In this document: positions 1 to 64,000 of the stretch, in pieces
Numbering within the stretch: the stretch's first letter is position 1
How the letters are laid out: each line of letters starts with the position of its first letter
Source of the DNA: an uncultured Pseudomonadota bacterium
GTDB taxonomy: Bacteria > Pseudomonadota > Gammaproteobacteria > Steroidobacterales > Steroidobacteraceae
Assembly: GCA_903884105.1 (NCBI GenBank)
Contig: CAISDJ010000121.1
Span: forward strand, 1 to 64,000
Length of the DNA: 64,000 nt
Direction: 5' to 3'
The notes under the pieces: generated by a model
Told to the model about the DNA's origin: nothing
The model's input: the letters and a program-made list of their open reading frames with translations, nothing else
Database searches by the model: none
Made by a program: the position numbers and the translations under genes

Positions 1-9
1 GGACCCTTG

Positions 10-2514
10 ATGGCTAGCCGAAGTCTGAATCTCGCTTGCAGGATCGTATTGCTCAGCGCTGTCGTCGCCGCGACGCCCGCGATGGCCCAGCAACTCGATG
101 AAATCGTCGTGAGCGCGCAGCGCCGCGAACAGAATATCCAGGAGGTCCCGATCGCGATTTCCGCGTTCCAGGGCGACGCGCTGACGGAAAGAGCGGTCAG
201 CGACGTATCGGCGCTCTCCAATATCGCACCCAGCGTGACGCTGGATGCCGGCACCCCATTCTCCGGATCAACGGCCGTGCTCGGCGCGTTCATTCGCGGC
301 ATCGGCTCCAATGACTTCGCGATGAACATTGATCCTGGCGTCGGCGTGTATGTCGATGGGGTGTACCTGGCGCGTTCGGTCGGCGCGAACCTCGACCTGC
401 CCGACGTTGCACGTATTGAAATCCTGAAGGGACCGCAGGGCACGCTGTTCGGCCGGAACACCATCGGCGGTGCGGTCAGCATCGTGACGCGCAATCCCGG
501 CGACAAGTTCGAGTCGGAGGGCAGCCTCACGCTGGGTACCGACGCTCGTCAGGACATCCGCGGTTACCTTGCCGTGCCGCTGTCGGACCGCCTGGCCGGC
601 TCGTTGTCGTTCTCGTCCAAGCACAAGGACGGCTTCCTGAAGCGCGAGGTGTTCCGCAGCAGCCAGCCCTTCATCCGCGAGGACATCCGCAGCTTCCGCA
701 TGGCGGGCTACGACCAGCCTTCGGAGGAGGGTGGCCAGAACGAATGGACCGTCCGCGGAAAGCTGGTGTGGGACGCGAGCGATGCCGTGACGGTGAACCT
801 GTCGATGGACTACATGAAGCAGGACCAGCAGGGCATGAACTCGACTCTGCTGCATGCCTTCACCGAATCCGACCTGCCTCGCGGCTCGCTGCCGCTCGGT
901 GTCGTTGCGGATCTCTACAATGCGTGTATTTCAGGGGCGCCACTGCCCCCGGGATTCTGCGGCGGCCGCGGCACGCAGTTCATTCCGGAACTGGTCCTGG
1001 CCGGCATCGCCGGCGTGAACGTCGATGCTGACCCCAACAACAACCGGCTGCTGTGGAACGGCCAGTTCCTGACCGGGGACATCGACAAGAGTTACTCGAC
1101 GGGTCCCAGCTTCTCGAAGCTGGAGTCGTTCAGTTCGACCGGCACGGTCGACTGGGATATCAACGACGTCCTGCAGTTCAAGAGCATCACGTCGTACCGC
1201 GACCTCGACTGGGCGTCGGCGCAGGACATGGATGGCTCGCCGCTGATCATCGCCGACAACTCCTTCAGCACCGTGCAACGCCAGTTCTCGCAGGAGTTCC
1301 AGTTGAATGGCAAGGCATTCGCCGATGCCGTGCAGTACGTCGTCGGCGCGTACTACTTCAAGGAGTCGGGCACGCTGACCGACTATCCGATCTTCGGCCA
1401 GGGCCTGCTGCAGATCTTCGGCCGCAATGACATCCGCACCGACAACCAGGCGCTGTTCGGCCAGCTCGACTGGCGCGTGAGCGACCTGGTCGGGCTGACG
1501 ATCGGTGGCCGATTCACGCAGGAAGACAAGGGCATCTACCTGCTGCAGAAGGAGCTCAACGGGTTGACATACAAGCTGCCGTTGGCGGCAGCCAACTCGC
1601 TGACGCCTGTCTCGCAGCTGCTGGCCATCGCGCGGGCGAATCCGCAGGTGTTCGGTGGAGTCGGCAACGAGCCACTGCTGTTCGGTTTCCTCGATGAGCA
1701 GAAGCAGTCGTTCAGCAACTTTTCGGGCAAGTTCGGCATCCAGCTCTATCCGAGCGACGACCTGATGTACTACGCCTCGTTCTCGCAGGGTTACAAGACC
1801 GGCGGCTGGACAACGCGTTACACGGTTCCGAACACGGATCCGGAAAGCGCGCGCTTCGACGAGGAGAAGGCTGACACGATCGAACTTGGCGTCAAGTCGC
1901 AGCTGCTCGACAAGCGGATGCAGCTGAACGCGGCGATTTTCTCGACCGACTACAAGAACATCCAGCTCAACCAGCAGGTCGGCGTCAGCCCCACCATCGA
2001 CAACCAGGGTGACGCTGCGATCAAGGGCGGTGAAGTCGAGCTGCAGGCGCTCGTGACCAACCAGTTCAGCCTCACGGCCAACCTGAGCTACCTGGATGCC
2101 ACGTTCTCGAAGGTATTGCCGCAGGCGTTCCTGGCTCCCGATGCGTATCGCGCGGGCGTGTTCAAGGGCAGCGACCTGCCCAAGACTCCCAAGTGGCAAT
2201 ACAACCTCAGCCCGCGTTACGAGATGGGCCTCGAGAGCGGCGCCACCGTCGTGTTCCTGGCCGACTACACATGGACCGACTCCATGTGGAACGACACGGA
2301 ACGCACCCTGCTCCTGAAGCGCGACGCGTCCCGGAACCTGAACCTCAGCGTGAGCTACGCGCCCAACTCGAACTGGAAGTTGACGGTGGGCGGCACGAAC
2401 CTGACCGACGAACGCAAGTTGTCGAGCGGGTTCTCGCAGCCCGGCACCGGCATTCTTTCAGGCACCTACTCGCGCGGACGGGAGTGGTACGCGACGTTCG
2501 GCTACAAGCTGTAG
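10..2514 (+). CDS. TonB-dependent receptor
   Basis: Outer-membrane active transporter of about 834 residues. The ATG at 10 is chosen over the TTG just before it because it opens a clean signal peptide ending at about residue 26 (PAMAQ). A TonB-box-like EIVVSAQ follows at about residues 31-37, then a plug domain (IRGIGSNDF, VDGVYLAR, RIEILKGPQGTLFGRNTIGGAV), then a beta-barrel that ends in an aromatic-rich strand finishing GYKL, as the BAM signal requires. These are the hallmarks of large TonB receptors abundant in xanthomonad- and Steroidobacter-like bacteria. The substrate cannot be read from sequence. The upstream region lies outside the window, so promoter and operon are unknown. A GC-rich hairpin follows the stop. 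Confidence 0.9.
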   Translation: MASRSLNLACRIVLLSAVVAATPAMAQQLDEIVVSAQRREQNIQEVPIAISAFQGDALTERAVSDVSALSNIAPSVTLDAGTPFSGSTAVLGAFIRGIGSNDFAMNIDPGVGVYVDGVYLARSVGANLDLPDVARIEILKGPQGTLFGRNTIGGAVSIVTRNPGDKFESEGSLTLGTDARQDIRGYLAVPLSDRLAGSLSFSSKHKDGFLKREVFRSSQPFIREDIRSFRMAGYDQPSEEGGQNEWTVRGKLVWDASDAVTVNLSMDYMKQDQQGMNSTLLHAFTESDLPRGSLPLGVVADLYNACISGAPLPPGFCGGRGTQFIPELVLAGIAGVNVDADPNNNRLLWNGQFLTGDIDKSYSTGPSFSKLESFSSTGTVDWDINDVLQFKSITSYRDLDWASAQDMDGSPLIIADNSFSTVQRQFSQEFQLNGKAFADAVQYVVGAYYFKESGTLTDYPIFGQGLLQIFGRNDIRTDNQALFGQLDWRVSDLVGLTIGGRFTQEDKGIYLLQKELNGLTYKLPLAAANSLTPVSQLLAIARANPQVFGGVGNEPLLFGFLDEQKQSFSNFSGKFGIQLYPSDDLMYYASFSQGYKTGGWTTRYTVPNTDPESARFDEEKADTIELGVKSQLLDKRMQLNAAIFSTDYKNIQLNQQVGVSPTIDNQGDAAIKGGEVELQALVTNQFSLTANLSYLDATFSKVLPQAFLAPDAYRAGVFKGSDLPKTPKWQYNLSPRYEMGLESGATVVFLADYTWTDSMWNDTERTLLLKRDASRNLNLSVSYAPNSNWKLTVGGTNLTDERKLSSGFSQPGTGILSGTYSRGREWYATFGYKL

Positions 2515-2528
2515 TCGCGGCTTGATCG

Positions 2529-2570
2529 AGGGGGTGGGCTGCGTGGCAGCGCCCCCCCCCTCTTTAATTG
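2529..2570 (+). terminator. Possible rho-independent terminator
   Basis: A G-rich arm with CTGC pairs with GCAG plus a run of nine or more Cs, followed by TCTTTAATT. It lies about 15 bases after the TonB receptor stop. The stem has some mispairs and the C-run may slip. Confidence 0.5.
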
Positions 2571-2612
2571 TCTGCTGGCGCAGCGTGGCAGCGTCGTGGA
2601 TATAGTCGGCGC

Positions 2613-2801
2613 ATGAAGCTGCTGTCACTATTCTGTTCTCGATGCACTCGCGGCGAGGCTGCAGCCTCGCCCCGCAAACGCGCTCACCTCAACCGGCACG
2701 AGTCCCCTGCGGACCTCATGCAGCGGTTCTTCGTCGCGGCCGACCGGAGTACCTATATCAGGCCGCACCGGCATCGGACGAAGTCGGAACTCGCACTGCT
2801 T
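2613..2801 (+). pseudogene. WbuC-family cupin, N-terminal fragment
   Basis: From the ATG at 2613 the frame reads about 63 residues including SPRKRAHLNRHESP, then MQRFF and YIRPHRHRTKSELALL. The H-x-H pair followed by a glutamate five residues later, in the RPHRH context, is typical of the metal site of WbuC-family cupin proteins. Similarity stops after SELALL and the rest of the cupin barrel is absent, so this is a truncated remnant. It lies directly before other gene debris. The assignment rests on motif memory only. Confidence 0.4.
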
Positions 2802-2898
2802 GGCTCGATCATTTTGCGTAAGCATCTGGACGAAGTGCCACTGTGGCGTGGCGAGCATGTCGGCCTCCGATGGGCAAATGATCAACGTGTCTCCAGGC

Positions 2899-3309
2899 GC
2901 CAATGCGTTGCTCCTGAAGCCAGGTGCCGCCCGACGGCAGCTCGAAGCCGAAACGCCCTTACCCGGCACCTCTGGGCCGACACCAGCCACGGGTGCTCAT
3001 GTTGGCGAGACGCTCACAGCGCTATGGCAAAATGGGAGTGGTGGCACGATACCTGTAAACGCAGCGGCAACTGCGCCCCGGCGTTTTCATGGCACCGTGA
3101 CGCTTGATCCAGCGCGTGTCGGACGAGACGCCAGCCGCATCGCCGATGAGGTGATCCCGCACCTTTCCAGCCTCGTGGGTGCCGAAGTCAGGGTGACGCT
3201 CGAAATCGAAGCTCAAGTTCTCACAGGTGCGCCGGACCACGTCGTCCGGACCGTCACCGGAAACAGCCGTGCCCTGAGGCTTTCGAGCCAGGGCTTTGAG
3301 AAGGAATAG
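2899..3309 (+). pseudogene. C-terminal remnant of a DUF499-family ATPase
   Basis: The frame ending at the TAG at 3307 carries RRQLEAE, a Pro/Gly/Thr linker, then FHGTVTLDPARVGRD, ADEVIPHL, VTLEIEA and a tail ending SQGFEKE. This pattern matches the extreme C-terminus of very large (about 1000-residue) DUF499 ATPases as I remember them. Only about 130 residues remain; the P-loop part is missing and no start codon belongs to the fragment. DUF499 proteins are frequent in phage-defence loci (BREX BrxC/PglY-like proteins and DUF1156-methylase loci), so this is probably the scar of a lost defence or mobile locus. The fragment identity is fairly good; the history is inference. Confidence 0.55.
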
Positions 3310-3471
3310 CGCTTTGGCGTCTTGCGCCGCGAGCGCTTCGAGACGGTCGAGAAGGCGGCACTTGATCCGCTGCCCCTCGGTGACGTGGACTACGGGGAGT
3401 GGAAAGAAGCCACGCCGCATGCCGACTGCTACGTCTATGTCGAGGGGATCCCACACGATGTTAGTATTCCA
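3310..3471 (+). pseudogene. C-terminal fragment of an IS21-family IstA transposase
   Basis: Directly after the DUF499 TAG, in the same frame, comes RFGVLRRERFETVEKAAL, DPLP, DYGEWKEA, then HADCYVYVEG and HDVSIP. IstA-type transposases have RREaFExIdxpALxPLP, Y-x-x-AeWkxAxv, and a following YSVP strand in their C-terminal beta domain. The catalytic DDE core, the rest of the protein and istB are absent, and no terminal repeats are visible. The junction with the DUF499 tail at 3309/3310 suggests that an insertion followed by deletion fused two remnants. Beyond about 3472 the reading frame loses resemblance. Confidence 0.5.
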
Positions 3472-3664
3472 GCTAGGGCAGCCGCGGCCTGCAGCGCGTG
3501 CGTCCAGGGGGTATCGGCAGGGGTATCGAGTGCCGCCCACCCACCTTGTGAGCCTGAAAAAAGCTTTTCTGGCAATTGTTCAACTCCGGCCGGGCACCAT
3601 GCTTGATCACGTCCTGTAGCATCTGGGAGAGGTCAAGTGCCGTGGACTCAGGTTTGTATGCTCC
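3472..3664. other. Unassigned non-coding stretch
   Basis: No frame on either strand gives a recognisable protein. It appears to be the tail of the degraded region. No convincing promoter for the following small membrane-protein gene was seen. Confidence 0.4.
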
Positions 3665-4036
3665 ATGAATGAAACTGCGCCGCAAGAACCGCCTCTTGAC
3701 GCATCGGATGAAAAGATGAGGCCTCGGGGCGACCGGGTCGACCTCGACAACGTCAGTTTGATGCAGCAGGCCATCCTCGATCGCGTCCGGCAGTCGCATC
3801 AGCGGGGTGCCTGGCTTCCCCGGATAACGCCGCTGCAGTGGGTTGTCTCCGCGGTCATTGCCGTCATTCTTGTTGCGGGGATCTTCAACGTCGTCGATGC
3901 AGGCCTGACCGCGTTTCAGAAGTTCGCCGAGGCGGCGACGCGGCCGCAGCCTGCTCAGGCGGCCGAGCCCCAGGCGCCGGTGGACGCTTCGGAGCCGATT
4001 GCCATCATGGTGGTCCCGGAAAGCGCCGGCAACTGA
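3665..4036 (+). CDS. Hypothetical single-pass membrane protein
   Basis: 123 residues from the ATG at 3665. The N-terminal half is charged and probably cytoplasmic, with a short predicted helix (SLMQQAILDRVRQSHQR). One strong transmembrane segment follows at about residues 58-79 (VVSAVIAVILVAGIFNVVDAG), then a short Ala/Pro/Gln-rich tail ending MVVPESAGN. I do not recognise a family. The DMT transporter gene starts 49 bases after the stop, so the two may be co-transcribed. The ribosome-binding site is weak. The alternative of a spurious frame is less likely given the coherent membrane topology. Confidence 0.55.
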   Translation: MNETAPQEPPLDASDEKMRPRGDRVDLDNVSLMQQAILDRVRQSHQRGAWLPRITPLQWVVSAVIAVILVAGIFNVVDAGLTAFQKFAEAATRPQPAQAAEPQAPVDASEPIAIMVVPESAGN

Positions 4037-4085
4037 ATCGCCGGTGTCCTCGACGCCGCAGCATCAACCTCCCTGGGACATCATC

Positions 4086-4535
4086 ATGGCTTGGCTCTTC
4101 ATCCTGTTCGTGGTCTTGATCGGTGCCGGCCTGCCATTGCAGGCACTGGTCAACGCGCGACTTGGCGTGCTCACGTCGGGCTCCATTTTCGCTTCGTCGC
4201 TCTCGATCCTGGTCAGCATGATCGTGGCTGTGGTGTTCCTGTTGCTCCAGCGCCCGACGTTCCCGCCGCTTGATCAGCTGGCCCGCCTGCCGCCTTGGAT
4301 GTGGGTGGGCGGAGTCGTAGGCGGCTGCTACGTGATCGCTGCGACGCTGGGTGTGCCCAGGGTGGGGGCTGCCGGCTTTGTCGCGCTCGTCGTCCTCGGG
4401 CAGATGATCGGTTCCCTGATTCTTGATCATTTCGGCATCCTGCACCCGGCCCAGCCGGCCACTGCAACGCGCCTATTGGGGGTCATTCTGGTGATGGCCG
4501 GCATGCTGCTCGTGCTGCAGCCCTGGCGGCGCTAA
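4086..4535 (+). CDS. DMT-family transporter (DUF606/YdcZ type)
   Basis: 149 residues from the ATG at 4086, chosen because it directly opens the first membrane helix (MAWLFILFVVLIGAGLPLQ). The frame is open further upstream but that part is Pro/Ser-rich and non-homologous in look. There are five hydrophobic segments; the motif QALVNARLG in the first loop and a GAAGFVALVVLGQMIGSLILDHFG segment are typical of DUF606 proteins, half-size members of the drug/metabolite transporter superfamily that usually pair as dimers. The inner-membrane location is certain enough; the substrate is unknown. A clear terminator follows. Confidence 0.85.
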   Translation: MAWLFILFVVLIGAGLPLQALVNARLGVLTSGSIFASSLSILVSMIVAVVFLLLQRPTFPPLDQLARLPPWMWVGGVVGGCYVIAATLGVPRVGAAGFVALVVLGQMIGSLILDHFGILHPAQPATATRLLGVILVMAGMLLVLQPWRR

Positions 4536-4538
4536 GGG

Positions 4539-4558
4539 CCGGCACCGCCGGGCTTTTT
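4539..4558 (+). terminator. Rho-independent terminator after the DMT gene
   Basis: The stem CCGGC-ACC-GCCGG is followed by GGC and five Ts, starting three bases after the TAA stop. Confidence 0.75.
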
Positions 4559-4570
4559 CGGGTCAGAAGG

Positions 4571-4602
4571 GCAGGAGGGCTGGCCTCCTGCGGGCCAGCT
4601 TT
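4571..4602 (+). other. Two overlapping, mutually exclusive hairpins
   Basis: GCAGGAGG at 4571-4578 pairs perfectly with CCTCCTGC at 4584-4591. GCTGGCC at 4579-4585 pairs perfectly with GGCCAGC at 4593-4599 and is followed by TTT. The two stems share bases, so only one can form at a time. They lie upstream of the predicted sucA promoter. Confidence 0.5.
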
Positions 4603-4655
4603 GGGGCGGGGAGGGAGCGGCATCGCAGAATTCCCGTAGTGGAGGCCCCTGCCTT

Positions 4656-4685
4656 TTTTCATTTTGGGGGATCATCGGCTACACT
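4656..4685 (+). promoter_or_regulatory. Putative sigma-70 promoter of sucA
   Basis: A -35-like TTTTCA (4656-4661) is separated by 18 bases from a -10-like TACACT (4680-4685). The expected start lies about 60 bases before the sucA ATG. The match is four of six at each box. Confidence 0.4.
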
Positions 4686-4749
4686 ACGCGCCCGCTGCGG
4701 CCGGAGGCCGTGGCAACCTTCCTCTGAAATCACAGGAACTTACGCGCGA

Positions 4750-7626
4750 ATGAGCGACTCTTTGCGAGCTTTGCTCGAGTCCACGCCGTTAGGCGAAGGC
4801 AATGCCCCCTACCTTGAATCCCTCTACGAACAGTTTCTGGCCGACCCAGATTCCGTAGACGCCCGTTGGCGCGACTACTTTCGCGGCTTGAAGAGCGGCG
4901 GCGCGACTGAGACGGCGCACGGCCCGATTCGTGAAGAACTGGCAAAGCGCGCTCGGGACGCCCGTGTTGTGGCGCCTGCTGCCGCATCGGCCAGCAGCGA
5001 GGATTCCGAGAAGCAAGCGTCTGTCGCCCGCCTTGTGCAGGTGTACGCGAACCGTGGCCACTTGAGTGCGGACATTGACCCGCTCGGTCTGCTCAAGCGG
5101 CCGGTACCGGAAGTCCTCAAGCTCGAGTATTACGGGTTGTCGAGCGCCGACCTCGAGAAGGAATATTTTGCAGGCCGCGGTCAGGCGTCCAATCCCAAGC
5201 GGCAGAAGCTCAAGGACATCATTGCGCAGCTCAAATTCACCTACTGCGGCAAGATCGGCGCGGAATTCGCGCATGTCTCCACGACCGATGAGCGGCTGTG
5301 GCTGCAGGATCGCTTCCAGCGCGGCCGCGCCGAGTTCCGTCTGTCCGCAGAGGAGCGCAAGACAGTACTGCGCAACCTGACGGCAGCAGAAGGCCTCGAG
5401 CGCTATCTCGCTACGCGGTACCCGGCACAGAAGCGCTTTTCCCTGGAAGGGGGTGACAGCCTCATCCCGCTGCTGGATGACCTCATCCAGCAAGGCGGTG
5501 CGGCTGGCGTGGAGGAAATCGTCTTCGGCATGGCCCATCGCGGCCGCCTGAACGTGCTCGTGAACGTCATGGGCAAGTCGCCACAGGCACTGTTCTCCGA
5601 GTTCGACGGCACCTACGACGTCAATCACATGCAGGGCTCGGGCGACGTCAAGTACCACAAGGGATTTTCGGTGGACGTGCGGACGCCGGGTGGCAATGTG
5701 CACCTTGGGCTCGCATTCAATCCGTCCCACCTCGAAGTGGCCAATGCGGTTGTCGAAGGCTCAGTGCGCGCGCGCCAGCAGCGCCGCAATGACACGGCGG
5801 GCGACAAGGTGGTGCCGGTAGTCATGCACGGTGACGCGTCGTTTGCAGGCCAGGGCGTGGTCATGGAGACGCTGCAGATGTCGCAGGCGCGCGGCTTCTA
5901 TACCGGCGGCTCCGTCCACGTGATCATCAACAACCAGGTCGGTTTCACGACGTCTAACCCGCTCGATGCGCGTTCAACGCAGTACTGCAGCGACGTGGCG
6001 AAGATGATCGAAGCGCCGATTTTCCACGTGAACGGCGACGATCCTGACTCTGTCGTGTTCGTCACGCGGCTCGCGCTCGAATACCGCATGAAGTTCCACA
6101 AGGACGTCGTGATCGACCTCGTCTGCTATCGACGCCTCGGCCACAACGAAGCCGATGAGCCGGCAGCGACGCAGCCGGTGATGTACCAGGTCATCCGGCA
6201 GAAGCCGACGACGCGTCAGCTCTATGCGGAGCGTCTGGTTCAGGAACAGGTCATCAAGATCGAGGATGCCGATGCGCTCGTCGAGCAGTACCGCAAGGAA
6301 CTCGACGAAGGCAAATCACAGGCCAAGCAGTCGCTGGGCCTGATCGGCAACAAGTACACCGTCGACTGGACCAAGTACGCGCAGGCCGACTGGCACGAAA
6401 TCGTCACGACAGGAGTGAAGACGGAAACCCTGCGCGATCTCGCGACCAGGCTGACGCAACTGCCATCGAATCTGACGCTGAACCGGCAGGTCGCCCGTAT
6501 CGTCCAGGACCGCGAGAGGATGACGGCAGGGCAGTTGCCCTCGGACTGGGGCTATGCCGAGACGCTGGCCTACGCGAGCCTGTTGTCGGAGGGCTTCGAG
6601 ATCCGCCTCGTGGGCCAGGATGCCGGACGCGGCACGTTCTTCCACCGTCATGCCGTGTGGCACGACCAGACGACCGGCGAATCCTACACGCCGCTCAAGA
6701 ACCTGAGTCCGAGCCAGCCGCGGTTCACCGTCATCGATTCGCTGCTGTCCGAAGAAGCCGTCATGGGCTTCGAGTACGGATTCTCGACGACGGAGCCCAA
6801 CTGCCTGACCATCTGGGAAGGCCAGTTTGGCGACTTCGCGAACGGCGCCCAGGTGATCATCGACCAGTTCATCAGTTCCGGTGAGGCCAAGTGGGGTCGC
6901 CTGTGCGGTCTCGTGCTGTTCCTGCCGCACGGCTACGAAGGGCAGGGGCCAGAGCATTCTTCTGCGCGCCTCGAGCGGTTCCTGCAGCTGTCGGCCGAGA
7001 ACAACATGCAGGTCTGCGTGCCTTCGACGCCGGCCCAGATGTTCCACATGCTGCGTCGGCAGATGGTTCGCACGCTGCGCAAGCCGCTCGTCGTCATGAC
7101 GCCGAAGAGCCTGCTGCGCCACAAGCTGTCGGTTTCCGCGCTTGAGGACCTGAGTCGCGGCACGTTCCAGAACGTCATCGACGAGATCGACGAAGTCCAG
7201 CCTGCGAAGGTCAAGCGCGTGGTGCTCTGCTCGGGCAAGGTGTATTTCGACCTGCTTGAGTCGCGTCGTACGGACGGCGTCCGCGAAGTCGCAATCGTGC
7301 GCATCGAGCAGCTGTATCCATTCCCGACCGAGGAATACGCAGCGATCCTCAAGCGGTATCCGAACGCCCGGGACGTCGTGTGGTGCCAGGAAGAGCCGCA
7401 GAACCAGGGTGCGTGGTACCAGATCCGCCATCAGTTGCAGCGTCCGCTCAGCTCGAAGGATCGTTTGCTGTATGCGGGCCGGGCACCGGCGGCGGCGCCT
7501 GCAACGGGCATTGCCAAGCTGCACGTGCAGCAGCAGAAGGGGCTGGTCGATGCGGCACTGCGGGCCGAGAGCAACGAAGAGTCGCTGCGGGAAACCGTGC
7601 GTCTCAAGTCGCCAGCACTCAAGTAG
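4750..7626 (+). CDS. sucA: 2-oxoglutarate dehydrogenase E1 component
   Basis: Thiamine-diphosphate-dependent decarboxylase of the 2-oxoglutarate dehydrogenase complex, which converts 2-oxoglutarate to succinyl-CoA with E2 and E3. 958 residues from the ATG at 4750; an open stretch upstream is ignored because this ATG begins the family N-terminus ([20 protein letters not shown]) and has CAGGAA about ten bases before it. Visible signatures: the ThDP site [11 protein letters not shown] ending in [28 protein letters not shown], and the C-terminal transketolase half ([21 protein letters not shown]). The length is slightly above the usual 930-950. First gene of a sucA-sucB-lpd operon. Cytoplasmic. 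Confidence 0.97.
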
Positions 7627-7702
7627 TAGTCGCCGGCGACGCCAAGGGTCATTTACCGGCCATGGTGCCGGGCACAGCACAAGGGAATCAGGGCATAAGT
7701 CA

Positions 7703-8869
7703 ATGAGCATCGAAGTCAAAGTTCCGCAGTTACCCGAGTCGGTTGCCGACGCGACGCTGGTCACCTGGCGCAAGCAGCCGGGTGAAGCCGTGACCCGTGG
7801 CGAGAGCCTCGTCGATCTCGAGACCGACAAGGTCGTGCTGGAAGTGCCGGCACCAGCGTCCGGTGTGCTGCTCGAGATCAAGATGGCGAACGGCGCCACC
7901 GTGACGAGCGGCCAGGTACTGGCCACGCTTGAAGAGGGTGCGGTCGGCACTGTCCCCGCAACAGCTGCTGCTGCCGCGCCTGCGGCCCAGAGCAGCGCTG
8001 CCGACAAGTCCGGTCCTGCAGCCCGCCGCCTCATCGAAGAGAACAAGCTCGATGCCAGCAAGATTGCATCCACCGGCAAGGATGGCCGCGTCACCAAGGG
8101 TGATGTGATCCAGCATCTCGCGAAGCCCGCAGCCGCGGCACCGGCCGTTGCGCTGGCCCCTGCGGGCGCGCGTGCCGAACAACGCGTCCCGATGACGCGC
8201 CTGCGTGCCCGCATCGCCGAACGCCTGATCCAGGCGCAGGCTTCCGCAGCCATGCTCACGACCTTCAATGAAGTGGACCTGACGGCAGTAAACGAACTGC
8301 GCAGCCGCTACAAGGACAAGTTTGAAAAGGCCCATGGCGTCAAGCTGGGGTTCTCGTCGTTCTTCATCAAGGCCGCGATCGAAGCCTTGAAGAAGTTCCC
8401 GGCCGTGAATGCTTCGATCGATGGCAATGACATCGTTTACCACGAGTTCTACGACATCGGCGTGGCAGTCTCAACGGACCGCGGCCTGATGGTGCCGGTC
8501 CTGCGCAACGTCGAGAACCTGGGGTTCGCGGAGATCGAGTCGGCGGTCAGTGCCTACGCGACGCGTGCGCGCGATGGGTCGATCACGATCGAGGAGTTGA
8601 CTGGCGGCACGTTCACGATCACGAACGGGGGTGTCTTCGGTTCGCTGATCTCGACACCGATTCTCAACATGCCGCAGGTCGCGATTCTCGGCATGCACAA
8701 GATCCAGGATCGCGCCGTAGTCGTGAACGGCCAGATCGTCATCCGGCCGATGATGTATCTCGCGCTGACTTACGACCATCGCATCGTCGACGGCCGCGAC
8801 TCGGTGCAGTTCCTGGTAGCCATCAAGGATGCGCTGGAAGACCCGGCGAGGTTGCTGCTCAATGTCTGA
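7703..8869 (+). CDS. sucB: Dihydrolipoyl succinyltransferase (E2 of 2-oxoglutarate dehydrogenase)
   Basis: 388 residues from the ATG at 7703. One N-terminal lipoyl domain carries the lipoylated lysine in [11 protein letters not shown] (Lys43). An Ala/Pro-rich linker follows, then a peripheral-subunit-binding domain ([25 protein letters not shown]), then the acyltransferase core with the catalytic [13 protein letters not shown] near the C-terminus. It transfers the succinyl group from E1 to CoA and forms the core of the complex. It lies 76 bases after sucA, and its stop overlaps the start of the E3 gene by eight bases, so translation is probably coupled. The long frame open upstream of the ATG overlaps sucA and is not part of the gene. 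Confidence 0.97.
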
Positions 8870-10289
8870 CCAGTACGACGTCATCGTCATCGGTGCCGGC
8901 CCGGCCGGCTACCCCTGCGCCATTCGTGCCGGCCAGAACAAGCTTAAAGTCGCCTGCATCGATGAATGGCAGAACCACGATGGCAGCTATGCCTTCGGGG
9001 GTACCTGCCTCAATGCCGGTTGCATCCCGTCAAAGGCACTCCTCGAGTCGTCCGAGTTGTACCATCGCGCACAGGCCGAATTCGCCGTCCATGGCATCAG
9101 GCTGTCCGGCGTCAGCTTCGATGTGGCCACGATGCAGAAGCGCAAGGCCCAGATCGTCAAGCAGTCGACTGCCGGCATCGCGTCACTGTTGAAGGGTGCG
9201 GGCGTCACCGCCCTCGTCGGTCACGGCAAGCTGTTGCCCGGCAACAAAGTTGAATTCACGGACAAGGATGGCAAGCAGCAGGAGCTATCCGCCAAGCATG
9301 TCGTGCTCGCATCGGGTTCCATCCCGACGGAGCTCAGGAGCCTGCCGTTCGACGGCAAGGACATCGTTGATTCGTGGGGTGCGCTCGAATTCGATGTAGT
9401 GCCGAAGCGCCTCGGTGTTATCGGTGCCGGTGTCATCGGCCTCGAACTCGGCAGCGTTTGGCGTCGCCTCGGCGCAGAAGTCGTCGTCCTCGAAGCGATG
9501 GAGGCATTCCTGCCGATGGCCGACAAAGCGGTAGCCAACGAAGCCCTGAAGCACCTCAAGAAGCAGGGCCTCGATATCCGCCTGGGCGCAAAGGTGTCCG
9601 GTGCCGACAAGGCCAAGGACGGGGTCGTTCTCAAGTACACGGATGCGCAGGGAGAGCAGAGTGTCACTGTGGACAAGGTCGTGGTCGCCATCGGGCGCCG
9701 CCCTTTCACCAAGAACCTGTTGGCAGACGGTACGGGCGTCGAACTCGACGAGCGTGGTTTCGTCAAGGTGGATCACGAGTGCCGTACGGCGGTTCCCAAT
9801 GTATGGGCCGTGGGCGACCTCGTGCGTGGGCCGATGCTCGCGCACAAGGGCAAGGAAGAGGGCGTGGTGGTCGCGGACCTCATTGCCGGGCTGCATGGCG
9901 AAGTGAACTACGACCTGGTGCCCTCGGTGATCTACACGGCGCCGGAGATTGCCTGGGTCGGCCAGACCGAAGAACAGGTCAAGGCCAGTGGCCGGGCATA
10001 CAAGGTCGGTTCCTTCCCGTTCATGGCGAGTGGTCGCGCGCGCGCCATGGAGGCCGGAGCTGGCTTCTGCAAGATGATTGTTGCGACGGACGACGATCGC
10101 ATCCTCGGCGTGCACATTATCGGCCCGATGGCCGGTGAGTTGCTGGCAGAGGCGGTCCTCGCGATGGAGTACTCGGCCAGTGCCGAGGATTTGCAGCGGA
10201 CCATGCATGCCCATCCGACCCTGTCGGAGGCGTTGCACGAAGCCGCGCTCGGTGCAGACAAGCGCGCAATCGACTTCCCGAACCGCTGA
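8862..10289 (+). CDS. lpdA: Dihydrolipoamide dehydrogenase (E3)
   Basis: 475-residue FAD flavoprotein that reoxidises dihydrolipoyl groups of E2 with NAD+. The start is the ATG at 8862, inside the last codons of sucB. Motifs: FAD-binding GAGPAGY (residues 11-17), redox-active disulfide [10 protein letters not shown] (Cys49 and Cys54), NAD-binding [17 protein letters not shown], second FAD motif [14 protein letters not shown], and the C-terminal active-site base region [15 protein letters not shown]. Length and motifs are those of class I disulfide oxidoreductases. Being third in the sucAB operon, it presumably serves this complex, though E3 is often shared with pyruvate dehydrogenase. A perfect hairpin follows. 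Confidence 0.96.
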
Positions 10290-10299
10290 GCTTCGACTC

Positions 10300-10322
10300 G
10301 GGGCGCCCAGTGCGGGCGCCCC
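10300..10322. terminator. Shared terminator hairpin between convergent lpdA and relA
   Basis: A perfect nine-base stem GGGGCGCCC / GGGCGCCCC with an AGTGC loop lies in the 36-base gap between the two stop codons. There is no long T-run on either side (the plus side has TGTTCAGGCTTT), so efficiency is uncertain. Confidence 0.6.
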
Positions 10323-10325
10323 TGT

Positions 10326-12488
10326 TCAGGCTTTCCTGTTCGCGCTGATCACGTTCGGCAGCCCCTGGATCCTCGCGAGTGCCCGCGACAACTCCGTCAA
10401 TCCATGCACTGACAGGCGGATCGTCATGTCGGCCATGCCATCCTGCTCGCTGGTCTGCGTCGACATCGAATGGATGTTGATCTTCGCGTCGGCGAGGACG
10501 GCCGTGATATCGCGGACCAGGCCGCGTCGGTCGTAGGCGAGTACATTGACGTCAAGGGCGAAAGTCTGGCCCGTCTCCTGTCCCCAGTCGACCGCAATGA
10601 CCCTCTCCGGATGGACGGTTCCGAGCCTGAGGGCGTTCGGGCATCGCTCGCGATGGATGCTCACGCCGCGGCCCAGCGTGATGTAGCCCGTGATCTGCTC
10701 AGGTGGCACGGGCCGGCAGCAGCGTGCGAAATGCGACAGCAGGTCGCCGACGCCTTCTACCGTGATTCCCGTCTTGCCGACTTCCCGGAGCGGCTTGCGC
10801 GCAACGGCTGAGGGCAATTCCTGAGGCTTGGCTCGCCGCTGCATCGCTCCGGCGATCTGCGCGACGGTCAGTTCGCCTTCGCCCAGCGCCAGATAGAGCG
10901 CGTCGGCATCGGCCAGGCTGAACTCTGCCAGCAGATCGTCGACCGTGACCGAATGGATGGCCAGTCTCTGCAGCTCTCGCTCCAGCAGCTGGCGGCCCTG
11001 GATGAGGTTCTGCTCTTCGTCCTGCTTGCGGAACCAGGCGCGGACTTTGCTGCGGTTCCGCTGCGAAACGAGGTAGCCGAGTGAGGGGACCAGCCAGTCG
11101 CGGCTCGGGTTCAGCTGCTTGCCCGTCACGATCTCGACCTGGTCGCCGTTCACCAACGTCTGGTTGAGGGGAACGATTCGGCCATTCACCTTGGCGCCCC
11201 GGCAACGGTGGCCGAGGTCGCTATGGACGTGATACGCGAAATCGAGCGGCGTCGCGCCGCGGGGCAGGTCGATGACCTCTCCACGGGGGGACAGCGCATA
11301 GACGCGGTCCTCGAAGATCTCGGCCCGCATCTGCTCGAGCAGGTCGGGTTCGCTCTGTTTCTGGCGGGCGGCTTCCGGTGTCGGCGGTTCGAGCAGATGC
11401 CTCAGCCAGCTGATCTTCTGCTCATAGGCGGGATGGGCACGACCGCCTTCCTTGTAGCGCCAGTGGGCCGCCAGTCCAAGCTCGGCATGTTCGTGCATTT
11501 CGAGGGTGCGGATCTGCACTTCGAGGGGCAACTTCCCTGGTCCAATGACCGCTGTGTGCAGCGAACGGTACTGGTTTTCCTTCGGAGTCGCGATGTAGTC
11601 GTCGAACTCGCCCCGAATGTACGGCCACAGGCTGTGGACGATGCCGAGTGCGGCGTAACAGTCGGCAACCGAGTCCACCTGGATGCGGACGGCGCGCAAG
11701 TCGTACAGTTCGTCGAACGACAGGTTCTTGCGCTGCATCTTCCGCCAGATGCTGTAGATGTGTTTCGGTCGGCCGGCGATCTCGATGGGTCTGATTCCGG
11801 CGGCATCGAGTGCCACCCGCAATTCGCGGATGACCTCGTCGATGAAGTTTTCCCGGTCCACGCGTTTGGCAGCCAGCCAGCCGGCAATGCGCTTGTAAAT
11901 TTCGGGTTCGAGATAGCGGAAGCTCAAGTCCTCGAGTTCCCACTTGAGCTGCCAGATACCGAGGCGGTTCGCGAGCGGGGCGTAGATCTCGCGCGTTTCG
12001 AGCGCAATCCGCTGCCGCTCGGCTTCCGGGGCGTCCTTGCAGGAGCGGAGCCGGTCAAGCTGATCCGCCAACCTGATGAGGATGAGCCGCGCATCGGTGA
12101 CGACCGCCAGCAGCATCTTGCGGAACGCTTCGGCCTGGTTTGCCGGCAGCGCCTGACCGGGCTGCCAGTGAGCCGGCGTGCCGAAATGGCCGAGTCGCAC
12201 GATCTCCTGCGCAATACGAGTAGCGGCTTCGCCGAATTCGAGCAGGGCCTGCGGCTCAACGATGAGCCCGGCCTCCAGTAGCGGGAAGAGCAGGGTGCCG
12301 AGGACGATGTCGTCATCGGCCTTCAATTCCTCGACGATCCGCGACAGCGCGTTCGCCCGCTCGGCAGCCCGTCGGCGCAGCTCATCCTGCGCAGCCAGGC
12401 GCGCCAGAAAGTCCCGGGCCCGCGCTACTGCGGGAGAACTCGGGCGGGAGGAGGGCAGGACTGATTCCACGGAAAACTGCTGTTGCAA
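10326..12488 (-). CDS. relA: RelA-type (p)ppGpp synthetase
   Basis: 720-residue ribosome-associated stringent-response enzyme making (p)ppGpp from ATP and GDP/GTP on amino-acid starvation. The N-terminal HD region is degenerate (ADDDIVLGTLLFPLLEAG in place of the HDxxED hydrolase motif), so hydrolase activity should be absent, as in E. coli RelA. The synthetase domain shows GRPKHIYSIWRKM, DLRAVRI and EFDDYIATPKENQYRSLHT; the ExDD motif is typical of synthetase-only enzymes. A TGS domain (VYALSPRGEVIDLPRGATPLDFAYHVHSD), a zinc-finger region with CCRP and an ACT domain complete it. The start is uncertain: TTG at 12488 or GTG at 12470, neither with a clear ribosome-binding site. Confidence 0.93.
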   Translation of the reverse strand: MQQQFSVESVLPSSRPSSPAVARARDFLARLAAQDELRRRAAERANALSRIVEELKADDDIVLGTLLFPLLEAGLIVEPQALLEFGEAATRIAQEIVRLGHFGTPAHWQPGQALPANQAEAFRKMLLAVVTDARLILIRLADQLDRLRSCKDAPEAERQRIALETREIYAPLANRLGIWQLKWELEDLSFRYLEPEIYKRIAGWLAAKRVDRENFIDEVIRELRVALDAAGIRPIEIAGRPKHIYSIWRKMQRKNLSFDELYDLRAVRIQVDSVADCYAALGIVHSLWPYIRGEFDDYIATPKENQYRSLHTAVIGPGKLPLEVQIRTLEMHEHAELGLAAHWRYKEGGRAHPAYEQKISWLRHLLEPPTPEAARQKQSEPDLLEQMRAEIFEDRVYALSPRGEVIDLPRGATPLDFAYHVHSDLGHRCRGAKVNGRIVPLNQTLVNGDQVEIVTGKQLNPSRDWLVPSLGYLVSQRNRSKVRAWFRKQDEEQNLIQGRQLLERELQRLAIHSVTVDDLLAEFSLADADALYLALGEGELTVAQIAGAMQRRAKPQELPSAVARKPLREVGKTGITVEGVGDLLSHFARCCRPVPPEQITGYITLGRGVSIHRERCPNALRLGTVHPERVIAVDWGQETGQTFALDVNVLAYDRRGLVRDITAVLADAKINIHSMSTQTSEQDGMADMTIRLSVHGLTELSRALARIQGLPNVISANRKA

Positions 12489-12744
12489 ACGGAAGGTGCT
12501 AGATGGAGTGCGATGCCGGTATCATACGCGCCTTCAAACCTCCCACGATTCCACGCTGGAATGACGGTATTCATGGCAAGACGTGCAGAGCGAAGTGCAG
12601 CCGGTTTCGATGCACGCCATTGGCGGGTCGGGAGTGTCGTTGGCGCGTCGTAGCACCCGGCTGACCGTGGTCCCCGTGGTCGCCGCCAGACAGCGCAAAG
12701 GGGCGGTGTCGGCGCCTCCCTTGAGCGTCGCTGCAGCCTCGCTG
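12489..12744. other. Intergenic region between divergent relA and ruvC
   Basis: Open in the ruvC frame but without recognisable protein features. TATCAT-like and TATGAT-like boxes occur around 12526-12533 on either strand without good -35 partners. The yebC gene that often precedes ruvC in gammaproteobacteria is absent. Confidence 0.35.
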
Positions 12745-13266
12745 GTGCGGGTGCGGGTGCTGGGCCTCGATCCAGGTTCAAGGGCAACAGGTTTTGCGGT
12801 GCTGGAATGCGTGGGTACCGTCAGTACGTACCTTGCGAGTGGTGCCATTCGCACCACGGCCGACTCGTTCCCCCGCCGGCTTGAGGAGATCTTTACCGGT
12901 GTTTCCCGGCTGGTCAGCGAGTATCGTCCCGACGAGGTTGCCATCGAGCGGGTGTTCATGCATCGGAATCCGGACAGCGCGATCAAGCTCGGCCAGGCTC
13001 GGGGCGCCGCACTGTGCGGTACCTTTTCGGTGGAACCGAAGATCTACGAGTACGCTCCGCGCGAAATCAAGCTGGCCGTTGTCGGCACGGGCGGCGCCCA
13101 CAAGGAACAGGTGCAGTTGATGGTCAAGCAGCTGCTGCGGTTGTCGGGAACGCTGGGACCTGATGCAGCGGACGCGCTCGCGATCGCACTTTGTCATGCC
13201 AACACCCGACGCCTGGCGTCCCTGGTGCAGGCCGCCGGGTCGCCCCGGACGAGGACGGCGCCGTGA
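12745..13266 (+). CDS. ruvC: Crossover junction endodeoxyribonuclease RuvC
   Basis: Holliday-junction resolvase acting with the RuvAB branch-migration motor. 173 residues from the GTG at 12745, equal to the usual length. TTG 12721 and GTG 12751 are alternatives, and the frame is open far upstream without family similarity. Catalytic acidic residues are seen in LGLDPGSRATGF (Asp9), in AIERVFMHRNPDSA, and in the C-terminal GPDAADALAIALCHA. It overlaps ruvA by four bases (GTGA). Cytoplasmic, DNA-bound as a dimer. Confidence 0.93.
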   Translation: MRVRVLGLDPGSRATGFAVLECVGTVSTYLASGAIRTTADSFPRRLEEIFTGVSRLVSEYRPDEVAIERVFMHRNPDSAIKLGQARGAALCGTFSVEPKIYEYAPREIKLAVVGTGGAHKEQVQLMVKQLLRLSGTLGPDAADALAIALCHANTRRLASLVQAAGSPRTRTAP

Positions 13267-13868
13267 TCGGCTCGCTTCGTGGAAAGTTGCTCGTGAAGCA
13301 ACCGCCTTTCCTGTCGATCGACGTGGGCGGCGTGGGCTACGAGCTGGAAGCGCCGATGTCGACGTTCTATACGTTGCCTGCCGTTGGTGCGGAAGTCATG
13401 GTGTGTACGCACCTCGTGATCCGTGACGATGCCCATATCCTGTACGCCTTCGGGACGGAGCGCGAACGCCGGTTGTTCCGAGAGCTCCTCAAGGTGTCGA
13501 ACGTGGGGCCCAAGATCGCACTCGCGCTGCTGTCGGGCATCAGTGTCGACGGCTTCCTGCAGTGTGTTGAAGCCGAGGATACCGATGCGCTGGTCCGTGT
13601 TCCCGGCGTGGGGCGCAAGACAGCCGAGCGGTTGCTGGTCGAGATGCGTGACCGGGTGAAGGCATTCGGTGCCATGGCGGCCACAGCCTTCGCGATCCCG
13701 GGAACCGAGGGCGTCAACCCGGGAATCCAGTCCGAAGCGTTCAGTGCATTGGTGGCACTCGGCTACAAGCCGCCGGAAGTCACGCGACTGCTGAAGCTGG
13801 CCGAGGCGGGCGCCGAGACCACGGAAGACCTGATCCGCCGGGCGCTGCAGGTTGCGGCCAAACGCTAG
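13263..13868 (+). CDS. ruvA: Holliday junction branch migration protein RuvA
   Basis: 201 residues from a GTG that overlaps the ruvC stop, giving the standard N-terminus [10 protein letters not shown]. An OB-fold N-terminal domain is followed by two helix-hairpin-helix motifs ([15 protein letters not shown] and [16 protein letters not shown]), then a flexible linker and the C-terminal RuvB-binding helices ([20 protein letters not shown]). It binds the four-way junction as a tetramer and loads RuvB. Middle gene of the ruvCAB operon. Confidence 0.96.
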
Positions 13869-13893
13869 TGCAATACCGACAGGTCAACGCCAG

Positions 13894-14934
13894 ATGATCG
13901 AACAGGACCGCATTACTTCCGCCGCTCCTCTCGGGGAGGACGACGCGTTCGACCGTACCGTCCGTCCCAAGCAGCTGAAAGACTATGTCGGTCAGTCTGC
14001 GGTCAAGATGCAGATGGAGATCTTCATCGAGGCGGCCCGCAAACGCGGCGAAGCCATGGACCATGTGTTGATCTTCGGACCGCCCGGCCTCGGCAAGACC
14101 ACGCTTGCCAACATCATTGCAACCGAGCTTGGCGTCGGCCTGCGGCAGACGTCGGGACCCGTCATCGAGCGTCCGGGTGATCTCGCTGCACTGCTGACTA
14201 ACCTGCAGCCGAACGACGTGCTGTTCGTCGACGAGATCCATCGACTGAGCCCGGTCGTCGAGGAAATCCTGTATCCCGCGATGGAGGACTTCCAGCTCGA
14301 CATCATGATCGGCGAGGGGCCGGGTGCGCGTTCCATCAAGATCGACTTGCCGCCGTTTACGCTGGTAGGTGCCACGACGCGGGCGGGATTGCTGACTTCG
14401 CCGCTGCGCGACCGCTTTGGCATCGTGCAGCGTCTCGAGTTCTACGACCATACGGAACTCGAGAGCATCGTCGCGCGCTCGGCGGGCATCCTCGGAGTCG
14501 CGATAGAAGGCGGCGGCGCCATGCAGATCGCCCGACGATCACGGGGCACGCCGCGTATCGCCAACCGGCTGTTGCGGCGGGTCCGCGATTTTGCGGAAGT
14601 CCGGGCGCAGGGCACGGTGACGGATGCGGTGGCCGAGGCGGCGCTCAACCTGCTGCACGTCGATGCGCAGGGGTTCGATGTCATGGACCGCAAGCTGATG
14701 CTGGCGATCATCGAGCGGTTCGACGGCGGACCGGTCGGCGTCGAAAGTCTCGCGGCGGCCGTTGGCGAGGAGCGCGGGACGATCGAGGACGTGATCGAAC
14801 CGTTCCTGATCCAGCAGGGCTACATCATGCGCACGGCCCGTGGCCGCATGGCGACACGCAACGCTTACCTGCACTTTGGCCTTAAGGTGCCGGAGCGCGC
14901 GCAGCCGAGCGGCGACCCGTTCAAAGAGGGATAG
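13894..14934 (+). CDS. ruvB: Holliday junction ATP-dependent DNA helicase RuvB
   Basis: 346-residue AAA+ motor that drives branch migration on RuvA-bound junctions. The ATG at 13894 begins MIEQDRITS. Motifs: [19 protein letters not shown], Walker [14 protein letters not shown], Walker [10 protein letters not shown], sensor [19 protein letters not shown] (sensor 1 and arginine finger region), and a C-terminal winged helix ([20 protein letters not shown]). The gap to ruvA is 25 bases. Full length. Confidence 0.97.
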
Positions 14935-14940
14935 CGACTG

Positions 14941-15351
14941 ATGACAGCGCCTTTCGCGTGGCCCGCGCGGATCTACTGGGAAGATACCGATGCAGGTGGC
15001 GTGGTCTACTACGCCAACTACCTGAAGTTCATGGAGCGCGCGCGCACGGAATGGCTGCGATCGATCGGCATCGAGCAAGCGGAGCTCGCGACGACGCAGG
15101 GGCTCCTCTTTGCAGTCGTCCATGTCGAAGCGACCTACCGGCGTCCAGCCCGCTATGACGACTTGCTGCAGGTCACGTGCGGCATCAGCGAGCACACGCG
15201 CACCAGCGTCACGTTTGTGCAATCGATTTTCCGTGGGACAGTGGGAGCAGAGCTGCTGCTGTCGGGTACGATCCGCTTGGCCTGCCTCGACGTCGCCTCG
15301 TTCCGGCCACGGCCGATTCCCGATTTTCTATTGAAGGAGATGCAGTCATGA
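14941..15351 (+). CDS. ybgC: Tol-Pal-associated acyl-CoA thioesterase YbgC
   Basis: 136-residue hot-dog-fold thioesterase that opens the tol-pal cluster, as in most proteobacteria. The 4-hydroxybenzoyl-CoA-thioesterase-like active-site motif is visible as YWEDTDAGGVVYYANYLKFMERARTEWL (the Asp at about residue 17 is the expected catalytic residue). It begins six bases after ruvB and overlaps tolQ by four bases (ATGA), so ruvCAB and the tol genes may share transcripts. Confidence 0.94.
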   Translation: MTAPFAWPARIYWEDTDAGGVVYYANYLKFMERARTEWLRSIGIEQAELATTQGLLFAVVHVEATYRRPARYDDLLQVTCGISEHTRTSVTFVQSIFRGTVGAELLLSGTIRLACLDVASFRPRPIPDFLLKEMQS

Positions 15352-16055
15352 CGGACCACCTGTCTGTCGTCGGTTTGATCCTGAATGCCAGTGTCGTCGT
15401 GCAGATCGTGCTGGCGCTGCTGCTCGGCGCCTCCGTCTCGTCCTGGGCCGTCATCTTCCGCAAGAGGGCTGAAATCAACGGGGCGCGCTCCGCGTCCGAC
15501 AAGTTCGAGGAAGCGTTCTGGGCGGGAGGTGATCTGACGGCGATGTACCGTTCGATCGACGCTACCAAGAAACCGCACACCGGCATGGAGAGCATCTTCC
15601 AGTCCGGTTTCCGTGAGTTCGGGCGGCTGCGCCAGCAGGGCGGCATGACGGCGGGGCAGCTCATAGAAGGCTGCCGCCGGTCGATGCGCGTCGCGCTCCT
15701 GCGAGAAACCGATCGCCTCGAGAAGAGCCTCGCGATGCTCGCGACGGTGGGGTCGATCAGTCCGTACGTCGGGCTGTTCGGAACGGTGTGGGGCATCATG
15801 AATGCGTTCTACGGGCTCGGTAACGTGCAGCAGGCCACGCTCGCCATGGTGGCGCCCGGTATCTCCGAAGCCCTGATCGCCACAGCGATGGGCCTGTTCG
15901 CGGCGATCCCGGCAGTGATTGCATACAACCGGTATGCGGACCAGGTGAGCCGGCTCGAACTGCGTTACGACACGTTCGTCGAGGAGCTGTCCACGATCCT
16001 GCAGCGGCATGCCAACGTCAGGCCGGCGGCGGCGCCGGCGCCGGCGGCACAATGA
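15348..16055 (+). CDS. tolQ: Tol-Pal proton channel protein TolQ
   Basis: 235 residues, inner membrane, ExbB/TolQ/MotA family. The start ATG overlaps the ybgC stop. Three transmembrane segments: about residues 8-30 (VVGLILNASVVVQIVLALLLGASVSS), then a pair around ATVGSISPYVGLFGTVWGIMNAF and ATAMGLFAAIPAVIAYNRY. The conserved GLFGTVWGIM and ATAMGLFAAIPA blocks form the proton path with TolR. The C-terminal cytoplasmic tail is Ala/Pro-rich. It overlaps tolR by four bases. Confidence 0.96.
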   Translation: MTDHLSVVGLILNASVVVQIVLALLLGASVSSWAVIFRKRAEINGARSASDKFEEAFWAGGDLTAMYRSIDATKKPHTGMESIFQSGFREFGRLRQQGGMTAGQLIEGCRRSMRVALLRETDRLEKSLAMLATVGSISPYVGLFGTVWGIMNAFYGLGNVQQATLAMVAPGISEALIATAMGLFAAIPAVIAYNRYADQVSRLELRYDTFVEELSTILQRHANVRPAAAPAPAAQ

Positions 16056-16513
16056 ATCCCGTCACGCGCCGCAAAGGGCGCCAGGTCGCGGAGATCAACG
16101 TCGTTCCGTACATCGACGTGATGCTGGTGCTCCTGATCATCTTCATGATCACGGCACCGCTCCTGACCCAGGGCATCAAGGTGGATCTGCCGAAAGCCGG
16201 TGCCGAGGCTTTGCCTGAAGAGCTGATGCGCGAGCACCCTCCGCTGATCCTCAGCATCGACCGCGAGGGGCGCTACTACCTCAGCATCGGCGAGAACAAG
16301 GACTCTGCGATCGAGCCGGAGACGGTGGTCGAGCGGGTCGGCGCGGTCTTGCGCAGGGAACCGATGACGCCCGTGCTGGTCAAGGCAGATACGAACGTTC
16401 CGTACGGACAAGTGGTGGCGGGCATGGTGTTGCTGCAGCGGGCGGGCGCCGAGAAGGTCGGGTTCATCACCGATCCGGTCGAGACGTCCCAGCGACGTCC
16501 GGCCCGGCGCTGA
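16052..16513 (+). CDS. tolR: Tol-Pal protein TolR
   Basis: 153-residue ExbD/TolR family protein with one N-terminal membrane helix. The block EINVVPYIDVMLVLLIIFMITAPLL contains the conserved proton-carrying aspartate. The periplasmic domain follows (KADTNVPYGQVVAGMVLLQRAGAEKVGFIT). It works with TolQ to energise TolA during outer-membrane constriction at division. Start and stop codons overlap those of tolQ (ATGA); a 25-base gap precedes tolA. Confidence 0.95.
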   Translation: MNPVTRRKGRQVAEINVVPYIDVMLVLLIIFMITAPLLTQGIKVDLPKAGAEALPEELMREHPPLILSIDREGRYYLSIGENKDSAIEPETVVERVGAVLRREPMTPVLVKADTNVPYGQVVAGMVLLQRAGAEKVGFITDPVETSQRRPARR

Positions 16514-16538
16514 GACGTCAGGGTCCCTGTAAGAACAG

Positions 16539-17372
16539 ATGTCCGAGTACCTGCAAGAGCACTGGAAGTACCTCTCCGCGGCCCTGGTGCTGCACGGAGG
16601 GATTGCTGCGCTGTTCCTCGTGACGTTCGCGACGCAGCCAGCCCGCGTCACGCCCCAGCTGGCCATTCAGGCCACGGTGGTCGATGCGGCAGTCCTTCGC
16701 CGGATGGATCAGCGGCAGAAGCAGGAAGAGGCCAGGGCGCAGGCCGAGCGCGATCGGCAGGCGCAGGAGATCCGCGACCGCGAGGAAGCCGAGCGGCGCC
16801 GCGAGCAGGAAGCCGAGGTCGAAAAGACGGCTGCCGTAGAGCGCCGCGAGGCGGAAGCGAAGCAGAAGGAAGAAGCCCAGAAGCGCGCAGCCGCGGACGC
16901 CCAGCGCGAAGCACAGGCACAGAAGGACAAGCGCGCCGCCGCCGACAAGGCGAAGGCAGCCGAGATCGAGAAGCGGCAGAAGGAAGCGGCCGACAAGCGC
17001 AAAGCGCAGGATGCCGCGCGCGCCCAGGCGTCGCGAGAAGCGGAGTTGAAACAGCAGCTGGCGGAGGAACAGGGGCGCATGCAAGCGGAAAGCGCCGGTC
17101 TCAACAACCAGTACGCAGCGTTGATCGAGCAACGGGTCTACCGCAACTGGAATCGGCCGGCGACCGCTCGTCCGGGGATTGAATGCCAGATCAAGGTGAC
17201 GCAGGCGCCAGCGGGTACCGTGCTGTCGGTGGAGATTGGCCAGTGCAATGGCGATGCAGCCGTCCGACAGTCCATCGAGGCTGCGGTGCTGCGCTCCTCG
17301 CCCTTGCCGCCGCCGCCAGATGCGCGCCTGTTTCAGCGTAATATCCTGCTGATCTTCAAGCCGCAGGATTGA
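16539..17372 (+). CDS. tolA: Tol-Pal periplasm-spanning protein TolA
   Basis: 277 residues. A single N-terminal membrane helix (YLSAALVLHGGIAALFLVTFA) is followed by a long, strongly charged Ala/Glu/Lys/Arg/Gln coiled coil at about residues 55-185 that spans the periplasm, then a C-terminal globular domain (YAALIEQRVYRNWNRP, IECQIKVTQAPAGTVLSVEIGQCNGDAAVRQSIEAAVLRS) of the TolA/TonB C-terminal type. It links the TolQR motor to TolB and Pal. The antisense frames here are shadows of the charged repeat. Confidence 0.94.
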   Translation: MSEYLQEHWKYLSAALVLHGGIAALFLVTFATQPARVTPQLAIQATVVDAAVLRRMDQRQKQEEARAQAERDRQAQEIRDREEAERRREQEAEVEKTAAVERREAEAKQKEEAQKRAAADAQREAQAQKDKRAAADKAKAAEIEKRQKEAADKRKAQDAARAQASREAELKQQLAEEQGRMQAESAGLNNQYAALIEQRVYRNWNRPATARPGIECQIKVTQAPAGTVLSVEIGQCNGDAAVRQSIEAAVLRSSPLPPPPDARLFQRNILLIFKPQD

Positions 17373-17421
17373 ACCGCCGATGTTGGGGACGGTCACTATT
17401 GCCACTACCGAGAAGCGCAGG

Positions 17422-18735
17422 ATGAAGCATACGATGTCGACTGTTTACCGCTGGCTCCTGACGCTCGTGCTGTTCGCCGCGCCGCTCGCGAACGCCCAGC
17501 TGGTTGTGGAAATTACACGCGGGCAGGCCAATGCCATCCCGATCGCCGTCGTGCCCTTCGGCTGGGAAGGGGCGGGCACAGCGCCCTTCGATGTGGCACA
17601 GATCATTGCGGGGGACCTCGCCCGTAGCGGTCGCTTCGCACCGCTCGAGCGCCGCGACATGATCGACCGGCCGACGGCCGGATCGCAGATCAAGTTCCAG
17701 GACTGGCGCTACCTCAAGAGCGACTACATCGCCGTCGGCAAGCTGGTCCCAGGCGGTGGCGACCAGCACGCTGTCGAATACGAGCTGTTCAATGTACTCA
17801 ACGGCCAGCGGCTGGCAGGACAGCGGGTCCCCTCGTCGACGGCGGGCCTCCGGGCCACGGCGCACCGCGTCGCCGACCAGATCTTCGAGCAGCTGACGGG
17901 AATTCCGGGTGCGTTCTCGACGCGCATCGCGTTCATCAGCATGGACGGCACACCGCCGCAGCAACGCTACAAATTGATCGTCGCGGATGCCGACGGCGAG
18001 AACCAGCAGATCATTGCCGACTCCGCCGAGCCAATGATGTCGCCCATCTGGTCGCCCGACGGGCAGAGTCTCGCGTACGTCTCCTTTGAGAGCCGCACTG
18101 CCGCCATCTATGTGCAGGCGCTGCGGTCCGGCGAGCGGACGCGCGTGTCCGCCCGGGCCGGCATCAATGGAGCACCGGCCTGGTCGCCTGATGGCACGAT
18201 GCTGGCGCTCACGTTGTCACGCAAGGATGGCGACCTCGACGTCTACACGCTGTCACTCGCCACGCAGGTGCTGACGCGCATGACGTTCGACGCCGGCATC
18301 GACACCGAACCCGTATGGTCGCTGGACGGCAAGAAGCTGTATTTCACCTCGGATCGTTCGGGTAACCCCCAGATCTACGAGGTCGAAGTCGACAATTCGT
18401 CCAAGCTCAGGCGGATCACGTTCGAGGGCAGCTACAACGCCCGGCCGCGCCTGTCGCCGGATGGCAAGCAACTCGCGGTCGTCCATCTGGACAACGGCAA
18501 CTATCGCATCGCCATCGTCGACCTGGGATCAAGGGCGGTGCGCGTCCTGTCGCAGGGAAAGCAGGATGAGAGCCCGAGCTTCGCGCCCAATGGGGCAACG
18601 CTGATCTATGCGACCCAGGACCGGGGACGTGGCGTGCTCGCGACTGTCTCCATTGACGGACGGGTCACGCAGCGCCTGGCGGCTCGCTCCGGCGATGTGC
18701 GGGAGCCCGTGTGGTCGCCGTTCCCTGCGCGATGA
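17422..18735 (+). CDS. tolB: Tol-Pal translocation protein TolB
   Basis: Periplasmic protein of about 437 residues with an N-terminal domain (VEITRGQANAIPIAVVPFGW) and a C-terminal six-bladed WD40-like propeller built from repeats such as PMMSPIWSPDGQSLAYVSFE, APAWSPDGTMLALTLS and EPVWSLDGKKLYFTSDRSGNPQIYEV. A signal peptide ends at ANAQ. The start is ambiguous: ATG at 17380, 17422 or 17434; 17422 is chosen for spacing from a GAG/AGG stretch and a sensible signal peptide. It binds Pal and the TolA C-terminus. Full length. Confidence 0.93.
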   Translation: MKHTMSTVYRWLLTLVLFAAPLANAQLVVEITRGQANAIPIAVVPFGWEGAGTAPFDVAQIIAGDLARSGRFAPLERRDMIDRPTAGSQIKFQDWRYLKSDYIAVGKLVPGGGDQHAVEYELFNVLNGQRLAGQRVPSSTAGLRATAHRVADQIFEQLTGIPGAFSTRIAFISMDGTPPQQRYKLIVADADGENQQIIADSAEPMMSPIWSPDGQSLAYVSFESRTAAIYVQALRSGERTRVSARAGINGAPAWSPDGTMLALTLSRKDGDLDVYTLSLATQVLTRMTFDAGIDTEPVWSLDGKKLYFTSDRSGNPQIYEVEVDNSSKLRRITFEGSYNARPRLSPDGKQLAVVHLDNGNYRIAIVDLGSRAVRVLSQGKQDESPSFAPNGATLIYATQDRGRGVLATVSIDGRVTQRLAARSGDVREPVWSPFPAR

Positions 18736-18841
18736 GTCATTGGACTGGTCCGCAAGCGGAGCGTGGTGACGTGCGGCCGCTTGTGGCACAATTTGAGCTG
18801 ATATCCGGTTTCAAAACTGCTTTGTTGAAGGAGTGACGTGC

Positions 18842-19372
18842 ATGCGAATGACGCAGCTGATTCTGGTCCTCGCGAGTGCGATAGCACTGGCCGGTTGTCC
18901 CAAGCGGCCGACGACGGTACCGGAAGGCGCGGGAGCCTCCGTTGGCAATCAAGGTGCGGCGACTGCGGGTGCCGGTGGCGGCAGTGTGCAGACGGGCGAG
19001 CAGCTGACGGCCGAACAGGCCGCGCTGCGCGAGCTCGAGCGCCTTGGGATGATCATCTACTTCGACTACGACCGCGCCGAGATCAAGCCGGAGTATGTCA
19101 GCGTCGTGGCCGCCCATGCCCGCTTCCTCAATGGCAACGCGTCCCGCAAGGTGCGGCTCGAAGGCCATGCGGACGAGCGCGGTTCGCGCGAATACAACAT
19201 CGGTCTCGGTGAGCGTCGCGCCCAGGCTGTTCGCCGCGCGCTGCTGCTGCAAGGTGTCACCGAAGCGCAGATCACGACAGTCAGCTACGGCGAGGAACGT
19301 CCTGCCGCCGCCGGCAATGACGAAGCCGCGTACAGCCGCAACCGGCGCGTGCAGATCGGATACGGTCAATGA
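18842..19372 (+). CDS. pal: Peptidoglycan-associated lipoprotein Pal
   Basis: 176 residues from the ATG at 18842, eight bases after GAAGGAG. A lipoprotein signal with lipobox LAGC (Cys19) anchors it in the outer membrane. A Gly/Ala-rich linker leads to an OmpA-like peptidoglycan-binding domain with IIYFDYDRAEIKPEY, LEGHADERGSREYNIGLGERRAQAVRRAL and the C-terminal SRNRRVQIGY. It tethers the outer membrane to peptidoglycan and is the end point of the Tol machine. The 106-base gap after tolB is the largest in the cluster. It overlaps cpoB by four bases. Confidence 0.96.
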   Translation: MRMTQLILVLASAIALAGCPKRPTTVPEGAGASVGNQGAATAGAGGGSVQTGEQLTAEQAALRELERLGMIIYFDYDRAEIKPEYVSVVAAHARFLNGNASRKVRLEGHADERGSREYNIGLGERRAQAVRRALLLQGVTEAQITTVSYGEERPAAAGNDEAAYSRNRRVQIGYGQ

Positions 19373-20130
19373 ACCATCGGGTCCTGTCTTTCGTTGGCGT
19401 CGCCGCCCTGAGTCTGGGCGTGACTGGGTGCGTCACGACGCCACCGGAGCAGGATCCCGTAGTCCAGAAGCTGTCCGAACTGGATGGCCGCCTGTTGCGG
19501 CTCGAGAGAGTGCTGTCGAACCAGAGCCTGCTCGACCTGTCGCAGCGGCTTGAAGCCGCCCAGGCGGAAGCCCGGACGCTGAAGGGCCAAATCGAGGAGC
19601 TGCAGTTTCGCAGCCAGGGTGCCGGTGAGCAGCAGCGCGAACTCTATGACGAATTGAACAAGCGCTTGCAGGCGCTCGAAACGAGCAACAGCCAGGCCCC
19701 GGTGCAGCAGGCCTCGGCCGGGACGGGCCTGCCGGTTCCAGGGGGGGACGATCGTGCCAACTACCAGGCAGCGTTCGATCTCCTGCGTGATGGCAAGTAC
19801 GCCGAAGCCACCGAAGGGTTCAAGCAGCTCCTTGCGCGCTTCCCGACGAGTTCGATGGCCGACAACGCGCAGTACTGGCTCGGCGAGAGTTATTACGTGA
19901 CGCGAGACTTCACCGCGGCGCTCAAGGCTTTCCGCGCGGTCGTCGACAAGTATCCCGACTCCCGCAAGCTGCCCGATGCCTTGCTCAAGATAGGGTATTG
20001 CGACTACGAACTGCAGAGCTGGAAGACTGCGCGCGCGGCGCTCAGTCAGGTCGTCCAGCAATTCCCGGACACCACGGCAGCCCGCCTTGCGCAGCAGCGC
20101 CTGGTGAAGATGGACGGCGAAGGTCGCTGA
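19369..20130 (+). CDS. cpoB: Cell division coordinator CpoB (YbgF)
   Basis: 253 residues overlapping pal (ATGA). The N-terminal secretion signal is followed by a coiled-coil region (DLSQRLEAAQAEARTLKGQIEELQ) that trimerises the protein, a Gln/Ala/Gly linker, and C-terminal TPR repeats (YQAAFDLLRDGKYAEATEGFKQLLARFP, NAQYWLGESYYVTRDFTAALKAFRAVVDKYP). The family coordinates peptidoglycan synthesis with outer-membrane constriction. Odd: the signal ends LSLGVTGCVTT, which looks like a lipobox with Cys21, so the protein may be a lipoprotein here rather than soluble periplasmic. Confidence 0.93.
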   Translation: MNHRVLSFVGVAALSLGVTGCVTTPPEQDPVVQKLSELDGRLLRLERVLSNQSLLDLSQRLEAAQAEARTLKGQIEELQFRSQGAGEQQRELYDELNKRLQALETSNSQAPVQQASAGTGLPVPGGDDRANYQAAFDLLRDGKYAEATEGFKQLLARFPTSSMADNAQYWLGESYYVTRDFTAALKAFRAVVDKYPDSRKLPDALLKIGYCDYELQSWKTARAALSQVVQQFPDTTAARLAQQRLVKMDGEGR

Positions 20131-20152
20131 TCCCGAGCGCAGAGCGGAGCCT

Positions 20153-20833
20153 TTGGTCATCGCCGTGCAGTCCGAGTCCACACCTGCCAGCGCGGTGCGC
20201 CTGAAGCTCACCGAACTGTTCCTGTCCATCCAGGGTGAAGCCGACGCCGTCGGCTGGCCTACCGTTTTTGTTCGACTCACCGGTTGCCCTTTGCGGTGCG
20301 GATACTGCGATACCGCGTATGCTTTTTCCGGGGGCGACTGGGTCACGCTTGGCGAAGTGCTCGAGCGCGTTGCCGCTTTTGGCGTGCAGCGAGTCTGCGT
20401 GACAGGCGGCGAGCCCTTGGCGCAGAAGGCCGCGTTGCCGCTGCTGACCGCCTTGTGCGATGCCGGCTACGGCGTTTCGCTCGAAACAAGCGGAGCCATG
20501 GATGTGAGTCAGGTCGACACCAGGGTCGTCAAGGTGATGGACCTGAAGACGCCGGCCAGCGGCGAAATGCATCGCAATCGCCTTGAGAACCTGCCCTTGA
20601 TCCTTGAGAGCGACCAGATCAAGTTCGTGATCTGCGACCGAGCCGACTACGAATGGTCGCGTGCCATGGTGCGGGACCACTCGCTCGACGCTCGCTGCAG
20701 CGTGCTCTTCAGCCCAGGCCACGAAACGCTGCCGCCGCACCAGCTGGCCGACTGGCTGCTTGAGGACCGGTTGCCGGTACGTCTGCAAGTCCAGCTGCAC
20801 AAGTATTTATGGGGCAATGCCCGTGGGAAGTAA
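20153..20833 (+). CDS. queE: 7-carboxy-7-deazaguanine synthase QueE
   Basis: 226-residue radical-SAM enzyme converting 6-carboxytetrahydropterin to 7-carboxy-7-deazaguanine in queuosine biosynthesis. The cluster motif is [11 protein letters not shown] (Cys45, Cys49, Cys52), the Cx3Cx2C arrangement shared by Que[21 protein letters not shown] and VCVTGGEPL are also diagnostic. The start is TTG 20153 (GGAG four bases upstream) or GTG 20165; no ATG is available. It lies 22 bases after cpoB and overlaps queC by 17 bases. Confidence 0.93.
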
Positions 20834-21512
20834 TCCGGCACGGCGTGCCGTCGTGCTGGTCTCGGGCGGCCTCGACTCCGCGACCGTCCTCGCGATTGCC
20901 CGCGAAGCCGGTTACGAGTGTTATGCGCTCAGTTTCGACTACGGCCAGCGCCATCGGGTCGAGCTCGAGGCGGCCGACCGGGTGGCGCGGGACCTGGGTG
21001 CACGCGAGCACCGGACCATGCGCGTCCATCTTGGCGGCATCGGCGGGTCCGCGTTGACCGATCCGGGCGTTGCGGTACCTGAGCACCAGGGCGGCCCCGG
21101 CATTCCAGTGACGTATGTGCCCGCCCGGAATACCCTTTTCCTGGCGTTGGCGCTGGGCTGGGCCGAAGTCCTGGGCGCCGCGGACATCTTCATCGGCGTG
21201 AATGCCGTGGACTACTCGGGCTACCCGGACTGCCGACCGACCTTCATTGACGCCTTCACGGCGCTGGCCAATGTCGCGACGCGAGCCGGCGTCGAGGGGA
21301 CCACCCGCTTCAAGATCCAGACCCCGCTGCTCGCGTTGTCCAAGTGCGACATCGTCCGCCGCGGCCTGGCCCTCGGAGTCGACTTCGCATCGACGGTGTC
21401 TTGCTACCAGGCGGACGGCGAGGGGAGGGCCTGCGGTCGGTGCGATTCCTGCTACCTGCGCCGTGAAGGGTTCCTTGCCGCAGGCGTAGACGATCCCACC
21501 CGTTACCGCTAA
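20817..21512 (+). CDS. queC: 7-cyano-7-deazaguanine synthase QueC
   Basis: 231-residue enzyme that makes preQ0 from 7-carboxy-7-deazaguanine, ATP and ammonia. The PP-loop SGGLDS sits at residues 16-21 and is followed by [34 protein letters not shown] and [17 protein letters not shown]-terminal zinc site is formed by [21 protein letters not shown]. The ATG at 20817 lies inside the end of queE, so the pair is translationally linked. A frame open upstream belongs to queE sequence. Confidence 0.95.
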
Positions 21513-21557
21513 CCCCCCCCCTCGGCGGGTAACCAAGCAAAGTTTCGGGCGGGGGGA

Positions 21558-21585
21558 TTGGACCGGGACATCCATCGGTTATCAT
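21558..21585 (+). promoter_or_regulatory. Promoter of tRNA-Lys
   Basis: -35 TTGGAC (21558-21563), 16-base spacer, -10 TATCAT (21580-21585), then a GC-rich GCGCGCCCC discriminator as seen at stable-RNA promoters. The start point would be about 12 bases before the mature tRNA. Confidence 0.65.
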
Positions 21586-21604
21586 GCGCGCCCCGCCAAA
21601 GTCC

Positions 21605-21680
21605 GGGCCGTTAGCTCAGTTGGTAGAGCAGTTCCCTTTTAAGGAATTGGTCATAGGTTCGAGTCCTATACGGCCCACCA
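21605..21680 (+). tRNA. tRNA-Lys (anticodon TTT)
   Basis: 76 bases folding as a complete cloverleaf: acceptor arm GGGCCGT pairs with ACGGCCC, discriminator A and an encoded CCA at 21678-21680. The D arm contains AGCTCAGTTGGTAGAGC. Anticodon stem GTTCC/GGAAT encloses loop C-T-TTT-AA with TTT at 21638-21640. The T arm is ATAGGTTCGAGTCCTAT. The body closely resembles gammaproteobacterial tRNA-Lys. A short CCCC-GCAC-GGGG hairpin follows at 21682-21693. Confidence 0.97.
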
Positions 21681-21801
21681 TCCCCGCACGGGGTTCCTCG
21701 CTGTCCAATGCCGTCAGCGTGGCCTGCGAAAGTGATTCACCCCCCCCAGCTTGATTGGGATACAGTCGTCCAATGACATTGACCATAAGCTGCGCTCAGC
21801 G

Positions 21802-23142
21802 ATGGCTTCCTTTCCTGGCTGGCAGCCGGGTGGAGTGCGGCTGGTGAGCGCGCAGGTCACGATCCCCTTCGGTCTCTCGGCGCCGCCTTTCACCGAGCGC
21901 TGTAACGACGATGCCTTTTTTTTCCCGGGCGACCAATACCTGCGTGCCCTGGAGTTCATGGGGGCGGTACTGTGGACGCGGACGCAGATCGGCGTCATCA
22001 CCGCAGAGGAAGGGTGCGGCAAGTCGCAAGTGATCCGCCGTTTCATGGCTGCCCTGGACGAGCGGGTGCTCTGCGCGGAGGTGCACCGCCCGGATCTGAC
22101 GGCCCGTGAATTTCTCGATGACGTGTTGCGCCAGTTCGGCGTGGTGCTCGACGCAACGGATCGCACGGACCGGCGGCGCCTGCTGGAGCGCCTCCTGGGT
22201 CACCAGATGGGTCTCGGGCGGATCTGCCTCGTCGTCGTCGAGAAGCCGCAGGTCATGGATCCCTTGGTTCTGGACGAGATCAAGGCGCTTGCCGAGATTG
22301 CCGTGGGAGGAACCCGGGCACTCAAACTGCTGTTGCTGGGCCAGCCGCTGCTCAATCATGTCGTCGATTCGCGGCGAATGGGCCAGTTGATGAAGAACGG
22401 TGCCACGCGGTTCCACCTGCCGGCTTTGTCCGAGGATCAGGTGTCGGCGTACGTGGCACATCGCCTGCGAGCGGCGGCAGCCGCGGACCCAGACCAGCTG
22501 ATGCCGTATACGCTGATGCCGAAAGTCCATCTGTACACCGGCGGCGTGCCGGCGGTGGTGAACCGCCTTTGTACCCAGGCACTGGCTTGTGCAGCGGTAC
22601 GAGGCGACGCCGCGGTCACGATGCAGGCGCTGGACGAGGCTATCGACACTGTGGGGCTGCAACCCCGAGGGAGTGGGGCAGTGCCTGCCGCCTCCACGGA
22701 AGCGGGTGCGCCCTCCATTCTCGACGCCACGCTGCTGCTGGCCACCCAGGGCACGGCCGACAGGGACATTCCGCTCGTGCGGAGTCGCGCCCTCATCGGC
22801 CGCAGCGAACTCGCAGATGTCCGCATCGACAGTGTGTTCGTCAGCCGTTACCACGCGCTGATCGTCCGGGAGCCCACGCACGACCTGCTCATCGACTTGG
22901 GCAGCACGAACGGCGTGCTCGTCAATTCAAGGCGGGTCCTGCGCCATGTGCTGCGGCACCGCGATCTCGTCCAGATTGGTCCGGCCAGGGTGACGTACCT
23001 GAACCCCGCAGCGACCGGGGTCGCCGGCCCCGATCCGGGGCAGACTATTTATCTCGCTCGCCCTGGTCTCGTCTCGCCTGAACAGCCTGCCGGAGCCACT
23101 GTCCTCGCATTTGGCCGCGTTGCCGGCGACCCGCCCGGCTGA
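21802..23142 (+). CDS. ExeA/GspA-like ATPase fused to a C-terminal FHA domain
   Basis: About 446 residues. The N-terminal part matches AAA ATPases of the ExeA/MshM type (FGLSAPPFTERCNDDAFFFPGDQYLRALEFM, Walker A EEGCGKS at about 69-75, VHLYTGGVPAVVNRLCTQAL). The usual VVDEAH Walker B is replaced by LVVVEKPQ, so hydrolysis may be altered. The C-terminal part at about residues 325-395 is a forkhead-associated phosphothreonine-binding domain with LIGRSELADV, VSRYHALI and DLGSTNGVLVN. The start is uncertain: ATG 21802, TTG 21751, or GTG 21844, which has GGTGGAG upstream. ExeA relatives assist secretin/type II secretion or pilus assembly, but no such genes are adjacent. Confidence 0.8.
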   Translation: MASFPGWQPGGVRLVSAQVTIPFGLSAPPFTERCNDDAFFFPGDQYLRALEFMGAVLWTRTQIGVITAEEGCGKSQVIRRFMAALDERVLCAEVHRPDLTAREFLDDVLRQFGVVLDATDRTDRRRLLERLLGHQMGLGRICLVVVEKPQVMDPLVLDEIKALAEIAVGGTRALKLLLLGQPLLNHVVDSRRMGQLMKNGATRFHLPALSEDQVSAYVAHRLRAAAAADPDQLMPYTLMPKVHLYTGGVPAVVNRLCTQALACAAVRGDAAVTMQALDEAIDTVGLQPRGSGAVPAASTEAGAPSILDATLLLATQGTADRDIPLVRSRALIGRSELADVRIDSVFVSRYHALIVREPTHDLLIDLGSTNGVLVNSRRVLRHVLRHRDLVQIGPARVTYLNPAATGVAGPDPGQTIYLARPGLVSPEQPAGATVLAFGRVAGDPPG

Positions 23143-23209
23143 TTCAGCCTGCGCGCCCGGTGAGGACCAGCTGCCGGCAAATTTCCTGTTGTTTTGTACC
23201 AGCTTAGGC

Positions 23210-23238
23210 TTGCCGCTCTGTTGCGCTGCAAGTACAGT
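23210..23238 (+). promoter_or_regulatory. Putative promoter of the thrABC operon
   Basis: TTGCCG (23210-23215), 17-base spacer, TACAGT (23233-23238), about 48 bases before the chosen thrA start. No threonine/isoleucine-rich leader peptide or attenuator is visible in the short leader. Confidence 0.45.
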
Positions 23239-23285
23239 GGCGCCCGCATTATTGGCCTGCAACCCACTTGAGAGACGGAAGGCAC

Positions 23286-25760
23286 GTGCAGCACTGGCGG
23301 GTACACAAATTCGGCGGTTCCAGCGTGGCGGACGCCGCCTGCATGGAGCGTGTGGCGCGGATCCTCGAGAGCGATCCCCACACACGACTTGGGGTCGTGC
23401 TGTCGGCCTGCCGTGGCGTCACCGACGCGCTGCTCGATCTGGTCACGCTGGCCGAACGGCAGGATGCCACGATTGCAGAGCGACTCGAGGCCGTGCGCAA
23501 ACGGCATGTCGTCATTGCTGACACGCTGCTCGCAGGGGCCTCCCGCGAGGAATACCTCGCGATGCTCGATCAGGACTGCCGCAATATCGCCGGCATCCTG
23601 GAAACGGTGCGCATGATCCGTTCGGCCTCCCGCAACGTCCGGGAACTGGTCGCAGGCTTCGGCGAGATCTGGTCGACGCGGCTCTTCGTCCGTTACCTGC
23701 AGAAGCGGGGCAAGCGCCCGGGCAAGATTGCATGGGTCGATGCCCGTGACATCGTCGTCGTCGACTGGGGCTCCCTCGGTCCTGCGGTGCGCTGGGGGGA
23801 GTCCAGTGCGAATACTGCCAGGCAGATTCCGCAGGATGCAGGCACGCTGATCATCACCGGTTTCATCGCTCGCGATGCCAAGGGCCTGCAGACGACGCTG
23901 GGCCGCAATGGCAGCGACTTCTCCGGGTCGATCTTCGGTGCGCTGCTTGAAGCCGAGGAGATCCACATCTGGACGGATGTCGACGGCGTGCTGAGCGCCG
24001 ATCCGCGGCTCGTGCCGGATGCCACCGTCATCGATTCGCTGTCATACAACGAGGCGATGGAGCTCGCGTACTTCGGCGCGAAGGTGCTGCACCCGCAGAC
24101 CATGGCGCCCGCAGTGATGAAGTCCATTCCGATCTGGATCCGCAATACGTTTGCGCCCGAGAAGGCCGGCACGCTGATCTGCGAAAAGCCGGAATCGAAA
24201 CTTGCCGTCAAGGGCATCACCAGCATCGACAAGGTGGCCCTGGCGAACGTTGAAGGCGCCGGGATGATCGGCGTTCCCGGAACGGCGCACCGCCTGTTCG
24301 GTGCACTGCGTGACAACGGCATCTCGGTCATCCTGATCTCGCAGGGAAGCTCGGAGCATTCCATCTGCTTCGCGGTGCCTGAGGCCGAAGCGGAGCAGAC
24401 TGAAGCTGTCGTACGCCAGGCATTCGACAGCGAGCTGCGCCAGGGGCAGATCCAGAGCGTCGAAGTCACTCGCGGTTGCAGCATCCTCGCGGTGGTCGGC
24501 GACGGCATGGCGGGTTCGCACGGGGTGGCCGCGAAGGTTTTCGGGGCCCTGGGGACAGCGGCCGTCAGCGTGAAGGCCATCGCGCAGGGTGCGTCGGAGC
24601 GCAACATCTCCGTCGTCATCGACGGCAGACAGACCTCGCGTGCCTTGCGGGCCGTGCATTCGAGTTTCTACCTCTCGCCGCACACGGTCTCGATCGGCCT
24701 GATCGGTCCGGGGGTGGTCGGCGGCGTGCTGCTCGACCAGCTTGCATCGCAGGTCAAGCGGCTGGGCCAGGAGCTCAAGCTGGACTTGCGCGTCCGCGGC
24801 ATCCTGTCGTCGAAGAAGATGGCGCTGAAGGAATCCGAGATTGCCTTGGGAGAGTGGAGAGAGGTGTTTGCGGCGAGCAGTGAGCCCGCGGACCTTGCAC
24901 GCTTTTCCGCACATGTGAAGGCGGATCACCTGCCACATGCCATCATCATTGATTGCTCTGCCAGCCCGCAGGTGGCGGAGTGCTATCCCGAGTGGCTGGC
25001 GGCGGGCATTCATATCGTGACGCCGAACAAGCGCGCCAATAGCGCGGACCTCGGCTATTTCGAGCGGTTGCATGCCGCGCGCAAGCAGGGCGGGGCGCAT
25101 TACCTTTACGAGGCCACGGTCGGTGCGGGTCTGCCGATCATCCAGACGCTGCGCGACCTGCGCGAAACCGGTGACGAGATCCGCGCGATCGACGGCATTT
25201 TCTCCGGCACGCTCGCGTACCTTTTCAATACGTGGGACGGCGGCGTGCCGTTCTCGTCGATCGTGCGCGATGCGAAAGCCAAGGGGTACACCGAGCCCGA
25301 TCCGCGCGACGACCTGTCGGGCACGGATGTGGCTCGCAAGCTGATCATCCTCGGGCGTGAAATGGGCCTGATGCTGGAATTGCGTGATGTCGCGCTCGAA
25401 GGCCTTGTGCCCAAGGCATTGGTCGGCTGCAGTGCCGATGAGTTCCTGGCCCGATTGCCGGAGTTCGACGCGCCCATGCTGGAACGGCTCAAGGCTGCGC
25501 AGAGTCGTGGCAAGGTGCTGCGTTACGTCGGCGCGCTCGATGCGTCTACGCGCCGTGCTTCGGTCGGACTCGTCGAGCTCGACAAGTCGCATCCTTTTGC
25601 CAACATTGCGCTTACCGATAATGTCGTGCGGTTCATGACCAGCCGCTACAACAAGAATCCGCTTATCGTGCAGGGTCCGGGCGCCGGGCCGGAAGTCACG
25701 GCCGGGGGGGTGTTCGCCGATCTCCTGCGGATCTGCGCCTATCTCGGAGCCAAGCTCTGA
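23286..25760 (+). CDS. thrA: Bifunctional aspartokinase / homoserine dehydrogenase
   Basis: 824 residues from the GTG at 23286 (GGAAGG just upstream; TTG 23268 is an alternative). The N-terminal aspartokinase domain begins VHKFGGSSVADAACM and includes TLGRNGSDFSGSIFGALL and WTDVDGVLSADPR. A central tandem ACT regulatory region follows (ISVILISQGSSEHSICFAV, GVAAKVFGALGTAAVSVKAIAQGASERNISVVI). The C-terminal homoserine dehydrogenase starts IGLIGPGVVGGVLLDQL and includes TPNKRANS, YEATVGAGLPII and DDLSGTDVARKLIIL. It catalyses the first and third steps from aspartate to threonine; the ACT region is where threonine feedback acts in this family. First gene of thrABC. Confidence 0.97.
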   Translation: MQHWRVHKFGGSSVADAACMERVARILESDPHTRLGVVLSACRGVTDALLDLVTLAERQDATIAERLEAVRKRHVVIADTLLAGASREEYLAMLDQDCRNIAGILETVRMIRSASRNVRELVAGFGEIWSTRLFVRYLQKRGKRPGKIAWVDARDIVVVDWGSLGPAVRWGESSANTARQIPQDAGTLIITGFIARDAKGLQTTLGRNGSDFSGSIFGALLEAEEIHIWTDVDGVLSADPRLVPDATVIDSLSYNEAMELAYFGAKVLHPQTMAPAVMKSIPIWIRNTFAPEKAGTLICEKPESKLAVKGITSIDKVALANVEGAGMIGVPGTAHRLFGALRDNGISVILISQGSSEHSICFAVPEAEAEQTEAVVRQAFDSELRQGQIQSVEVTRGCSILAVVGDGMAGSHGVAAKVFGALGTAAVSVKAIAQGASERNISVVIDGRQTSRALRAVHSSFYLSPHTVSIGLIGPGVVGGVLLDQLASQVKRLGQELKLDLRVRGILSSKKMALKESEIALGEWREVFAASSEPADLARFSAHVKADHLPHAIIIDCSASPQVAECYPEWLAAGIHIVTPNKRANSADLGYFERLHAARKQGGAHYLYEATVGAGLPIIQTLRDLRETGDEIRAIDGIFSGTLAYLFNTWDGGVPFSSIVRDAKAKGYTEPDPRDDLSGTDVARKLIILGREMGLMLELRDVALEGLVPKALVGCSADEFLARLPEFDAPMLERLKAAQSRGKVLRYVGALDASTRRASVGLVELDKSHPFANIALTDNVVRFMTSRYNKNPLIVQGPGAGPEVTAGGVFADLLRICAYLGAKL

Positions 25761-26716
25761 TGCCCGCTGCCGCCGGAGTGAAACCCTTGGACCAAGCGAC
25801 TGCTTTTGCCCCTGCGAGCGTTGCCAACGTCGCCGTCGGTTTCGATGTCCTCGGCCACAGCGTCCAGGCCATCGGCGATCGCGTGACGGCAATTCGTTCG
25901 TCGGTTCCCGGGGTGCGAATCATCGCGATCAAGGGTGTGGTGCAGGACCTGCCGCTTGAGACGGAACGCAACACCGCCGGCATGGCCGTGCTCGCCATGT
26001 CCAAGGCGCTGGATCTTTCGTTCGGCATCGATCTCGTGATCGAGAAGGGGATTCCGCTCGCCTCGGGCCTCGGTGGCTCCGCCGCGTCCGCCGTAGGTGG
26101 AGTCGTCGCCGCCAATGCCCTGCTCGCCAAGCCGCTCGGTAACCTCGACCTGCTCAAGTTCGCGATGCACGGCGAGGCAGTGGCAAGTGGCGCGGTCCAC
26201 GTCGACAACATCGCTCCTTCGCTGTATGGCGGCCTCGTGCTCACCGTCGGCATCGACAACCCGGTGGTCACGCAGATTCCCGTACCGCCGACAGTGCGAT
26301 GCGTCCTCGTTCATCCGCACATGATGCTGTCGACGCGCGAGGCGCGGCAGATCCTGAGCAAGACAGTCGAGCTCTCCAACGTCATCTGGCAGTCGGCGAA
26401 CCTGGCGGGCTTCCTGACGGGCTGCTTCACTGGCAATCTCGACCTGATTCGCGTGTCGCTCGAGGATGTCGTGATCGAGCCTCAGCGTCAGATCCTCATT
26501 CCCGGCTTCACGGCCGTCAAGCAGGCAGCCATTTCGGGCGGTGCACTCGGCTGCTCGATTTCGGGTGCCGGTCCCACCGTGTTCGCCTGGTGCGAGGAGC
26601 AGCATGCTGCCGGCATCCGCGACGGCATGGTGGCTGCATTTGCCGCCCATGGCCTTGAGTCCGATGCGTGGATCTCGCCGCTCGATCCGCGCGGCGCCCG
26701 TATCGTGACCGCATAG
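25760..26716 (+). CDS. thrB: Homoserine kinase
   Basis: 318-residue GHMP-family kinase phosphorylating homoserine. The ATG at 25760 shares its A with the thrA TGA. Motifs: ATAFAPASVANVAVGFDVLGH, the phosphate-binding GIPLASGLGGSAASAVGGV, and the C-terminal GALGCSISGAGPTVFAWCEE. This is the thrB (GHMP) form rather than the unrelated aminoglycoside-phosphotransferase-like form found in pseudomonads. Second gene in the operon. Confidence 0.95.
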   Translation: MPAAAGVKPLDQATAFAPASVANVAVGFDVLGHSVQAIGDRVTAIRSSVPGVRIIAIKGVVQDLPLETERNTAGMAVLAMSKALDLSFGIDLVIEKGIPLASGLGGSAASAVGGVVAANALLAKPLGNLDLLKFAMHGEAVASGAVHVDNIAPSLYGGLVLTVGIDNPVVTQIPVPPTVRCVLVHPHMMLSTREARQILSKTVELSNVIWQSANLAGFLTGCFTGNLDLIRVSLEDVVIEPQRQILIPGFTAVKQAAISGGALGCSISGAGPTVFAWCEEQHAAGIRDGMVAAFAAHGLESDAWISPLDPRGARIVTA

Positions 26717-26722
26717 GTTCCC

Positions 26723-28030
26723 ATGAAACTCGTCAGTACCCGCAACCGGGCGCAGGCGTCCACCGTCAGCGATGCGATCGTCAAGGGCATCGCGCCAGAC
26801 GGCGGCCTCTATGTGCCCGAGCAGTTTCCACGGCTCGACCTGTCTTCATTCGCCGGCGCCACCGAATTGCCGCAGGTGGCCGAGCGACTGCTCGCGCCGT
26901 TGCTGGCAGGCGAGGGGTTGGCCACGGATCTTTCGGGTCTGCTGAATGATGCCTTCAACTTCCCGGCGCCACTCGTGCCGCTCAAGAATACGGCCAGCCC
27001 GGTCAGTGTCCTGGAGCTGTTCCACGGTCCGACATCCGCGTTCAAGGATTTCGGTGCCCGCTTCCTGGCTGCGAGCATGCAGAAGATCCGTCGCGGACTC
27101 GATCGGACGCTGACCATTCTGGTGGCGACGTCGGGCGATACCGGCGGTGCGGTCGCGGCTGCCTTCCATCGGCGTCCCGGCTTCAAGGTCGCGGTGCTGT
27201 ATCCGGACGGCCTCGTCTCGCAGCGCCAGGCGCAGCAGCTCGCATGCTGGGGCGACAACGTGCAGACCTTCGCGGTGAAGGGTACGTTCGACGACTGCCA
27301 GCGCATGGTCAAGGACGCATTCCAGGACGCGTCTCTCGCGCAGTCGCACGAGTTGTCTTCCGCGAACAGCATCAACATCGGCCGGCTGTTGCCGCAGATG
27401 GTGTACTACGCTCGTGCCAGCCTCGAGCTGTTTCGGCAGAACGGCACGAAGCCGGGCTTCGTCATTCCAACCGGCAATCTCGGCAATGCCGTAGCCTGTA
27501 TCTGGGCTCGCCATCTCGGCCTGCCCATTGGCGACATCGTGCTTGCGACCAACGCGAACCTGACGGTCACCGACTACCTGCAGACGGGCGACTGGCAGCC
27601 GCGGCAAAGTGTCGCGACGCTGGCTTCCGCGATGGACGTTGGCAATCCGAGCAACATGGAGCGCCTGCGGTCGCTTTACCCTGATATCGACCAGGTTCGC
27701 GGCCAGGTGACGGCCTACAGCGTGAGCGACGCTGAAATCCGCGCGACGATCCAGCGCGACGCGAAGGAACTCGGGCAGGTCTGGTGTCCGCACACCGCGA
27801 CCGCCGCGCATGTCTACCGTGAGCAGCTCGCGGCCACGTCGGCCAGCCAGCATTGGGTGCTGGTGTCTACCGCGCATCCCGCCAAGTTCAACGATATTGT
27901 CGAACCCCTTATTGGCAGGGAGGTGCCGGTGCCGCCCGCGCTTGCGGCCCTGCTGTCATTGCCCCGCCATGAGACGCGGCTGGATGCCGATCTCGCGTCC
28001 TTGCGCAGCGAGCTGCAGAAGAGATCCTAG
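26723..28030 (+). CDS. thrC: Threonine synthase
   Basis: 435-residue PLP enzyme converting phosphohomoserine to threonine. The start ATG lies six bases after thrB. N-terminal signature STRNRAQASTVSDAIVKGIAPDGGLYVPEQFP; the PLP lysine is in GPTSAFKDFGARFL; the phosphate-binding loop is ATSGDTGGAVAAAF; also FVIPTGNLGNAVACIWARHLGLP and DVGNPSNMERL. Length fits the bacterial class. The TAG stop shares its last base with the start of the next gene. Confidence 0.96.
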   Translation: MKLVSTRNRAQASTVSDAIVKGIAPDGGLYVPEQFPRLDLSSFAGATELPQVAERLLAPLLAGEGLATDLSGLLNDAFNFPAPLVPLKNTASPVSVLELFHGPTSAFKDFGARFLAASMQKIRRGLDRTLTILVATSGDTGGAVAAAFHRRPGFKVAVLYPDGLVSQRQAQQLACWGDNVQTFAVKGTFDDCQRMVKDAFQDASLAQSHELSSANSINIGRLLPQMVYYARASLELFRQNGTKPGFVIPTGNLGNAVACIWARHLGLPIGDIVLATNANLTVTDYLQTGDWQPRQSVATLASAMDVGNPSNMERLRSLYPDIDQVRGQVTAYSVSDAEIRATIQRDAKELGQVWCPHTATAAHVYREQLAATSASQHWVLVSTAHPAKFNDIVEPLIGREVPVPPALAALLSLPRHETRLDADLASLRSELQKRS

Positions 28031-28620
28031 TGCAACCCGAGTTGTCGCCTGAACTTGAGCTGGTGATCGTTACGCTGGTCGCCGCCGTCGTGGTTGGTGT
28101 CGTCGGCCGCTGGTTGTACATCTACCTCCGCCGGCGGCAGATGCAACGCCGTTCCGAAGCCACGATCGCATCGATCGCCTATGGCGTGCTGCGCAACGTG
28201 CTCGTTCCGAACGGCATGGGCGGCCAAATCCATCTGCACTATCTCCTCCTTACCGAGCGGGGACTGCTGGTCATCGACGTGGTCGATGCGCCCGGTGCCG
28301 TGTTCGGCGGCGACCAGATGACGGAGTGGACGGCCATCGGCAAGAAGCGTCGATATACCTTCCAGAACCCCCAGCACGCTCTGTACGACCGCATGGCGGC
28401 CGTACAGTCGCTGGCCGGAGAGGTTCCAGTGGAAGGGCGCATCGTGTTCTCGATGCGCAGCGAGTTCCCCAAGGGCAAGCCTCGCTATGTGGTCCGCATC
28501 GACGGATTGCAGGCCGAGTTCACCGTGGTCGATGAGTCACGCATCAGCGCCGCGGCGGCCTTCGCCGATGTGTGGCAGAAGGTCAAGAACAGCTCCGAGC
28601 CAAATCCGCTCGCTGTTTAA
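28030..28620 (+). CDS. Membrane-anchored NERD-domain protein
   Basis: 196 residues from a GTG overlapping the thrC stop by one base. A transmembrane helix at about residues 11-33 (LVIVTLVAAVVVGVVGRWLYIYL) is followed by a NERD (nuclease-related) domain: ASIAYGVLRNVLVPNG, HLHYLLLTERGLLVIDVVDAPGAVFGGDQMTEWT and a central YTFQNPQHALYDRMAAVQSL. NERD domains normally have an acidic-x-Lys motif in the VIEVKN strand; here it reads VIDVVD, so the catalytic lysine is missing. Its place at the end of thrABC is unusual and its function unknown. Confidence 0.8.
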   Translation: MQPELSPELELVIVTLVAAVVVGVVGRWLYIYLRRRQMQRRSEATIASIAYGVLRNVLVPNGMGGQIHLHYLLLTERGLLVIDVVDAPGAVFGGDQMTEWTAIGKKRRYTFQNPQHALYDRMAAVQSLAGEVPVEGRIVFSMRSEFPKGKPRYVVRIDGLQAEFTVVDESRISAAAAFADVWQKVKNSSEPNPLAV

Positions 28621-29411
28621 GGCTGCCAGCGGAAGAGTTCAAGCGCGTTGCGCGTCGTCTGGTCGGCGACCGACTCCACCGACTCCCCCCGAAGCTGAGC
28701 AATTGTTGCGACGATATGCGGCAGAAAGCAGGGCTCGTTCCGGCGGCCCTTCGGTTTCGGCTTCAGGTCGCGGGGCAGCAGGTAAGGCGCGTCGGTTTCG
28801 ACCAGCAGGCGATCCAGTGGCACGAAACGGACCACGTCCTTGAGATGCAGGCCCCGCCGTTCGTCGCAGAGCCACCCCGTGATGCCGATATGCAGGCCGA
28901 GGTCGAGGTAAGCCCTGGCCTCCTCAAGGCCTGCGGTGAAGCAGTGCGCAACGCCACCCGCCAGTCCCGCGACGTAGTCCTTCAGGATCGCGACGAAGGC
29001 CTCATGGGCGTCACGCTGGTGCAGGAAAACCGGCTTCTGCACATCCTCGGCGAGTTCGAGTTGCAGCCTGAATGCGCGTTCCTGGTCGGCGGGTGTCGAG
29101 TAGTCACGGAAGGCGTCGAGGCCGCACTCGCCAACGGCCAGAATTTCAGGCTGGTGCAGTAGCGCGAGCAGGTCCGCGCGGGTTGCGGCGTGGCACTCGC
29201 CGGCATGATGGGGGTGAATGCCCGCCGTGGCGCGCAGCACAGCGGGATGCTGGCGGGCGAGGTGGAGGGCCGCCCGGCTATGCTCGACGGAACTCCCGGT
29301 GACGAGGATGCGGCCGACGCCAGCGGCCGCCGCCCGTTCCATGACCGCCGGGCGGTCTGCATCGAAGCTCTCGTGGGTCAGGTTCAGGCCGATATCGACG
29401 AGTTCGATCAC
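28617..29411 (-). CDS. tatD: TatD-family metal-dependent DNase
   Basis: 264-residue TIM-barrel hydrolase. Metal ligands and conserved blocks are visible: VDIGLNLTHESF, ATAGIHPHHAGE, VGECGLDAFRDYS, VFLHQRDAHEAF, VAHCFTAG and LLVETDAPYLLPRD. TatD proteins are 3'-5' exonucleases/AP-site nucleases implicated in DNA repair. The DIGLNLTHxxF start and the GLHLKD region favour TatD proper over YcfH/YjjV. Convergent with the NERD gene; the stop codons overlap by four bases. Confidence 0.92.
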   Translation of the reverse strand: MIELVDIGLNLTHESFDADRPAVMERAAAAGVGRILVTGSSVEHSRAALHLARQHPAVLRATAGIHPHHAGECHAATRADLLALLHQPEILAVGECGLDAFRDYSTPADQERAFRLQLELAEDVQKPVFLHQRDAHEAFVAILKDYVAGLAGGVAHCFTAGLEEARAYLDLGLHIGITGWLCDERRGLHLKDVVRFVPLDRLLVETDAPYLLPRDLKPKPKGRRNEPCFLPHIVATIAQLRGESVESVADQTTRNALELFRWQP

Positions 29412-29482
29412 GCGCAGGTTCCTTGAGGCATGTACGCAGCATACCTCAGGGAACCTTGCCCTTGAGCTACACTCGGGTTCTC

Positions 29483-32288
<2,806 letters not shown>

Positions 32289-32289
<1 letters not shown>

Positions 32290-33014
32290 TGTTCTCGCAG
32301 CTCTCCCTGTTTGCTCCCGAGGACCGCAGCGATCCATGGCAGGTGCGTGTCAGCCAACGTGCGCGACGCCTGTCCATCCGCATCTATCCGGGAGGCAAGG
32401 TGGAGATCGTCGTGCCACCGCGGGTCCTGCCCATTACGGTTCAGCGCTTCATTGGCCAGCATCGCGAGTGGATCGACCGTCGCGTGACGGAGTGGCGCGC
32501 GACGGTCGCACCGGTGCCGACCCGTCCCGAACAGATTGACCTCAAGGCACTGGGCGCGTGCTATCGCGTTGAATACCGGTCGAGGGCGGGTGCCATGCGG
32601 GTGCGGCAGCGGGAAGACGTCCTGGAGGTGAGCGGTGCTGTCGATTCGCTCAAACACGTGGCCGCCGCGCTCGAGCGTTGGCTGCGCCGCTGCGTGGTTG
32701 AGGCGATGGAAGTCCAGCTCAGGGACCTGGCCATGGAGGGAGGGTTCCATTTTGCCCGGGTGAAGGTGCGCCGCCAGCGGACCCGCTGGGGCAGCTGCTC
32801 GAGCAAGGGGACAGTCAGTCTCAATGTCTGTCTCGCGTTCCTGGACCCGGCGGTGGTGCGTTACCTGCTCGTCCACGAACTGTGCCACACGCGCCACATG
32901 AACCATTCCGCGCGCTTCTGGGCGCTGGTCGAGCAGCACGAACCCGACTACAGGCAACTGGATCGCGGCCTCAATCGGGGCTGGAAAGAGGTGCCCGGCT
33001 GGATTCTGATATAA
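32289..33014 (+). CDS. YgjP/SprT-like zinc metallopeptidase
   Basis: 241 residues; the ATG shares its A with the fadH stop. N-terminal beta-rich domain (VSQRARRLSIRIYPGGKVEIVVPP, FIGQHREWIDRRV) and the characteristic core RTRWGSCSSKGTVSLNVCL followed by the zinc motif HELCHTRHMNHSARFW. This is the DUF45/YgjP domain of the M48-like WLM superfamily. The substrate is unknown; the family is often annotated as M48 or SprT-like protease. It is probably co-transcribed with fadH. Confidence 0.9.
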
Positions 33015-33021
33015 AGCTCGA

Positions 33022-33900
33022 ATGGAGAAATTGCCCGATCCCGTTGATTCCCCTAAGGGAACAGGCCGCACTGGCCCCGACATCAGCAGCGAGCCTGTTT
33101 ATTGGGACCTGGGTGAATCCCGGAGCTACGGCCAGTACCTCGACCTCGACCGGTTGCTGAGTGCGCAGCACCCGTTGTCGTTCCAGCATGACGAGATGCT
33201 CTTCATCATCATCCACCAGGCGAGCGAGCTGTGGATGAAGCTCTGCCTGCACGAGCTGAATGCGGCTCGCGAACATGTTCGGCGCGATGAACTCGGGCCC
33301 GTCTTCAAGATGCTGGAGCGCGTCTCGCGCATCCAGCAGCAGCTGGTGCAGTCCTGGGACGTGCTGGCCAGCATGACGCCCGCCGACTACTCGGCGTTTC
33401 GCAACTACCTCGGCAAGTCGTCAGGATTCCAGTCGTGCCAGTACCGGCTGCTCGAGTTCACGATCGGCAACAAGCGCGCCGAGATGATCGAGGTCTTCCG
33501 CAAGGAGCCTGAGAATTTCGCGGCCCTGCAACGGGCGCTGGCAAGCCCGAGTCTCTATGACGAGGCGTTGCGCCTGCTCAGCCGTCGCGGATTTGAAATA
33601 CCCGCCGACTACCTTGATCGCGACTGGACGCAGCAGTACGTACCGAGCAAGCAGGTTGCAGCGGCCTGGCTCGCGGTGTACCACAGTGTTGACGATCACT
33701 GGGACCTGTATGACCTTGCCGAACGGCTGCTCGACCTCGACCACAAGTTCCAGCTATGGCGCTACAGCCACATGAAGACGGTGGAGCGGATCATCGGCTA
33801 CAAACGGGGCACCGGCGGGACCGGTGGCGTCTCTTATCTCGCCAAGCTCCTCGAACTGCAGTTCTTCCCGGAGCTCTGGTCGATTCGAACCGCGATGTGA
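33022..33900 (+). CDS. kynA: Tryptophan 2,3-dioxygenase
   Basis: 292-residue heme enzyme opening the indole ring of tryptophan to N-formylkynurenine. Conserved: YGQYLDLDRLLSAQHPLSFQHDEMLFIIIHQASELWMKL, SSGFQSCQYRLLEF and the heme-ligand region WRYSHMKTVERIIGYKRGTGGTGGVSYL. Full length with an intact C-terminus (FFPELWSIRTAM). No kynureninase or formamidase gene lies nearby. Its last 57 bases plus one base are duplicated about 7.96 kb downstream, and the accessory island begins right after the stop. Confidence 0.96.
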   Translation: MEKLPDPVDSPKGTGRTGPDISSEPVYWDLGESRSYGQYLDLDRLLSAQHPLSFQHDEMLFIIIHQASELWMKLCLHELNAAREHVRRDELGPVFKMLERVSRIQQQLVQSWDVLASMTPADYSAFRNYLGKSSGFQSCQYRLLEFTIGNKRAEMIEVFRKEPENFAALQRALASPSLYDEALRLLSRRGFEIPADYLDRDWTQQYVPSKQVAAAWLAVYHSVDDHWDLYDLAERLLDLDHKFQLWRYSHMKTVERIIGYKRGTGGTGGVSYLAKLLELQFFPELWSIRTAM

Positions 33901-33901
33901 G
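33844..33901 (+). repeat. Left copy of 58-bp direct repeat (kynA 3' end)
   Basis: Starts AAGCTCCTCGAACTGCAG and ends at the base after the kynA TGA. 57 of 58 bases match 41802-41859; the only difference is T33862 versus C41820. It bounds the accessory island on the left. Confidence 0.9.
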
Positions 33902-33997
33902 GGCGTTTTTGCGCAAATAGAGCCGATTTTCGACTTCGCTGGGAAGATCCTGCTCACATAGTCTTGCTCGTCCCCATTCGTCGCAGGGACGCGAGTC

Positions 33998-34882
33998 ATG
34001 TCGGTCGTCGCCCGTGTGTGGCGACCGCGCGCGCCCCCGTTTCTCGATCCGCCTGGCTACCTCCGCCATCGGCCTGAAGCGACGCTGCTGTATCGACTGG
34101 TCAAGCAGCATTGTCCCGCTTTCCGTGAGCTGCGCGCCGAGGCGGGCCGCGCGCTGCCCGGCTATGTTGCCGAGGAGTTCGACGCCTGCCTCAAGTGCGG
34201 CCGGCTGGAGGAGGGGTTTCTGCGCCTGCGCTGCGAGCAATGCCATGCCGAGAAGCTGGTGGTGTTCAGTTGCAAGAATCGAGGCTTTTGCCCCTCGTGT
34301 GGCGCCCGCCGTATGGCCGAGACCGCCGCACTGCTGGCCGATGCGGTGCTGCCCGAGCAGCCGCTACGACATCGGGACGGCACCACCCACATTGTCCTCA
34401 AGCCACTGCACCTGATCGCTCGCTTGGCGGCACTGGTGCCGCCGCCGCGGATGCATTTGACGCGTTACCACGGTGTCTTTGCTCCGCACAGCAGGTTCCG
34501 GGCAGCGGTGACGTCAGCGCACCGGGGTGCGGGGTCGCCGAAACAGTCTGTGCCCTCTGGTGAGCAAGACAGGCCTGCGGCAACGCGGCACCTGGCGATG
34601 AACTGGGCGCGGCGGCTCAAGCGGGTGTTCGGCACCGAGATCGACACCTGCACCCGCTGCGGCGGCAAGCTGGGCATCCTTGCCAGTATCGAAGAACCCG
34701 CCGTCATTGCGCGCATCCTCGGATGGCAGTCGTCCGAAGGCTCTTCATCGTGCAAGGCAAGGCAGGGCGGGTCTGCGGTGTTTCTTCGTGCCGACGAAGT
34801 ATTGCCAATGGACATAAGGCCGTTTATACGTCCTATCCACGCTGACGCCGGTGCCTCGTGGATCGCGGGCGAGACGGCATGA
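33998..34882 (+). pseudogene. IS91/ISCR-family transposase with internal in-frame deletion
   Basis: 294-residue frame. Residues 1-122 match the N-terminal zinc-binding part of IS91-type rolling-circle transposases (CLKC, then RCEQCHAEKLVVFSCKNRGFCPSCGARRMAETAALLADAVLPEQP; seven cysteines at about 64-101). Directly after PEQPL comes RHRDGTTHIVLKPLHLIARLAALVP, which belongs near the C-terminus of the intact protein, then LTRYHGVFAPHSRFR, WARRLKRVFGTEIDTCTRCGG and EEPAVIARILG. About 190 residues carrying the HUH/tyrosine catalytic region are missing, yet the frame is kept. Beyond about residue 245 the frame runs into the downstream repeat and is not homologous. It cannot be an active transposase. 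Confidence 0.85.
34731..34840 (+). repeat. oriIS-like direct repeat, left copy
   Basis: 110 bases just after the transposase C-terminus. It contains a perfect hairpin CTTCGT-GCCG-ACGAAG and ends CGTTTATACGTCCTATCCAC. It matches 36499-36614 apart from a 5-base AAGGC insertion, a 1-base insertion and one substitution in the right copy. Position (3' of the transposase) and end sequence resemble the replication origin of ISCR elements. Confidence 0.8.
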
Positions 34883-34977
34883 GCTCTGCGCCACGTTTCG
34901 CGACGGCTCTATGGCCGCCGGGTTGTGTCTGCCGGCGCCACTTGCGCGTGACTACAGTTTATTGACGGGAGTTGTTC

Positions 34978-36380
34978 TTGATCGAATCTTCCAAGGGTCG
35001 TTACGGACTCAAATCGAGCTGCCTACGCTTCCCAGAGATCCTCGCGCAGTCGGTAGCGAATATTTCACCCACGCTGACGCCGGTCGTGATCGTGCCGCTG
35101 GTGTTTGCCTCTGCCGGGACGGGAACGTGGCTTGCGTACCTGTTCGCGACGATCGGCATCATGCTGGTGGGAGCGAACATCAATCAGTTTGCCCGCAACT
35201 CCGCGACGCCCGGTTCGCTGTACTCTATGTGTCTCGCGGTCTGGGCGTAAATATGGGCTTCGTGGCGGGCTGGTCATTATTGCTTGCCTACGTCCTGACG
35301 GCCGCTGCGGTGCTGGCGGGTGCCGTTAACTGCGCGCTGCTGCTGTTCTCGCTCCTGCACTGGCAGGTGCCGCCGCTGTTGTTGTTTGCCGTCGGCTGCT
35401 TCGTGGCGTGGCTCGTCGCCTATACCGATGTGCGGCTATCGACTCGCCTGATGCTGCTGCTGGAATTGGTATCGATGGCGCTCATCCTGGTACTTGGCGT
35501 GATCGTCATGCTGCGGGGTGGCGAGGTACTGGACGCGCGCCAGATAACGCTTCGCGGTCTGGATTTCCATGGTCTCAAGGCCGGTCTGGTGCTGGCGATT
35601 TTCAGTTACGTCGGTTTCGAGAGTGCCACCACCCTCGGTGAAGAAGCTCGCAATCCCCTCAAGAGCATTCCCCGCTCCGTGCTGCTATCCGGGCTTATCA
35701 GTGGGCTCTTCTTCATGATGTCGGCTTACATCGCGGTGCTGGGTTTCAAGCACATCAGTGGATCGTTGGCGGACAGCGCGGCGCCTTTCAACGACCTGGC
35801 AGTGAACGTCGGTCTGCCGCTGTTCGGTGTGCTGATCTCGGTCGGCGCTGTGATCAGTCTTTTTGCCTGCACTTTGGCCAGCATTAACGCCGCGGCCCGG
35901 GTGCTGCTTGCAATGAGTCGGCATGGCATCTTTCACAGCCGACTGGCCGGATCCCATGCGCAGAACGACACGCCGCATCACGCGCTAACGCTGGTGTCGC
36001 TGCTGGTGTTTCTGCTGCCGGCAGGCTTGCTCTACGAGGGGCGGGGCGTGTTGGGTGTGTTTAATGACCTGAGCACGATTGCCACCTACGGCTTTCTGAC
36101 GGTGTACGTACTCGTGGCGATAGCGGCACCGCTGTATCTGGCGCAGCGCGGCCAGATGACCGTCAAAAGCCTGGGTTTGGCGCTGCTCGCGCTGCTGTTC
36201 ATGCTGCCGCCGGTGATCGCTACCGTGTATCCAACACCGCTTCCGCCTGCCGATAAGTTTGTCATGTATTTTGGCCTTTACCTGGCCGTTGGGCTTGGCT
36301 GGTATGGCTGGCTGCGGCTGCGTGGCTCCGGGGAGCTGCTGGCGGCGAGTTCGCGCGAGCTGGAGTTGGATCATCCGTAG
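34978..36380 (+). pseudogene. APC-superfamily amino-acid permease, frameshifted
   Basis: The N-terminal part reads from TTG 34978 (GGGAG six bases upstream): IESSKGRYGLKSSCLRFPEILAQSVANISPTLTPVVIVPLVFASAGTGTW, then LFATIGIMLVGANINQFARNSATPGSLY. It then runs into a stop at 35248. The remaining protein continues in another frame as YVSRGLGVNMGFVAGWSLLLAYVL to the C-terminus at 36380, with about ten membrane helices and the FSYVGFESATTLGEEARNPLKSIPRSV signature. Loss of one base near 35225 joins the two halves exactly, so the gene is a recent pseudogene or carries a sequencing error. It lies between the two oriIS-like repeats. Confidence 0.85.
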
Positions 36381-36498
36381 TGACAGCGGCGGCTTGCTCG
36401 GCGCCGTAGTCGTCATGTTGTCGGCATCAATTTGAATTGTTTCAATCGCATAAGGGAGAGTTTCGTGAAGCTTTAGTCGTATCGTGCAATTGTTCGCG

Positions 36499-36614
36499 CG
36501 TCCGAAGGCTCTTCATCGTGCAAGGCAAGGCAAGGCAGGGCGGGTCTGCGGTGTTTCTTCGTGCCGACGAAGTATTGCCAATGGACAGTAAGGCCGTTGA
36601 TACGTCCTATCCAC
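36499..36614 (+). repeat. oriIS-like direct repeat, right copy
   Basis: 116 bases, near-identical to 34731-34840, with no transposase sequence attached. It lies 32 bases before the second TonB receptor gene. The same CTTCGT-GCCG-ACGAAG hairpin is present. Confidence 0.8.
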
Positions 36615-36646
36615 ATTGAAGCAGGGTTTGCTGCCTATACTCCTGC

Positions 36647-39487
36647 ATGACAGTTCGCACCCTCCAGAGCGCCCCTGTGGCGATGCTGATGACCCTTGCC
36701 GCAGGCCTGACGTCGGCAGCAACCCAGAATGCCGCCGATCTCGAAGAGATCGTGGTCATCGGCTCCCGCATCCGCACCAGCCCCTTGCTGCGCGCCCAGC
36801 CGCTCTTCGAGATCGATGCGGAACAGATGGCACGGCAGGGGCTCAGTTCCACGGTCGATGCGCTACAGCGCATCCCGTCCGCTGGCGGTGGGCTGAACTC
36901 GAAGTTCAACAACTCGGGTAACGTCGGCAATCCGCCCGATGGCGGCGGTGTCGGGGCAGGGTCCGCGGAGATCGATCTGCGCTACCTGAGTTCGCGGCGC
37001 GTGCTGGTGCTGGTGGATGGCCTGCGCTGGGTGCCGGGTACCGCAGCCTCGGGCGTTCCGGGCTCGGTGGATCTCAATACGATTCCCACGGCCCTGATCA
37101 GTCGCATGGAGGTGCTGCAGGAAGGGGCCTCGCCGATTTACGGTTCCGACGCCATTGCCGGGGTGGTGAATCTCATCACCAAAAGCCGGCAGAACGGTCT
37201 GATCGCCAACGTGCAGATCGGCCAGACCGACCACGGCGACGGTGCCGCGCAGGACTTCAACGTCTCCTGGGGCGCAGGCACAGACACGACACAGCTCGTG
37301 GTCGGCGGCGGCTACTTCAGGCAAGAACCGATCTTTGCCGGGGACCGGGCCATCAGCCGCTACACGGCGCCGTTTGCCACGTCCTGCCTGCCCGGTGGCT
37401 GTAGCTCGGCGACGCCGCTGGGCCGCTTCCTCGTCAGCGACCCGAATACCGGGAGCAACCTGGACCTCACCTTGAACCAGGCGCTGCAACCGGGCCAACG
37501 TGCAGTGTATGTGCCGGGCGACCCGACCGGAGCGGCCTCCGGCTTCACGGCGTTTACCACCACTGACCGGTTCAACTTCCAGCCCTACAACTATCTCTCC
37601 ACGCCGTTGGAGCGCATCAGTGTGTTTGGGTCGCTGCAGCACACGATCAGCGATGCGGTGCAACTGCGCGTGCGCGCCAGTTACGTACAGCGCCTCTCCG
37701 CCAACCAGGGCGCACCGCTGCCCTTGTTCATCGGTCCGGATGCGGGCAACGGCAATCTGCTGGACACGCTCCACATCGATGCCACCAACCCTTACAACCC
37801 CTTCGGCTTCACGCTGCAGCCGGGCACGTTCTCGTTCCTGGGCCGGCGTCTCATCGAAAACGGGCCGCGCCATTATGCGCAGACCGTCGACACCTGGAAC
37901 CTGACGGGTGTGCTGTCGGGTGAATGGAGAGTGGCGGACAAAGACTGGCACTGGGACGTCAATGCGCTGTATTCGGGCAACCAGGCCCGGCAGGTGTTTA
38001 CGGGTAACGTGAATGCGCTGCGCGTGCAGCAGGCGCTGGGGCCGCTTGCACAGTGCACGGCCCCCTGCGTGCCGCTGAATCTCTTTGGCGGTGCCGGCAC
38101 CATCACGCCGGCGATGCTGGGCTTCGTGGCCTTTACCCAGCGCGATGCGTCCCAGCAGCAGCTGGCGGATGTCTCGGCCAACGTGACCGGCGATCTGCTG
38201 GACCTGCCTGCAGGCCCGCTGGCCTTTGCCGCAGGGCTGGAGCGCCGGCACACGCAAGGGTACTTCCACCCGGACGCCATTGTAGCGGCGGGCTTGTCGG
38301 CCGATATTCCGGCGCAGCCAGCCGAGGGCCAGATCACGGTCACTGAAGCCTACGGGGAACTGCGTCTGCCATTGCTGGCAGACAAGCCCTGGGTCCAGCG
38401 GCTGGAAGCCTCGGTCGCAGCCCGTGTGTTTGATTACTCCACCTCGGGAACCGGTCAGACCTACCAGGCAGGCCTGACCTGGCGGCCACTGCAGGAACTG
38501 CTGGTCCGCGGATCGTATGGACAGGGGTTCCGCAGTCCTTCGATCGGTGAGCTGTTCGGCACGGCGTCGCGCTTTGATCAGGAAATCAGCGACCCCTGCT
38601 CGGGCCTGCTGACCTCCGGGGCCAGTGCGGTCGTTCGCGCCAACTGCACGGCCCGCGGCGTGCCGGGCAATGGTGGCTATACCCAGCTCGGTTCGCAGAT
38701 CGCCGTGATCACCAGCGGCAACCGCAACCTCAAGCCGGAGACCAGTCAGAACCGTACGGTCAGTGCGGCCTGGGAGCCGGCAGCGCTGAAGGGCACTGCG
38801 TGGTCGCGTGATGTGTCGATTGAACTGGCCTATTCCGATATCGCCCTGGACCAGGCCATCCAGGCGCAGAACGGCCAGACCCTGCTGGATCGCTGCGCAC
38901 AGACTGGCGATGCCTTGTCCTGCGCCACGATTACCCGTTCGGCCTCCGGTCAGGTGACGGCCATCGCCAATCCCTTGATCAACATTGGCGGCATCCGTAC
39001 CCGCGCGCTGGACCTCACGCTGAATTGGCGCGCGCCCGAGTCGCAGGCCGGGCAGTTCGCGGTGTTCTGGTCCACCACGCGCTTGCTGGCGTTCAGCGAG
39101 TTCGTGCCCACCTCTGCCGGCCTGGCCACGATCGAACGCGTGGGCAGCGAGCGCGGCAGTCCGGACCAGGCGTTCCCGCAGATGAAATCCAACCTGATTC
39201 TGGATTGGAGCCGGGGCGGTTACGGTGCCACCGTGACCGGTCGCTACCTGTCCGCAGTCCGGGAGGCAGGGAACCCGCAGGCGCTGGGCGCGCGCACGTA
39301 TGTGGATGCACAGTTGCGCGCCACGCCGGCCTTCATCGGCGCCGGCTATGTGGTGGCCCTGGGTATCAACAATCTGTTCAGCGCAGAACCGCCTGGTTGC
39401 GTCACCTGTGCCATGAACAACTTTGACCCGAACGCCTATGACAATCCGGGGCGCTTGCTGTACCTGCGGCTGAGTTACGAGCAGTAG
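36647..39487 (+). CDS. TonB-dependent receptor (island-borne)
   Basis: 946 residues. Signal peptide of about 25 residues ([17 protein letters not shown]), TonB-box-like [12 protein letters not shown], plug domain with [61 protein letters not shown], then a large barrel ending YLRLSYEQ with a terminal aromatic strand. The type with IGSRI and a long loop-rich barrel is common in Caulobacter- and Steroidobacter-like bacteria and often takes up sugars or peptides; the ligand here is not predictable. It is intact, unlike the permease before it, and may be transcribed with the deaminase gene downstream. Confidence 0.92.
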
Positions 39488-39581
39488 GCAGACGTCTGTT
39501 CACACGCTGCGCTTTCTACCTAATGCCGCGGCAGCACAGTGAGGCCACACTGCAGGCGGTTTCCCTCACGCGAGCCTGAAG

Positions 39582-40034
39582 ATGGATGCATTCCTGCAAG
39601 CCGCCCTTGCCGAGGCAAGGCAGAGCCTCGCTGAAGGCGGCATTCCGATCGGGTCGGTGTTGGTGCACGACGGCGTCATCATCGGGCGCGGCCACAATCG
39701 GCGCCTTCAACAGGGCAGCGTGGTGTTGCACGCTGAACTGGACGCACTGGAGAATGCCGGGCGTCGTGCGGCACAGCTGTATCGACAGTGCGTGCTCTAC
39801 ACGACCTTGTCGCCGTGTGCGATGTGCTCGGGTGCGATCCTGCTGTATCGCGTCCCCCGCGTGGTGATCGGCGAAAACACGACGTTCACGGGTGAAGAGG
39901 TGCTCTTGCTTTCGCGTGGGGTTCAGCTGCAGGTGCTGCAGGATCCCGAATGCATAGGGCTGATGCGCGGCTTCATCGCGGCGCGAGCCGAGGTGTGGAA
40001 CGAGGATATCGGCGCATCCCCCTGTCAGAGGTGA
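39582..40034 (+). CDS. Cytosine deaminase-like nucleobase deaminase (yeast FCY1 type)
   Basis: 150 residues of the cytidine deaminase-like fold. Zinc site: HAELDALENAG (His and catalytic Glu) and SPCAMCSGAILLY (two cysteines). The rest (GGIPIGSVLVHDGVIIGRGHNRRLQQGS, VVIGENTTFTGEEVLLLSRGV, DPECIGLMRGFIA, EVWNEDIG) follows the small fungal-type cytosine deaminase rather than TadA or the large amidohydrolase CodA. The likely reaction is cytosine to uracil plus ammonia. It lies 94 bases after the TonB receptor inside the island. Guanine deaminase-like specificity cannot be excluded. Confidence 0.85.
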   Translation: MDAFLQAALAEARQSLAEGGIPIGSVLVHDGVIIGRGHNRRLQQGSVVLHAELDALENAGRRAAQLYRQCVLYTTLSPCAMCSGAILLYRVPRVVIGENTTFTGEEVLLLSRGVQLQVLQDPECIGLMRGFIAARAEVWNEDIGASPCQR

Positions 40035-40037
40035 TTC

Positions 40038-40410
40038 ATGCGACAACGGTTCAGTACGCGCTTTCCCTGGCTCCTTGTTCTGGTGCCAGGGATTTCCGGG
40101 CTGCAGGTCGCGGCTGCCGCCGCGACGGTTGACGTGCGTGTTGCGCTGAATGCCTGTCAGGGCCTGGTCGAGGAGCACCTGGCCGGCGTGATGCGCAGCG
40201 CCAGGCTTGTCGCGCGGACCCGTGAAGCCAAGACGGCTCGCTGGCAAATGGCCAAGCCTCTGCTCGATGCGTTTTCCGCGGATCTGGGTACCGATGCAAC
40301 GGTGTTCTAAGCGCTACCGGACGGGACCTATTACGCCACCAAAAGCGGTACGGTCACCGATCAGAATCCGAAGGACCGCCCTTACTTCGCTGCGCTGATG
40401 GCAGGCCCCG
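40038..40410 (+). pseudogene. Broken Cache-type sensor gene
   Basis: From the ATG at 40038 a signal-peptide-like start (FPWLLVLVPGISGLQVAAAAA) is followed by helical sequence to DLGTDATVF, where a TAA at 40308 interrupts. In the same frame the next residues are ALPDGTYYATKSGTVTDQNPKDRPYFAALMAG, the characteristic ligand-binding end of periplasmic Cache sensor domains. After MAG the similarity ends. So the gene has both a nonsense codon and a lost 3' part. Intact relatives would be sensor kinases, chemoreceptors or stand-alone sensors. Confidence 0.65.
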
Positions 40411-40625
40411 TGGCAACGACCGGCAATGCGCGAATATCCCTCAATGGCTTGAGGCACTTGAGTCGGTACATAAACTCGCCAAAAGCGATAACAAACGAGA
40501 GACCACCGCCAGTGACTCGATGCCGTCGAGCACGTATATTCTGCGTCACACCGAGCAGGCACGGACAATACCGGCCCTCCGGCGAATCCCCGCAGACGAT
40601 CCGATTGATTTCAGGAGCACTCACC

Positions 40626-41600
40626 ATGAAGCCCCCCCTTATCAGGACGCTCCTGCGGGCTACGGCCATGGCCATCGGCTTGACTCTGGCAGCGGCCACC
40701 GCAGCAAGCCCGGCGAAGATTTTCTATCTGACGCCTGATCTCAATTTTTCTTTTTGGCACAACATCGCGCAAGGCATCGCCGCCGAAGCCAAAAAGAGCG
40801 GATTCGAGCTTCAAGTACTCAGCAGTCATGACGATGGCGCGATTCAACTCCAAAATGCGCAGCAAGCCATCGCTGCCGGCGCGACTGGGATTGTGCTCAG
40901 CCCCACTGATTCATCCACGGCCCCCGCTGTGCTGGCCCTCGCCGAGCAGGCGAAAGTTCCAGTGGTGATCGCCGATGTCGGCACCAACAGTGGCAAGTAC
41001 GTGGCCTATATCAGCTCAGACAACCATACCGGCGCGTATCAAACCGGCCAGGCCTTGATATCGGCCTTACGGAAAAAGGGTTGGAACGGCGGCGACATCG
41101 CCTCCATCACGCTATCACTGGCCCGCAATAATGGCCGCTTGCGCAGTGCCGGATTCGCGCAAGCGCTCACGGAAGCGGGCGCCCAACTATCTGACACCCG
41201 CGAGATGAAAAGTTATACGGCGGATGAGTCGACGCAATTTACGCAGGAGCTATTGAGCAAGCACACGCAGCTGCGTGGCCTGTTCGTGCAAGCAGATATA
41301 CCCACCCTGGGTGCTGTACAAGCGATCCGCACAGCAAACCGCGGCCAATCACTTGCACTTGCCGCATTTGATGGCACCCCGGAATTCATTGACTTGATCA
41401 GACGAGGCGACGTACTGGTGTCGGGCATGCAGCAGCCGTACCTGATGGGACAGCGCGCGGGCGAAGCGCTGATCCTGCATCTGGCCAAGAAGCCGGTCGC
41501 GCCTGCCATTAACGTCCCCATTCTGATTGTGACCCATCAAAATATTGACGAGCTTCTGCCGATACTGCGCGAGACCGTATTTGCCAACGAGATCAGGTAG
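40626..41600 (+). CDS. Sugar-type periplasmic substrate-binding protein
   Basis: 324 residues from the ATG at 40626 with AGGAGC eight bases upstream. Signal peptide (ATAMAIGLTLAAATAAS), then a type I periplasmic-binding fold of the ribose/galactose family: KIFYLTPDLNFSFWHNIAQGIAAEAKKSG, AIAAGATGIVLSPTDSSTAPAVLALAEQAKVPVVIADVGT, ISSDNHTGAYQTGQALI, FVQADIPTLGAVQAIR. It should deliver a sugar or related ligand, but no ABC permease or ATPase gene is present. Base composition is lower in GC than the neighbourhood. It may instead feed the upstream sensor gene, now broken. Confidence 0.88.
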   Translation: MKPPLIRTLLRATAMAIGLTLAAATAASPAKIFYLTPDLNFSFWHNIAQGIAAEAKKSGFELQVLSSHDDGAIQLQNAQQAIAAGATGIVLSPTDSSTAPAVLALAEQAKVPVVIADVGTNSGKYVAYISSDNHTGAYQTGQALISALRKKGWNGGDIASITLSLARNNGRLRSAGFAQALTEAGAQLSDTREMKSYTADESTQFTQELLSKHTQLRGLFVQADIPTLGAVQAIRTANRGQSLALAAFDGTPEFIDLIRRGDVLVSGMQQPYLMGQRAGEALILHLAKKPVAPAINVPILIVTHQNIDELLPILRETVFANEIR

Positions 41601-41801
41601 ATCCGATCGGCTAAGAATTTGCATGACGGCCGAACGATGCGCTCGAACACAGGTATTTGCCGTGCCCAATAGTGACGCCGGCACAACTTTGGCGACGACC
41701 TTGGAGGCTGGGCGGCATTCCACGGCACCCGCGGCCGCGTCAGGCGCGGCACGGGTCAATTGCTTCCGCGGTTTGTCGGATCTGGTGCCGGCGGAGGGAA
41801 T
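41601..41801. other. Non-coding right end of the island
   Basis: No recognisable gene, terminator or transposon end was seen between the binding-protein stop and the right repeat. Confidence 0.4.
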
Positions 41802-41859
41802 AAGCTCCTCGAACTGCAGCTCTTCCCGGAGCTCTGGTCGATTCGAACCGCGATGTGAG
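41802..41859 (+). repeat. Right copy of 58-bp direct repeat (kynA 3' end)
   Basis: Carries the kynA codons from AAGCTCCTC to the TGA stop plus one base, with one mismatch to 33844-33901. The rest of kynA is absent here, so this copy is only a footprint. Confidence 0.9.
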
Positions 41860-42061
41860 TGCTGTTAGCTGGTCGCGTCGTTGTCGAGCGGGGCGATGCT
41901 GGCGACCTGCGTTGCCAGCTTGCCGCGCCCTGAACTGCATTCTCGTCATGGATGGCGGTTATGCACCTATCGGTCTGGTCGCGCGCCGTCAAACGATGCA
42001 TGATAGACAGTGCGCTTCCGAGAGTTCGGGGCCAATCACACTTCAAGATAAGGAAGAGACA
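41860..42061. other. Intergenic region between island and CDGSH gene
   Basis: Nothing recognisable apart from an AAGGAAGAG ribosome-binding site immediately before the next gene. Confidence 0.4.
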
Positions 42062-42301
42062 ATGAGCACGCCCCACATTGCAGATACGAAGCCCGTCGGT
42101 GTCGCCGTCGAGGCAGGCAAGGACTACTACTGGTGTTCCTGCGGCAAGAGCGCTTCGCAGCCCTTCTGCGACGGTTCGCACGCAGGAAGCGAGTTCTCGC
42201 CCACCAAGTTCACCGCGCCCGAGACCAAGACGGTCTACTTCTGCGCCTGCAAGCAGTCCAAGAACGGCCCGCTCTGCGACGGTTCGCACAAAGCGCTCTA
42301 G
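42062..42301 (+). CDS. CDGSH-type iron-sulfur protein
   Basis: 79 residues from the ATG at 42062, with AAGGAAG upstream. Two CDGSH motifs bind two 2Fe-2S clusters: WCSCGKSASQPFCDGSH and FCACKQSKNGPLCDGSH, each with the 3-Cys-1-His spacing C-x-C-(x)n-C-D-G-S-H. This is the tandem, MitoNEET-inner-NEET-like bacterial architecture. Function is likely redox or iron-sulfur handling in the cytoplasm; partners are unknown. The longer open frame upstream has no similarity. Confidence 0.9.
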   Translation: MSTPHIADTKPVGVAVEAGKDYYWCSCGKSASQPFCDGSHAGSEFSPTKFTAPETKTVYFCACKQSKNGPLCDGSHKAL

Positions 42302-42630
42302 CCGGCTCGGGTCGCCGCCTGCACAAAGCGTGTCACGCTCAGGCAGGCTGCGGCCCATCCTCTCTGTCCCCAGTTTCGGGGCTGTGAGCAGGAGTCCGCC
42401 ATGTCTCTCTTCCGTCTCGTCCTTATCCTCTGTTCCGCTCGCCCTCATGTGACAGCGTAGCCACGAGTAGCCAAGAGTGTGGCACGCGGTGAATCTCTAG
42501 GCGGAGTCGAGTGCCGTGCTGGCCTGGCTCCTCGACGAGCGCGTGGATCAGTAGCAGGCTGTTCATCCGTCCTATCCGCCAGGCACGGGCGACCGCCTTG
42601 CCTTCGGGCTTTGGAAGAACCCAGTCTGGG
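42302..42630. other. Unassigned region between CDGSH gene and msrQ
   Basis: 329 bases with no recognisable protein on either strand and no clear terminator. Confidence 0.4.
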
Positions 42631-43254
42631 CTATCCCTGCGAAGCCGTCCGCGCTCGGCGTTGCCGTGCCTTCCAGACTCGCCAGCCGAGCAACAGCGTG
42701 AAGATCGCGGCGTACGTGAGTGGCTCGCGCACATCTGCCTTCACCAGCCAGTAGAAATGCCAGACGCCGAGGATGGCGATCGGATAGACGAGGCGGTGCA
42801 GCTTCTTCCAGCGCCGCCCCAGCTTGCGCATCATGCCGTTGGTGGACGTGACGGCCAGCGGAATCAGCATCAGGAACGCGACGAAGCCGAGGGTGATGAA
42901 GGGCCGCTTGACGATGTCCTTCACGATGCCGGCCATGTACAGCTGCTGGTCGAGGATGAGCCAGACCAGAAAGTGCATCAGCACGTAGAAGAAGGCGTAG
43001 AGGCCCAGCATGCGGCGGAAGCTCAGGAGCCACGGCTTGCCGACGATGTCTTTCAGCGGGGTCACCAGCAGCGTCAGGACCAGGAACTTGAGTCCCCATT
43101 CGCCGAGCGCATGCAGGATGTCTTCGACCGGGTTGACGCCGAGGGTCTGCCCCGCGATGCCGAAGGCGCCGGCCGCCATCTGCAGGAAGGGTACGAGGCA
43201 GACGATGAAGAGGATCGGCTTGTAGATCCGATCGATTTGCTGCTGCCGGGTCAC
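42631..43254 (-). CDS. msrQ: Heme-binding membrane subunit MsrQ
   Basis: 207 residues from a GTG 13 bases after the msrP stop. Six hydrophobic segments of the ferric-reductase-like family: KPILFIVCLVPFLQMAAG, ALGEWGLKFLVLTLLVTPL, RMLGLYAFFYVLMHFLVWLILD, PFITLGFVAFLMLIPLAVTS, RLVYPIAILGVWHFYWLV and YAAIFTLLLGW. Conserved histidines in the third and fifth helices are expected heme ligands. It passes electrons from the cytoplasmic side or quinones to MsrP for periplasmic methionine sulfoxide repair. Start alternatives lie inside msrP. Confidence 0.92.
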   Translation of the reverse strand: MTRQQQIDRIYKPILFIVCLVPFLQMAAGAFGIAGQTLGVNPVEDILHALGEWGLKFLVLTLLVTPLKDIVGKPWLLSFRRMLGLYAFFYVLMHFLVWLILDQQLYMAGIVKDIVKRPFITLGFVAFLMLIPLAVTSTNGMMRKLGRRWKKLHRLVYPIAILGVWHFYWLVKADVREPLTYAAIFTLLLGWRVWKARQRRARTASQG

Positions 43255-43267
43255 GAAACGGGCTTGT

Positions 43268-44236
43268 TCAGTAGTTCTTGCGCAGGTCCAAGCCGGCATA
43301 CAGGCTTGCAACCTGGTCGGCATAACCGTTGAACATCAGCGTGGGCTGCCGTGCGGCAAACAGGCCCGTGCCGATCGCCTGCTCGCGAGCCTGGCTCCAG
43401 CGCGGGTGATCGACTTCCGGGTTCACGTTTGCATAGAAGCCATACTCGCGTGCGGCTGAGCGGTTCCACGAGGTTGCCGGCTGCTTCTCGGTGAAGCGGA
43501 TCTCGACGATCGACTTGATGCCCTTGAATCCGTATTTCCACGGCGTGACGAGCCGCATCGGCGCGCCGCTCTGGTTCGGCAGCGTCTTGCCGAAAACGCC
43601 GACGGCCATGATCGCGAGCGGGTTCATGGCCTCGTCAATGCGCAGGCCTTCGACGTACGGCCATTCGAGCACCGGATAGCGCAGACCGGGCATTTCGCTC
43701 GGGCGGTTCACCGTGGTGAACGCGACGTACTTGGCCTTCGATGTCGGCTTGAAGCGCTTCAGCAGGTCGCCCAGCGGGAACCCGACCCACGGAATGACCA
43801 TCGACCATGCTTCCACGCAGCGCATGCGGTAGATGCGCTCTTCGAGCGCGTGGGGCTTCAGGATGTCCTCGTAGCTGAAGTCGCCGGTGACTTCGGCTTC
43901 GCCCGAGACCTTGATTGTCCAAGGCTGTGGCTTGAACTTGCCCGAGTTCTGCGCGGGGTCGGACTTGTCCGTGCCGAACTCGTAGTAGTTGTTGTAGGAA
44001 GTGACTTCCTCATAGCGGTTGGGCTTGAGGTCGGCGCCGAACGCCTTGTTCTTGGTGTACTTGAGGTCCGCCTGGGCAGCCTGCGCTGCTTCTACGGTCT
44101 CCGTCGAGAGGACTGTTCCGACCAGGCCCGACGCGACGGCTGCCTTAAGGAAGGTGCGCCGGTTCTCATAGACCGACTCGGAGATGATTTCCGAAGGCTT
44201 TACGCCGCCAAGGTACTCGGGTCGTTTGATCAGCAT
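43268..44236 (-). CDS. msrP: Periplasmic methionine sulfoxide reductase catalytic subunit MsrP
   Basis: 322-residue molybdopterin enzyme of the sulfite-oxidase fold (YedY). The Tat signal [21 protein letters not shown] indicates folded export. The Mo-ligand cysteine is in [20 protein letters not shown]; further conserved blocks are [36 protein letters not shown] and [18 protein letters not shown]. It reduces oxidised methionines in periplasmic proteins, receiving electrons from MsrQ encoded just downstream. Intact and full length. Confidence 0.96.
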
Positions 44237-44331
44237 GACAGCCTCGCACTCGATCGGTAAGGGTGGAACCGCTCACTTCAGCTTGCGCAGCATAGCCGAC
44301 TGGCCATGCCCGCCATCATTTTTGATTGCAA

Positions 44332-44360
44332 CCGGCCCCGTTAGTTCGTAACGAGGCCGG
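44332..44360. terminator. Hairpin downstream of acnA
   Basis: CCGGCC (44332-44337) pairs with GGCCGG (44355-44360), extended by inner CGTT/AACG after one mismatch. It lies 12 bases past the acnA stop on its strand. No T-run follows in either direction, so it may be an mRNA-stabilising or weak terminator hairpin. Confidence 0.45.
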
Positions 44361-44371
44361 CTGTTCGGTCT

Positions 44372-47065
44372 TCAGGCCGCCTTGCCACCCGCGGCGAGCT
44401 GGCGCAGTACGTATTGCAGGATGCCGCCGTGGCGGAAGTAGTCGCGCTCCTTCGGCGTGTCGATCCGTACGCGCGCCTCGAAGCGGATTTCGGCGCCGTT
44501 GGCAGGCTTGGCCACGACCGTCACCACCTTCGCGGCACCGCCGTTCAGGCCGATGATCTCGAAGGTTTCATGACCCGTGAGGCCGATCGACTGAGTGTTC
44601 TGGCCGTCCTTGAACTGCAGGGGCAGCACGCCCATGCCGATCAGGTTGGAACGGTGGATCCGCTCGAAGCTCTCGGCAATGACCGCCTTGACGCCGAGCA
44701 GCATCGTGCCCTTCGCCGCCCAGTCGCGGGATGAACCCGTGCCGTATTCCTTGCCGGCAATGACGATCAGCGGCGTGCCTTCCTGCTGGTAACGCATGGA
44801 CACGTCGAAGATGCTCGCCTGTTCGCCGCTCGGGATGTGCAATGACAGGCCGCCTTCGGTGCCAGGCAGCAGCAGATTGCGCAAGCGGATGTTGGCGAAC
44901 GTGCCGCGCATCATGACTTCGTGGTTGCCGCGACGGGCGCCGTACGAGTTGAAGTCCACCGCCTTCACGCCGAGCGACATCAGGTACTTGGCTGCCGGGC
45001 CCGACTTTGCGATGTCACCGGCCGGCGAGATGTGGTCGGTCGTCACCGAGTCACCGAGCAAGGCCAGCGCGCGGGCGGCGCGAATGTCCGTCACTGCGTT
45101 CGGCTGCATGGTCATGCCGTCGAAGTAGGGCGGGTTCTTGACGTAGGTGGAATCCTCGTCCCACGTATAGATCTTGCCGGTCGGGATCTTGACGGAGTTC
45201 CAGTTGGCATCGCCAGCGTACACGCTCGAATAGCTCTTCTTGAACATCTCCGACGTGACCGATGACACCACGGCGGCCTGCAGCTCCGCCGGGCTCGGCC
45301 AGATGTCTGCCAGGAAGACCGGCTTGCCGTCGCTGTCGGTGCCCAGTGCTTCGGTCGTGAGGTCGAGGTCCAGCGTGCCGGCGAGGGCATAGGCGACGAC
45401 GAGCGGCGGCGAGGCGAGGAAGTTCATTTTCACTTCCGGATGCACGCGGCCTTCGAAATTGCGATTGCCGGACAACACCGAGCAGCCAACGACCTCTCCT
45501 GCTTTCACGGCGGCTGAAATCGCGGGCTTCAGCGGCCCGGAATTGCCGATGCAGCTGGTGCAGCCGAAGCCTACGGTGTAGAAGCCGAGCGCGCCGAGAT
45601 CGTCGAGTAGTCCGGCCTGCGTGAGGTACTCCGTCACGACCCGTGAACCGGGGGCCAGGCTGGTCTTGACCCAGGGCTTGGACGTGAGGCCCCGGCGATG
45701 GGCGTTGCGCGCCAGCAGGCCGGCGGCAATCATGACGGTTGGATTGGATGTGTTCGTGCAGCTGGTGATCGCGGCGATCAGAACGGCGCCATCCTTCACC
45801 TCGAAAGTGCGGCCATCGACGGTGGCCGTTCCGGTGCCCATGGCGGCCGGGTTTTTCTTGGTGCGTTCGTCGGCCATCTTCTCGACGCTATCGCGATAGG
45901 TCTGCTTGGCAACGCGCAGTGGTACGCGGTCCTGCGGACGCTTGGGACCTGCGAGCGACGATTCCACCGTGCCCATGTCGAGTTCGAGGACGTCGGTGTA
46001 GTCGGCCTGGCGCTGACCGTTTTCACGCCAGAGGCCCTGGTGTTTAGCGTAGTCCTCGACCAGCTTGATCTGCGCCGCATCGCGGCCCGTGAGTTCGAGG
46101 TACTTCAGCGTCTCGCCATCGATCGGGAAAATGCCGCAGGTGCTGCCGAACTCGGGTGCCATGTTGGCGAGCGTCGCGCGATCCGCCAGCGGCAGGTTCG
46201 CGAGGCCGTCGCCGTAGAACTCCACGAACTTGTCGACGACGCCCTTCTTGCGAAGCATCTCGGTGACGGTAAGCACGAGGTCGGTGGCGGTAGTTCCGGG
46301 CGTCATCGTGCCCGTGAGCTTGAAGCCAATGACGTGCGGGATGAGCATGGTGACGGGCTGGCCGAGCATGGCCGCCTCCGCCTCGATGCCGCCCACGCCC
46401 CAGCCGAGCACGCCGAGGCCGTTGACCATGGTCGTATGCGAGTCCGTGCCGACGACGGTGTCGGGGTAGGCGTGATGCACGCCGTCGCGTTCCACGTCGA
46501 ATACGACCCGGGCCAGGTGCTCGATGTTCACCTGGTGCACGATGCCGGTGTTCGGCGGGACCACCTTGAAGTTGCGGAAGGCCGTCTGGCCCCAGCGCAG
46601 GAACGCATAGCGCTCCAGGTTGCGGCTGAACTCGATCTCGGTGTTCTGCGCCAGCGACTGGGCAGTGCCGTAGTTATCGACCTGCACGGAGTGGTCGATG
46701 ACCAGTTCGGCGGGGGACAGCGGGTTGATTTCATCGGCGTTGCCGCCGAGCTTGGTCATGGCTTCGCGCATGGCAGCGAGGTCCACCACCACTGGCACGC
46801 CGGTGAAGTCCTGCATGATCACGCGGCTAGGCGTGAACGAGATTTCGTGGGAGGGCGCTGCCTTCGAGTCCCACTTGAGCAGGGCCTCGACGTCTGCGCG
46901 CGTGACGTTCACGCCATCCTCGTAACGCAGCAGGTTCTCGAGCAGGATCTTGAGAGAGTACGGCAGGCGGCCGAGGTCGTAGTCCTTGAGTGCGGCGAGG
47001 CTGTAAACTTCGTAATTCTTGCCGCCGCTCTTGAGAGTCGTGCGCGCCTTGAACGTATCCTTCAT
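44372..47065 (-). CDS. acnA: Aconitate hydratase A
   Basis: 897-residue 4Fe-4S enzyme interconverting citrate and isocitrate. The start is the ATG at 47065 with GGAGGA directly upstream. Cluster cysteines are seen in [10 protein letters not shown] and [14 protein letters not shown]. Other blocks: [49 protein letters not shown] and [17 protein letters not shown] with [16 protein letters not shown] in the swivelling C-terminal domain. Length fits AcnA/IRP type, not AcnB. A promoter with a perfect -10 is seen upstream. Confidence 0.97.
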
Positions 47066-47101
47066 GCGTCCTCCAACATTAGAAGCAAAAAAAGCGGCGG
47101 A

Positions 47102-47128
47102 ATTATACCGGTAACGGGGGGCGGTTAA
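47102..47128 (-). promoter_or_regulatory. Putative acnA promoter
   Basis: Read on the minus strand: TTAACC (47128-47123), 15-base spacer, perfect -10 TATAAT (47107-47102), about 37 bases before the acnA ATG. The spacer is short, so the -35 assignment is weak. Confidence 0.5.
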
Positions 47129-47159
47129 GGTAAAAACGGGACGGACGGGGCAGTTTTCA

Positions 47160-48302
47160 TCAGGCACTGTGGGCCAGGACCTGGGCGGGCTGGGTGCTGT
47201 CGATGACGCCTCCCCCCAAGCAGGTCTCGCCCGAATACAGGACGACGTACTGTCCGGGGGTGACGGCGCGCTGCGGGACATCAAACGTCACTGTACAGGT
47301 GTCATCCCCGGTCATTTCGACCTGGGCGTCCTGATCCAGTTGCCGATAGCGGGTTTTCGCCTGGGTCCGGAAGCGCGTCGCGGGCGGTCGGCCCTGGATC
47401 CAGCTCAGGTTGATGGCCTTGAGGGCCCGGCTCTGAAGGGCCGGGTGGTCGCGGCCCTGGGTCACGACCAGCACGTTCCGCTTCAGGTCCTTGGCCGCGA
47501 CGTACCATGGGTCGGAGCCACCGCCGCGCTGGCCACCAATCAGCAGGCCCTGCCGCTGACCCAGTGTGTAGAACATCAGCCCGCGGTGCGTCCCGAGTCG
47601 CTTGCCCTCTACGGATTCGATGTCGCCAGGCTGTCCGGGCAGGTACCCGGCCAGGAAATCCGCAAAGGGCCGCTCGCCGATGAAGCAGATGCCGGTGCTG
47701 TCCTTTTTGTCGTGTACGGCCAGGGCCAGCGAATGCGCACTCCGCCTGACCTCGTCCTTGTGCAGGTGACCGACCGGGAACAGGGTTCTCGCGAGGGCCG
47801 TCGCCGGTACGGCGTGCAGGAAGTAGCTCTGGTCCTTGGCCAGGTCGAGGCTCTTCAGCAGCCTGGGGCCCTCCACGTCGTACGCAACGCGGGCGTAGTG
47901 GCCTGTTGCCACGTAGTCGGCACCGAGCCGCAACGCGTGTTCGAAGCACGCTCCGAACTTGATCTCGCGATTGCACAGCACGTCCGGATTGGGGGTCCGA
48001 CCTGCCGCATATTCGTCAAGGAAATGCTGGAACACCCGTTGCCGGTATTCGGCCGCAAAGCTGGCCTTGTGCAAAGGGATGCCGAGCAGGCGGCATACCT
48101 TGAGCGCGTCCTGGTAGTCGGCAGCGCTGGTGCAATAGCCGTCTTCGTCTTCCTCCCAGTTGCTCATGTACAGCCCCTCGACGCTGTATCCCTGTTCCAG
48201 GAGCTTCGCGGCTGCGACGGACGAATCGACTCCGCCCGACATGCTGATGATGACGAGGGTCGAGGTATCCGGGATGGGAGGCGAGGGGGGCATGCTCGCC
48301 AT
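47160..48302 (-). CDS. mnmA: tRNA-specific 2-thiouridylase MnmA
   Basis: 380 residues from the ATG at 48302 (GAGGT ten bases upstream; the ATG at 48293 is an alternative). PP-loop ATPase thiolating U34 of tRNA-Lys, -Glu and -Gln. Motifs: [54 protein letters not shown] (catalytic Cys), [19 protein letters not shown] and the second catalytic cysteine in [13 protein letters not shown]. The C-terminal beta-barrel is complete. The order nudJ-mnmA with purB nearby is as in E. coli, but hflD is missing. Confidence 0.95.
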
Positions 48303-48324
48303 TATAGGCGGGACCTCGGCGGAA

Positions 48325-48834
48325 CTAGCCGGTCTGGCTGCTCTGGGACAGGTCTGCGGTGAAGTCGGATGCGGACGAGAGATGCGAGAGGACTTCGAGC
48401 GGGAACCGGCGACCGGCAAGGTAGTCGTCGACACAGCGCAAGACCAGGGGGCTGCGCAATCGCGACGATTGGGCCACCAGCTGCTCGCGGCTCAACCACA
48501 AGGCCCGCTCGATGCCCGTATCCAGCGTGCGACCGCCCTCCTGATGGGTGACGGTGCCGTGAAAGGCGACCCTCAGGAACGTCCGGGCGGGGCCCTCGGC
48601 CGAGCGCACAGCCTGGTTCCAGAGGTAGATGCCGACGACGGCTTGGGGCACGAAGTGCCAGGCCGTTTCCTCCAGGGCTTCGCGCACGACCGCCTCCACC
48701 AGGCTTTCGCTCTTTTCCAGGTGCCCGGCGGGCTGGTTGATGACGAGGCGTGAGCGTACCCGCTCTTCAACGACGAGAAAGCGTCCTTCGCGTTCCACGA
48801 CGGCCGCAACGGTCACATCGGGCTTCCAGATCAT
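48325..48834 (-). CDS. nudJ: Nudix hydrolase NudJ-type
   Basis: 169 residues from the ATG at 48834. Nudix box [23 protein letters not shown] (G-x5-E-x7-RE-x2-EE, with Ala in place of the usual final Gly), preceded by [20 protein letters not shown] and NQPAGH. NudJ acts on nucleoside di/triphosphates and thiamine pyrophosphates. It lies 22 bases before mnmA, as in E. coli, which supports the symbol. The residues after about 135 are an extension with low complexity ([20 protein letters not shown]). Confidence 0.87.
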
Positions 48835-48856
48835 GGGGCTGAGTATAGCGGGTTGG

Positions 48857-49360
48857 TCAGCCACGAAGATGCGCCTGGTATTCGAGGTCCGCGTCCGCGG
48901 CCCTCCAGATGCTGTCAAAGTAGGCCAGGTGCTTCGCGGCCGAGGCGAGGTCGCTCATCGCCGCAATACCAACCCAGGCTGACGCATCAGGACGGAACAC
49001 GGACGCATTGTTGTCCGCGACCAGAAAGGCAGCCGGGTTGTTGCGCATCTCCTTGGGCACGTGGCGCAGGTCGATGTAGCTCGTGAGGCGCCTTGCCATC
49101 GCGACCAAGCGGTTGCCATCGCGAATGGCCCGCATCGGATCTGCAATCAGTACACGCACGCGTGCATGGCTGCGTGCCAGCACCAGGTGCTTGATCGCCT
49201 CGAGAAACGGTTCGTGATCGTAGAGCAGCGGCTCAAGATCCTGCGTGTAAATGGCAAGGGCGCGGCGCGCGCTTGCGGTGACGGCAGTCACGTGCGCACG
49301 CACTTCAGCAAGGGTGCTTAAGGGACCGCCAGTGACAGGGAGGGAGTATGCCGCGTGCAT
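48857..49360 (-). CDS. Uncharacterised protein, possible PLD-like fold
   Basis: 167 residues. I do not firmly recognise it. Visible features: ARRALAIYTQDLEPLLYDHEPFLEAIKHLVLARSHARVRVLIADPMRAIRDGNRLVAMARRL followed by IDLRHVPKEMRNNPAAFLVADNNASVFRPDASAWVGIA. The alternation of strands and helices and the RVRVLIADP strand recall phospholipase-D-like folds, but no HxK catalytic motif is present. It sits between purB and nudJ, where hflD is found in E. coli, and is likely cytoplasmic. The start ATG at 49360 is well defined. Confidence 0.7.
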   Translation of the reverse strand: MHAAYSLPVTGGPLSTLAEVRAHVTAVTASARRALAIYTQDLEPLLYDHEPFLEAIKHLVLARSHARVRVLIADPMRAIRDGNRLVAMARRLTSYIDLRHVPKEMRNNPAAFLVADNNASVFRPDASAWVGIAAMSDLASAAKHLAYFDSIWRAADADLEYQAHLRG

Positions 49361-49473
49361 CGCGTCGCCTTGGATTTATAGGCGAACGATCTTAGCCTCG
49401 GGTCGTGGGGGGCGTTGCCGACTCCGTCACGTTCCGGGCCATGGAATGTCAAACAGTCCCCTTCGGCGTCGGG

Positions 49474-52309
<2,836 letters not shown>

Positions 52310-52415
52310 CCTCCCAGATCGTGAACTGCGCCTGGCTCTCGAGCGGTGCCTCAAGGGAACCGAGCCCGCTGCCAGTCCGGAGGACGCGCGGTTTCCCGGC
52401 ATTGCGGATGAACAC

Positions 52416-52943
52416 TTGCCCGAGCTCTTGAAGCTGCTGCCGCAGTCGCTGTCGCCGGCGGCTGTCCTGATGCCGATTGTCGAGCGACCGGAAGGGCTGT
52501 CGCTGCTGCTGACGCGGCGAGCCACGGCGCTCAAGCGGCATGCTGGCCAGATCAGCTTTCCCGGCGGGCGGCTCGAGGCGACCGACGCGGGCCCCCTTGC
52601 CGCGGCACTGCGCGAGACTGAGGAAGAAATCGGTCTCGCACGCGACTTCGTCACCGTGGCGGGCTATCTGCGTCCACACGTGATCATCACCGGTTACTGG
52701 GTGGTGCCTGTCGTCGGCTTCGTGAAGCCGGGTTTCGAATTGCGGCTCGATGCGGCCGAAGTGCAGGAGGCGTTCGAAGTGCCCCTCGCCTACATGCTTG
52801 ATCCCGCCAATCAGGTGCAGCGAGAGCGGCAGATCGGTCACCTCACCCTCAAGACGACTGAGATTCCGTACGGCGACCAGGTGATCTGGGGCGCCACGGC
52901 TGCCATGCTGCTGGCCTTGTCCAGACTACTCACTGAAGCGTAA
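52416..52943 (+). CDS. Nudix hydrolase, CoA-pyrophosphatase type
   Basis: Conservative coordinates from TTG 52416. The box QISFPGGRLEATDAGPLAAALRETEEEIGL, with the preceding LLLTRRATALKRHAGQ and following GYLRPHVIITGYWVVPVVGFV, is the NudL/YeaB type that cleaves CoA and derivatives. The same frame is open from 52290 and encodes a plausible family N-terminal helix (LPDRELRLALERCLKG), but contains no ATG, GTG or TTG before 52416. An ATT at 52305, eight bases after GGAG and overlapping the fumC stop, could be the true start, giving 212 residues. Confidence 0.88.
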   Translation: MPELLKLLPQSLSPAAVLMPIVERPEGLSLLLTRRATALKRHAGQISFPGGRLEATDAGPLAAALRETEEEIGLARDFVTVAGYLRPHVIITGYWVVPVVGFVKPGFELRLDAAEVQEAFEVPLAYMLDPANQVQRERQIGHLTLKTTEIPYGDQVIWGATAAMLLALSRLLTEA

Positions 52944-52949
52944 CCCCCG

Positions 52950-53759
52950 ATGAGCGACTCCCTGCACCGATTGCTTGGCATCATGGCCACGCTCCGCGAT
53001 CCGTTGCGGGGTTGTCCCTGGGATCGCGAGCAGGACTTCGCTTCCATTGCGCCCTACACGATCGAAGAGGCGTACGAAGTCGCGGACGCCATCGAGAAGC
53101 AGGATCTCGGTGCCCTGCGTGACGAGCTCGGCGACCTGCTGTTCCAGGTCGTGTTCCATGCGCAGATGGCAGCGGAGCAGGGCGCCTTCACCTTCGACGA
53201 CGTGGCGGCCGGGATCTGCGACAAGATGGAACGCCGTCACCCTCACGTCTTCGGGTCTGCCCAAGTGGAGTCGGCCGAAGCGCAGACCGTGGCCTGGGAA
53301 GAACTGAAGCGCAAGGAACGCGTGGCTCGCAATGCGGGCGCAGGGGTGCTGGCCGACGTGCCGGCGTCGCTGCCGGCCATGACTCGAGCGGTCAAACTGG
53401 GCAAGCGCGCGAGCCAGGCTGGATTCGATTGGCCTGAGATCGGCGGCGTCCTGGGCAAGATCCAGGAAGAGCTGGATGAGCTGCGGGCAGAAGTCGAGTC
53501 TGGCGCCGACCCGTCCAGGGTAGGGGAAGAGGTCGGGGACCTGCTGTTCAGCGTGGCCAACCTGTGCCGTCACACCCGGCAGGATCCGGAGGCCGCACTG
53601 CGCCGGACCAATGCCAAGTTCGAGCGCCGTTTTCGCCATATAGAGGAGCGACTGCACCAGGAGGGCAGGACCCTCGCGGACGCCGGCCTCGAGGAGATGG
53701 ACGCGCTCTGGGACGAGGCCAAGCGGCTGGAACGTGGAGTGGGTCCCACTCCGGCCTGA
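52950..53759 (+). CDS. mazG: Nucleoside triphosphate pyrophosphohydrolase MazG
   Basis: 269 residues. All-alpha NTP pyrophosphatase with two MazG domains: LRGCPWDREQDFASIAPYTIEEAYEVADAIEKQDLGALRDELGDLLFQVVFHAQMA and a second with IQEELDELRAEVESG and RVGEEVGDLLFSVANLCRH. The ExxE...ExxD metal motifs are intact in both. It hydrolyses non-canonical NTPs and can modulate (p)ppGpp levels. It begins six bases after the Nudix gene, so the two house-cleaning enzymes are likely co-expressed. Confidence 0.95.
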   Translation: MSDSLHRLLGIMATLRDPLRGCPWDREQDFASIAPYTIEEAYEVADAIEKQDLGALRDELGDLLFQVVFHAQMAAEQGAFTFDDVAAGICDKMERRHPHVFGSAQVESAEAQTVAWEELKRKERVARNAGAGVLADVPASLPAMTRAVKLGKRASQAGFDWPEIGGVLGKIQEELDELRAEVESGADPSRVGEEVGDLLFSVANLCRHTRQDPEAALRRTNAKFERRFRHIEERLHQEGRTLADAGLEEMDALWDEAKRLERGVGPTPA

Positions 53760-53847
53760 AGGCTATTCAGCCGGGATTCATGGCCCTGGGGCTACCTTGG
53801 ACGCACGCTCGAGGGAACAGGTCCCAAAGGCTTCGAGGAACCCCACC

Positions 53848-54465
53848 ATGAACACCCAGCTCTCCCGTTTCGCCAAGACCCGCTGCACCGCCTTTGCTTT
53901 AGCCCTGACCGGTTTGTACGGGTGCGCCACGGCCGTGGCAGCGCCACCGCCGTGGGCGAACAACCGTGGACATGTCGAGCGTGAGTACAGCCGTCCGGTG
54001 AGCCGTGAGTACGACGATGCCCGCGTGGTTGCCGTCGAGGCCATTGTCACTCGCGTCCGGGTCGAGTCGCCGCGGCGCGAATGCTGGGACGAAGTCCGTA
54101 CCGAATACCCGGAACGCATCGACCATAGCGGGGCCGCAGCGCCCACGATCATCGGCGGCATCATCGGTGGCGTCATTGGCAGCCAGGTTGGCCATGGTCG
54201 AGGCCGTGACATCGCGACGGTCGCAGGGACTCTGATTGGCGCGTCGATCGGCCACGATGCCGCCAGCCGTTCAAGCCGTGATTCGGTCCCCGAAGAGCGG
54301 GTTGTCGAGCGCTGCCGGACCCGGTACGAGGGTTCCTATCGGGAGCGGGTCGACGGCTACCACGTTACGTATGAATACCAAGGTCGCGAGTACACGACCC
54401 GGTTGCCGTACGACCCGGGCGACCGGATCCGTGTCCAGGTGGCGGTATCCCCCGCGGGGTATTGA
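53848..54465 (+). CDS. Glycine-zipper 2TM-domain outer-membrane protein
   Basis: 205 residues. Signal peptide (RCTAFALALTGLYGCATAVAAP) with a possible lipobox-like LYGC. The mature part has a strand-rich region (VVAVEAIVTRVRVESPRRECWDEV), the glycine zipper TIIGGIIGGVIGSQVGHGRGRDIATVAGTLIGASIG, and a C-terminal region that looks like a beta domain (YHVTYEYQGREYTTRLPYDPGDRIRVQVAV). It belongs with the Rickettsia 17-kDa surface antigen/SlyB-like group. Probably an envelope stress or integrity factor. The frame upstream of the ATG overlaps mazG and is not used. Confidence 0.88.
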   Translation: MNTQLSRFAKTRCTAFALALTGLYGCATAVAAPPPWANNRGHVEREYSRPVSREYDDARVVAVEAIVTRVRVESPRRECWDEVRTEYPERIDHSGAAAPTIIGGIIGGVIGSQVGHGRGRDIATVAGTLIGASIGHDAASRSSRDSVPEERVVERCRTRYEGSYRERVDGYHVTYEYQGREYTTRLPYDPGDRIRVQVAVSPAGY

Positions 54466-54552
54466 TTCCGCTTGGGCGGCAATGGACGTAGACTAGGGGC
54501 CGCAGGCGGTCAGGTGATCCCTCTTCGATAGAAACGCGGTGTTGTGGTTGCA

Positions 54553-54864
54553 ATGATTCTGAAGCGCATCTTCCTCGCCCTGATCGTCCTCGCTGCAAGC
54601 GGGCTGACGGGGGCACCTGTCGTTGCGCCCGCCGACGCGCAGGGGCTGGCGGATCGCCGCCCGCGTGACGACAACTCCATCGAGCCCGGCGGGTATTCGC
54701 TGGACGATGCGGTCGAGCTGGCCCAGAGCCGCTATCGCGCCAAGGCCGTCAAGGCCGAAACGGTGGAGGAACAGGGCCGCCGCGTGCATTACATCCGGCT
54801 GCTGAGCGCCGAGGGGCGCGTATGGACCGTCCGCGTCGACGCCGCCACCGGACGGATCCAGTAA
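54553..54864 (+). CDS. Small secreted PepSY-domain protein
   Basis: 103 residues from the ATG at 54553 (GTG 54544 is an alternative). A signal peptide (FLALIVLAASGLTGAPVVAPADAQ) precedes a short PepSY domain: GGYSLDDAVELAQSRYRAKAVKAETVEEQGRRVHYIRLLSAEGRVWTVRVDAATGRI. Such proteins commonly precede PhoPQ-like two-component genes and may modulate the sensor in the periplasm. The response-regulator gene begins four bases after its stop. Confidence 0.85.
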   Translation: MILKRIFLALIVLAASGLTGAPVVAPADAQGLADRRPRDDNSIEPGGYSLDDAVELAQSRYRAKAVKAETVEEQGRRVHYIRLLSAEGRVWTVRVDAATGRIQ

Positions 54865-54868
54865 GCCC

Positions 54869-55555
54869 ATGCGCGTGCTGGTCGTCGAGGACGAGGCGCC
54901 ACTCCGGGAGTCCCTGGTCAAGGCACTGGCAGCGGCAGGATTTACCGTCGATGCCGCGGCAGACGGTCAGGAAGGCCTGTATTGCGGCTCCGAATACGCC
55001 ATTGATATCGCTATCATCGATCTCGGCTTGCCCAAGGTGCCGGGCCTCGAAGTCATCCGGCAGTTCCGCGCGCAAGCCAAAAAGTTCCCCATCCTCATCC
55101 TCACGGCGCGCGACCGCTGGCAGGACAAAGTCGAGGGCCTGCAAGCCGGTGCCGACGACTACGTCGCCAAGCCTTTCCATTTCGAGGAGTTGCTCGCCCG
55201 TGTGCAGGCACTGCTGAGGCGCTCGGGTGGCTGGGCCCAGCCCGTGCTTCGCTGCGGCCCGGTCGCACTGGATCCTCGCACCCAGGCCGTGACGGTGAAC
55301 GACCAGCCCGTCGAACTGACCAGTTTCGAATACCGCATCCTCGAGCACCTGATGATGCGGGCGGGCGAAGTCATCTCGAAGACCGAGCTGACCGAGCGCA
55401 TCTATGCGCAGGATTTCGATCGCGACAGCAATACCATCGAAGTCTTCATCGGCCGCCTGCGCCGCAAGCTCGACCCCGACAACTCCCTGAAGCCCATCGA
55501 GACGCTCCGCGGCCGGGGCTATCGCTTCCAGCTCGAACGCTCAGCCGAAAGCTGA
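54869..55555 (+). CDS. OmpR/PhoP-family response regulator
   Basis: 228 residues. The receiver domain has the acidic pair in VVEDEAPLRESL, the phospho-acceptor aspartate in IAIIDLGLPKVPGLEVI and the lysine in DDYVAKPFHFEELLARV. A C-terminal winged helix follows (LTSFEYRILEHLMMRAGEVISKTELTERIY, DRDSNTIEVFIGRLRRKLDP, ETLRGRGYRFQLE). The closest known type is PhoP, responding to low magnesium, cationic peptides or envelope stress; the actual stimulus is unknown. Between the PepSY gene and the sensor kinase. Confidence 0.93.
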   Translation: MRVLVVEDEAPLRESLVKALAAAGFTVDAAADGQEGLYCGSEYAIDIAIIDLGLPKVPGLEVIRQFRAQAKKFPILILTARDRWQDKVEGLQAGADDYVAKPFHFEELLARVQALLRRSGGWAQPVLRCGPVALDPRTQAVTVNDQPVELTSFEYRILEHLMMRAGEVISKTELTERIYAQDFDRDSNTIEVFIGRLRRKLDPDNSLKPIETLRGRGYRFQLERSAES

Positions 55556-55576
55556 GTCCGTTCATTCCCCGCGACC

Positions 55577-56950
55577 ATGCAGGTCCGCTCGCTCAGCACC
55601 CGCCTGCTGGCTTCAGTCAGCGTGCTTCTCGTCATCTTCTTCGGGCTGACGATCATCGCGCTCGATCTCGTCTTTCGCGATATCTCCGAGCGCGCCATCA
55701 TGGACCGGCTGGAAGTCCAGGTGTTCGCGTTGCTGTCGGTGTCGGAAGAAAGCATGCGGGGGGGGCTCGAGCCTGCGCCGCAGCTTGCCGAGTCGCGGTA
55801 CAACAGCCCGGGGTCGGGACTGTATGGCGAGATCCGCCGGACCGACGATGCGACGACGTGGCGGTCGAACTCGATGGTGGGTACCGGTCTGGATTTCGGC
55901 GGCGTGCTGTCTCCGGGCCAGCGACGGTTCGGGGTTCTGCCGCTCACGAACGGCTCCGAAGTGCTTGCACTCAGTCTCGGCATTGCGTGGGAATTCCCGA
56001 ACGGATCCACTCGCAACTTCGTCTACAGCGTCGCCGAGAACCTTGATCCGTACTATGCACAGCTCAATCGCCTGCGCGGCCAGATGTTCGGCTGGTTCAT
56101 CGGGCTGATGTTGTTGCTGCTCGCAGCCCTCGCATTCGTGTTCCGCTCCGTGCTGTCTCCCGTCAGGCGAGTGGCTCGCGAAATCGAGGAAATCGAAATC
56201 GGCCAGCTGTCCGAGCTCGGGTCGGGCTATCCACGCGAGCTGGTGGGCGTGACGACGAACATGAATGCCCTGTTGCGGAGCGAGCGAGAGCGGCTTGCGA
56301 GATATCGGAACACCCTGGGCAATCTCGCGCACAGCCTCAAGACGCCGCTCGCGGTCATGCGGAACCTGCTCGGCAGCGAGACACTGCGCGACGCGCCGGT
56401 TGCGCGGCAACTCGATGAGCAGGTCAGTCGCATGGACGACATCGTGCGGTACCAGCTCAAGCGGGCCGCAGCGTCAGGGGGCACCGGCCTCGGTCAGGCG
56501 CCTGTGGACGTCCAGCAGACCCTGGAGTCGTTGCGCGGCGCGCTCGTCAAGGTCTACGCAGATCGCGGGCTTGACCTGCGATTGCAGGTTGAACCGGGGT
56601 GCCGCTTCATCGGCGACCAGGGCGATCTCACGGAGATCGCTGGCAACCTGCTCGACAACGCGTGCAAGTGGGCTCACCGGACTGTCAGTCTCTCTGCCGC
56701 GCCGCTGCTGCGGCCCGGCGCCCGCCACGCCGGGTTACTGCTCGTGATCGAAGACGACGGCCCTGGCATTGCGCCGGATGCGCGCGCCCGCGTTCTGGAG
56801 CGCGGCGCGCGACTCGACGAGCGGGTGAGTGGCCAAGGCATCGGGCTGTCGGTGGTTCGCGAGCTGGCCGAGGTCAGTGGCGGCAGTGTCGCAATCGATG
56901 ACTCCCCGCTTGGCGGTGCGCGCGTTGAAGTGCAGTTGCCCGCGCCATGA
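55577..56950 (+). CDS. PhoQ-like sensor histidine kinase
   Basis: 457 residues. First membrane helix at about 12-33 (ASVSVLLVIFFGLTIIALDLVF), an acidic periplasmic sensor region of about 135 residues, a second helix (MFGWFIGLMLLLLAALAFVF), a HAMP-like linker (VRRVAREIEEIEIGQLSELG), the phosphorylated His in NLAHSLKTPLAVMRNLL, and an ATPase domain with NLLDNACKWAH, EDDGPGIAPDARARVLERGARLDERVSGQGIGLSVVRELAEVSGG. It pairs with the adjacent regulator. Its stop overlaps hrpA (ATGA). Confidence 0.93.
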   Translation: MQVRSLSTRLLASVSVLLVIFFGLTIIALDLVFRDISERAIMDRLEVQVFALLSVSEESMRGGLEPAPQLAESRYNSPGSGLYGEIRRTDDATTWRSNSMVGTGLDFGGVLSPGQRRFGVLPLTNGSEVLALSLGIAWEFPNGSTRNFVYSVAENLDPYYAQLNRLRGQMFGWFIGLMLLLLAALAFVFRSVLSPVRRVAREIEEIEIGQLSELGSGYPRELVGVTTNMNALLRSERERLARYRNTLGNLAHSLKTPLAVMRNLLGSETLRDAPVARQLDEQVSRMDDIVRYQLKRAAASGGTGLGQAPVDVQQTLESLRGALVKVYADRGLDLRLQVEPGCRFIGDQGDLTEIAGNLLDNACKWAHRTVSLSAAPLLRPGARHAGLLLVIEDDGPGIAPDARARVLERGARLDERVSGQGIGLSVVRELAEVSGGSVAIDDSPLGGARVEVQLPAP

Positions 56951-59900
56951 CCGAACCCGCCCTGCGCTTCCACTATGACGAAGCATTACCCATCACCGCC
57001 CACCGCGACGAGATCCGCAAGGCCCTCGAGCAGCACCAAGTGGTTGTCATCTGCGGGGCAACGGGGTCGGGCAAGACGACTCAGATCCCGAAGCTCTGTC
57101 TCGAACTCGGTCGGGGTACCAAGGGGCTGATTGGTCATACGCAGCCGCGTCGGATTGCGGCGCGTGCCATCGCGGCCCGTCTCGCTGCTGAACTCGGCAC
57201 AACGGTGGGCGGGGTAGTGGGATACCAGGTGAGGTTCACGGACAGGACCAGCCGGCAGTCGCGCATCAAGGTGATGACCGACGGCATCCTGCTCAAGGAG
57301 CTGGAGCGCGACCGGATCCTGCGCCGCTACGACACGCTGATCATCGACGAGGCGCACGAGCGCAGCCTCAACATCGACTTCCTGTTCGGCGTGCTCAAGG
57401 GGCTGCTGCCGCGACGCCCGGACCTCAAGCTCATCATCACCTCCGCCACGATCGACACTGCGCGCTTTGCGGATTTCTTCGGGGGAGCGCCGGTCATCGA
57501 GGTGTCGGGACGGGGCTACCCCGTCGAGACCCGTTACCGTCCGCTGCATGGTGAGGACGACGATGAAGAGTCCACTGTGCTGTCGCTGCCGGAAGGCGTG
57601 CTTGAGGCAGTCAAGGAACTTGATGCGGATGTCAGCAGCAGGGCAGGTGACATCCTGGTGTTCCTGCCCGGCGAAAAGCAGATCCGCGAGGTGACCGAGG
57701 TCCTCGAGAAGGCGAAGCTGCGTAATACCGAAATCCTGCCGCTCTATGCGCGGCTCTCTGCCAGCGACCAGGAACGCATCTTTGCACGGCATGCATCGCG
57801 TCGCGTCGTGCTGTCGACAAACGTCGCGGAAACCTCGCTGACCGTGCCTGGAGTTCGCTACGTCATCGATTCCGGCCTGGCGCGCATCAGCCGCTACAGC
57901 GTGCGCGGCAAGGTGCAACGCTTGCCCATTGAACCGATTTCGCAGGCCAGTGCCGATCAGCGGCTCGGACGCTGCGGTCGCGAGGCCGAAGGCATCTGCA
58001 TTCGACTGTACGCGGAAGAAGACTTTGCCCAGCGGTCCGCCTTCACGCCGCCCGAGGTGCTGCGTACGAATCTCGCAAGTGTAATCCTGCAGATGGCGGT
58101 GCTCGGCCTCGGCGAGCCCGAGCAGTTCCCGTTCCTCGACCAGCCCGACACGCGGCTCGTCAACGATGGCTACCGCCTGTTGCAGGAGCTGAAGGCGGTC
58201 GATACCGACAGGCGCGTGACGAGCCTCGGCCGACAGATTGCATCGCTGCCGCTGGATCCCCGGCTCGCGCGCATGCTGCTGGCAGCCACGCATCACCGCT
58301 GTCTCACCGAGATGCTCGTCGTTGCGGCGTTCCTCTCCGGGCAAGACCCGCGCGAAAGGCCTCAGGACTCGAAGGCCAAGGCAGACGAGTGCCATGCGAA
58401 GATCGCCGACCAGAGATCGGATTTCATCACCGTACTGAATCTGTGGCGGCTGTTCGCGGAGAAGCTCGAGGAGCTGTCCGGCAACCAGTTGCGTAAATGG
58501 TGTCGCGAGAATTTCCTCTCCTATCTCCGCTTGCGCGAATGGCAGGACCTGCATGGCCAGCTGTCCGCAGCCATCGAAGATCTGAAATTGAAGCCGACCC
58601 TGCAACCGGCGGCTTACGCCGACCTGCATCAGGCGTTGCTGACCGGTTTCCTCGGCTCGATCGGTACGCTGGATGACCGGCGGGAGTACTTCGGCGCCCG
58701 GGGCACTCGCTTTGTGATCGCGCCGGGAACGTCGCTCGGTTCACGCACGCCGCAGTGGGTGGTTTCCGCCAGCATGGTGGAGACCACGCGACTGTATGCG
58801 CGCATGGTGGCGGCTGTTGAGTCCGGATGGATCGAGTCCGCCGGTTCACACCTGCTGAAGCGGACGCATGCCGAGCCGCACTGGGTCGAAGAGCGCGGGT
58901 TCGTTGCAGCCTTCGAGTCGATCACGCTGTACGGCTTGACCCTGACTTCACGTCGTCGGGTGAACTACGGCAATGTGGCACCCCGCGAGGCGCGTGATCT
59001 GTTCATCCGTGAAGCGCTGGTCGAAGGGCATTCGACGCTCCGTGCGCCGTTCCTCGAGGCCAATCACCGGCTCAAGGGCGTGGTACAGGGGATCGAGGCG
59101 CGGATCCGGCGCCGGGACGTGCTGGCCGATGAACAGGCGCAGTGCGACTTCTATGTCAAGGGTATCCCGGAGCACGTCAATTCCATCCCGACGTTCGATC
59201 GCTGGTGGCGCGAAGTGCGGACGCACACGCCGCAGTTGCTCGACATGTCGCTCAAGGATCTCATGCAGCGGGAGGTTCCTGAGGCCACTGAATCCGTGTA
59301 CCCGGTTACGCTCGAGGTCGGCCGCAACAGGCTGCCTCTCACCTATCGCTTCGAGCCGGGAGCGCCGGACGATGGAGTCACATTGACGGTGCCGCTGCCG
59401 TTGCTCGGGCAGCTCTCGGGCGGACAGTTGGGCTGGATCGTGCCGGGCATGCGGCTGGAGAAGATCACCGCCCTGCTGCGGGCTCTCCCGAAGGCCGTGC
59501 GCAAGTCATTCGTCCCGGTGCCCGAACACGCCGCGGAAGGCCTGACCGAGATCGGTGCGCGGCCGCAGGCCGATTTCTTCGAGTCTCTGGCGCTGTGGAT
59601 TGCGCGTCGCGGCGGTCAGGCCACGACGAAGGAAGAAGTCGCGTCGCTGCCGCTGCCGGACTACCTGCAGATGAACCTCGCGATCGTGGACCTCGAGGGC
59701 AAGCGGTTGGCTGCAGGGCGCGACCTCCAGCGCCTTCGCCGCCAGTTACGCGCGGGTGCGGTATCGCCGCTCAAGGAAACAGCGGGTGCTGCTGCAACGC
59801 TGCGGCGTGAATGGGACTTCGGTGACGTGCCGGCCCAGCGACAGGTCGAGCGAGGAGGCTTGAGCTTCGCCGTGTACCCGGCGCTCAAGGATGCAGGTGA

Positions 59901-60681
59901 CGGCGCGGAGCTCGTCGAACTCGATTCTCCGTTGCTTGCGGAACATGAGACCCGCAGGGGTGTGTTGCGTCTGCTGCTGCTCGCGCTGGCCCAGCAGGTT
60001 CGATTCGCGCGCAAGCGCTTTGCCGACCGGAACGATCTGTTGTTGCTCGCTGCAGTGGCCCTGCCAGAAGTGCGGATCGCGGACCGTCTGGCGGAGCGGG
60101 TCATCCTCGATGCGTTCCTCGCCGATGAGCAGCCAACGCCGCGGTCCCGGGCCCAGTTCGACGCGGCCATCGAGGGCGGGCGCGATCGTTTCGCCCACTC
60201 CCTCGACAGGCTCGAAGCACGCGCCCTTGAGTTCCTGGGTGAACTGAAGAGCGTCCGGCAAAAGCTCCGCGTGCTCACGGCGCCTGCCTGCAAGGCGGCC
60301 GTGGCCGACATCGAGCAGCAGCTGGCGGGTCTGTTCCCCAAGGACTTCCTGGAGCGCACGCCACAGTTGCGACTCACCCAGTATCCACGGTACCTCAAGG
60401 CGATCGGCAGGCGCCTGGATCGACTGCCCGCGGGAGTCGGCCGCGATGCGGAGCTGCTGCGCACGGTCGAGCCGATCGTTCGCGAATGGCAGGGTCTGCG
60501 GCTGGCGGCGGGAGGCCCGTTGCGAGCCTCGCTCCTGCCGGAACTGGCGGCGCTGCGCTGGATGATCGAGGAATTCAGGGTCTCCCTGTTCGCCCAGGAC
60601 TTGCGAACCGCAGTGCCGGTCTCCCCGCAAAGGATGGCCGCGCAGCTTGAAAAGGCCCGTCAGGAATCGTCAAAACACTAG
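56947..60681 (+). CDS. hrpA: ATP-dependent RNA helicase HrpA
   Basis: 1244-residue DEAH-box helicase. Motif I ICGATGSGKTTQIPKLC, Ia QPRRIAARAIAARLA, II TLIIDEAHERSLNIDFLFG, III ITSATIDTARFADFF, V STNVAETSLTVPGVRYVIDSG, VI ADQRLGRCGREAEGICIRLY. The winged-helix/ratchet and OB-fold regions follow, then the large C-terminal DUF3418 extension typical of bacterial HrpA (ending QDLRTAVPVSPQRMAAQLEKAR). It acts on mRNA and collided ribosomes. Coupling to the kinase gene by a 4-base overlap is unusual. Confidence 0.95.
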   Translation: MTEPALRFHYDEALPITAHRDEIRKALEQHQVVVICGATGSGKTTQIPKLCLELGRGTKGLIGHTQPRRIAARAIAARLAAELGTTVGGVVGYQVRFTDRTSRQSRIKVMTDGILLKELERDRILRRYDTLIIDEAHERSLNIDFLFGVLKGLLPRRPDLKLIITSATIDTARFADFFGGAPVIEVSGRGYPVETRYRPLHGEDDDEESTVLSLPEGVLEAVKELDADVSSRAGDILVFLPGEKQIREVTEVLEKAKLRNTEILPLYARLSASDQERIFARHASRRVVLSTNVAETSLTVPGVRYVIDSGLARISRYSVRGKVQRLPIEPISQASADQRLGRCGREAEGICIRLYAEEDFAQRSAFTPPEVLRTNLASVILQMAVLGLGEPEQFPFLDQPDTRLVNDGYRLLQELKAVDTDRRVTSLGRQIASLPLDPRLARMLLAATHHRCLTEMLVVAAFLSGQDPRERPQDSKAKADECHAKIADQRSDFITVLNLWRLFAEKLEELSGNQLRKWCRENFLSYLRLREWQDLHGQLSAAIEDLKLKPTLQPAAYADLHQALLTGFLGSIGTLDDRREYFGARGTRFVIAPGTSLGSRTPQWVVSASMVETTRLYARMVAAVESGWIESAGSHLLKRTHAEPHWVEERGFVAAFESITLYGLTLTSRRRVNYGNVAPREARDLFIREALVEGHSTLRAPFLEANHRLKGVVQGIEARIRRRDVLADEQAQCDFYVKGIPEHVNSIPTFDRWWREVRTHTPQLLDMSLKDLMQREVPEATESVYPVTLEVGRNRLPLTYRFEPGAPDDGVTLTVPLPLLGQLSGGQLGWIVPGMRLEKITALLRALPKAVRKSFVPVPEHAAEGLTEIGARPQADFFESLALWIARRGGQATTKEEVASLPLPDYLQMNLAIVDLEGKRLAAGRDLQRLRRQLRAGAVSPLKETAGAAATLRREWDFGDVPAQRQVERGGLSFAVYPALKDAGDGAELVELDSPLLAEHETRRGVLRLLLLALAQQVRFARKRFADRNDLLLLAAVALPEVRIADRLAERVILDAFLADEQPTPRSRAQFDAAIEGGRDRFAHSLDRLEARALEFLGELKSVRQKLRVLTAPACKAAVADIEQQLAGLFPKDFLERTPQLRLTQYPRYLKAIGRRLDRLPAGVGRDAELLRTVEPIVREWQGLRLAAGGPLRASLLPELAALRWMIEEFRVSLFAQDLRTAVPVSPQRMAAQLEKARQESSKH

Positions 60682-60721
60682 TACAACCCGCAGCCGTCGG
60701 GTCTGCAGCAGTTTTGCGGTG

Positions 60722-60743
60722 CGATCGTGGAGTGTTACGATCG
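60722..60743 (+). promoter_or_regulatory. Inverted repeat at the start of the DAHP synthase gene
   Basis: CGATCGT (60722-60728) and ACGATCG (60737-60743) form a perfect 7-base inverted repeat around GGAGTGTT, ending four bases before the ATG. It could be an operator or an mRNA hairpin with GGAG in the loop. A TTGCGG-16-TACGAT promoter-like pair (60714-60741) overlaps it and would start transcription at the ATG. Confidence 0.5.
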
Positions 60744-60747
60744 AATC

Positions 60748-62127
60748 ATGACGCGAAATCCTCATCTTCTTGATTGGCACCCGGCGAGCTGGCACGACCG
60801 GCCGGCCACCCAGCAGCCCACTTATGCAGATCCCGAGGCCCTGTCCGCCGCGGTGGGCGCCCTGTCGCGGCTGCCGCCGCTCGTGGTCTCCTGGGAAGTC
60901 GACGCGCTGAAGGAGCAGATTGCAAGCGCCCAGCGCGGCGAGCGCTTCGTTCTGCAGGGCGGTGACTGCGCGGAGTCCTTCGAGGACTGCCAGTCCGAGG
61001 ACATCGTCAAGAAGCTCAAGATCCTGCTGCAGATGAGCCTCGTGCTCATGCACGGCATGAAGAAGCCCGTCGTCCGCATTGGCCGCATGGCAGGCCAGTA
61101 CGCCAAGCCGCGCTCCGCCGACACCGAAACGCGGGATGGCGTGACGCTGCCGAGCTATCGCGGGGACATCGTCAATCGCCCCGGCTTCACGCTGGAGGAC
61201 CGCGAGCCGGATCCGCAGTTGCTGTTGCGCGGCTACGAGCGCGCGGCGCTGACGCTGAATTTTGTCCGGTCGCTGATCGACGGCGGTTTTGCAGATTTGC
61301 ATCACCCCGAGTACTGGAACCTCGACTTCGTGCGCCACTCGCCGCAGTGGCAGGGCTACGAGAAGATCGTGAATTCCATTTCGGATGCGCTCGACTTCTT
61401 CGAGGCCGCCAATGGCAGCCCGATGCACGAGTCAAACCGCATCGACTTCTACGCGAGCCACGAGGGCCTGCACCTGCTGTACGAACAGGCGCAGACACGC
61501 TACATCGAACGCTCGAAGCGGTGGTACAACCTGTCGACGCACATGCCATGGATCGGCATGCGCACGGCGGCGCTGGACGGCGCGCACGTGGAGTTCTTCC
61601 GCGGGATCGCGAATCCGATGGGCATCAAGGTCGGGCCGTCGATGAGCACGGAGTGGGTGCAACAGCTGATAGCGAAGCTGAATCCGAACAACGAGCCGGG
61701 ACGGATCACGTTGATCCATCGCATGGGCGCGAAGGAAATCGACAAGCGCCTGCCAGGACTGATCCAGGCCGTACGGGCGACGGGCAGTCCCGTCCTGTGG
61801 ATCTGTGATCCCATGCATGGCAACACCGAAACGGCCACATCGGGTCTCAAGACGCGGCGCTTCGAGAACATCCTGTCCGAGCTTGAAGCCGCCTTCCGCA
61901 TCCACCGCGACCAGGGTTCGATCCTGGGCGGAGTGCACTTCGAGCTGACGGGCGACGACGTGACGGAATGCACGGGCGGCGCTCGCGGCCTGACGGATGG
62001 GGATCTGGCGCGAGCCTACAAGTCGCAGGTCGATCCTCGGCTCAACTACGAGCAGGCGCTGGAACTGGCCATGCGGTTGTCGGGACTCTATCCGCCGAAG
62101 CCGCACGGCCCGTCATTCGGCAGGTAG
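60748..62127 (+). CDS. Class II 3-deoxy-7-phosphoheptulonate (DAHP) synthase
   Basis: 459 residues from the ATG at 60748. Plant/mycobacterial-type enzyme catalysing the first step of the shikimate pathway. Diagnostic blocks: PLVVSWEVDALKEQIASAQRGERFVLQGGDCAESF, RIGRMAGQYAKPRSADTE, PSYRGDIVNRP, DFYASHEGLHLLYEQAQTRY, ITLIHRMGAKEIDKRLPGLI, WICDPMHGNTE and GGVHFELTGDDVTECTGGA. The N-terminal extension is short compared with the mycobacterial enzyme, so allosteric control by aromatic amino acids may differ. A GTG at 60727 is a possible alternative start. Confidence 0.95.
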   Translation: MTRNPHLLDWHPASWHDRPATQQPTYADPEALSAAVGALSRLPPLVVSWEVDALKEQIASAQRGERFVLQGGDCAESFEDCQSEDIVKKLKILLQMSLVLMHGMKKPVVRIGRMAGQYAKPRSADTETRDGVTLPSYRGDIVNRPGFTLEDREPDPQLLLRGYERAALTLNFVRSLIDGGFADLHHPEYWNLDFVRHSPQWQGYEKIVNSISDALDFFEAANGSPMHESNRIDFYASHEGLHLLYEQAQTRYIERSKRWYNLSTHMPWIGMRTAALDGAHVEFFRGIANPMGIKVGPSMSTEWVQQLIAKLNPNNEPGRITLIHRMGAKEIDKRLPGLIQAVRATGSPVLWICDPMHGNTETATSGLKTRRFENILSELEAAFRIHRDQGSILGGVHFELTGDDVTECTGGARGLTDGDLARAYKSQVDPRLNYEQALELAMRLSGLYPPKPHGPSFGR

Positions 62128-62143
62128 CTCTATAGGCCCATCG

Positions 62144-62719
62144 TCACCGCGGCCGGGTAGCGAGGAGGCGTCCGACTTCCTCGGCGGGCGCGGCGCGATG
62201 CTGCCCGGGTGGCAGTGTGGCGATATCCCAGGGCCCCACGGACCAGCGAATGAGCCGTAGCGTCGGGTGACCGACGGCAGCCGTCATGCGCCGCACCTGG
62301 CGATTGCGTCCTTCCCGAATCGTGATCTTGAGCCAGCTCGTCGGGATCGCGACGCGCTTGCGGATGGGGGGGTCCCGGGGCCACAGCCACGACGGTTCCT
62401 CGACCTGTTCCACTTCGGCCGGTTGCGTCGGGCCGTCGTTCAGCGTGACGCCAGGGCGCAACAAAGCGAGCGCCGTCTCGTCCGGGATGTTTTCCACCTG
62501 GACGTAGTAGGTCTTGGGCAACTTCCAGCGAGGATGGCTGAGCCGGGCCTGCAACGGGCCGTCATTGGTCAAGAGCAGCAGGCCCTCGCTGTCAAAGTCC
62601 AGCCGGCCGGCGGGATGGAAGCCAGGCAGATGCAGAAAATCGCGTAAAGTCCGCCGTTCGTCCTCCTTGGCGAAGCGGGTCAGGACCTCGAACGGTTTAT
62701 TGAACAGCACCAGCGACAT
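62144..62719 (-). CDS. rluE: 23S rRNA pseudouridine synthase RluE
   Basis: 191 residues, RsuA/RluB/E/F family without the S4 domain. Catalytic Asp41 in [20 protein letters not shown]; other blocks [54 protein letters not shown]. The missing S4 domain and the short length fit RluE, which modifies U2457 of 23S rRNA in E. coli. The C-terminus is slightly extended ([15 protein letters not shown]). Divergent from the glycosylase gene with a 17-base gap between starts. Confidence 0.92.
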
Positions 62720-62736
62720 AATAATTACCCGACACC

Positions 62737-63399
62737 ATGTCAGCCGCCGCCTCCCAATTCAAGTCGGAAGTCTTCGACCCCGGCTGCCGCCTCTGCCCAA
62801 GGCTCGCGAACTTCCTCGAGGAAGGGCAACGCGAGCATCCCGGTTATCACTGTGCGCCCGTAGCGCCATTCGGTGCTGCCGCGGCGCGCCTGCTCATCGT
62901 TGGCCTGGCCCCCGGCTTCCACGGCGCCAATGCTACTGGCCGGCCATTCACGGGCGATCATGCCGGCCTCATCCTGTACCGCACCCTGCATCGGTTCGGC
63001 TTTGCGAGTCGTCCCGAATCGCTCGCCGCCGACGATGGTCTTGAACTGCTCGACTGCCGCATCACCAACGCGGTCAAGTGTGTTCCGCCGCAAAACAAGC
63101 CGCTGCCCGCGGAGATCAAGCAATGCAACGGCTACCTGAGCAATGAGCTCAGAGGCCTCAAGCCTGGCAGTGTGGTGCTGTCGCTGGGGCTGATCTCGCA
63201 CAATGCCGTGCTGCGCGCGCTGGCCATCAAGCCGTCTGCCTGCCGCTTCGCGCATGGCGCCGAGCATGCCTTGCCCCACGGCCGTGTGCTGCTCGATTCT
63301 TATCACTGCAGTCGCTACAACACGAACACACGTCGCCTGACGGAAGAGATGTTCACAGGTGTATTCACCAGGGCGCGCGCGCTGCTGGATGCGGGTTAA
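62737..63399 (+). CDS. Family 5 (UDGb-type) uracil-DNA glycosylase
   Basis: 220 residues. An N-terminal Fe-S cysteine pair ([14 protein letters not shown]) is followed by the active-site block [24 protein letters not shown], which is the UDGb form lacking a catalytic Asp/Asn water activator. Further [26 protein letters not shown] carries another cluster cysteine, and the second motif is [20 protein letters not shown]. It removes uracil, and in this family often hypoxanthine, from DNA. It precedes uvrC by 11 bases, suggesting a repair-gene pair. Confidence 0.88.
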
Positions 63400-63410
63400 G
63401 GGGCGATCGG

Positions 63411-64000
63411 ATGGCCGCATTCGATGCCAAAGCATTTCTCGCCACGCTCACCACGCGGCCCGGCGTCTATCGAATGCTGTCGGCTCAGGGCGAGATCATG
63501 TACCTCGGCAAGGCGCGCAATCTCAAGTCGCGTGTGAGCAGCTACTTCGCCGGCAAGGGCCTCAACGCCAAGACGATGGCGATGGTCGAACAGATCGCCG
63601 GCATCGAGGTCACGGCGACGGCATCCGATACGGAGGCGCTGCTGCTCGAGTTCAACCTGATCAAGCAGCACCGTCCGCGTTACAACATTTCGCTGCGCGA
63701 CGACAAGAGTTTCCCGTTCCTGTACCTCTCCACGCAGCAGTCCTATCCGCGCCTGTCGTTCTACCGGGGTAGCCGCAAGATCCCCGGCCGGTTCTTCGGC
63801 CCCTATCCCAGCGCGCGGGCGACGCGTGAAACCCAGCTGTTGTTGCAGAAGCTGTTCAAGCTGCGCACCTGCGAGGACACCTTCTTCGCGAATCGCACCC
63901 GGCCCTGCCTGCAGTACCAGATCAAGCGCTGTTCGGGTCCCTGCGTCGGTCTCGCGGACGAGCAGAGCTACGGACAGGACGTGAAGGATGCGATTGCCGT
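63411..64000 (+). CDS. uvrC: Excinuclease ABC subunit C, truncated by window end
   Basis: 196 codons visible from the ATG at 63411, with AAGGGG about eight bases upstream; the frame is still open at base 64000. GIY-YIG nuclease domain: FLATLTTRPGVYRMLSAQGEIMYLGKARNLKSRVSSYF with the catalytic Arg/Tyr pattern, then DTEALLLEFNLIKQHRPRYNISLRDDKSFPFLYL, RFFGPYPSARATRETQLLLQKLFKLRTC and the Cys-rich TRPCLQYQIKRCSGPCVG. It makes the dual incision in nucleotide excision repair with UvrB. The remaining two thirds lie beyond the window. Confidence 0.96.
   Translation, partial: MAAFDAKAFLATLTTRPGVYRMLSAQGEIMYLGKARNLKSRVSSYFAGKGLNAKTMAMVEQIAGIEVTATASDTEALLLEFNLIKQHRPRYNISLRDDKSFPFLYLSTQQSYPRLSFYRGSRKIPGRFFGPYPSARATRETQLLLQKLFKLRTCEDTFFANRTRPCLQYQIKRCSGPCVGLADEQSYGQDVKDAIA

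Follow-up and report, generated by a model that had tools for sequence, protein, structure and literature searches.

The 64-kb window analysed here, the whole stretch of DNA under study, raises the question of how the 3' end of a catabolic gene came to be repeated downstream of the intact gene, and what carried the DNA lying between the two copies. The gene, kynA (33022..33900, + strand), codes for a tryptophan 2,3-dioxygenase recognised by Pfam and scoring above the TIGR03036 cut-off.

Duplication of the kynA 3' end

The original prediction described a complete left kynA whose 3' end recurs with a single mismatch, and both points were confirmed. The left repeat copy (33844-33901, + strand) and the right one (41802..41859, + strand) share 58 bases with one mismatch (98.3% identity) at a spacing of 7958 bases. 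The right copy is a 5'-truncated kynA 3' end, which keeps the kynA frame to the stop codon with one residue changed from F to L. In the whole 3.73-Mb assembly the 58-base repeat is present in two copies, both on the same contig. Only two pairs of direct repeats of at least 50 bp and at least 85% identity were found in the window: the kynA-end pair and, inside the insertion, a 116-bp pair (34731-34840/36499-36614). A chance repeat is ruled out by the near-identity over 58 bases, the two copies in the assembly and the rarity of such repeats in the window.

Limits of the insertion

In a congener (G001), the kynA stop codon is followed by about 14 bp and then by DNA aligning to position 42656 of the window onward, on the side of msrQ. 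In the window, msrQ (42631..43323, - strand; above the NF003831 cut-off) is the native right flank and has an altered C-terminal tail. Since the congener has kynA directly against msrQ, the insertion reaches about 790 bp beyond the right repeat copy and, as delimited by this alignment, spans about 33901 to about 42650. The interval between the repeats had been proposed as accessory, which the congener order confirms, but with a right edge at 41859 and an island-free order running from kynA into position 41860, and these two proposals do not hold.

The adjacency is not peculiar to one genome, msrQ lying at most about 100 bp from kynA in the congener and in 12 of 27 further kynA loci of the family, and ancestral core DNA is thereby ruled out for the interval. 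At the other 15 loci msrQ was absent from the downstream DNA compared, which for many of them amounted to merely 1.1-1.5 kb. In four of five Steroidobacter/Peristeroidobacter records kynA and msrQ are separated by 667-7438 bp containing other ORFs; in the fifth, msrQ was not found within 10 kb of kynA. No kynA duplication was seen in these five records, and a second kynA end was found at none of 20 other kynA loci within 1.4-17.8 kb downstream.

These data bear on an integrative element using the kynA 3' end as attachment site. A tyrosine-integrase island could have attL in the left and attR in the right copy, its integrase being lost or acting elsewhere, the ISCR element described below being a separate arrival and segment F having been inserted there at an earlier time. 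Such an island would explain why the repeated piece comes from a gene's 3' terminus, reconstitutes kynA and finishes with its stop codon, and PMC9376610 describes a guaA-targeting integrase that also mobilises an ISCR2 unit. However, all eight Phage_integrase matches of the assembly, in a search for tyrosine recombinases, are on other contigs, in agreement with the lack of an integrase noted for the interval. The empty site is kynA/msrQ rather than kynA/41860, the right repeat copy lies inside the insertion, no third kynA end stands at the true right edge, so that the two true edges are not flanked by repeats, and the 20 other kynA loci speak in the same direction. The kynA end also lacks the guaA core GAGTGGGA. 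Among the integrase matches listed for 36 genomes, the nearest lies 8 kb from a kynA, and a literature search turned up no paper treating kynA as a site of integration. We regard an integrase island as unlikely here. What stood of the integrative-element appearance is an accessory insertion with a duplicated kynA end and no tyrosine recombinase; the right repeat as edge did not, and the evidence favours rolling-circle movement of an ISCR.

A degenerate ISCR transposase with oriIS sites

The DNA that begins at the kynA stop codon is the 5' region of a degenerate ISCR/IS91-like transposase (33902..34719, + strand), recognised by NCBIfam and Pfam profiles (Zn_Tnp_IS91 and the end of Y2_Tnp) and by alignment to fuller relatives. 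The best NCBIfam match is ISCR_clade_Ia (E 8.6e-75), with a score of 252 bits against a cut-off of 925, as expected given a deletion of the core: alignment with G009:C10 indicates that about 705 bp of catalytic core are missing at 34371. The remnant consists of the zinc ribbon and the tail of the Y2 domain, of which profile positions 140-178 of 183 alone remain, so that the catalytic core is not intact. Judged from these profiles, the transposase can be assigned to the ISCR lineage as clade Ia-like. Of the 20 plasmid records listed, 15 are matches to the transposase in blaAFM contexts; the insertion has the transposase family in common with these clade Ia elements and an oriIS similar to that of ISCR1, but differs by the core deletion and by an uncertain left end (terIS). 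Loss of terIS was at first thought likely; ISCR copies of the family vary at their left ends, and terIS may here have been either lost or kept.

Comparison with the published 22-base oriIS of ISCR1 (PMC13023784) revealed three sites. Module 1 (34731..34840, + strand; end site 34819-34840), which supplies the oriIS expected at the right end of an ISCR, matches at 17/22 positions, module 2 (36499..36614, + strand; end site 36593-36614), a 94% copy of module 1, at 16/22, and a degenerate oriIS-like site near the right edge (42556..42579, + strand) at 15/22, with three mismatches to site 1. At 15/22 or more, a threshold chosen after the third site had been seen, these three are the only matches in the window, all on the + strand and within the insertion, against a mean of 0.375 in 40 Markov simulations; at 16/22 or more there are two, against none in the 40 simulations. 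The sites mark two segment joints, module 2 ending one base before the homology of segment C starts, and the third lies near the right edge; no oriIS was found at the C/D and D/kynA joints. Ends like that of module 1 also occur in G174:C234, G174:C148 and G183:C84. At other ISCR loci of the family, the oriIS module is duplicated (G009:C10, G168:C95) or an oriIS closes off a tandem unit (G141:C137); the 31 loci compared were selected from those retrieved, and L120 and L160 overlap.

The transposase after the left copy and the oriIS sites at the joints are left unexplained by an integrase island. They also weigh on an illegitimate event such as a template switch during replication, which could have copied the 58 kynA bases while the cargo was being joined, without ISCR activity. 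The blunt character of several joints and the lack of microhomology at the D/kynA joint would suit such an event, which we nevertheless hold to be improbable in view of the oriIS ends at two joints and the ISCR at the left edge.

Origin of the cargo segments

Segment B (34848..36498, + strand) is an amino-acid permease pseudogene (AA_permease) with 94.5% identity to G156:C125 (genus g23) over 34848-36475, followed by a gap and 23 further bases. Its frame is broken near 35250. Segment C (36615..40406, + strand; 88% to G237:C39, genus g21) carries genes for a TonB-dependent receptor (36647-39487) and a TadA-like deaminase (39582-40034), both named from Pfam with NCBIfam scores below cut-offs, and a broken ORF downstream of the deaminase. 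Segment D (40407..41801, + strand; 94% to G156:C132, genus g23, and 89% to G155:C32, beside a tRNA-Thr gene there) codes for a periplasmic sugar-binding protein. It closes with the final 19 bases of a tRNA-Thr gene on the reverse strand. This tRNA end, together with a second copy of a tRNA-Thr 3' half about 1 kb away from the intact gene in G156, belongs to the points in favour of an integrase island. Segment F (41860..42552, + strand) contains a gene for a CDGSH iron-sulfur protein (about 42061-42301; zf-CDGSH) and a fragment (42475-42540) with 85-92% identity to four family loci, called vapC-like from its sequence context; its reading as an ISCR tail was dropped on the same ground. No resistance gene was recognised among the families named in the insertion. 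Further copies of B, C or D may exist in the own genome, where two of 90 candidate stretches were scored.

From these homologies the insertion appears as a mosaic, the cargo segments matching different genera of the family. As the assembly is in 144 contigs, pieces of other bacteria misjoined during assembly or binning might give the same picture, but several misjoins within 9 kb would be required, the interval is bordered on either side by host DNA arranged as in the congener, the repeat copies are not identical, and permease and transposase are broken while the permease of G156 is intact. A chimera is thus very improbable.

Repeats at other ISCR loci

In line with ISCR activity, direct repeats were found at 10 of 28 ISCR loci and at one of 30 control loci, the 28 being a selection from those retrieved in which L157/L158 and L115/L130 share contigs. 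The other 18 had none, and no clean second duplication of the kynA type was present among the 28. The repeats at L119 and L155 extend to the ends of contigs, the least reliable parts of an assembly. At L157 the repeat lies away from the transposase, and that of the single control locus (L136) is a local tandem. The names guaA (L154), gltD (L119) and tRNA-Met half (L156) were read from the sequence; ARAGORN found no tRNA at L156.

At G025:C50 and G129:C63 the repeated pieces, to the left of the ISCR, come from the end of a gene or tRNA, and both loci look like integrase islands; repeats near an ISCR therefore need not stem from it. G025:C50, where guaA-like 3' ends flank DNA that holds an ISCR and codes for a conjugation coupling protein, lends support to the integrase explanation of the kynA locus. 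It had been considered as a second case of the kynA-type process, a candidacy weakened by the coupling protein.

Discussion

The layout of the locus is kynA - ISCR - oriIS - B - oriIS - C - D - 5'-truncated kynA end. The oriIS sites at joints and the truncated ISCR after the kynA stop argue for rolling-circle transposition and recombination rather than use of an attachment site. An ISCR-type element, now decayed, seems to have collected cargo in a number of related bacteria and to have deposited it next to kynA in an environmental bacterium. We think it more likely than not that the insertion descends from such an element (IS91-like, Y2/HUH) and was formed by the complex-integron route with kynA in the place of the 3'-CS. 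A layout of gene, ISCR, cargo and truncated copy has been modelled (PMC7707992, PMC13023784), complex class 1 integrons being attributed to aberrant rolling-circle transposition followed by rescue of the circle through homologous recombination (PMC7707992).

On this ISCR route, the element would first have sat beside kynA, and rolling-circle replication from oriIS would have run leftwards past the ISCR into kynA, halting 58 bases in. The unit of kynA end, ISCR and oriIS would have moved to other DNA, where subsequent rounds would have reached beyond it to the left, across D, C and B. Recombination within the 58 bases may then have returned the circle so formed to a kynA locus, which would produce the order from kynA to the second kynA end. 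For efficient recombination, a homology of 58 bases comes close to the minimum. Segment F would have been needed beside kynA beforehand in the recipient, and no intermediate with F already in that place was found. As the transposase is dead, no movement can be observed.

Complex class 1 integrons with ISCR1, of the In6/In7 type, are described as carrying a partial duplication of the 3'-CS. Like the insertion, they show a gene end, an ISCR, oriIS, cargo and a 5'-truncated second copy. In contrast to them, no integron was found in the insertion, the contig giving no Phage_integrase match that could be intI1, and attI and the 3'-CS are lacking, the duplicated piece being 58 bp from the terminus of a catabolic gene on the chromosome; its transposase is broken and its cargo is without a recognised resistance gene. 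The integrase island GIsul2 (CR2-sul2, at the guaA 3' end) likewise has gene 3'-end repeats and an internal ISCR, but the insertion differs from it in the missing recombinase match, the missing core site and the misfitting edges.

ISCR elements are known spreaders of resistance genes between pathogens, and what is known of their movement comes for the most part by inference from the resistance plasmids of clinical bacteria. Possibly, and we put this forward tentatively, the ISCRs of this environmental family assemble islands in chromosomes by capturing the 3' end of whichever gene adjoins them and re-entering through that homology. If ISCRs do acquire neighbouring gene ends and re-enter through them, the complex-integron route would be a general one, independent of integrons, which moves ordinary genes between species. 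The present locus, chromosomal, non-clinical, free of an integron and with no resistance cargo recognised, would allow the circle-rescue model to be tested independently, and may hint at where ISCR elements collect genes before they reach pathogens.

Limits of the insertion and its repeated kynA end

The original prediction of an intact kynA whose 3' end recurs downstream with a single mismatch was borne out. The direct repeat (33844-33901 and 41802-41859) comprises 58 bases with 98.3% identity, and its sequence gave two matches in a search of the whole 3.73-Mb assembly. The left copy is the terminus of the complete tryptophan 2,3-dioxygenase gene kynA (33022..33900, + strand) and the right copy translates as KLLELQLFPELWSIRTAM-stop, with one residue differing. 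At the mismatch position the congener G001 has the base of the left copy, so the change probably arose in the right copy. Only one further direct repeat in the window reached 50 bp and 85% identity, a 116-bp pair within the same insertion.

The island had been placed at 33844-41859, with kynA expected to be joined to 41860 in its absence. The congener corrected both points: in G001 the kynA stop codon is followed by ~14 bp and then by DNA aligning to window position 42656, which is msrQ (42631..43323, - strand), convergent with kynA. In 27 further family genomes with kynA, msrQ was located -31 to 103 bp from the kynA end in 12 and was not seen near kynA, within the flanking DNA examined, in 15. 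As msrQ follows kynA closely in the congener and in these 12 genomes, sequence comparison places the insertion from ~33901 to ~42650, the right kynA-end copy lying inside it and not at its edge. The msrQ tail is altered at the right flank. As kynA and msrQ lie end to end, any insertion that spares both would have to begin close to the kynA stop codon, and this position alone should therefore not be taken as evidence for a site-specific process.

The nearest named relatives found for kynA were from Steroidobacter and Peristeroidobacter (76-79%), which makes the Steroidobacteraceae the probable family of the host. In two Steroidobacter-group genomes (loci L132 and L135), the kynA-msrQ gap is an insertion-tolerant spot, occupied by 6-7 kb of unrelated ORFs with no kynA duplication.

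ISCR transposase, oriIS sites and cargo

The first ORF downstream of kynA codes for an ISCR clade Ia-like transposase (E 8.6e-75, with a score under the family cut-off) in which the zinc ribbon is present and the Y2 domain is reduced to its end, ~705 bp of the core being absent relative to the relative's contig G009:C10. The transposase was matched in blaAFM contexts in 15 of the 20 plasmid records listed. The 22-base ISCR1 oriIS, as given in PMC13023784, was matched on the + strand at 34819 (17/22), 36593 (16/22) and, in degenerate form near the right edge, 42558 (15/22). No other match of at least 15/22, a threshold set after the third site had been seen, was found in the window. Forty Markov simulations of the window gave a mean of 0.375 sites per 64 kb at this threshold and none at 16 or more. 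At least 15/22 and at least 16/22 were reached by 27 and 18 matches at 31 ISCR loci (336 kb), and by 6 and 1 at 30 control loci (424 kb).

The three cargo segments have their matches in different genera of the family. Segment B (34848-36475), an amino-acid permease pseudogene, is 94.5% identical to G156:C125; segment C (36615-40406), a TonB-dependent receptor and TadA-like deaminase, is 88% identical to G237:C39 and starts immediately after the last base of the second oriIS-like site; segment D (40408-41801), a periplasmic sugar-binding protein, is 94.3% identical to G156:C132 and 89% to G155:C32. The DNA between the repeats had been called accessory, and it is indeed a mosaic absent from the congener junction, but the insertion continues past the right copy. 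Of 90 candidate stretches in its own assembly, 2 were scored, and the listing showed no further copy of B, C or D apart from one match at 74% within the deaminase region. The last 19 bases of segment D belong to a tRNA-Thr gene, which is intact at the corresponding place in G155 and represented by its 3' half in G156, where an intact gene lies ~1 kb further.

In the latter genome (locus L105, G156:C132, 1954-3088), the intact tRNA-Thr and its 3' half bracket ~1 kb with a putative antitoxin-like ORF, named from sequence reading. The span 40038-40406 holds the N-terminal piece of a secreted sensor-like ORF that a stop at 40308 and the C/D joint interrupt; no Pfam family was returned for its first 90 residues.

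Repeats at other ISCR loci and the integrase alternative

Direct repeats (at least 50 bp, at least 85% identity) were detected at 10 of 28 ISCR loci versus 1 of 30 control loci. Those of G009:C10 and G168:C95 are oriIS modules. At L119 (G141:C137), a gltD-like fragment and ISCR form a 2707-bp unit that stands in tandem up to the contig end, oriIS ending both copies; this may be a rolling-circle multimer, a circle or an artefact of assembly. At L155 (G009:C30), an oriIS-like remnant at 3825 adjoins a 649-bp copy of DNA that lies ~2.9 kb upstream, beyond the ISCR, and the copy runs to the contig end; the joint may be a circle junction.

Only two ISCR loci have repeats made of gene or tRNA ends, as in the kynA case. 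L154 (G025:C50, reverse complement 1644-9149) carries a putative guaA-like 3' end, named from sequence, an ISCR transposase ~250 bp downstream and a conjugation coupling protein gene, followed by a second, 146-bp copy of the guaA-like end; in G129:C63 the repeat is of tRNA-Met-like ends. Both look like integrase islands also containing ISCR, as PMC9376610 describes for GIsul2; L154 in particular resembles a GIsul2-type island, here in an environmental bacterium. None of the 28 loci is thus a clean parallel to the kynA case, and the kynA repeat may itself have come from an integrase. Against such an origin, the predicted lack of an integrase held for Phage_integrase, whose 8 assembly matches all fall outside this contig, and the proposed search for kynA-end duplications elsewhere gave none at 20 kynA loci (1.4-17.8 kb downstream examined), one 19-base match being due to chance. 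Among the matches listed for 36 genomes, G036 has an integrase ~8 kb downstream of kynA; as it is the best match of that genome and scores like the best matches of others, it is taken to be an XerC/XerD-type core enzyme. No literature linking kynA with a genomic island, an integration site and an integrase was found.

A proposed rolling-circle origin of the duplication

Read directly, the order is kynA, ISCR, oriIS, B, oriIS, C, D, the 5'-truncated kynA end, then a CDGSH gene and a putative vapC-like fragment (41860..42552). Complex class 1 integrons have the same order; for these, PMC7707992 proposes an aberrant rolling-circle process of two rounds starting at oriIS, the formation of a circle, and its homologous recombination via the shared segment, and PMC13023784 a similar scenario with one-ended transposition. 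By analogy, we infer that one round would have overrun the ISCR, capturing 58 bases of the kynA end, that subsequent rounds would have extended further leftwards, across D, C and B, and that the circle may have re-entered through the 58-base kynA homology. The insertion is a dead ISCR composite, a mobile element of known kind whose setting is unusual, and a scar of rolling-circle capture and recombination is the best reading of its duplicated kynA end.
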